From positions 1-30,504 of the forward strand of contig NZ_CP039397.1 in NCBI RefSeq assembly GCF_004803915.1: 30,504 nucleotides of DNA, read 5' to 3'. This DNA is from Duncaniella dubosii. Its GTDB lineage: Bacteria > Bacteroidota > Bacteroidia > Bacteroidales > Muribaculaceae. Numbering within the stretch: the first letter of the stretch is position 1; the number at the start of each line of letters is the position of its first letter. The position numbers and the translations under genes were made by a program. The notes below the pieces were generated by a model. It worked only from the letters and a program-made list of their open reading frames with translations, made no database searches and had not been told where the DNA came from. This document shows, piece by piece, positions 1-30,504 of this stretch.

Positions 1-1452
1 GTAAGCGATTTCTTCATAAAGTTGCTGAAATTACCATGTCGTTCTTTGACACAAAATTAATGGAGATTTGCTACAACGGATTGGAGATCATACCCGTGTA
101 CAGAACTTCCTCACTGGTCAGGTGCTTAACATCATTTTCACATTCCTAAGCTTCATAATCTTCGGCATTGTTCTCTTCTTTTATAATCCTCTTATTTTCG
201 GAATTTTCGTCACCGGAAGCGTTTGTTACGGACTATGGATAACCTCTTTTTTGAAAAAGCGCAAGGTCCTCGACTATGAACTGTTTGAACAGCAGGCAAA
301 GAATCAGAACAAGACCTATCAGCTAATCACTTCCATGCAAGAGATAAAATTGCAGGACTGTGAGCGCCGCCGCCGTTGGGAATGGGAGGATACGCAAGCT
401 GACCTCTTCAGTGTACAGATGAAATCGCTTAAACTCCAACAGACACAAGAAGCCGGCTCTATTTTTATCAATGAGGTAAAGAATATAATGATTACAGTGC
501 TTGCGGCCACCGCTGTGATAAATTCTCAGATGACACTCGGAGCCATGCTTGCTGTGCAGTATATCATCGGGCAGCTCAACTCTCCGGTGGAGCAGTTCAT
601 GTCGTTCATCTATTCTCTACAGGATGTGAAGATTTCACTTGAACGCATTAATGAAATTCATGAGGGGAGAAATGAAGAATCCGACGGCAATCAGGTATCA
701 AAGTTCGATGACGGAAAATCCATCGACCTTTCCAATGTCGATTTCAAGTATGATCCACACGCTCTCAAAAAGACGCTGACAGATGTGTCATTTGATATAC
801 CAGAAGGAAAAGTAACGGCTATTGTCGGGGCTTCCGGAAGTGGGAAAACTACCCTTATTAAGTTAATGCTGGGCTATTATCCGGTCATGTCCGGCTCAAT
901 CTCAATAGCAGGAAGAAACATAAACGAGTATAATCTAAAATGGTGGCGCCGGCATTGTGGAGTAGTCATGCAAGACGGTGTCATATTTTCAGAATCCATC
1001 GCTCGGAACATAGCAGTGGATGATGGAGATATTGACATAGATCGGCTTGAAAAAGCAGCTAGAATAGCCCATATCCATAATTATATTATGGGGTTACCTC
1101 TGAAATATAATACTCAAATCGGACGCGATGGTGTAGGTCTAAGTCAAGGACAAAAACAGCGAATACTCATTGCCCGAGCAGTCTATAAGAACCCGACTTC
1201 ATATTCCTCGATGAAGCTACAAATGCCCTTGATGCAAAAAATGAGAGAGCTATTGTAGAAAACCTCGATGAATTCTACAAAGGTAGAACTGTTGTCGTTG
1301 TGGCTCATCGCCTGTCAACAGTCAAGAATGCAGACCAAATTATAGTCCTCGATAGAGGTAAAGTTGTGGAGTCCGGCAATCATGCCACTCTTATAGAAAA
1401 GAAAGGGGCATATTATAATCTCGTTAAAAATCAACTTGAATTAGGAAATTGA
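1..1452 (+). pseudogene. 3' part of the peptidase-ABC exporter gene, cut by the contig start and broken by indels
   Basis: This is the first-copy remnant of the exporter that is intact at 17975-20164. It enters the window at about codon 246 and keeps the rest of the membrane domain and the whole ATPase domain. Two single-base deletions near positions 34 and 62 shift the frame at the start. A third near 1193, in a C run, shifts it after the ABC signature motif, so the open frame stops at 1258 instead of 1452. The full-length version shows that the true frame continues through the Walker B motif to a TGA at 1450-1452. The breaks are most likely end-of-contig errors rather than a real pseudogene. 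Confidence 0.88.
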
Positions 1453-1453
1453 T

Positions 1454-1657
1454 ATGGAGGCAGACAAAACTACACATGACAAGATTGAGCTCCGCTCCGA
1501 AAAAGTCCGACAACTCATAGGAGAGATTCCTCCCTCATTAGTCCGATGGGGCATAGCAATCATAACCATTGTTTTCATTGCCCTAATTGCGGCTGTATGT
1601 CTATTGCCATACCCATATTCCAACGGTGAATCCATCCTCCGGCATTTCATCGGATAA
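1454..1657 (+). CDS. HlyD-like small membrane protein (first copy)
   Basis: This is identical in sequence to 20166-20369, where it is described in full: a 67-residue protein resembling only the N-terminal cytoplasmic tail and membrane helix of HlyD-family adaptor proteins. It starts one base after the stop of the exporter gene. Confidence 0.7.
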   Translation: MEADKTTHDKIELRSEKVRQLIGEIPPSLVRWGIAIITIVFIALIAAVCLLPYPYSNGESILRHFIG

Positions 1658-1835
1658 AGGAACATATCTAAATCGACCGTTTTTGAGACTTTTCAGCAAA
1701 CTATCTTCAGATGTAACTATTCATGCCAAACATCGTCTCATAAGCCATCTCAAAATCTACAATCCAAAATAGATCATCTTTACCGAGTTTTGAAATGGAT
1801 AGGCATTTTATCATGGTGATACATACCTTACCCAA

Positions 1836-1888
1836 AAAGACATTTAGCTATAAGTGGATAAAAAATCCACTTATAGCTAAATGTCTTT
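1836..1888. terminator. Bidirectional terminator-like perfect hairpin (first copy)
   Basis: This is an exact inverted repeat with 24-base arms at 1836-1859 and 1865-1888 and a five-A loop. It lies between two converging operons, the peptide/exporter operon on the plus strand and the toxin-antitoxin operon on the minus strand. Both outer ends of the stem are A/T tracts, so either strand gives a hairpin with a short U tail. It probably ends transcription from both sides. Confidence 0.75.
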
Positions 1889-1935
1889 GATACTGTTTCA
1901 AAAAGAATATAAGAAGAACTCTTTAGGTTTTCATA

Positions 1936-2247
1936 TTATAATGATACCACCGCAGGAACCGGGATAGATTGGAACTCCATATCCAAGGCATCCTCAATCT
2001 TACAAATTGTCTCCAAGGATAAATTCTCTTTTCCTTTAAGAATCTTGGAAACATATTGAGGGGTACATCCCATTCTTTGGGCAAGTTCTTTCTGATTGAC
2101 TCCCAAAAAATCCATACGGTCAAGCATTTCCATAGCTATTTTCTGGGAACGTCGAAGCCATCGGCTGTTTTCAAGCCGATAAATAGCATTTTCCCTCCAT
2201 CTTGATGGAGTTGGAGATGCAAAATCTTCCAATCTTTTTCTTTCCAT
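1936..2247 (-). CDS. XRE-family HTH antitoxin-like protein
   Basis: This encodes a 103-residue protein with a central lambda-Cro-type helix-turn-helix at about residues 43-92, visible as NQKELAQRMGCTPQYVSKIL followed by the usual ENLSLETICKIEDAL helix. The basic N-terminus (about residues 1-40) has no fold I recognise. It is the downstream gene of a two-gene operon, 50 bases after a 183-residue protein of a type often paired with XRE regulators in Bacteroidales. Toxin-first order and an XRE partner resemble HigBA-type modules. On a plasmid it would act as DNA-binding antitoxin, autorepressor and segregational stabiliser. The toxin-antitoxin role is inferred from context, while the HTH itself is clear. 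Confidence 0.8.
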   Translation of the reverse strand: MERKRLEDFASPTPSRWRENAIYRLENSRWLRRSQKIAMEMLDRMDFLGVNQKELAQRMGCTPQYVSKILKGKENLSLETICKIEDALDMEFQSIPVPAVVSL

Positions 2248-2297
2248 AATATATAGCTTTTATCTTTGTTCTATCTTTATAACACTTTGACAAGCAT

Positions 2298-2849
2298 TTA
2301 TATCGAGTCCAACTCTATATAATCATCAAAGCTGATGGAATCATACACACTTTCAGCCATCAAGAAATTCCTAACTCTTTCGAGCTTGCGCAACTCTGCC
2401 GCAGTATGTTCTCTTTCTTCCATCTTATGTGTCAACTTTATAGCACCTCCTGTTATAAGGAACTTACCGTCATCAAGTTTTATAGCATAAAGTCTCAACC
2501 ACGACACATGTCTTGATGATGACCTTGGACGAGTCTTCTCTTTATTAAGGACATTCATTCCGGTACTCAGGTTATCCAATGGTCGAAATACTCTATTCAA
2601 ATCATCAACATCCAACATCAAGATTGTTCTTTGTAGAACTTCATTGTCATCTAATGTATCTTGTATTGCCTCATTGATGTTCTCAATAGCAAAGTACTGT
2701 TTCAGATCAGAGGAATGTTCCTGAAAAAATGTCCTCAGCCATATGACATCACTCCACTGGTCGAACAATGTCTCAAGGATATTGTCCGAGTCTCCATCAT
2801 ATCGCACAGCATACAGGTTGCCGTCTTCCGTTATTTTGTCAAATGTCAT
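2298..2849 (-). CDS. Putative toxin of an XRE-linked toxin-antitoxin pair
   Basis: This encodes a 183-residue soluble protein without signal peptide or membrane segment. The sequence type, with LFDQWSDVIWLRTFF near the N-terminus and SWLRLYAIKL followed by a KFLITGGAIKLTHKM stretch toward the C-terminus, resembles a Bacteroidales family that I recall being annotated as a RelE/HigB-like toxin component or left hypothetical. The late Y-A-I-K-L and I-T-G-G-A-I-K-L strands would suit the beta sheet of a RelE-superfamily fold, but I cannot identify catalytic residues. It is the first gene of the operon and reads from a clear Bacteroidetes promoter at 2870-2901. It diverges from the serine recombinase. 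The toxin assignment is inference from pairing and order. Confidence 0.6.
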   Translation of the reverse strand: MTFDKITEDGNLYAVRYDGDSDNILETLFDQWSDVIWLRTFFQEHSSDLKQYFAIENINEAIQDTLDDNEVLQRTILMLDVDDLNRVFRPLDNLSTGMNVLNKEKTRPRSSSRHVSWLRLYAIKLDDGKFLITGGAIKLTHKMEEREHTAAELRKLERVRNFLMAESVYDSISFDDYIELDSI

Positions 2850-2869
2850 TTCTCTAATTTTTATTTCCG

Positions 2870-2901
2870 CAAAGATAGTAAAAGTTTTTTACCTAATCAA
2901 C
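2870..2901 (-). promoter_or_regulatory. Promoter of the toxin-antitoxin operon
   Basis: On the minus strand a TATCTTTG box (plus-strand 2870-2877) fits the Bacteroidetes -7 consensus TAnnTTTG. Twenty bases upstream, at 2898-2901, is GTTG, one base from the TTTG -33 element. Transcription would start about 15 bases before the toxin's short leader. The -33 element lies inside the palindrome at 2895-2914, as expected for autoregulation. Confidence 0.65.
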
Positions 2902-2914
2902 TTATAAGTTGATT
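2895..2914. promoter_or_regulatory. 20-bp perfect palindrome, candidate operator between toxin and recombinase genes
   Basis: The core ATCAACTTATAAGTTGAT (2896-2913) is a perfect palindrome, with one more A/T pair on each side. It overlaps the -33 box of the toxin-antitoxin promoter and lies about 90 bases upstream of the divergent recombinase. A further CCTAATC (2892-2898) is mirrored by GATTAGG (2941-2947). It may be the operator of the XRE protein, or part of a recombination site for the serine recombinase. Confidence 0.5.
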
Positions 2915-3003
2915 TTAGTGTATATCCCATCTTTTAACCTGATTAGGCGGTCTATCTAATCGAATATTTTTATATCTTTATACTAAGCAAGACTACATTA
3001 GAT

Positions 3004-3567
3004 ATGATAATAGGCTACGCAAGAGTATCGACCACCGGGCAGAACCTCGATGGGCAAACAGATCTGCTCACCCAATCCGGATGTGAGCGGATATACAGTG
3101 AGAAGATATCCGGAGTTAAAAAGGAGCGTCCGCAACTTGACAGAATGATGGACTCACTCCGTTCCGGAGACACTGTGATAATAACGGAACTTACCCGGCT
3201 GGGGCGTTCCGTCAAGGAATTGCTCTCAATCATCGAGAGAATACATGAAGCCGGAGCGTCGATAAAATCACTGAGAGAGACATGGCTCGACACCACCACA
3301 CCACAGGGTAATCTGTTGCTCACAATCTTTGCCGGACTCTCACAGTTTGAGAGAGACCTCACACGGCAGCGCACAAGGCAGGGACTTGAAGCTGCGAGGG
3401 CAAGAGGTCGTAAGGGAGGCAGACCAAAGTCTGATGAAAGCAAAGTATCTACCGCTCTGAAGATGTACGACTCAAAGCTGCACTCGATAGATGAGATAAC
3501 CAAGGCAACCGGAATCAGCCGGGCAACCCTTTACAGAGCCATCGACAAACGCAAGAAAACAACATGA
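3004..3567 (+). CDS. Serine recombinase (resolvase/invertase family)
   Basis: This encodes a 187-residue protein of normal length for small serine recombinases. The N-terminal catalytic domain opens with the IIGYARVST motif, placing the nucleophile at Ser9. Further on is the conserved TRLGRS stretch (residues 64-69, with Arg65 and Arg68), followed by LSQFERDLTRQRTRQGL on the long E helix (about 112-128). A GRKGGRPKS linker leads to a C-terminal Hin-like helix-turn-helix (about 162-182). On a plasmid its likely job is resolving multimers into monomers, though inversion or integration cannot be excluded from sequence. It diverges from the toxin gene. A TATCTTTA at 2973-2980 is a possible imperfect -7 element. 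Confidence 0.92.
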   Translation: MIIGYARVSTTGQNLDGQTDLLTQSGCERIYSEKISGVKKERPQLDRMMDSLRSGDTVIITELTRLGRSVKELLSIIERIHEAGASIKSLRETWLDTTTPQGNLLLTIFAGLSQFERDLTRQRTRQGLEAARARGRKGGRPKSDESKVSTALKMYDSKLHSIDEITKATGISRATLYRAIDKRKKTT

Positions 3568-3685
3568 TTCAGCTTGCTGTCCGGCATCGGCTCCAATCAT
3601 GAAAGCGCATCTGTCCTTAACTGGTGTGTATTAGGCTACGCACCTACGGTTTATACGGCGAGCCGACTGTAAGAACGCATTATCC

Positions 3686-5386
3686 CTACATTCGCCTTCC
3701 CCTGCTTTTCTTCGGAGGTTCCTGAGTCTGTCCGGTTTCCGGCTTTTGTGTATGCTGCTTCCTTTTTTCTTCCTCCTGACGCTGCTTTATTCCAAGTGCA
3801 GCCTTCACCTTTGCCCAGATATCCCGGAAGAAATCGGAGATACGCTTACCGCACATGGAGATGAACGAGTCTTCTCCATGACCTTCAATCCTCACGGAGA
3901 TATTATCGGCATATTCCTCCGGAATCCTCTTTCCTGTCGCCGGATCCATAAACGGATATTTCTTCCATGTCAAGGTCTGACCCGAAAGAATGGCATCCTG
4001 ATAATCCGGATCTTTAATCTCAATAGACACAAGTTCCCTTATCAACCGGGCTTCAAGAGGATGTCTGCGTTCAAGTGCGGTCTGTGTACCAGACACGGTC
4101 TCCTTCAACTGTTGCAGTTCCCGTTCCGCCTTCTCTCTTCCGGCTTTCTCATGCCGAGTGGCAGCGGCTTCTCTCTCCAGTGCGGTGGCGTTGCCGGACA
4201 CGAGCAACTTCAGCTCCGCATTCTCCTTTGCAAGCCTCTCCACCTCTTTCTTGGCAAGGAAACTTATCGAGGCGTTGTTTATCCTATCCAATGCCTCCTT
4301 CTCAACCTTGGCAACCTCTTTTTCCCTGCTGTCCGCCGCCTGAAGAAGACGGTCAGCGGACTCGATGCGATCCTCGGCATATTCTCCGGCTTCAGTGTAA
4401 GTGTCGAGCCTGTCCTGCGCCTTCACTATCAACGGAAGAAGGTTGTCGAGCTGCTGCTGTTGCCGGGCTATCTCATTTTTCTTTTCAGTGAGTTCACTCC
4501 TGGTCTCTTTCAGTTCCTTTTCCTGCTCCCGGATCTGACTGTCCTTTTTAAGAATCTCCCTGTTCTTCTCCTTCACCAGATCCTCCTGTCCGGCAAGTTC
4601 CTTGAGCAATTCGTCCAGCCGCCCGCGTTGCAGCTCGTATTGCTCCTTATAATACTGGGCAAGATCCTTGTGCCTGGCAGGACTTCCTTCCTCACCTCTC
4701 TCCAGTCCGAAAGGCGCCATCGCAACAGCATACTCTGTCTGCCGCCTTTTCAGATCCCATTGGGTCATGACATCATCGGCACACAGCCGCAAGGTCTCCA
4801 CTGTCGCCTTTTTCTTGTAGCGGCGTTTCTTCTTCGGGACTTCCTCTCCATTCTTCTCCGCTTTCTCCTTATCCTTGGCGGCTCTCTTTTTTGTAGTCCT
4901 CTGCTTCTTGCTCTCTCCGGACACAACAGGAACAAGAGACACATGAAGGTGCGGAGTCTCCTCGTCCATGTGCAGAACCGCACTCACGATGTTTTCCTTG
5001 CCATGTTCTTTCTGCGCCCACTTGATTGACTCCCGGCACCATTCCATAAGCCTGCCCTGCTCGATGATCTCAGCCATACCCTCTACCGATGCGCTCATGC
5101 GGATCTCGATGCAGCATATCTGACCTTTCCGGATCTTGCGCTCGTATTCATTGCCGTCGGCATCCTTCTGATGACGGACAGCATCAAGCCTTTTCTCGAT
5201 GGCTGCGCTGCGGCCAATCTCCCGGGCTTCCTTTATAAACTCCTTGTTATGTCTGGTAAGGTCTCTGCGCTTGATGTTGTACGGCACATGCTCCGTTCCG
5301 TCCGCCTTCTTCCTCTCGATATGGGTGGAGTAGGACACCGGTGGACCGTAGCATTTCTCATAATGGCAGACTGTATAGTGGCTCAT
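3686..5386 (-). CDS. MobV-family relaxase (plasmid mobilisation protein)
   Basis: This encodes a 566-residue Mob/Pre-type relaxase. The N-terminal domain (about 1-230) carries the metal-binding three-histidine motif seen as HMDEETPHLH (His139, His146, His148), preceded by conserved RMSAS near 96-100. The middle (about 245-445) is a long charged heptad-like region predicted to be coiled coil, typical of MobV proteins. The C-terminal tail is rich in K, R, Q and E. It would nick one strand at oriT and lead it through a type IV secretion channel supplied in trans, as no conjugation pore genes are present. The probable oriT lies just upstream at 5387-5767, with a DUF3408-like gene beyond it on the same strand. 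A 427-codon open frame on the opposite strand is a shadow. Confidence 0.92.
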   Translation of the reverse strand: MSHYTVCHYEKCYGPPVSYSTHIERKKADGTEHVPYNIKRRDLTRHNKEFIKEAREIGRSAAIEKRLDAVRHQKDADGNEYERKIRKGQICCIEIRMSASVEGMAEIIEQGRLMEWCRESIKWAQKEHGKENIVSAVLHMDEETPHLHVSLVPVVSGESKKQRTTKKRAAKDKEKAEKNGEEVPKKKRRYKKKATVETLRLCADDVMTQWDLKRRQTEYAVAMAPFGLERGEEGSPARHKDLAQYYKEQYELQRGRLDELLKELAGQEDLVKEKNREILKKDSQIREQEKELKETRSELTEKKNEIARQQQQLDNLLPLIVKAQDRLDTYTEAGEYAEDRIESADRLLQAADSREKEVAKVEKEALDRINNASISFLAKKEVERLAKENAELKLLVSGNATALEREAAATRHEKAGREKAERELQQLKETVSGTQTALERRHPLEARLIRELVSIEIKDPDYQDAILSGQTLTWKKYPFMDPATGKRIPEEYADNISVRIEGHGEDSFISMCGKRISDFFRDIWAKVKAALGIKQRQEEEKRKQHTQKPETGQTQEPPKKSRGRRM

Positions 5387-5767
5387 ATATTTTCAGTGGA
5401 AGGTGGACGGAAACGGCCGGGAAGGGATGCAAGGGGAACGGCGGCCGCAGAGCTGTTCCCTTTGCCGGAGAGTGCAGAGAGAGGGTCACTCTCTGCCCGG
5501 GGGTGACGGGGGCTGGAAGCCCTTGTCCGAGGGTCCGGGAAGGGTCATCCCGGCGGTGGGGTTCAAAGGGGAGAGGACACTCCCCTTGTGGGGGTTGTAG
5601 GGGGCGAAGCCACATGCCTTAATAGGGTTAAATATAGCATCCCAACGGAGTGGATGCGGTGGCTTCGCCAATATTTTGCCCTATTAAGCTATGGCAAATT
5701 TTTCAAATTTGCTCTCGTGCAAGCGATGGAACCGCCTGAAACAACTGACCTCCGGAGGATACCTGTG
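5387..5767. other. Probable oriT region: 381-bp gene-free, hairpin-rich stretch
   Basis: This gap between the relaxase start and its small partner gene is far richer in GC than its surroundings, up to about 5610. Inverted repeats seen directly: CAGAGAG/CTCTCTG within about 5467-5487; an 11-bp pair GGCGAAGCCAC (5603-5613) and GTGGCTTCGCC (5659-5669); a 10-bp pair CTTAATAGGG (5618-5627) and CCCTATTAAG (5679-5688); a 6-bp pair GCATCC (5637-5642) and GGATGC (5652-5657); and GCAAATTT (5694-5701) with AAATTTGC (5705-5712). The 11- and 10-bp pairs are interleaved. MobV relaxases usually nick close upstream of their own gene, so this is the best oriT candidate. I cannot place the nick. Confidence 0.6.
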
Positions 5768-6250
5768 CTATTCCTCGACCTTGCCGTATCCCATTTTGAC
5801 ACGGTTACTCACAAGCAAATACCCACTGAAAAAGCGGTCGAGTATGTTGTTGATTGTAGATGTGATCGTAGCGTGTGGGACACCACTTCCGGCGTTCATA
5901 TCCTTGATCATCTTCACGAACTTCGGGGCGATTGGAACCTGCGGGAACTTCATCGAGGAAGATCGGTACACCATAGGGGAGATATATCCCTCTATGAAAT
6001 CAGCTTCTGTTGTTTCCAAAACAGTTCCGCGCTTTGACAGCACGAACAGAGCCTCTGCCTCACTTGCCAACTTCGGGCCTTCAGGGGGTGAAAGCAGGCT
6101 CAAATTCAATGTGTTTTCCATAGCATATATAGTTCTCTCGGAGAATATGCCATCCTTGTTCATCTCTATCTCAATGACCTTTCTTGGATCTTTCTCAAAA
6201 GATTTTCTGACTGCTAAAAGATCAACCTTTTCTTCTTCTGTTTCATCCAT
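5768..6250 (-). CDS. DUF3408-like mobilisation accessory protein
   Basis: This encodes a 160-residue protein with an acidic N-terminus. Its C-terminal part (about 103-144) looks like strand-helix-helix: FPQVPIA, then PKFVKMIKDMN, then ATITSTINNILDRFFSGY. This resembles the C-terminus of DUF3408 proteins, ribbon-helix-helix-like partners of Bacteroidetes mobilisation and conjugation genes. It lies upstream of the relaxase on the same strand, separated from it by the probable oriT, which suits a relaxosome accessory DNA-binding protein. The family match is from memory of the pattern and is not strong. A plasmid copy-control or partition role is an alternative. Confidence 0.55.
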   Translation of the reverse strand: MDETEEEKVDLLAVRKSFEKDPRKVIEIEMNKDGIFSERTIYAMENTLNLSLLSPPEGPKLASEAEALFVLSKRGTVLETTEADFIEGYISPMVYRSSSMKFPQVPIAPKFVKMIKDMNAGSGVPHATITSTINNILDRFFSGYLLVSNRVKMGYGKVEE

Positions 6251-6401
6251 TGATAAAGCATTTGTTATTTGTTTTGAAAATTCATATTTCTGAAAATTAT
6301 TTTACCTGAAAATTCTGGCGTAAATATTTTCCTTACAAATAACATTCATACTATGGTTATGGTTCTTGAAGGTAACTATGAAACGGACTCGCAAGCCAAG
6401 C

Positions 6402-6425
6402 AATAAAACAATATATTGTTTTATT
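6402..6425. terminator. 24-bp perfect AT-rich palindrome after the replication gene
   Basis: The palindrome spans 6402-6425 and is centred between 6413 and 6414, starting AATAAAACAAT on each strand. It begins 20 bases past the stop of the minus-strand replication gene and is followed on both strands by A/T runs. A related TTTTATTGTTTTA element sits between it and the stop codon. The position suits a terminator for the rep transcript. With so few G/C pairs it could equally be a protein-binding site for the downstream DUF3408-like gene. The rest of 6251-6401 shows nothing I recognise. Confidence 0.45.
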
Positions 6426-6444
6426 TATTTAATGTTTTATTGTT

Positions 6445-8124
6445 TTAGTGGTTTAGTAATTCCTGCACGACAGAATCCCACCACCGGGTAACAGTAGGTC
6501 TGGAGAGTCCTGTTTCCCGGGCACACAAAGATTTATTCTTGCTGTCCGGATTTTTAGTACGCCACTCCTTAACAAGTCTAGCATGAGAACTGCTATCGAT
6601 AGTGGCTTTTTTCCTCCCACTACCGTCTCTCCAGTTTCCATCAGGATAAGAGATATTATCCCTGACAAAATTCATGAGTTTAATATGTTTCTCACGTCCT
6701 CTATTATTGCGCTTATTTCGCTCTATCCTTATACCTGTGGTCGTTTCAATAACTCTAATCGGCCACTTGTTATATTCCTCGTCATACGCTCTCATGGCAT
6801 CTTTAACATCATCTTCCGTGAAGGGATTATCCACTGTCTCAGTCTTACGGTCAAAAGCCGGAACCAAGGAAATAGCATCCGCAAGGACTTCATCACGGGA
6901 AACACCACATTTGACAGCATAAACTACCAATGTAAGAATGCACCAGTACCGATGATGCACTTCCACCTGCTGACCGTCTTTAAGGATATTCAACCACCAA
7001 TCATATAATCCACGATTGAGTTGCCACTTCTTGCCTACCCTGCGGCGTCCTATAACACGTGAAGCATACCATTCCGGCCATCGTTCCTGCGCCTCTTTCA
7101 GCGTCACACGGGACGGATTATGCGGAGTTTTGTCTGTCAACTGTCCGATTTCTTCATCAGACAATCCGAAAGCACGCCCTAAAAAACTGTTCAATTCCTC
7201 CGGCGTGTGCATGGGCGCGGAACGGTTCCAAAATGCCCGGATAGGTTTGCCGAACTTTGTCTTGGTTCCCGGCACACGGAATCCCTGCACTACACTCTGA
7301 ACCTGCGCTCTCTCCGCACCAAGTTTTGACACGAGCCACACAATCTTGGTCAAACCTCGTTTCATCTTATTCAACGCATCAAGGCGAGTAGCGAACATTT
7401 CGATTGGACGCTTCAACAGGTAATACACATGAATCCCATGCCCTGAATTGACTATGATATTGGCAACCGGATAAACCCCTGTTGTCATACCTCGCAACAA
7501 CATCCTCACCTCATGCATACTCACACCGTCAAGATCTATAGCAAAGGCATAAAGAAACCGAGCGTTCCTATAAGAGTTGGTACGTCCCACATAAGTCACC
7601 GGAGACAATATCGCAAAGTCGCGCCCATTTAGGAAACTCAGACTCTCACCATCATCCTTCAACAACAACCTATGTCTGTTCTTCTTTCCATCCTTGTAGA
7701 AGACCACAGGATTATATCTCCACATACGATAACCACTATAGTCTATCTTCTCTGACTGTACATCATCTGAATTGGAGGACTCTGACCTCAAAGCTTTGTT
7801 CCGGATCTTCTGCTTCAACCACAACTGGTATTCATAACTCTGTACTTCCTCAAAAGGAATAATCCCCTCACCCTGTTCAAAGGCTTTCCTCTCAAACAAC
7901 AACTCGACAAACTCATCAGGATAAAGCTCTGACAATTCATAATGCTCCCCACACTGAAGATAATCGGATTTACGCTCAAACTCCTGCTCCAACACATCCA
8001 CAGAAATACGGTTCAGCCGACCATGATAATCCGACCAAGCCTGAAGAAACTCCCGGTACTCATCCGCAGGAAGAGTATCGAAATCAAAATTATTCAAGTC
8101 AACCTTACTAAAATCTATACTCAT
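6445..8124 (-). CDS. Replication initiation protein with AEP primase-like domain
   Basis: This encodes a 559-residue soluble protein. The middle has the hallmarks of the archaeo-eukaryotic primase fold: an acidic pair in FAIDLDGV (Asp197, Asp199) and, about 30 residues on, NSGHGIHVYYLL with His232, followed by a basic RVPGTKTKFGKP stretch near 283-294. The region about 384-450 is helical, like PriCT-type extensions of plasmid and phage primases. The last 28 residues form an HTH (ETGLSRPTVTRWW). No separate Rep gene is visible, so I infer that this is the plasmid initiator/primase. It has its own strong promoter with an internal palindrome, a hairpin leader, and an AT-rich stretch beyond that could be the origin. 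Initiator function is inferred. Confidence 0.75.
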   Translation of the reverse strand: MSIDFSKVDLNNFDFDTLPADEYREFLQAWSDYHGRLNRISVDVLEQEFERKSDYLQCGEHYELSELYPDEFVELLFERKAFEQGEGIIPFEEVQSYEYQLWLKQKIRNKALRSESSNSDDVQSEKIDYSGYRMWRYNPVVFYKDGKKNRHRLLLKDDGESLSFLNGRDFAILSPVTYVGRTNSYRNARFLYAFAIDLDGVSMHEVRMLLRGMTTGVYPVANIIVNSGHGIHVYYLLKRPIEMFATRLDALNKMKRGLTKIVWLVSKLGAERAQVQSVVQGFRVPGTKTKFGKPIRAFWNRSAPMHTPEELNSFLGRAFGLSDEEIGQLTDKTPHNPSRVTLKEAQERWPEWYASRVIGRRRVGKKWQLNRGLYDWWLNILKDGQQVEVHHRYWCILTLVVYAVKCGVSRDEVLADAISLVPAFDRKTETVDNPFTEDDVKDAMRAYDEEYNKWPIRVIETTTGIRIERNKRNNRGREKHIKLMNFVRDNISYPDGNWRDGSGRKKATIDSSSHARLVKEWRTKNPDSKNKSLCARETGLSRPTVTRWWDSVVQELLNH

Positions 8125-8144
8125 AATCTAAAATTTTGAACAGA

Positions 8145-8167
8145 GGGGCACTCGTTCCTCGTGCCCC
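8145..8167 (-). promoter_or_regulatory. Hairpin in the leader of the replication gene
   Basis: GGGGCAC (8145-8151) and GTGCCCC (8161-8167) form a 7-bp all-strong stem with a nine-base loop, just 21 bases before the rep start codon and inside the transcribed leader. A seven-base G run (C run in the mRNA) lies beside it at about 8173-8179. It could modulate rep translation and so copy number. An antisense RNA was not identified. Confidence 0.45.
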
Positions 8168-8214
8168 AGTGTGGGGGGGCGTATATTATCAATGAAATTT
8201 CTTTTACACTTTTG

Positions 8215-8246
8215 CAAAGATACTACATTCCTCGGATTAATCCAAA
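8215..8246 (-). promoter_or_regulatory. Consensus promoter of the replication gene with a palindrome in its spacer
   Basis: Read on the minus strand, TTTG (plus 8243-8246) is followed after exactly 20 bases by TATCTTTG (plus 8215-8222). This is a full match to the Bacteroidetes TTTG/TAnnTTTG promoter. The spacer contains GGATTAATCC (8234-8243), a perfect 10-bp palindrome beside the -33 box, a likely operator for autoregulation. Transcription would start about 85 bases before the gene. Confidence 0.75.
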
Positions 8247-8252
8247 TTTCAC

Positions 8253-8389
8253 CACTAATTAAATAATTACCACTATCACTAATTATATTATTCAATAATT
8301 AGCGACAGCTGCTGTTTCCCATATGATTAGAATAGTCTTAGTAGAAAACACTAAAATGGTAAAACACTATTTCAGTAATTCAATAATTA
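8253..8389. repeat. AT-rich repeat region upstream of parA (candidate origin or partition site)
   Basis: Two copies of CACTAATTA lie at 8253-8261 and 8277-8285, 24 bases apart. TTCAATAATTA occurs at 8291-8301 and 8379-8389, the second preceded by the overlapping variant TTCAGTAATTC at 8371-8381. The same 11-mer recurs inverted at 9224-9234 between parA and its partner gene. The repeats lie between the divergent rep and parA genes, where a plasmid partition site, operator or iteron origin would be expected. Apart from the promoters and the rep leader hairpin, the 316 bases from 8125 to 8440 hold nothing else I can see. Confidence 0.5.
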
Positions 8390-8401
8390 TTATTATCTTT
8401 G
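8370..8401 (+). promoter_or_regulatory. parA promoter
   Basis: TATCTTTG at 8394-8401 is a full -7 match. TTTC at 8370-8373, 20 bases upstream, is one base off the -33 TTTG. The spacer holds the repeat TTCAATAATTA (8379-8389), suggesting repression by the partition protein. The start codon is 39 bases further on. Confidence 0.7.
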
Positions 8402-8440
8402 CAGTGTCAAATTAAGACATAATCCTTAACCCCATCATTA

Positions 8441-9187
8441 ATGAAAGCCAAAATTATAGCAATAGCCAATCATAAGGGCGGAGTCGGTAAAACCGCCTCT
8501 GTCGCATCCATCGGAGCAGTATTGGCATCAAGAGGGAAGAAAGTGTTGATGGTTGACTTGGATACCCAAGCCAATCTTACCCGGCATTTCATGGAGAACA
8601 TTCCCCCACGAATTATCTACCACGCAATTCGTGAGCAGCTCAATCTTCCCATCTATCCAATCCGTGAAAATCTCGATATTGTACCAAGTGGTCTTGATAT
8701 GGCGGGAATTGATTTGGAATTACAGATGATGTTTAACCGAGAAAGAGTACTAAAGGTACTTCTCGATCCATTCAGTACCATTTACGACTATGTTCTTCTA
8801 GACTGCCCTCCGGCTCTCGGATTAGTTACAATCAACGCACTTACTGCCGCCAATAAATTAATAGTGCCTATGAAGGCCGATCTCATGTCAAACTACGGTT
8901 TGTCAATGATGGATCAATTTTGCGTAAAAATGCAGGTACTGAATCCCGGCATACATATTGACTATATCTTCTTCAATATCTATGAAAAAGGACAGACCAT
9001 GACAGAAGCTATTGAAACAGATGTCAGATCTAAGTACGGAGATCGGGTTCTTTCCACGGTTATCCGCAAAAATAATGATGTTTCCAAAGCGGCCTTCGAT
9101 TTTACTGACATTGTCAGTTTCAACCCCGAAGCGAATGGAGCAAAAGATTTCCAAGCATTAGTGACCGAACTTGAGAGCAAGCTCTAA
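8441..9187 (+). CDS. parA: ParA-family partition ATPase
   Basis: This encodes a 248-residue ATPase of the MinD/ParA group. The deviant Walker A motif is HKGGVGKTAS (residues 11-20, with Lys12 and Lys17), the A' aspartates are in VDLDTQAN (Asp39, Asp41) and Walker B is DYVLLDCPP (Asp121). It has no N-terminal HTH, so it is a small (type Ib-like) ParA. Such proteins usually pair with a small ribbon-helix-helix centromere protein, and exactly that is encoded 72 bases downstream. Together they would position plasmid copies on the nucleoid before division. It has a clear promoter at 8370-8401, with repeats in and around it that could serve as operator and centromere. Confidence 0.95.
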   Translation: MKAKIIAIANHKGGVGKTASVASIGAVLASRGKKVLMVDLDTQANLTRHFMENIPPRIIYHAIREQLNLPIYPIRENLDIVPSGLDMAGIDLELQMMFNRERVLKVLLDPFSTIYDYVLLDCPPALGLVTINALTAANKLIVPMKADLMSNYGLSMMDQFCVKMQVLNPGIHIDYIFFNIYEKGQTMTEAIETDVRSKYGDRVLSTVIRKNNDVSKAAFDFTDIVSFNPEANGAKDFQALVTELESKL

Positions 9188-9190
9188 TTA

Positions 9191-9253
9191 CTAAATAAAT
9201 ATTTAGCAAAATCAATATTTCATTAATTATTGAAATCACTAAATCAATAATCA
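9191..9253. repeat. Repeats between parA and the RHH gene
   Basis: CTAAATA (9191-9197) and TATTTAG (9200-9206) form an inverted repeat with a two-base gap. TTCAATAATTA, found twice upstream of parA, is present here in reverse at 9224-9234, and a looser copy, ATCAATAATCA, lies at 9243-9253 just before the RHH start codon. These are candidate binding sites for the RHH protein. Confidence 0.45.
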
Positions 9254-9259
9254 TTTATC

Positions 9260-9511
9260 ATGGCTAAAAATAAAATTTTAACAGTGCCTCAAAACGGGAC
9301 TCAACCGGCAACTATCCCATCGCCTATCGACAACATGCTCGCTGGAACAACCTCAGTAGAGACAGTAACAAAAACATCAAACAAGAGACCAACATCATTC
9401 AATATCGATCAAGAATTACAATCTCGCTTCAAAGCCGTCTGTGCTACAAGAGGCAAATCCATGTCCAGTGTAATCGAGGACTTTATCCTCGGATATATTT
9501 CAGAACAATGA
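9260..9511 (+). CDS. Ribbon-helix-helix partition/DNA-binding protein
   Basis: This encodes an 83-residue protein. A flexible polar N-terminus (about 1-42) is followed by an RHH fold: strand RPTSFNI (about 43-49), helix QELQSRFKAVCATRG, then helix SMSSVIEDFILGYI (about 67-80). This layout resembles ParG-like centromere-binding proteins, whose mobile N-terminus stimulates the ParA ATPase. It follows parA by 72 bases across a repeat-rich gap. Its stop codon overlaps the start of the TPR regulator gene (ATGA at 9508-9511), so the two are translationally coupled. A second role as a cargo regulator is possible. Confidence 0.8.
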   Translation: MAKNKILTVPQNGTQPATIPSPIDNMLAGTTSVETVTKTSNKRPTSFNIDQELQSRFKAVCATRGKSMSSVIEDFILGYISEQ

Positions 9512-11250
9512 TCCTACGCACATTACTATTATTAATTCTCTCACTAACCTTTACCTGCTGCTCCAACAAGCCTTCAGATCTCCGACTTTCAAGAGTAGAA
9601 GGCTTATTGTCTGAATCTCCCAAAGAAGCGTGGGATTCGTTGAGTGCTATTAATTATGATCTTTTATCTGACGCTGATAAACATTACTACGATTTCCTTT
9701 CAGTGAAAGTAGCAGATAAAGCGTATCTTACACATTCCTCCGATAGCCTCATTCTGAAAGTCATTGATTTTGAATTTAAACATCAGAAAAATGGACGCTA
9801 TCCAGAAGCATTGTATTATGGCGGAAGAGTTTATAGTGATTTAGGTGATTATCCTACCTCTTTACACTATTTTCAGGATGCTCTTAAATCTTTGCCATCA
9901 AATTCTGGCAATCAAGAATTAAGATGTAATATATTAAGTCAAACAGGTAGGCTTCTAACAGCTCTATCGCTTTATGATGAAGCAATACCCTATATTCATG
10001 AGGCATTAGAAATAAATCGGCATCTTCAAGATACAACTAATATTATATACGGGTTACAATTATTGGGTGGTACGTATCTTAGGAACTCAAATTATGATCT
10101 AGCTGAAAAATATTTTAAAGAGTCTATAGGTTTTAGTGTTCATCAACCTTCGTATCATATGGCTAAATCAAGGATGTATCTTGCTGCCGTAAAACACAAG
10201 CAGGGAGAACTTGATTCTGCTTTAAGCTATATTCGTAATACATCTGAAGAAGTAAAACCTATGGTACGCAATAGTGTTCTCGGCTATGCTTCTAATATAT
10301 ATTTAGACGCTGGAATTCTCGACACAGCGTATATTTATGCAAAAGATCTAATCTCAAATAACGATCCAACGCACAAAGAAATTGGATATCAAGTACTACT
10401 ATCTCCAGAACTACGAAAATATATAGAGATAGACACTTTAAATCAATATATTTCCGAATATAGAACCATTTTAGAGAGCTTCTATGACGAGAACAATATG
10501 CAACTATCTATTAACCAACAGAGTCTCTACAACTATCAGTTACATGAAAACCAAAAAGCCAAAGCAGAAAGACTTTCTAATATACTAAAGAATTGGATAG
10601 TCGGTTTTATATTCTTAGCTATACTTCTAGTCCTTATATCTCTTTATTTTAAAAATAAAAGTAAGAACAATATCATTGAATTACAACAAGCTTTAGCTAA
10701 CATTGAAAAACTAAAGCTTGAATTAGTAACAAGTCAATTAAAACAATCATCTGATATAGGCCAAACAATTATTAACCAAACAGAAGAAATAGCTCCCGTT
10801 ATTACACATAATTCACCTAAGAGTACAGAGCAAGAACTTAGGGAATGCCTAAAAAAAGAACTTTTAACTTTATATGAAAGTGCTAGTGCTCAGTCATCAA
10901 TCTCCCCTATAATTTTACAATCTATTGCCTACCAAAAAATCCAAGAATACATTCAAGAGGGAAAAACTATAAAAGAGAGTGATGTTCTTTGGAGTGAAAT
11001 CGAACAAATTGTCTTATCTAGTTCTCCTAAATTTAAGATAAATCTCAATCTACTTACATTAGGGAATTTAACTACAATAGACCTTCATACAGCTCTTCTT
11101 ATAAAATGTGGAATCAAACCATCAAAGATGACAACATTACTTGGTAGAAGTAATGGTGCTATTGTTTCGAGAAGAGAAACTCTCTGTATGAAGATCCTTG
11201 ATGAGAAAAAAGGAGCAAAAGTTATTGATGCGATAATACGCTCATTATAA
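9508..11250 (+). CDS. Membrane-anchored TPR regulator with C-terminal HTH
   Basis: This encodes a 580-residue protein. The N-terminal hydrophobic signal ends in TFTCCSNK, a loose lipobox (Cys17/Cys18). Residues about 96-260 form tetratricopeptide-type helical pairs, such as YPEALYYGGRVYSDLGDY and NYDLAEKYFKESIG. A transmembrane helix follows at about 362-381, then a coiled coil (386-412). The C-terminal domain has LHTALLIKCGIKPSKMTTLL and a basic second helix (about 524-565), like the HTH of Bacteroides TPR regulators. The layout suggests that a periplasmic TPR sensor controls a cytoplasmic DNA-binding domain. It overlaps the RHH gene by four bases (ATGA) and precedes the peptide operon, which it may control. 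It is intact here, while the copy at 28220 carries end-of-contig indels. Confidence 0.82.
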   Translation: MILRTLLLLILSLTFTCCSNKPSDLRLSRVEGLLSESPKEAWDSLSAINYDLLSDADKHYYDFLSVKVADKAYLTHSSDSLILKVIDFEFKHQKNGRYPEALYYGGRVYSDLGDYPTSLHYFQDALKSLPSNSGNQELRCNILSQTGRLLTALSLYDEAIPYIHEALEINRHLQDTTNIIYGLQLLGGTYLRNSNYDLAEKYFKESIGFSVHQPSYHMAKSRMYLAAVKHKQGELDSALSYIRNTSEEVKPMVRNSVLGYASNIYLDAGILDTAYIYAKDLISNNDPTHKEIGYQVLLSPELRKYIEIDTLNQYISEYRTILESFYDENNMQLSINQQSLYNYQLHENQKAKAERLSNILKNWIVGFIFLAILLVLISLYFKNKSKNNIIELQQALANIEKLKLELVTSQLKQSSDIGQTIINQTEEIAPVITHNSPKSTEQELRECLKKELLTLYESASAQSSISPIILQSIAYQKIQEYIQEGKTIKESDVLWSEIEQIVLSSSPKFKINLNLLTLGNLTTIDLHTALLIKCGIKPSKMTTLLGRSNGAIVSRRETLCMKILDEKKGAKVIDAIIRSL

Positions 11251-11273
11251 ACATATTACCCCCCCCCATTGAT

Positions 11274-11319
11274 GATAACGGGAAGATAACGGATGAATTT
11301 CCGTCATTTTTCCGTTATC
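11274..11319. promoter_or_regulatory. GATAACGG repeat cluster upstream of the peptide locus
   Basis: GATAACGG occurs in direct orientation at 11274-11281 and 11285-11292, an 11-base step of about one helical turn. It is inverted as CCGTTATC at 11312-11319. The second and third copies form a 9-bp inverted repeat with a 17-base gap, followed by five T residues. The cluster lies 31 bases upstream of a likely -7 box. It could be the operator of the TPR regulator, or a terminator for the regulator gene, or both. A run of nine C residues (11259-11267) precedes it. Confidence 0.5.
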
Positions 11320-11349
11320 ATTTTTCGTCCTTAGCCAACATTTTATAGC

Positions 11350-11357
11350 TAATTTTG
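11350..11357 (+). promoter_or_regulatory. -7 promoter element ahead of the DUF3244-like gene
   Basis: TAATTTTG matches the Bacteroidetes TAnnTTTG box and lies 27 bases before the chosen ATG at 11385. No good TTTG is seen 19-21 bases upstream; the nearest is a TTTTTCG stretch at about 11321-11327. A weak -33 would suit an activated promoter. Confidence 0.45.
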
Positions 11358-11384
11358 GAAAAACACTTTAGATATTCAAACTTC

Positions 11385-11783
11385 ATGAAAACCATTTATT
11401 ACATCCAAATGCTAATAATGACTCTTGTAATGTCATCGTTTCCCTTATCCCTTGCAGCCAACAGCTCAAGTGTTTCTTATACTGTTACATTACAACAGCA
11501 GCAGAAACCGACGAAAGATCACAATCAACAACTAGATAAGGATGGTCAAAGAATGCCTGCTCGTCCTGTCGTTGTCTATATTAGTACAACTGAAGGAGTA
11601 TATAGCTCCTACTTTGACATTGAAGATGTAATATCTTACTCAATACTTGACAGCAATGGTCAGCTCTCATTCTCAACCTATGATGTTTCTGATTTTATCA
11701 ACTATTTAGTATCATGCAATGGTGTTATAGGGATTCAATTAGAATTGGTTGAATATAATCTCGAGGGCTGGCTTCAATTATAG
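11385..11783 (+). CDS. Small secreted DUF3244-like protein
   Basis: This encodes a 132-residue protein with a clear signal peptide (MKTIYYIQMLIMTLVMSSFP, then LSLAA; cleavage around residue 25). A polar Q/K/D-rich linker (about 36-58) is followed by a predicted beta-rich domain: RPVVVYISTTEGVYSSYFD, ISYSILDSNGQLSF, and a final LEGWLQL. The pattern resembles DUF3244, a small immunoglobulin-like exported domain of Bacteroides. I chose ATG 11385 over the in-frame ATG at 11355 because it starts the signal peptide and follows a -7 box. It lies just upstream of the precursor gene, so it may be part of the peptide system, for example as an immunity or chaperone protein. That role is a guess. Confidence 0.65.
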   Translation: MKTIYYIQMLIMTLVMSSFPLSLAANSSSVSYTVTLQQQQKPTKDHNQQLDKDGQRMPARPVVVYISTTEGVYSSYFDIEDVISYSILDSNGQLSFSTYDVSDFINYLVSCNGVIGIQLELVEYNLEGWLQL

Positions 11784-11810
11784 AAATATAACGTTCACCA
11801 GAGAAATTAG

Positions 11811-11823
11811 ATGTACAGTACAT
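11811..11823. promoter_or_regulatory. 13-bp inverted repeat before the precursor gene
   Basis: ATGTAC-A-GTACAT is a perfect 6-1-6 inverted repeat, 38 bases upstream of the precursor start codon, in a 77-base gap without a recognisable consensus promoter. It may be a regulator binding site. Confidence 0.35.
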
Positions 11824-11860
11824 TATAGTTAACCCAATTATTAATCTAAACCTCAAAAAG

Positions 11861-12100
11861 ATGAAAAGAACATCCCTCCTAGCATTAGACATGCTGCAAA
11901 AGGAAGAACTTGCATCCCTTAAAGGTGGCGCCGCCAGCACCAATAAGGTATGTGGTTGCGTATGCGTAGGTCCAGTCACACCTGTTAAGGTAGAACTTAA
12001 CACGGGAAATGACCGTGAACTAGCATCCTCAGATGCAGACTGCACAGATTGTGGAGCATCAAATGCTCATCGTGCCACAAATGAACTTGTAACCCTATAA
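11861..12100 (+). CDS. RiPP precursor peptide, double-glycine leader (GG-Bacteroidales type)
   Basis: This encodes a 79-residue peptide. The leader (residues 1-23) has an amphipathic helix, LLALDMLQKEELASL, ending in KGG, the classic double-glycine site cut by C39 peptidases. It matches the pattern of the 'natural product precursor, GG-Bacteroidales' family (TIGR04149, from memory). The 56-residue core has five cysteines: C31, C33 and C35 in CGCVC, then C61 and C64 in CTDC, separated by a Pro/Val-rich segment. The tail is S/T/N rich. It is followed in the same direction by the maturase, its pseudo-SAM partner and a C39 exporter, which makes the assignment strong. Modification sites cannot be read from sequence. 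A hairpin spans its stop codon. Confidence 0.88.
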   Translation: MKRTSLLALDMLQKEELASLKGGAASTNKVCGCVCVGPVTPVKVELNTGNDRELASSDADCTDCGASNAHRATNELVTL

Positions 12101-12110
12101 GTTCATTTGT
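12077..12110 (+). terminator. Intercistronic hairpin spanning the precursor stop codon
   Basis: ACAAATGAACTT (12077-12088) and AAGTTCATTTGT (12099-12110) form a perfect 12-bp stem with a ten-base loop. It covers the last codons and the stop of the precursor, and ends two bases before the receptor's ATG at 12113. It lacks a U tract, so it is more likely an attenuator, a stabiliser of the precursor mRNA 3' end or a block to receptor translation than a full terminator. The effect would be more precursor than downstream proteins. Confidence 0.6.
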
Positions 12111-12112
12111 CC

Positions 12113-14467
12113 ATGTCCGCTCGTCATCAAATATTTTGCCTTTTGGCATTTATTTTATTTGCTGTGCCAATGTCGGCACAGCAAGATGACGAGCGGCTTG
12201 ACTCTTTAATCAGAACGCTCGAATTAAAAGAGGTTGTTGTCACGGCTAAAAAAATAAGACAATCGGGTGATACAATATCTTATGCTGCATCTTCATATAT
12301 AAGCAAAAATGATAAGACATTAGAGGACTTACTCCGGAAAATGCCCGGTATTGAGGTAAAATCGGACGGACAAATTATATATAATGGACAATGGATTAAT
12401 GAGTTCTATATCGAAGGGTTAGATATGCTTGGCTCTAACTATGGAGTAGCCACCAAAAATATAGATGCGCATGACATTGGGACTGTACAAATTCTTGAAG
12501 ACCACCAAGATGTAAAAATGCTCCAAGGCGTAAGGCGCGGAGCCGCACCAGCAATGAATATACGCCTAAAGCAGAGCGCAAAGGGTATCTGGTCGTCCAC
12601 TTTTGAGGGTGCTATAGGAAGCCAGCCCAATATATCCTGGGACGCATCGGCCTCACTAATGAACTTCAGGCGTAATGCTCAAAATATATCGGTTTATAAA
12701 ACCAATAACATCGGTGTTGATTTACGACCTGAAATCAACGCTCCATCTACATACACATCATCTTACGGAACTGGGATATTATATCCTGAAACTCCATCTT
12801 TATCTAACAAGTACACTTATAGAAACACCTCTCATAGCCTTTCAGTGAACCAGTTGCTGAAACTTAGTGAAGATAAAACATTTACGTTTAATCTAAATTA
12901 TCTTTTCGACAAAGAAAAGCGTAATTCAAATGATGAAACAACGTATTTGTCTGACAGTGTGGCAAGGTATATCATCAAGGAATCTAATTCTTCTGATATA
13001 CATCAGCATTTTGTTGGGACCCATGCTGTTTATAAACTTAATGGGAAGAAAATATACCTCAAAAATACTCTTTCCGCCAATGCGTCTTTTCCAAAAGGAG
13101 AAGGACTAATTAATGATTTAATTCTCCAAAAATTTTCAGCTCACTCAATAAAAATTGATGATGAATTGAAACTTAACTATAAGAAACATAATGGGGGAAT
13201 TGCAGATGCTTCATTTCATATATCCTATAACGATAAGAAGGGATTATTGAATCTGCCTAATAATGAATTTTGTCAGATAGTAGATCAACGAAGCTTCAAT
13301 ATTGACGGAAGTGGCTCCTTGATTGCTCTTTCAATACCACACTTCATGTTTAATCTGAATGGAGAAGTTGATGCAAGTTGGCAACATGCTAATACCAATC
13401 TTGATATTGACAATCAGTCTATGCCTGATGATCAACAAACATGGCAGGTTGGTGCAAGGGTTACTCCAAAAATATTTTGGCATTATGGGCAAAAATTTCA
13501 ATGGCTTATATATGTGCCTGCAGGTTTTATGTATTATAAGTCTGACAATCAAACTTGGAATTATAATAAAACATTCTTCTCGATAAGACCATATTCGAAC
13601 ATAACATATAAACCATCAGACCGGCTTTCGTTCTCACTTACCACAATAGGTGAAGAATCCTTACCTTCTGCCATATCCATTATGGTTCAAAAACGATTTA
13701 TAGACTACCGCACAACCATCTCTAACCCGGGACATATTGAAGCGACAATGAACCGAACACTAAAAACGGCATTCAATGCGAGCTATACAAATGTGTTGGA
13801 TATGCTATTTGGTAGCCTTGCATTAACGTATGTTCAATCGCGTTATGGCAATAGTTCCGGATATGACATAACTGACGATATTATTAATTATATAAGATTG
13901 CCATATTCTACAAATAGCCGGATATGGCAACTTGATCAAACATTTTCAAAAGGTTTTTTCCGATGGAACTCAAAGGTAAGTGAGTCATTTAGTATAGGCA
14001 TGAATAATAGTGAATATTATATCAATGATGAAATTCATGAAGGCAAAAGCAAGTATCTTCGGGCTAAACTTTCATATAATGCGACGTTTACTAAATGGCT
14101 GTCTTTTGAGACCTCAAATGAATACACCCTATCCAAGAGCTTTACAGATGGCAAAGCTAATGATGGCACGAAACATACCTTCTCCAATGCCACGTCCATT
14201 ATACTGTGGCCGTTTAAGCAACTGAATGTATCGCCATCTGTGATGTTCTATAATAATAACTACTCTACATCATATCGAAATAATGTGTTCCTGAATTGCA
14301 ATGTTGAATATACTCTCGGAAACACCATATTGTCACTGCAATGCAGCAACTTGTTAAACAACGATGTTTTTCGAAGGTATAACGACAATGGAATCATTAG
14401 ATACTCAAGCGAGTATCGTTTACGAGGACGCACTATTATGGTAGGCATTAGAATAAGAATAACATAA
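12113..14467 (+). CDS. TonB-dependent receptor-like outer-membrane protein
   Basis: This encodes a 784-residue protein from ATG 12113; an upstream TTG at 12107 is less likely. The signal peptide ends at MSA before QQDD. A TonB-box-like KEVVVTAKK (about residues 39-47) precedes a plug domain (about 50-155) with TLEDLLRKMPGIEVKSDG and FYIEGLDMLGSNY. The rest is beta-barrel-like with frequent aromatic alternation, ending in the strand RGRTIMVGIRIRIT. There is no N-terminal carboxypeptidase-regulatory-like domain. The next gene is a GLPGLI protein, a common partner in Bacteroidetes. Within a peptide operon it may move the peptide or a ligand across the outer membrane, or provide self-recognition. 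Substrate is unknown. Confidence 0.85.
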   Translation: MSARHQIFCLLAFILFAVPMSAQQDDERLDSLIRTLELKEVVVTAKKIRQSGDTISYAASSYISKNDKTLEDLLRKMPGIEVKSDGQIIYNGQWINEFYIEGLDMLGSNYGVATKNIDAHDIGTVQILEDHQDVKMLQGVRRGAAPAMNIRLKQSAKGIWSSTFEGAIGSQPNISWDASASLMNFRRNAQNISVYKTNNIGVDLRPEINAPSTYTSSYGTGILYPETPSLSNKYTYRNTSHSLSVNQLLKLSEDKTFTFNLNYLFDKEKRNSNDETTYLSDSVARYIIKESNSSDIHQHFVGTHAVYKLNGKKIYLKNTLSANASFPKGEGLINDLILQKFSAHSIKIDDELKLNYKKHNGGIADASFHISYNDKKGLLNLPNNEFCQIVDQRSFNIDGSGSLIALSIPHFMFNLNGEVDASWQHANTNLDIDNQSMPDDQQTWQVGARVTPKIFWHYGQKFQWLIYVPAGFMYYKSDNQTWNYNKTFFSIRPYSNITYKPSDRLSFSLTTIGEESLPSAISIMVQKRFIDYRTTISNPGHIEATMNRTLKTAFNASYTNVLDMLFGSLALTYVQSRYGNSSGYDITDDIINYIRLPYSTNSRIWQLDQTFSKGFFRWNSKVSESFSIGMNNSEYYINDEIHEGKSKYLRAKLSYNATFTKWLSFETSNEYTLSKSFTDGKANDGTKHTFSNATSIILWPFKQLNVSPSVMFYNNNYSTSYRNNVFLNCNVEYTLGNTILSLQCSNLLNNDVFRRYNDNGIIRYSSEYRLRGRTIMVGIRIRIT

Positions 14468-14477
14468 ATATATAACC

Positions 14478-15353
14478 ATGAGGATTTTGAATGCACTTTT
14501 AGCATCTCTAATGATGCTTGCCGGGCCTGCTGCTTTAGCACAGGTTACTGTATCGTATGCTATGGATACGCCTACGTTCACCCTCGCGCACGAGGATACT
14601 GATAAGTATGAGACATTAGATACTTGCTATCTTAACGTTTCATACCAGTTCAAGTATCGCAATTCAGAGAAAGACGATTCTTTGAGTTTCGATGACATCA
14701 TGGACTTGCAAATGGGCAGATACTACAACGCTTTCTTTAGCCGTGATTTGCGAGCTCTTGATACACAAAACACGAAAGAACTTAAATCCACAATGCAATT
14801 CTCTACTATTCCTGAGAATTATGTTGGGTTCGACCTTCTGTTCAATCATAAGGACTCACTGACTACAGTCACCAATCGTCTTCCATACACTTCTCAAGTC
14901 ATTGAATACAGTGAACTATCAGAATCACCTGAATGGACGTATATACCAGATGAGATTGCTACTGTCATGGACTATCATTGTCATGTCGCAACATGCAATT
15001 ATGGAGGAAGAAATTGGAAAGTGTATTATACAAATGACATTCCTGTTCCTTATGGACCGTGGAAGCTGAACGGAGTAAAAGGATTGGTCCTTAAGGCTGA
15101 AGACTCTGAAAACAACTTTATTTTTGAAGCTGTAGGTTTGACACAAAAGCCACAACCTATCATTCGCTATGACTGGAGTAGAAAGAAAATGAAGAAAGAA
15201 GATTGGAAAAAATTTGAACAGGAGATGTATAAAAACGCCGGGGCATTCGTCCGAAACACTGGTGCACGCATCCTTATCATGGACAACAGTGAACAAGGTT
15301 TTCATCGTCTCAATGAAGATTGGTCTCAATACTACAATCCATTAGAATTATAA
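14478..15353 (+). CDS. GLPGLI-family exported protein
   Basis: This encodes a 291-residue protein with a signal peptide (MRILNALLASLMMLAGPAAL, then AQ; cleavage near residue 21). The middle carries the family signature: YYTNDIPVPYGPWKLNG followed by VKGLVLKAED (about residues 183-209), where the name-giving GLPGLI is here GVKGLV. The preceding RNWKVYY and the early strands suit the family's beta-rich, probably periplasmic fold. GLPGLI proteins (TIGR01200) occur widely in Bacteroidetes next to TonB-dependent receptors, and their function is unknown. It starts 10 bases after the receptor gene and ends one base before the maturase ATG, so it is firmly in the operon. Confidence 0.82.
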   Translation: MRILNALLASLMMLAGPAALAQVTVSYAMDTPTFTLAHEDTDKYETLDTCYLNVSYQFKYRNSEKDDSLSFDDIMDLQMGRYYNAFFSRDLRALDTQNTKELKSTMQFSTIPENYVGFDLLFNHKDSLTTVTNRLPYTSQVIEYSELSESPEWTYIPDEIATVMDYHCHVATCNYGGRNWKVYYTNDIPVPYGPWKLNGVKGLVLKAEDSENNFIFEAVGLTQKPQPIIRYDWSRKKMKKEDWKKFEQEMYKNAGAFVRNTGARILIMDNSEQGFHRLNEDWSQYYNPLEL

Positions 15354-15354
15354 C

Positions 15355-16773
15355 ATGGAAATAATAAAGTCTGCAGCGGGTCATAATTATATATATGATC
15401 GAAATACTAGTTACATTTCTCTATCTTCTAATTACAGTCCTAAAGAGAACGAGAATCAAGTAAATCCACACTTCGCTAAGAAGTTAGATTACTTAACTCG
15501 TCATGGTATCATTTCTCAAGAAAAGAGTGAAAATAATCAATACCGTCTTTTAACTAAAAAAGATATTGATGATGCAATAATCAATACTCATCAAATAATA
15601 TTAGAAGTAACAGACAAATGTAACCTGGACTGTTACTACTGCGGCTATGGTCATTTTTATGACAATTATGATGCTAGATTAAATAGAGACTTACCTCTCG
15701 ATTCATTCAAAACACTATATAATTATCTGAAGAATCTATGGGAAACATCCTATAATAAAGGGTGCTCTTATCTCCGTATATCATTTTATGGGGGTGAACC
15801 ACTATGCAATTTCCAATTTATTCATGATGCTGTAATGTACACACGAAACAATCCTATTCTGAATAAAAAGATTGTTTTCTCAATGACTACAAATGCAGTT
15901 CTGTTAGACAAATATATGGATTTTTTAGTTGAAAATAACTTTGAAATTCTAATTAGTCTTGATGGAGATAAATTTAATGATTCATATCGAACTTTTAAAA
16001 ATGGGACAGGGTCGTTCGACACAGTAATATCAAATATAGACAAGTTACAGTCCACATATCCGATATTCTTTAATAAGAATATCAAATTCAACAGTGTATT
16101 GCACAATCGTAATTCAGTAAGGGAAGCTAATCATTTTATATACTCCCGATATAATAAACGTCCAATGACCAATGAATTGAACGTTTTTGGTATAGCAAAA
16201 TGTAAACGAGCTGAATTCCTAAAAATTTTTCATTCTAAAACATCTGAGTTTAACTCTATGTCTAATGAAGAAAAACAAGTATATGAGAGACAATCTCCTC
16301 ATATAATTCAATGTGAGAAATGGCTCTTTAGTACCCTCATGAAAACATATTCAGTAAATATATTCGATGCTTTATCTGATAATTTTATTGAATCATTAGA
16401 TTCTAATAGACAAGAGATTCCAACAAAAACCTGTATCCCATTTTCACGAAAAATATTTGTTTCTGTTAATGGTGGTATTTTTCCATGCGAAAGAATTGGA
16501 AACGAATTCAATTTCGGAAACATATCCGGGAATGAACTATATATAAATTACGACAATATAATTGAACGTTATAATCAATTATTTCTCAAGTATATAACTG
16601 CCTGCAAAACATGTAAAGCCAAAGATTTTTGTTCTGTATGCGTTGTATCTGATATAAATGGATACGAGGTTTGTAATCGAGCTAAACCTCGAAATATCGA
16701 AGAGATAATTTCCTTCTTTGAAGCCAATCCTGAAGAAATAAGAGAAATAATAAAAAATATATCTATCATCTAA
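15355..16773 (+). CDS. Radical SAM/SPASM peptide maturase
   Basis: This encodes a 472-residue enzyme. The SAM-binding [4Fe-4S] motif is CNLDCYYC (Cys89, Cys93, Cys96), followed by the SAM-contacting FYGGEPL (145-150). The C-terminal SPASM region has Cys360, Cys378, Cys417, Cys420, Cys426, Cys429 and Cys440, enough for auxiliary clusters. The first 80 residues could hold a leader-recognition domain. The family pattern and neighbours fit the GG-Bacteroidales maturase (TIGR04148, from memory). It would generate a 5'-deoxyadenosyl radical and install a crosslink or other bond in the precursor core. The chemistry cannot be predicted; Cys-centred thioether formation is one option given the five core cysteines. 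The DNA is notably AT rich. Confidence 0.92.
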   Translation: MEIIKSAAGHNYIYDRNTSYISLSSNYSPKENENQVNPHFAKKLDYLTRHGIISQEKSENNQYRLLTKKDIDDAIINTHQIILEVTDKCNLDCYYCGYGHFYDNYDARLNRDLPLDSFKTLYNYLKNLWETSYNKGCSYLRISFYGGEPLCNFQFIHDAVMYTRNNPILNKKIVFSMTTNAVLLDKYMDFLVENNFEILISLDGDKFNDSYRTFKNGTGSFDTVISNIDKLQSTYPIFFNKNIKFNSVLHNRNSVREANHFIYSRYNKRPMTNELNVFGIAKCKRAEFLKIFHSKTSEFNSMSNEEKQVYERQSPHIIQCEKWLFSTLMKTYSVNIFDALSDNFIESLDSNRQEIPTKTCIPFSRKIFVSVNGGIFPCERIGNEFNFGNISGNELYINYDNIIERYNQLFLKYITACKTCKAKDFCSVCVVSDINGYEVCNRAKPRNIEEIISFFEANPEEIREIIKNISII

Positions 16774-16775
16774 TA

Positions 16776-17975
16776 ATGGGACATTCTACATACTTCTATT
16801 TAGAGCCTTATGTTTATATAGCATCTGGTAAAAATGGTATTCTTCTAATAAACATGCTTGATGACAACACTCTAATCTTTAACGATTCAAGATCTGTTGA
16901 CATCATGCAGCGATTATTGTCTTCTCCTAAAAGGACAGTCCACATATCGGAACAAGATAAAACGATTCCTCTTATATCTGATACACTCAAGTATTTCATG
17001 GGAGATTTGATATCTTCTAACATCCAACCTTTACAATTTGAATCCGAGATAAACAACATCTCTGGCATCGATGCTTATCATAAATCTATAATATACTCAA
17101 AATATAACATCGGTTCTTTCATATCAAATTGCACACTACTTGTTGATATGAATAAATCTGACTGTTCGGAATATATCGCTATTCAGTCTGGCTTATCATC
17201 TTGCGCTGAATCTTTTCAAAAAAGATATCCTTATGCGATGAATAAATCTACTATTAAGACATATATACAAGGACTCGTTAGTATTAATCCGAATATAGTT
17301 GTAAATATATGTGGACTTGATATTGATTTCCTGAACGATATAATTGAAAGCTTTAACGCAAGAAATCTAAACATAATCATTTCAGCAACAACGCTCAATG
17401 CTAGTCCAGAGATACTGAATACCCTTATCAACACTAATCTAAGTTTTTCAGTTCTTCTAAACTTACCTATTGATCAAATCAACTTACCTTCTAATCGTAA
17501 TCACATCTCTATTTTAACAAAAATAACCGATAAGAACGATCTTGAGGTATATTTAAACTTGCTTGACTCTGATTATAAAGTAAAGTTTTTCCCGCATTTA
17601 ACTAGTGAAAATCTCGACTTTATTAAGTCTCTTCTTAATATATCTGAAGATGAGTTATTAGGTATCCCTCAAAAGTACCAAACAATTAAGATTAACAATC
17701 TAATAAATAGTAATCTATGGGGAACAATTTACCTATTCTCTAATGGAAATATTCATTACTCCCTTATTAATGATTCTAATAAAATTATAACCTTTAACAA
17801 TCTGTATGATGGTTATAAAGAAGATCTTATAAACGGTACTATCGATTGGATATTTAATCGAAATTATACTGAGTGTAAGAAATGTATGTATCAACGGCTT
17901 TGTCCACCACCAAACTACATAGAACACTATCTAAGGTGTAACAACACCCTAAGATGTCTCATCCAAGATTCCTAA
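16776..17975 (+). CDS. Pseudo-radical-SAM protein of the GG-Bacteroidales system
   Basis: This encodes a 399-residue protein with no CxxxCxxC motif, so it cannot bind a catalytic SAM cluster. It keeps alternating strand/helix segments like a degenerate barrel (for example NPNIVVNICGLDIDFLNDII at 171-190) and a SPASM-like C-terminus: Cys367, Cys370, Cys376, then Cys388 and Cys394, in CKKCMYQRLCPPPNYIEHY. This signature is what I recall for TIGR04150, the pseudo-rSAM partner found with the GG maturase and precursor. It probably binds the precursor or assists the maturase rather than catalysing. It starts two bases after the maturase stop. Its TAA overlaps the exporter ATG (TAATG, 17973-17977). 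Confidence 0.88.
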   Translation: MGHSTYFYLEPYVYIASGKNGILLINMLDDNTLIFNDSRSVDIMQRLLSSPKRTVHISEQDKTIPLISDTLKYFMGDLISSNIQPLQFESEINNISGIDAYHKSIIYSKYNIGSFISNCTLLVDMNKSDCSEYIAIQSGLSSCAESFQKRYPYAMNKSTIKTYIQGLVSINPNIVVNICGLDIDFLNDIIESFNARNLNIIISATTLNASPEILNTLINTNLSFSVLLNLPIDQINLPSNRNHISILTKITDKNDLEVYLNLLDSDYKVKFFPHLTSENLDFIKSLLNISEDELLGIPQKYQTIKINNLINSNLWGTIYLFSNGNIHYSLINDSNKIITFNNLYDGYKEDLINGTIDWIFNRNYTECKKCMYQRLCPPPNYIEHYLRCNNTLRCLIQDS

Positions 17976-20164
17976 TGAAAAAGATTTCAATTAAATTACA
18001 AAAGGATGCCATGAAATGTGGGCAAACGTGCCTACAAATGATTGCTGAATATCATGGATATATTTTTGCTGATAATTTAATTGAATCTCTATGTCCTGCG
18101 ACAAAAGAAGGAGTCTCATTACTTGCTTTACAAGAAACAGCACTATTACTTGGTTTCAAATCAATATGTGCTCGAATGAACATTTGTGAAATTTCAAGAA
18201 TAACAGAACCTTGCATTCTTCACTGGGATCAAAACCACTATGTTGTTCTAGTTGAAATTAAGAAAAATGGCTCCTATTATAGAATAGCAGATCCAAAAAA
18301 AGGTATATCTACATGCACTAGAGATGAGTTTTTACAACATTGGATAAGCACAACCATTAATGGAAAACATAAAGGAGTTGTTATGTTATTAACTCCTACT
18401 GAAAATATTATCAGATACACAACTGAGACTCCTAAAAAACGCTCAAATCGTTTTATCCTAGGTTATATAACTCAATTTCGTAAATATTTCACACAGATTA
18501 TCCTCGGTCTGGGTCTCGGGTGTGTGCTTCAGTTAATCATGCCGTTCCTGACACAGGCCATTGTAGATGTGGGTATAAGGCATATGGACATAGGTTTCAT
18601 CTGGCTCATACTACTCGGAGAACTGATGATTGTAGTGGGCAGGACTGCCACGGATTTTATCCGGCGATGGTTACTGCTCCACATTTCCATGCGAATCAAC
18701 ATCTCTCTTGTAAGCGATTTCTTCATAAAGTTGCTGAAATTACCCATGTCGTTCTTTGACACAAAATTAATGGGAGATTTGCTACAACGGATTGGAGATC
18801 ATACCCGTGTACAGAACTTCCTCACTGGTCAGGTGCTTAACATCATTTTCACATTCCTAAGCTTCATAATCTTCGGCATTGTTCTCTTCTTTTATAATCC
18901 TCTTATTTTCGGAATTTTCGTCACCGGAAGCGTTTGTTACGGACTATGGATAACCTCTTTTTTGAAAAAGCGCAAGGTCCTCGACTATGAACTGTTTGAA
19001 CAGCAGGCAAAGAATCAGAACAAGACCTATCAGCTAATCACTTCCATGCAAGAGATAAAATTGCAGGACTGTGAGCGCCGCCGCCGTTGGGAATGGGAGG
19101 ATACGCAAGCTGACCTCTTCAGTGTACAGATGAAATCGCTTAAACTCCAACAGACACAAGAAGCCGGCTCTATTTTTATCAATGAGGTAAAGAATATAAT
19201 GATTACAGTGCTTGCGGCCACCGCTGTGATAAATTCTCAGATGACACTCGGAGCCATGCTTGCTGTGCAGTATATCATCGGGCAGCTCAACTCTCCGGTG
19301 GAGCAGTTCATGTCGTTCATCTATTCTCTACAGGATGTGAAGATTTCACTTGAACGCATTAATGAAATTCATGAGGGGAGAAATGAAGAATCCGACGGCA
19401 ATCAGGTATCAAAGTTCGATGACGGAAAATCCATCGACCTTTCCAATGTCGATTTCAAGTATGATCCACACGCTCTCAAAAAGACGCTGACAGATGTGTC
19501 ATTTGATATACCAGAAGGAAAAGTAACGGCTATTGTCGGGGCTTCCGGAAGTGGGAAAACTACCCTTATTAAGTTAATGCTGGGCTATTATCCGGTCATG
19601 TCCGGCTCAATCTCAATAGCAGGAAGAAACATAAACGAGTATAATCTAAAATGGTGGCGCCGGCATTGTGGAGTAGTCATGCAAGACGGTGTCATATTTT
19701 CAGAATCCATCGCTCGGAACATAGCAGTGGATGATGGAGATATTGACATAGATCGGCTTGAAAAAGCAGCTAGAATAGCCCATATCCATAATTATATTAT
19801 GGGGTTACCTCTGAAATATAATACTCAAATCGGACGCGATGGTGTAGGTCTAAGTCAAGGACAAAAACAGCGAATACTCATTGCCCGAGCAGTCTATAAG
19901 AACCCCGACTTCATATTCCTCGATGAAGCTACAAATGCCCTTGATGCAAAAAATGAGAGAGCTATTGTAGAAAACCTCGATGAATTCTACAAAGGTAGAA
20001 CTGTTGTCGTTGTGGCTCATCGCCTGTCAACAGTCAAGAATGCAGACCAAATTATAGTCCTCGATAGAGGTAAAGTTGTGGAGTCCGGCAATCATGCCAC
20101 TCTTATAGAAAAGAAAGGGGCATATTATAATCTCGTTAAAAATCAACTTGAATTAGGAAATTGA
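17975..20164 (+). CDS. Peptidase-containing ABC exporter (C39 family)
   Basis: This encodes a 729-residue protein. Its ATG 17975 overlaps the previous stop, while an in-frame ATG at 17954 would add seven residues. The N-terminal C39 peptidase has Gln9, catalytic Cys15 (QKDAMKCGQTC), His88 (NHYVVL) and Asp106 (IADP). The membrane domain (about 165-440) is followed by the ATPase: Walker A GASGSGKTT (522-530), signature LSQGQ (626-630), Walker B FIFLDE (646-651) and His682. It would cleave the precursor after Gly-Gly and export the core. Base composition changes near 18500: hand counts give 17 G+C in 18361-18420 but 28 in 18541-18600. This is close to the peptidase/membrane domain border, so the gene may be a mosaic. 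Confidence 0.94.
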   Translation: MKKISIKLQKDAMKCGQTCLQMIAEYHGYIFADNLIESLCPATKEGVSLLALQETALLLGFKSICARMNICEISRITEPCILHWDQNHYVVLVEIKKNGSYYRIADPKKGISTCTRDEFLQHWISTTINGKHKGVVMLLTPTENIIRYTTETPKKRSNRFILGYITQFRKYFTQIILGLGLGCVLQLIMPFLTQAIVDVGIRHMDIGFIWLILLGELMIVVGRTATDFIRRWLLLHISMRINISLVSDFFIKLLKLPMSFFDTKLMGDLLQRIGDHTRVQNFLTGQVLNIIFTFLSFIIFGIVLFFYNPLIFGIFVTGSVCYGLWITSFLKKRKVLDYELFEQQAKNQNKTYQLITSMQEIKLQDCERRRRWEWEDTQADLFSVQMKSLKLQQTQEAGSIFINEVKNIMITVLAATAVINSQMTLGAMLAVQYIIGQLNSPVEQFMSFIYSLQDVKISLERINEIHEGRNEESDGNQVSKFDDGKSIDLSNVDFKYDPHALKKTLTDVSFDIPEGKVTAIVGASGSGKTTLIKLMLGYYPVMSGSISIAGRNINEYNLKWWRRHCGVVMQDGVIFSESIARNIAVDDGDIDIDRLEKAARIAHIHNYIMGLPLKYNTQIGRDGVGLSQGQKQRILIARAVYKNPDFIFLDEATNALDAKNERAIVENLDEFYKGRTVVVVAHRLSTVKNADQIIVLDRGKVVESGNHATLIEKKGAYYNLVKNQLELGN

Positions 20165-20165
20165 T

Positions 20166-20369
20166 ATGGAGGCAGACAAAACTACACATGACAAGATTGA
20201 GCTCCGCTCCGAAAAAGTCCGACAACTCATAGGAGAGATTCCTCCCTCATTAGTCCGATGGGGCATAGCAATCATAACCATTGTTTTCATTGCCCTAATT
20301 GCGGCTGTATGTCTATTGCCATACCCATATTCCAACGGTGAATCCATCCTCCGGCATTTCATCGGATAA
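20166..20369 (+). CDS. HlyD-like membrane stub (67 aa)
   Basis: This encodes a 67-residue protein starting one base after the exporter stop, so it is probably co-translated. IELRSEKVRQLIGEIPPSLV followed by RWG and a membrane helix (about 31-51) closely resembles the first 50 residues of Bacteroidetes HlyD-type membrane fusion proteins, which partner C39 exporters. Normal members run to about 400 residues. Here the frame ends after LLPYPYSNGESILRHFIG. The next 280 bases encode nothing HlyD-like that I recognise in any frame, so this is a truncation or a genuine short form rather than a simple frameshift. Both copies are identical, arguing against sequencing error. Confidence 0.7.
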   Translation: MEADKTTHDKIELRSEKVRQLIGEIPPSLVRWGIAIITIVFIALIAAVCLLPYPYSNGESILRHFIG

Positions 20370-20547
20370 AGGAACATATCTAAATCGACCGTTTTTGAGA
20401 CTTTTCAGCAAACTATCTTCAGATGTAACTATTCATGCCAAACATCGTCTCATAAGCCATCTCAAAATCTACAATCCAAAATAGATCATCTTTACCGAGT
20501 TTTGAAATGGATAGGCATTTTATCATGGTGATACATACCTTACCCAA

Positions 20548-20600
20548 AAAGACATTTAGCTATAAGTGGATAAAAAATCCACTTATAGCTAAATGTCTTT
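20548..20600. terminator. Bidirectional terminator-like perfect hairpin
   Basis: Perfect 24-base arms at 20548-20571 and 20577-20600 surround a five-A loop. It lies 178 bases after the HlyD-like stub and 47 bases beyond the end of the oppositely transcribed antitoxin gene, the end point of both operons. The 20370-20547 stretch holds no gene I can support. Confidence 0.75.
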
Positions 20601-20647
20601 GATACTGTTTCAAAAAGAATATAAGAAGAACTCTTTAGGTTTTCATA

Positions 20648-20959
20648 TTATAATGATACCACCGCAGGAACCGGGATAGATTGGAACTCCATATCCAAGG
20701 CATCCTCAATCTTACAAATTGTCTCCAAGGATAAATTCTCTTTTCCTTTAAGAATCTTGGAAACATATTGAGGGGTACATCCCATTCTTTGGGCAAGTTC
20801 TTTCTGATTGACTCCCAAAAAATCCATACGGTCAAGCATTTCCATAGCTATTTTCTGGGAACGTCGAAGCCATCGGCTGTTTTCAAGCCGATAAATAGCA
20901 TTTTCCCTCCATCTTGATGGAGTTGGAGATGCAAAATCTTCCAATCTTTTTCTTTCCAT
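20648..20959 (-). CDS. XRE-family antitoxin-like protein (second copy)
   Basis: This is the second reading of the gene at 1936-2247, identical over 103 residues, with its HTH at about residues 43-92. It is not an independent paralogue if the contig is a circle read past its start. Confidence 0.8.
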   Translation of the reverse strand: MERKRLEDFASPTPSRWRENAIYRLENSRWLRRSQKIAMEMLDRMDFLGVNQKELAQRMGCTPQYVSKILKGKENLSLETICKIEDALDMEFQSIPVPAVVSL

Positions 20960-21009
20960 AATATATAGCTTTTATCTTTGTTCTATCTTTATAACACTTT
21001 GACAAGCAT

Positions 21010-21561
21010 TTATATCGAGTCCAACTCTATATAATCATCAAAGCTGATGGAATCATACACACTTTCAGCCATCAAGAAATTCCTAACTCTTTCGAGCTTG
21101 CGCAACTCTGCCGCAGTATGTTCTCTTTCTTCCATCTTATGTGTCAACTTTATAGCACCTCCTGTTATAAGGAACTTACCGTCATCAAGTTTTATAGCAT
21201 AAAGTCTCAACCACGACACATGTCTTGATGATGACCTTGGACGAGTCTTCTCTTTATTAAGGACATTCATTCCGGTACTCAGGTTATCCAATGGTCGAAA
21301 TACTCTATTCAAATCATCAACATCCAACATCAAGATTGTTCTTTGTAGAACTTCATTGTCATCTAATGTATCTTGTATTGCCTCATTGATGTTCTCAATA
21401 GCAAAGTACTGTTTCAGATCAGAGGAATGTTCCTGAAAAAATGTCCTCAGCCATATGACATCACTCCACTGGTCGAACAATGTCTCAAGGATATTGTCCG
21501 AGTCTCCATCATATCGCACAGCATACAGGTTGCCGTCTTCCGTTATTTTGTCAAATGTCAT
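21010..21561 (-). CDS. Putative toxin (second copy)
   Basis: This is the second reading of 2298-2849, identical over 183 residues. Its promoter and the palindromic operator recur at 21582-21613 and 21607-21626. Confidence 0.6.
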   Translation of the reverse strand: MTFDKITEDGNLYAVRYDGDSDNILETLFDQWSDVIWLRTFFQEHSSDLKQYFAIENINEAIQDTLDDNEVLQRTILMLDVDDLNRVFRPLDNLSTGMNVLNKEKTRPRSSSRHVSWLRLYAIKLDDGKFLITGGAIKLTHKMEEREHTAAELRKLERVRNFLMAESVYDSISFDDYIELDSI

Positions 21562-21581
21562 TTCTCTAATTTTTATTTCCG

Positions 21582-21626
21582 CAAAGATAGTAAAAGTTTT
21601 TTACCTAATCAACTTATAAGTTGATT
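21582..21626. promoter_or_regulatory. Toxin promoter and 20-bp palindrome (second copy)
   Basis: This repeats 2870-2914: a minus-strand TATCTTTG box at 21582-21589, GTTG at 21610-21613 and the palindrome at 21607-21626. Confidence 0.6.
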
Positions 21627-21715
21627 TTAGTGTATATCCCATCTTTTAACCTGATTAGGCGGTCTATCTAATCGAATATTTTTATATCTTTATACTAAGC
21701 AAGACTACATTAGAT

Positions 21716-22279
21716 ATGATAATAGGCTACGCAAGAGTATCGACCACCGGGCAGAACCTCGATGGGCAAACAGATCTGCTCACCCAATCCGGATGTGAGC
21801 GGATATACAGTGAGAAGATATCCGGAGTTAAAAAGGAGCGTCCGCAACTTGACAGAATGATGGACTCACTCCGTTCCGGAGACACTGTGATAATAACGGA
21901 ACTTACCCGGCTGGGGCGTTCCGTCAAGGAATTGCTCTCAATCATCGAGAGAATACATGAAGCCGGAGCGTCGATAAAATCACTGAGAGAGACATGGCTC
22001 GACACCACCACACCACAGGGTAATCTGTTGCTCACAATCTTTGCCGGACTCTCACAGTTTGAGAGAGACCTCACACGGCAGCGCACAAGGCAGGGACTTG
22101 AAGCTGCGAGGGCAAGAGGTCGTAAGGGAGGCAGACCAAAGTCTGATGAAAGCAAAGTATCTACCGCTCTGAAGATGTACGACTCAAAGCTGCACTCGAT
22201 AGATGAGATAACCAAGGCAACCGGAATCAGCCGGGCAACCCTTTACAGAGCCATCGACAAACGCAAGAAAACAACATGA
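21716..22279 (+). CDS. Serine recombinase (second copy)
   Basis: This is the second reading of 3004-3567, identical over 187 residues, with catalytic Ser9 and a C-terminal HTH. The gene pair gives the 18,712-base period. Confidence 0.92.
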   Translation: MIIGYARVSTTGQNLDGQTDLLTQSGCERIYSEKISGVKKERPQLDRMMDSLRSGDTVIITELTRLGRSVKELLSIIERIHEAGASIKSLRETWLDTTTPQGNLLLTIFAGLSQFERDLTRQRTRQGLEAARARGRKGGRPKSDESKVSTALKMYDSKLHSIDEITKATGISRATLYRAIDKRKKTT

Positions 22280-22397
22280 TTCAGCTTGCTGTCCGGCATC
22301 GGCTCCAATCATGAAAGCGCATCTGTCCTTAACTGGTGTGTATTAGGCTACGCACCTACGGTTTATACGGCGAGCCGACTGTAAGAACGCATTATCC

Positions 22398-24098
22398 CTA
22401 CATTCGCCTTCCCCTGCTTTTCTTCGGAGGTTCCTGAGTCTGTCCGGTTTCCGGCTTTTGTGTATGCTGCTTCCTTTTTTCTTCCTCCTGACGCTGCTTT
22501 ATTCCAAGTGCAGCCTTCACCTTTGCCCAGATATCCCGGAAGAAATCGGAGATACGCTTACCGCACATGGAGATGAACGAGTCTTCTCCATGACCTTCAA
22601 TCCTCACGGAGATATTATCGGCATATTCCTCCGGAATCCTCTTTCCTGTCGCCGGATCCATAAACGGATATTTCTTCCATGTCAAGGTCTGACCCGAAAG
22701 AATGGCATCCTGATAATCCGGATCTTTAATCTCAATAGACACAAGTTCCCTTATCAACCGGGCTTCAAGAGGATGTCTGCGTTCAAGTGCGGTCTGTGTA
22801 CCAGACACGGTCTCCTTCAACTGTTGCAGTTCCCGTTCCGCCTTCTCTCTTCCGGCTTTCTCATGCCGAGTGGCAGCGGCTTCTCTCTCCAGTGCGGTGG
22901 CGTTGCCGGACACGAGCAACTTCAGCTCCGCATTCTCCTTTGCAAGCCTCTCCACCTCTTTCTTGGCAAGGAAACTTATCGAGGCGTTGTTTATCCTATC
23001 CAATGCCTCCTTCTCAACCTTGGCAACCTCTTTTTCCCTGCTGTCCGCCGCCTGAAGAAGACGGTCAGCGGACTCGATGCGATCCTCGGCATATTCTCCG
23101 GCTTCAGTGTAAGTGTCGAGCCTGTCCTGCGCCTTCACTATCAACGGAAGAAGGTTGTCGAGCTGCTGCTGTTGCCGGGCTATCTCATTTTTCTTTTCAG
23201 TGAGTTCACTCCTGGTCTCTTTCAGTTCCTTTTCCTGCTCCCGGATCTGACTGTCCTTTTTAAGAATCTCCCTGTTCTTCTCCTTCACCAGATCCTCCTG
23301 TCCGGCAAGTTCCTTGAGCAATTCGTCCAGCCGCCCGCGTTGCAGCTCGTATTGCTCCTTATAATACTGGGCAAGATCCTTGTGCCTGGCAGGACTTCCT
23401 TCCTCACCTCTCTCCAGTCCGAAAGGCGCCATCGCAACAGCATACTCTGTCTGCCGCCTTTTCAGATCCCATTGGGTCATGACATCATCGGCACACAGCC
23501 GCAAGGTCTCCACTGTCGCCTTTTTCTTGTAGCGGCGTTTCTTCTTCGGGACTTCCTCTCCATTCTTCTCCGCTTTCTCCTTATCCTTGGCGGCTCTCTT
23601 TTTTGTAGTCCTCTGCTTCTTGCTCTCTCCGGACACAACAGGAACAAGAGACACATGAAGGTGCGGAGTCTCCTCGTCCATGTGCAGAACCGCACTCACG
23701 ATGTTTTCCTTGCCATGTTCTTTCTGCGCCCACTTGATTGACTCCCGGCACCATTCCATAAGCCTGCCCTGCTCGATGATCTCAGCCATACCCTCTACCG
23801 ATGCGCTCATGCGGATCTCGATGCAGCATATCTGACCTTTCCGGATCTTGCGCTCGTATTCATTGCCGTCGGCATCCTTCTGATGACGGACAGCATCAAG
23901 CCTTTTCTCGATGGCTGCGCTGCGGCCAATCTCCCGGGCTTCCTTTATAAACTCCTTGTTATGTCTGGTAAGGTCTCTGCGCTTGATGTTGTACGGCACA
24001 TGCTCCGTTCCGTCCGCCTTCTTCCTCTCGATATGGGTGGAGTAGGACACCGGTGGACCGTAGCATTTCTCATAATGGCAGACTGTATAGTGGCTCAT
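22398..24098 (-). CDS. MobV-family relaxase (second copy)
   Basis: This is the second reading of 3686-5386, identical over 566 residues, with the HxxxxxxHxH metal motif at residues 139-148. Confidence 0.92.
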   Translation of the reverse strand: MSHYTVCHYEKCYGPPVSYSTHIERKKADGTEHVPYNIKRRDLTRHNKEFIKEAREIGRSAAIEKRLDAVRHQKDADGNEYERKIRKGQICCIEIRMSASVEGMAEIIEQGRLMEWCRESIKWAQKEHGKENIVSAVLHMDEETPHLHVSLVPVVSGESKKQRTTKKRAAKDKEKAEKNGEEVPKKKRRYKKKATVETLRLCADDVMTQWDLKRRQTEYAVAMAPFGLERGEEGSPARHKDLAQYYKEQYELQRGRLDELLKELAGQEDLVKEKNREILKKDSQIREQEKELKETRSELTEKKNEIARQQQQLDNLLPLIVKAQDRLDTYTEAGEYAEDRIESADRLLQAADSREKEVAKVEKEALDRINNASISFLAKKEVERLAKENAELKLLVSGNATALEREAAATRHEKAGREKAERELQQLKETVSGTQTALERRHPLEARLIRELVSIEIKDPDYQDAILSGQTLTWKKYPFMDPATGKRIPEEYADNISVRIEGHGEDSFISMCGKRISDFFRDIWAKVKAALGIKQRQEEEKRKQHTQKPETGQTQEPPKKSRGRRM

Positions 24099-24479
24099 AT
24101 ATTTTCAGTGGAAGGTGGACGGAAACGGCCGGGAAGGGATGCAAGGGGAACGGCGGCCGCAGAGCTGTTCCCTTTGCCGGAGAGTGCAGAGAGAGGGTCA
24201 CTCTCTGCCCGGGGGTGACGGGGGCTGGAAGCCCTTGTCCGAGGGTCCGGGAAGGGTCATCCCGGCGGTGGGGTTCAAAGGGGAGAGGACACTCCCCTTG
24301 TGGGGGTTGTAGGGGGCGAAGCCACATGCCTTAATAGGGTTAAATATAGCATCCCAACGGAGTGGATGCGGTGGCTTCGCCAATATTTTGCCCTATTAAG
24401 CTATGGCAAATTTTTCAAATTTGCTCTCGTGCAAGCGATGGAACCGCCTGAAACAACTGACCTCCGGAGGATACCTGTG
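24099..24479. other. Probable oriT region (second copy)
   Basis: This repeats 5387-5767. The interleaved inverted repeats fall at 24315-24325 with 24371-24381, 24330-24339 with 24391-24400, 24349-24354 with 24364-24369, and 24406-24413 with 24417-24424. Confidence 0.6.
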
Positions 24480-24962
24480 CTATTCCTCGACCTTGCCGTA
24501 TCCCATTTTGACACGGTTACTCACAAGCAAATACCCACTGAAAAAGCGGTCGAGTATGTTGTTGATTGTAGATGTGATCGTAGCGTGTGGGACACCACTT
24601 CCGGCGTTCATATCCTTGATCATCTTCACGAACTTCGGGGCGATTGGAACCTGCGGGAACTTCATCGAGGAAGATCGGTACACCATAGGGGAGATATATC
24701 CCTCTATGAAATCAGCTTCTGTTGTTTCCAAAACAGTTCCGCGCTTTGACAGCACGAACAGAGCCTCTGCCTCACTTGCCAACTTCGGGCCTTCAGGGGG
24801 TGAAAGCAGGCTCAAATTCAATGTGTTTTCCATAGCATATATAGTTCTCTCGGAGAATATGCCATCCTTGTTCATCTCTATCTCAATGACCTTTCTTGGA
24901 TCTTTCTCAAAAGATTTTCTGACTGCTAAAAGATCAACCTTTTCTTCTTCTGTTTCATCCAT
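24480..24962 (-). CDS. DUF3408-like mobilisation accessory protein (second copy)
   Basis: This is the second reading of 5768-6250, identical over 160 residues. It lies across the probable oriT from the relaxase. Confidence 0.55.
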   Translation of the reverse strand: MDETEEEKVDLLAVRKSFEKDPRKVIEIEMNKDGIFSERTIYAMENTLNLSLLSPPEGPKLASEAEALFVLSKRGTVLETTEADFIEGYISPMVYRSSSMKFPQVPIAPKFVKMIKDMNAGSGVPHATITSTINNILDRFFSGYLLVSNRVKMGYGKVEE

Positions 24963-25113
24963 TGATAAAGCATTTGTTATTTGTTTTGAAAATTCATATT
25001 TCTGAAAATTATTTTACCTGAAAATTCTGGCGTAAATATTTTCCTTACAAATAACATTCATACTATGGTTATGGTTCTTGAAGGTAACTATGAAACGGAC
25101 TCGCAAGCCAAGC

Positions 25114-25137
25114 AATAAAACAATATATTGTTTTATT
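25114..25137. terminator. 24-bp AT-rich palindrome after rep (second copy)
   Basis: This repeats 6402-6425, 20 bases past the stop of the minus-strand replication gene. It is a terminator or a binding site. Confidence 0.45.
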
Positions 25138-25156
25138 TATTTAATGTTTTATTGTT

Positions 25157-26836
25157 TTAGTGGTTTAGTAATTCCTGCACGACAGAATCCCACCACCGGG
25201 TAACAGTAGGTCTGGAGAGTCCTGTTTCCCGGGCACACAAAGATTTATTCTTGCTGTCCGGATTTTTAGTACGCCACTCCTTAACAAGTCTAGCATGAGA
25301 ACTGCTATCGATAGTGGCTTTTTTCCTCCCACTACCGTCTCTCCAGTTTCCATCAGGATAAGAGATATTATCCCTGACAAAATTCATGAGTTTAATATGT
25401 TTCTCACGTCCTCTATTATTGCGCTTATTTCGCTCTATCCTTATACCTGTGGTCGTTTCAATAACTCTAATCGGCCACTTGTTATATTCCTCGTCATACG
25501 CTCTCATGGCATCTTTAACATCATCTTCCGTGAAGGGATTATCCACTGTCTCAGTCTTACGGTCAAAAGCCGGAACCAAGGAAATAGCATCCGCAAGGAC
25601 TTCATCACGGGAAACACCACATTTGACAGCATAAACTACCAATGTAAGAATGCACCAGTACCGATGATGCACTTCCACCTGCTGACCGTCTTTAAGGATA
25701 TTCAACCACCAATCATATAATCCACGATTGAGTTGCCACTTCTTGCCTACCCTGCGGCGTCCTATAACACGTGAAGCATACCATTCCGGCCATCGTTCCT
25801 GCGCCTCTTTCAGCGTCACACGGGACGGATTATGCGGAGTTTTGTCTGTCAACTGTCCGATTTCTTCATCAGACAATCCGAAAGCACGCCCTAAAAAACT
25901 GTTCAATTCCTCCGGCGTGTGCATGGGCGCGGAACGGTTCCAAAATGCCCGGATAGGTTTGCCGAACTTTGTCTTGGTTCCCGGCACACGGAATCCCTGC
26001 ACTACACTCTGAACCTGCGCTCTCTCCGCACCAAGTTTTGACACGAGCCACACAATCTTGGTCAAACCTCGTTTCATCTTATTCAACGCATCAAGGCGAG
26101 TAGCGAACATTTCGATTGGACGCTTCAACAGGTAATACACATGAATCCCATGCCCTGAATTGACTATGATATTGGCAACCGGATAAACCCCTGTTGTCAT
26201 ACCTCGCAACAACATCCTCACCTCATGCATACTCACACCGTCAAGATCTATAGCAAAGGCATAAAGAAACCGAGCGTTCCTATAAGAGTTGGTACGTCCC
26301 ACATAAGTCACCGGAGACAATATCGCAAAGTCGCGCCCATTTAGGAAACTCAGACTCTCACCATCATCCTTCAACAACAACCTATGTCTGTTCTTCTTTC
26401 CATCCTTGTAGAAGACCACAGGATTATATCTCCACATACGATAACCACTATAGTCTATCTTCTCTGACTGTACATCATCTGAATTGGAGGACTCTGACCT
26501 CAAAGCTTTGTTCCGGATCTTCTGCTTCAACCACAACTGGTATTCATAACTCTGTACTTCCTCAAAAGGAATAATCCCCTCACCCTGTTCAAAGGCTTTC
26601 CTCTCAAACAACAACTCGACAAACTCATCAGGATAAAGCTCTGACAATTCATAATGCTCCCCACACTGAAGATAATCGGATTTACGCTCAAACTCCTGCT
26701 CCAACACATCCACAGAAATACGGTTCAGCCGACCATGATAATCCGACCAAGCCTGAAGAAACTCCCGGTACTCATCCGCAGGAAGAGTATCGAAATCAAA
26801 ATTATTCAAGTCAACCTTACTAAAATCTATACTCAT
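25157..26836 (-). CDS. AEP primase-like replication protein (second copy)
   Basis: This is the second reading of 6445-8124, identical over 559 residues, with the DLD motif at 197-199, His232 and a C-terminal HTH. Confidence 0.75.
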   Translation of the reverse strand: MSIDFSKVDLNNFDFDTLPADEYREFLQAWSDYHGRLNRISVDVLEQEFERKSDYLQCGEHYELSELYPDEFVELLFERKAFEQGEGIIPFEEVQSYEYQLWLKQKIRNKALRSESSNSDDVQSEKIDYSGYRMWRYNPVVFYKDGKKNRHRLLLKDDGESLSFLNGRDFAILSPVTYVGRTNSYRNARFLYAFAIDLDGVSMHEVRMLLRGMTTGVYPVANIIVNSGHGIHVYYLLKRPIEMFATRLDALNKMKRGLTKIVWLVSKLGAERAQVQSVVQGFRVPGTKTKFGKPIRAFWNRSAPMHTPEELNSFLGRAFGLSDEEIGQLTDKTPHNPSRVTLKEAQERWPEWYASRVIGRRRVGKKWQLNRGLYDWWLNILKDGQQVEVHHRYWCILTLVVYAVKCGVSRDEVLADAISLVPAFDRKTETVDNPFTEDDVKDAMRAYDEEYNKWPIRVIETTTGIRIERNKRNNRGREKHIKLMNFVRDNISYPDGNWRDGSGRKKATIDSSSHARLVKEWRTKNPDSKNKSLCARETGLSRPTVTRWWDSVVQELLNH

Positions 26837-26856
26837 AATCTAAAATTTTGAACAGA

Positions 26857-26958
26857 GGGGCACTCGTTCCTCGTGCCCCAGTGTGGGGGGGCGTATATTA
26901 TCAATGAAATTTCTTTTACACTTTTGCAAAGATACTACATTCCTCGGATTAATCCAAA
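26857..26958 (-). promoter_or_regulatory. rep promoter, spacer palindrome and leader hairpin (second copy)
   Basis: This repeats the elements at 8145-8246: leader hairpin at 26857-26879, -7 box at 26927-26934, palindrome GGATTAATCC at 26946-26955 and -33 box at 26955-26958. Confidence 0.7.
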
Positions 26959-26964
26959 TTTCAC

Positions 26965-27113
26965 CACTAATTAAATAATTACCACTATCACTAATTATAT
27001 TATTCAATAATTAGCGACAGCTGCTGTTTCCCATATGATTAGAATAGTCTTAGTAGAAAACACTAAAATGGTAAAACACTATTTCAGTAATTCAATAATT
27101 ATTATTATCTTTG
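26965..27113 (+). promoter_or_regulatory. Repeat region and parA promoter (second copy)
   Basis: This repeats 8253-8401: CACTAATTA at 26965 and 26989, TTCAATAATTA at 27003-27013 and 27091-27101, and the TATCTTTG -7 box at 27106-27113. Confidence 0.55.
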
Positions 27114-27152
27114 CAGTGTCAAATTAAGACATAATCCTTAACCCCATCATTA

Positions 27153-27899
27153 ATGAAAGCCAAAATTATAGCAATAGCCAATCATAAGGGCGGAGTCGGT
27201 AAAACCGCCTCTGTCGCATCCATCGGAGCAGTATTGGCATCAAGAGGGAAGAAAGTGTTGATGGTTGACTTGGATACCCAAGCCAATCTTACCCGGCATT
27301 TCATGGAGAACATTCCCCCACGAATTATCTACCACGCAATTCGTGAGCAGCTCAATCTTCCCATCTATCCAATCCGTGAAAATCTCGATATTGTACCAAG
27401 TGGTCTTGATATGGCGGGAATTGATTTGGAATTACAGATGATGTTTAACCGAGAAAGAGTACTAAAGGTACTTCTCGATCCATTCAGTACCATTTACGAC
27501 TATGTTCTTCTAGACTGCCCTCCGGCTCTCGGATTAGTTACAATCAACGCACTTACTGCCGCCAATAAATTAATAGTGCCTATGAAGGCCGATCTCATGT
27601 CAAACTACGGTTTGTCAATGATGGATCAATTTTGCGTAAAAATGCAGGTACTGAATCCCGGCATACATATTGACTATATCTTCTTCAATATCTATGAAAA
27701 AGGACAGACCATGACAGAAGCTATTGAAACAGATGTCAGATCTAAGTACGGAGATCGGGTTCTTTCCACGGTTATCCGCAAAAATAATGATGTTTCCAAA
27801 GCGGCCTTCGATTTTACTGACATTGTCAGTTTCAACCCCGAAGCGAATGGAGCAAAAGATTTCCAAGCATTAGTGACCGAACTTGAGAGCAAGCTCTAA
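27153..27899 (+). CDS. parA: ParA-family partition ATPase (second copy)
   Basis: This is the second reading of 8441-9187, identical over 248 residues, with the deviant Walker A KGGVGKT near the N-terminus. Confidence 0.95.
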   Translation: MKAKIIAIANHKGGVGKTASVASIGAVLASRGKKVLMVDLDTQANLTRHFMENIPPRIIYHAIREQLNLPIYPIRENLDIVPSGLDMAGIDLELQMMFNRERVLKVLLDPFSTIYDYVLLDCPPALGLVTINALTAANKLIVPMKADLMSNYGLSMMDQFCVKMQVLNPGIHIDYIFFNIYEKGQTMTEAIETDVRSKYGDRVLSTVIRKNNDVSKAAFDFTDIVSFNPEANGAKDFQALVTELESKL

Positions 27900-27971
27900 T
27901 TACTAAATAAATATTTAGCAAAATCAATATTTCATTAATTATTGAAATCACTAAATCAATAATCATTTATC

Positions 27972-28223
27972 ATGGCTAAAAATAAAATTTTAACAGTGCC
28001 TCAAAACGGGACTCAACCGGCAACTATCCCATCGCCTATCGACAACATGCTCGCTGGAACAACCTCAGTAGAGACAGTAACAAAAACATCAAACAAGAGA
28101 CCAACATCATTCAATATCGATCAAGAATTACAATCTCGCTTCAAAGCCGTCTGTGCTACAAGAGGCAAATCCATGTCCAGTGTAATCGAGGACTTTATCC
28201 TCGGATATATTTCAGAACAATGA
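27972..28223 (+). CDS. Ribbon-helix-helix partition protein (second copy)
   Basis: This is the second reading of 9260-9511, identical over 83 residues. Its stop overlaps the TPR regulator start (ATGA at 28220-28223). Confidence 0.8.
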   Translation: MAKNKILTVPQNGTQPATIPSPIDNMLAGTTSVETVTKTSNKRPTSFNIDQELQSRFKAVCATRGKSMSSVIEDFILGYISEQ

Positions 28224-29963
28224 TCCTACGCACATTACTATTATTAATTCTCTCACTAACCTTTACCTGCTGCTCCAACAAGCCTTCAGATCTCCGACTT
28301 TCAAGAGTAGAAGGCTTATTGTCTGAATCTCCCAAAGAAGCGTGGGATTCGTTGAGTGCTATTAATTATGATCTTTTATCTGACGCTGATAAACATTACT
28401 ACGATTTCCTTTCAGTGAAAGTAGCAGATAAAGCGTATCTTACACATTCCTCCGATAGCCTCATTCTGAAAGTCATTGATTTTGAATTTAAACATCAGAA
28501 AAATGGACGCTATCCAGAAGCATTGTATTATGGCGGAAGAGTTTATAGTGATTTAGGTGATTATCCTACCTCTTTACACTATTTTCAGGATGCTCTTAAA
28601 TCTTTGCCATCAAATTCTGGCAATCAAGAATTAAGATGTAATATATTAAGTCAAACAGGTAGGCTTCTAACAGCTCTATCGCTTTATGATGAAGCAATAC
28701 CCTATATTCATGAGGCATTAGAAATAAATCGGCATCTTCAAGATACAACTAATATTATATACGGGTTACAATTATTGGGTGGTACGTATCTTAGGAACTC
28801 AAATTATGATCTAGCTGAAAAATATTTTAAAGAGTCTATAGGTTTTAGTGTTCATCAACCTTCGTATCATATGGCTAAATCAAGGATGTATCTTGCTGCC
28901 GTAAAACACAAGCAGGGAGAACTTGATTCTGCTTTAAGCTATATTCGTAATACATCTGAAGAAGTAAAACCTATGGTACGCAATAGTGTTCTCGGCTATG
29001 CTTCTAATATATATTTAGACGCTGGAATTCTCGACACAGCGTATATTTATGCAAAAGATCTAATCTCAAATAACGATCCAACGCACAAAGAAATTGGATA
29101 TCAAGTACTACTATCTCCAGAACTACGAAAATATATAGAGATAGACACTTTAAATCAATATATTTCCGAATATAGAACCATTTTAGAGAGCTTCTATGAC
29201 GAGAACAATATGCAACTATCTATTAACCAACAGAGTCTCTACAACTATCAGTTACATGAAAACCAAAAAGCCAAAGCAGAAAGACTTTCTAATATACTAA
29301 AGAATTGGATAGTCGGTTTTATATTCTTAGCTATACTTCTAGTCCTTATATCTCTTTATTTTAAAAATAAAAGTAAGAACAATATCATTGAATTACAACA
29401 AGCTTTAGCTAACATTGAAAAACTAAAGCTTGAATTAGTAACAAGTCAATTAAAACAATCATCTGATATAGGCCAAACAATTATTAACCAAACAGAAGAA
29501 ATAGCTCCCGTTATTACACATAATTCACCTAAGAGTACAGAGCAAGAACTTAGGGAATGCCTAAAAAAAGAACTTTTAACTTTATATGAAAGTGCTAGTG
29601 CTCAGTCATCAATCTCCCCTATAATTTTACAATCTATTGCCTACCAAAAAAATCCAAGAATACATTCAAGAGGGAAAAACTATAAAAAGAGAGTGATGTT
29701 CTTTGGAGTGAAATCGAACAAATTGTCTTATCTAGTTCTCCTAAATTTAAGATAAATCTCAATCTACTTACATTAGGGAATTTAACTACAATAGACCTTC
29801 ATACAGCTCTTCTTATAAAATGTGGAATCAAACCATCAAAGATGACAACATTACTTGTAGAAGTAATGGTGCTATTGTTTCGAGAAGAGAAACTCTCTGT
29901 ATGAAGATCCTTGATGAGAAAAAAGGAGCAAAAGTTATTGATGCGATAATACGCTCATTATAA
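28220..29963 (+). pseudogene. TPR regulator (second copy, frame broken by probable assembly indels)
   Basis: This is the second reading of 9508-11250. The first 477 codons match, then an extra A in the run at 29646-29652 shifts the frame. A further extra A (29684-29688) and a missing G (near 29857) follow, and the open frame ends early at 29755. This loses the C-terminal HTH domain that the first copy retains. The errors cluster toward the contig end, so I treat this as a sequencing artefact and not a natural pseudogene. Confidence 0.85.
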
Positions 29964-29987
29964 ACATATTACCCCCCCCCCATTGAT

Positions 29988-30071
29988 GATAACGGGAAGA
30001 TAACGGATGAATTTCCGTCATTTTTCCGTTATCATTTTTCGTCCTTAGCCAACATTTTATAGCTAATTTTG
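29988..30071 (+). promoter_or_regulatory. GATAACGG cluster and -7 box (second copy)
   Basis: This repeats 11274-11357: GATAACGG motifs at 29988, 29999 and (inverted) 30026, and TAATTTTG at 30064-30071. The preceding C run has ten bases here and nine in the other copy. Confidence 0.45.
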
Positions 30072-30099
30072 GAAAAAACACTTTAGATATTCAAACTTC

Positions 30100-30496
30100 A
30101 TGAAAACCATTTATTACATCCAAATGCTAATAATGACTCTTGTAATGTCATCGTTTCCCTTATCCCTTGCAGCCAACAGCTCAAGTGTTTCTTATACTGT
30201 TACATTACAACAGCAGCAGAAACCGACGAAAGATCACAATCAACAACTAGATAAGGATGGTCAAAGAATGCCTGCTCGTCCTGTCGTTGTCTATATTAGT
30301 ACAACTGAAGGAGTATATAGCTCCTACTTTGACATTGAAGATGTAATATCTTACTCAATACTTGACAGCAATGGTCAGCTCTCATTCTCAACCTATGATG
30401 TTTCTGATTTTATCAACTATTTAGTATCATGCAATGGTGTTATAGGGATTAATTAGAATTGGTTGAATATAATCTCGAGGCTGGCTTCAATTATAG
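30100..30496 (+). pseudogene. DUF3244-like secreted protein (second copy, frame broken near the contig end)
   Basis: This is the second reading of 11385-11783. The signal peptide and most of the beta-rich domain match. A missing C after 30450 shifts the frame to an early stop at 30456, and a second base is missing near 30480. The intact copy runs 14 residues further, to the TAG equivalent to 30494-30496. This is most likely a consensus error. Confidence 0.8.
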
Positions 30497-30504
30497 AAAT
30501 ATAA

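Follow-up and report, generated by a model that had tools for sequence, protein, structure and literature searches.

RiPP clusters of Bacteroidales that combine radical SAM enzymes and double-glycine (GG) precursors with PCAT exporters, some of them with a pseudo-radical-SAM protein as well, have been surveyed (PMC10352776). In that survey's main text the term "TonB" does not occur and "plasmid" occurs once, whereas the locus described here is plasmid-borne and includes a receptor-like barrel protein. This locus lies in a 30,504-nucleotide stretch of Duncaniella dubosii DNA (hereafter the window). It shares with the TIGR04148/04149/04150 systems of NCBIfam, a group whose name we take to be "GG-Bacteroidales", a maturase scoring above the family cut-off, a GG leader, a pseudo-radical-SAM partner and a C39 exporter. 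It differs from them in being plasmid-borne, in its distinct five-cysteine core, in a 67-residue "mini-HlyD" that stands in place of HlyD, and in a pseudo-radical-SAM protein and precursor that score below the cut-offs. With a probability of about 0.7, we read the locus as a RiPP cassette whose product would be modified, cleaved by the C39 peptidase and exported to the periplasm, and which seems to have been joined to a resident unit of transporter and mini-HlyD.

Cassette layout and plasmid backbone

The genes lie on one strand in the order precursor, outer-membrane receptor, GLPGLI protein, maturase, pseudo-radical-SAM protein, C39 exporter and HlyD-like protein, the content and order that an earlier note had described. 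Their close packing, put there at about 10 bases or less from the receptor onward, is borne out by gaps of 10, 1, 2, -22 (an overlap) and 1 bases, and 6 bases separate the precursor from the receptor. The same note called the system complete, which is partly right: the precursor, the two enzymes and a C39 exporter are present, but the window contains no full-length HlyD adaptor, and we recognized no immunity gene in it. Beyond that account, the present analysis adds the repeat of the circle, the conservation of the mini-HlyD, the apparently chimeric exporter, and sister plasmids carrying other radical SAM cassettes.

Upstream of the precursor, a small protein of 132 aa (11385..11783, +) has a signal-like N-terminus, as read from its sequence, and matched no family above cut-off in NCBIfam or Pfam. 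Upstream of its gene, at 11350, lies what we take to be a Bacteroidales -7 motif; the 32 bases preceding it contain no TTTG.

Comparison of the window with itself revealed that segments 1-11791 and 18710-30504 are one and the same (99.915% identity, 0 mismatches, 10 gap openings), so the window runs about 1.6 times around one circle, and 18710..30504 (no strand assigned) is a second passage that repeats 1-11791. Contig C5 is the same plasmid once more. A separate second operon at 1-1660 was ruled out, as this segment belongs to the same circle. Judged from its sequence, the plasmid is one circular molecule of about 18.71 kb of mobilizable type, probably carried by a gut bacterium. Its backbone comprises a ParA-like ATPase (8441..9187, +; Pfam AAA_31, 3.5e-45; 98% identical on the sister plasmid L102), a ParG-like partner (9260..9511, +; ParG, 2.1e-6), a 103-aa HTH protein (20648..20959, -; HTH_3, 5.2e-12) with an adjoining 183-aa protein (21010..21561, -; no Pfam family at E<=0.01), a serine resolvase (21716..22279, +, copy at 3004-3567; Resolvase, 1.2e-44), a 566-aa mobilization protein (22398..24098, -, copy at 3686-5386; Mob_Pre, 3.1e-18) and a putative 559-aa replication protein, Rep (25157..26836, -, copy at 6445-8124; 89% to CP061010). 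Rep was assigned by similarity, and a 34% match (H48) is annotated as a putative replication protein. The circle, Rep and predicted relaxase together fit a mobilizable plasmid. The earlier proposal that the cassette is cargo of such a plasmid agrees with the Rep, Mob, ParA/ParG-like and resolvase genes found, and the nearest named plasmid is typed as mobilizable (MOBV). We place the 5' edge of the cargo at the stop codon of the ParG-like gene because DNA identity with L102 ends there, the blastn match covering 8201-9511, stopping at 9511 and resuming at 18590.

Cargo varies on this backbone. The nine compared molecules that share this Rep backbone include five with full-length radical SAM maturases, which differ in type, and a sixth with a truncated one. 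CP061010, the MOBV-typed 18,812-b plasmid of Muribaculaceae MF13079, resembles the window plasmid in Rep (89%) and in its radical SAM and barrel cargo but encodes another type of maturase, and no exporter of the window kind was found on it. The plasmid collection, CP061010 included, gave no megablast match to window positions 8400-20400. Maturase matches occur on named plasmids in 118 records, all below 60% identity; among the best 30 of these 118, two are from Bacteroidales, at 33% and 36%, and one of the two, an 88-kb record, may be chromosomal because it carries ruvB. IMG/VR scans with the precursor alignment and with Rep returned no relative.

Precursor and modifying enzymes

The precursor (11861..12100, +; 79 aa) has a leader ending at Gly22-Gly23 and a predicted core of residues 24-79 with five cysteines. 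The GG leader, the conserved small frame and the C39 exporter in the same operon identify it as a double-glycine RiPP precursor. Conservation of this frame, on which the earlier note had staked its reading, is evident among its relatives (18 proteins at E<=0.01, one of them a 99% near-copy; 17 further database relatives), which share two core blocks that together contain the five cysteines. The GG, C31, C33, C35 and D63-C64-G65-A66 are invariant in 20 sequences. TIGR04149 scored 19.1 bits on the 79-aa protein (E 8.8e-4), below its NCBIfam cut-off of 25, and it matched 16 of the 20 aligned relatives at E<=0.1. A CxCxC-type motif occurs in 26 of 29 maturase-linked precursors against 2.1 expected by shuffling, in a set hand-picked beside such maturases and with a motif chosen after the set had been viewed. 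A second core motif, of the GGSS..N..AN type, is present in 12/29 linked precursors (0.08 expected) and absent from the window precursor. The conserved core offers a defined target for product discovery.

The radical SAM/SPASM peptide maturase (15355..16773, +; 472 aa) belongs to TIGR04148 (384.5 bits, cut-off 300, E 6.9e-115). It carries the CxxxCxxC motif and cysteines in the SPASM region; C89xxxC93xxC96 and seven further conserved cysteines are invariant in 25 sequences, and the Pfam SPASM model scores below its cut-off (17.4 vs 21.5). Its best solved relative is 5wgg_A, which we take to be the thioether maturase CteB. With CteB-like and RumMC-like thioether maturases it shares the radical SAM and SPASM regions, as the matches to 5wgg_A and NF035951 indicate, but it falls far under the NF035951 cut-off (131 bits vs 720). 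The most likely chemistry, as suggested by these resemblances, would be thioether links on the cysteine-rich core. The adjoining protein (16776..17975, +; 399 aa) lacks CxxxCxxC and adjoins the maturase both here and in locus L003, as expected of a pseudo-radical-SAM partner; it resembles TIGR04150 without reaching membership (100.1 bits, cut-off 250, E 1.3e-28). One 17-sequence set has C367, C370, C376 and C394 without exception; in a 13-sequence set C367, C370 and C376 are only nearly invariant, and C394 is not among the cysteines listed. Its alignment retrieved no solved relative (best E 0.37). Hence the earlier assignment of precursor, maturase and pseudo-radical-SAM protein to the TIGR04149/04148/04150 trio stands by curated cut-off for the maturase and not for the other two, and the absence of significant NCBIfam hits for the 472-aa and 399-aa proteins, which would have spoken against it, was not what we found. 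We propose that the maturase, aided by the pseudo-radical-SAM protein, modifies the cysteine-rich core of the 79-aa precursor.

A short HlyD-like protein and a proposed route of export

Directly after the exporter lies the mini-HlyD (20166..20369, +), a protein of 67 aa with one apparent membrane span. It aligns to residues 4-57 only of HlyD (hhalign probability 98.1, E 7.4e-14) and is thus homologous to the N-terminus of type I secretion adaptors of the HlyD type, but it stops at the start of their periplasmic domains and has none of the domains that follow the membrane span in an adaptor. It belongs to a conserved family (362 matching proteins); of 22 hits, representing 19 distinct loci, 21 have an exporter as neighbour (18 of the loci), and dN/dS is 0.01-0.04 in the three pairs with the window copy that have finite dS. 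Family conservation, exporter adjacency and low dN/dS rule out a truncated or frameshifted HlyD, and what the earlier note labelled an "HlyD-like stub" is no remnant but a short protein conserved in its own right. Lacking the periplasmic domains, the protein would not be expected to form a bridge to a channel in the outer membrane. In our model it would be a reduced adaptor that retains only the part expected to sit at the transporter; the product would therefore probably be released into the periplasm, to cross the outer membrane by way of another protein, for which the barrel encoded in the cassette is a candidate. This raises the question of Gram-negative peptide secretion by a transporter whose adaptor is a membrane anchor only. 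In the portions of the literature searched, we found nothing on a mini-HlyD or on peptidase-domain exchange, which does not prove absence.

The candidate barrel (12107..14467, +; 786 aa) has an EVVV box near its N-terminus, as read from the sequence, and an orthologue in L003. The earlier identification as a TonB-dependent receptor holds insofar as a barrel-like receptor is in place, but its sole Pfam match is a Plug at 15.4 bits, below the cut-off of 23.9. It is followed by a GLPGLI protein (14478..15353, +; 291 aa; TIGR01200 115.2 bits, cut-off 50). A profile built largely from mini-HlyD loci detected barrels in 17/19 mini-HlyD loci vs 1/13 full-HlyD loci; another, built from five Pfam-positive barrels, detected them in 10/19 vs 0/13 and does not match the window receptor. 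The mini-HlyD loci are not phylogenetically independent, because all were drawn from one family.

It is also conceivable, though somewhat doubtful, that the locus is an ordinary bacteriocin operon in which the mini-HlyD is accessory, an unlinked adaptor and TolC complete export, and the barrel imports or senses nutrients. Unlinked adaptors do occur in Gram-negative bacteria, and in other Bacteroidales clusters C39 exporters are followed by full-length HlyD, three of these (L006, L076, L078) also with a window-like receptor. Against this, a search with one full-length HlyD sequence, which diverged adaptors could escape, gave no match in 18 genomes of the host family; the same query matched 6/6 order controls, selected for the full-length HlyD genes already observed in the vicinity of their maturases. 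Moreover, the host has two exporter-length C39 matches, one on the chromosome and one on the plasmid, and both adjoin a mini-HlyD match.

The two-part exporter and possible roles of the product

The 736-aa exporter contains Peptidase_C39, ABC_membrane and ABC_tran domains, all above the Pfam cut-offs. In the cassette model its C39 domain would cleave after Gly22-Gly23, and the ABC part would carry the product of about 56 residues across the inner membrane. The protein falls into two parts, the peptidase domain (about residues 1-175; 17954..18475, +; Peptidase_C39, 2e-23), delimited by steps in identity and GC, and the transmembrane and ATPase domains (about residues 176-736; 18476..20164, +). 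Against the L130 exporter, identity rises from 24% at residues 151-175 to 92-100% beyond residue 175 (96% from residue 180). Mean identity among mini-HlyD exporters (n=18, 153 pairs) is 44% for the peptidase vs 74% for the transporter (rho -0.21), whereas the full-HlyD control (n=13, 66 usable pairs) gives 58% vs 64% (rho 0.53). The exporter thus looks chimeric, a diverged, AT-rich peptidase domain apparently being fused, at about residue 175, to a conserved transporter, although rate variation may partly explain the mosaic.

Fast evolution of an unswapped peptidase domain beside a highly constrained transporter is a less likely explanation. The transporter part does have pN/pS of 0.04-0.12 and synonymous sites near saturation in 4/5 pairs tested, and an identity floor near 40% would likewise erase the correlation. 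Such a cause is at odds with the GC3 step in the window gene (0.20 in the peptidase part vs 0.45 in the transporter part), although a step of equal size occurs in the control gene L006 and several mini-HlyD exporters have none; with the L130 pair, which alone separates synonymously (pS 0.54 transporter, 0.76 peptidase, 0.71 shuffled codons); with DNA similarity that starts only beyond the junction; and with the small gap between domains in full-HlyD exporters. In the joining model, which we favour, the cassette (about 9512-18475) was seemingly fused to a resident unit of transporter and mini-HlyD, the junction falling within the exporter gene. Co-transfer of maturase and peptidase was rejected, as their identities do not correlate (rho 0.04), and in L003 the maturase is 65% identical and the peptidase only 37%; both results count against the joining model.

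The cassette also encodes a TPR regulator (9508..11250, +; 580 aa; Pfam TPR models) whose N-terminus resembles that of a lipoprotein and whose C-terminus is HTH-like, with one apparent transmembrane helix, all read from sequence, and we infer that this membrane-anchored protein controls the operon. A signalling circuit rather than a toxin, in which the peptide is exported, re-imported via the barrel and then sensed by the regulator through its periplasmic TPR part, would suit the strongly conserved core, the lack of a recognized immunity gene and the relatives of the regulator near some such peptide clusters (phmmer), but it is rather unlikely; the window query found a TPR regulator in no more than 4 of 15 extended mini-HlyD loci (L134, L137, L138, L144).

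A wider reading of the RiPP cassette, which we regard as quite speculative, is that Muribaculaceae-type bacteria possess a reduced exporter of C39 ABC transporter and mini-HlyD, with a cassette-specific outer-membrane barrel as exit gate, and that cassettes recombine at the peptidase/transporter junction and are spread by mobilizable plasmids. It is weakened because window-like receptors also stand near full-length HlyD in the three loci named above. If true, gut Bacteroidales would swap peptide weapons or signals by exchanging the cargo and the domain that cleaves the leader, around a transporter that stays the same. The exchanged unit would then comprise precursor, maturase, barrel and peptidase domain, with the transporter as its landing pad.

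The modification cluster and its precursor

The window carries a real peptide-modification cluster. The earlier note had assigned three of its proteins to the TIGR04148/04149/04150 trio, and an HMM search upheld this for the maturase (384.5 bits against TIGR04148, above the cut-off), whereas the pseudo-radical-SAM protein (TIGR04150, 100.1 bits) and the precursor (TIGR04149, 19.1 bits) matched below the cut-offs of 250 and 25, respectively. The GLPGLI protein passed its family cut-off, and the exporter has C39 peptidase, ABC membrane and ATPase domains. The maturase CxxxCxxC motif and seven further cysteines are invariant across 25 aligned sequences. This motif is missing from the pseudo-radical-SAM proteins of the window and of L003, a Bacteroidales MAG locus; a set of 17 pseudo-radical-SAM proteins keeps four C-terminal cysteines, of which three fall just short of invariance in another set, made up of 13 closer relatives, and the fourth is not listed there. 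With the window's own genome counted each time, the TIGR04148 cut-off was passed in 2/198 sampled Muribaculaceae genomes, and the window maturase was matched at E ≤ 1e-60 in 2/397 genomes of this family and 20/393 of the Bacteroidales sample. L003, whose isolate name (Lapin) suggests a rabbit source, is the nearest locus found, with precursor, receptor, GLPGLI protein, maturase (65%) and pseudo-radical-SAM protein in unchanged order and ribosomal-protein-like frames nearby. Adjoining this orthologous cluster, L003 also has, at 2089–5981, another, unlike radical SAM-like gene accompanied by a GG peptide with Cys repeats and by a receptor-like gene.

The 79-aa precursor frame, whose lack of conservation the earlier note had said would speak against its reading, proved conserved, with 18 database matches at E ≤ 0.01, one of them a 99% near-copy. 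All 20 aligned precursors have the GG and, in core block one, the same three cysteines; core block two has D63-C64-G65-A66, A69 and R71 without exception and C61 in 19 sequences. Between the blocks, both length and sequence vary. A CxCxC-type motif, picked after looking, occurs in 26 of 29 maturase-adjacent precursors (2.1 expected with the same residues shuffled), most of which came from candidate lists requiring GG or GA plus at least two cysteines; it is absent from those of L007, L047 and L086. Because the best solved relative of the maturase is 5wgg_A (CteB), we predict a product of the thioether type.

The plasmid and its sister molecules

The window contig is a plasmid. In a self-alignment, positions 18710–30504 duplicate 1–11791 with 0 mismatches and 10 gap openings, so the contig covers a circle of roughly 18.71 kb about 1.6 times over. 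The passages differ by indels only, and the TPR regulator frame is 580 aa in the first (9508–11250, plus strand) and 511 aa in the second (28220–29755); single-base length errors in the assembly are the likely cause. The earlier description of a mobilisable-type plasmid with partition and stability genes is borne out by the circle repeat, a Mob protein that matches Mob_Pre, a resolvase gene, and partition genes of ParA and ParG-like type. CP061010 of Muribaculaceae MF13079, the closest named plasmid by Rep (89% identical), is typed mobilizable (MOBV). This match and the names of mini-HlyD relatives point to Muribaculaceae as the probable host family. The same assembly holds a second copy of the plasmid (contig C5, 99.97%) and a sister plasmid of ~15.36 kb (contig C3), which has the resolvase-Mob-Rep backbone (window 3002–8233) in common at 95% and differs in cargo. 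On the minus strand, 20648–21561 encodes an HTH protein and a 183-aa protein of no assigned family, which could form a stability pair.

Rep was matched at E ≤ 1e-100 in 7/397 family genomes, own genome included; C3 and CP061010 bring the total to nine distinct molecules or contigs, among which CP061010 is close kin to G117:C38. Radical SAM maturases of full length are encoded on five: the window, G057:C3 (522 aa), G043:C40 (426 aa), G182:C25 (431 aa) and CP061010 (452 aa). A sixth molecule, G117:C38, has a 114-aa fragment of the CP061010-type maturase, and phmmer matched none of the five in C3, G147:C57 or G024:C48, the last a short contig encoding a C39-VKOR-thioredoxin protein. TIGR04148 was passed by the window maturase only; among the best 25 families for each of the other four, no curated cut-off was reached except by two of them, for the general model of the SPASM domain. 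Exporter and mini-HlyD occur together on four of the nine (window, G057:C3, G043:C40 and G182:C25). A barrel-like protein is found on six, five matching the stricter barrel profile (those of CP061010 and G117:C38 lie outside its training set) and the sixth, the window's, giving no match to that profile.

Other cargo was seen on related molecules. L012 (G000:C3) carries at 8339–12175 a TPR regulator with 139-aa secreted-looking and 282-aa lipoprotein-like proteins and no radical SAM gene, possibly a further secreted-peptide system. The sister plasmid L102 encodes, ahead of a 522-aa radical SAM/SPASM protein, a 72-aa GG peptide in which SSGAGQ-like units recur (11757–11975); NCBIfam gave no match at E ≤ 0.001. 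The sister plasmid L105 has a 76-aa GG peptide with a ThiF-like gene near (7094–7324 and 9118–9873), and L107, a short contig with the window's Rep family, has a C39-VKOR-thioredoxin fusion adjoining a 91-aa Cys-containing peptide (1562–5104).

The apparently mosaic exporter

The window exporter is 24–48% identical to that of L130 through residue 175 and 92–100% identical from residue 176. A first comparison drew 78 pairs from 13 of 22 available exporters of the mini and intermediate types and gave 42% for the peptidase, 76% for the transporter and a rho of 0.015. Across 153 non-independent pairs from 18 of the 19 mini-HlyD exporters (the cut L139 left out), the values were 44% (34–76), 74% (59–96) and -0.21, compared with 58%, 64% and 0.53 for 13 full-HlyD control exporters (66 usable of 78 pairs). 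The 12 pairs dropped had <100 aligned peptidase positions, the number that one short exporter would cost, and 12 controls gave the same figures. As the pairs depend on one another, their p-values do not stand for probabilities. Peptidase identity is not tracked by maturase identity. The window exporter gene steps up in GC3 from 0.20 to 0.45. Such steps average 0.096 in absolute size across 17 mini-type genes, counting L003, and 0.057 across 12 controls, among which L006 reaches 0.26. Synonymous divergence set the two parts apart in the L130 pair only, among five pairs tested, and in exporter pairs beyond the window plasmid's case the peptidase may simply be fast-evolving. DNA identity with L102 ends at 9511, the end of the ParG-like gene (9260–9511, plus strand), and restarts at 18590 within the exporter. 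Taken with the mosaic, this break leads us to read 9512 to about 18475 as an exchanged cassette of the window plasmid.

Mini-HlyD, barrel and export

The 67-aa mini-HlyD aligns with HlyD residues 4–57 in a profile comparison (probability 98.1, E 7.4e-14), and its dN/dS is 0.01, 0.03 and 0.04 in the three pairs with finite dS, four others being saturated. A database search limited to proteins of 0.55–1.75 times the query length returned 362, most of the 120 matches listed being 67 aa. At E ≤ 1e-8, 22 hits fell in 16/99 family genomes, or 19 distinct loci once repeats of two plasmids were removed, the one in G055 being a 172-aa intermediate form. A window-like exporter adjoins 21/22 hits and 18/19 distinct loci, as scored with 1.5-kb flanks that show its transporter part only; in the sole exception, L136, it lies ~2.4 kb upstream, beyond a barrel gene. 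All 15 loci read over longer stretches have the exporter, which in L139 runs off the contig. A single full-length HlyD query hit 0/18 family genomes and 6/6 order genomes, the latter picked since such genes had already been seen there. Intermediates of 165–172 aa occur in L003, L077 and L089.

In the proposed working, the TPR regulator would control transcription of the cluster, the precursor would then be modified, and the chimeric exporter would cut off the leader and export the product, which may serve in either competition or signalling. Because the adaptor is missing, the cassette barrel is a candidate for outer-membrane passage. A profile from 16 barrels, nearly all from these same loci, placed a barrel no more than 6 kb from the exporter in 17/19 mini-HlyD loci; the misses, L103 and L139, are both cut by contig ends, the L103 barrel sitting at the contig's other end. 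The same profile matched 1/3 intermediate and 1/13 full-HlyD loci (HlyD 335–445 aa) and recovered four loci outside its training set. A stricter profile, built from five Pfam-positive barrels, matched 10/19 mini-HlyD loci (six outside its training set), 0/3 intermediate and 0/13 full-HlyD loci; Pfam itself recognised 2/10 of these barrels. Relatives of the window receptor have full-length HlyD in their vicinity in L006, L076 and L078, and an intermediate in L077, which counts against the barrel replacing HlyD.
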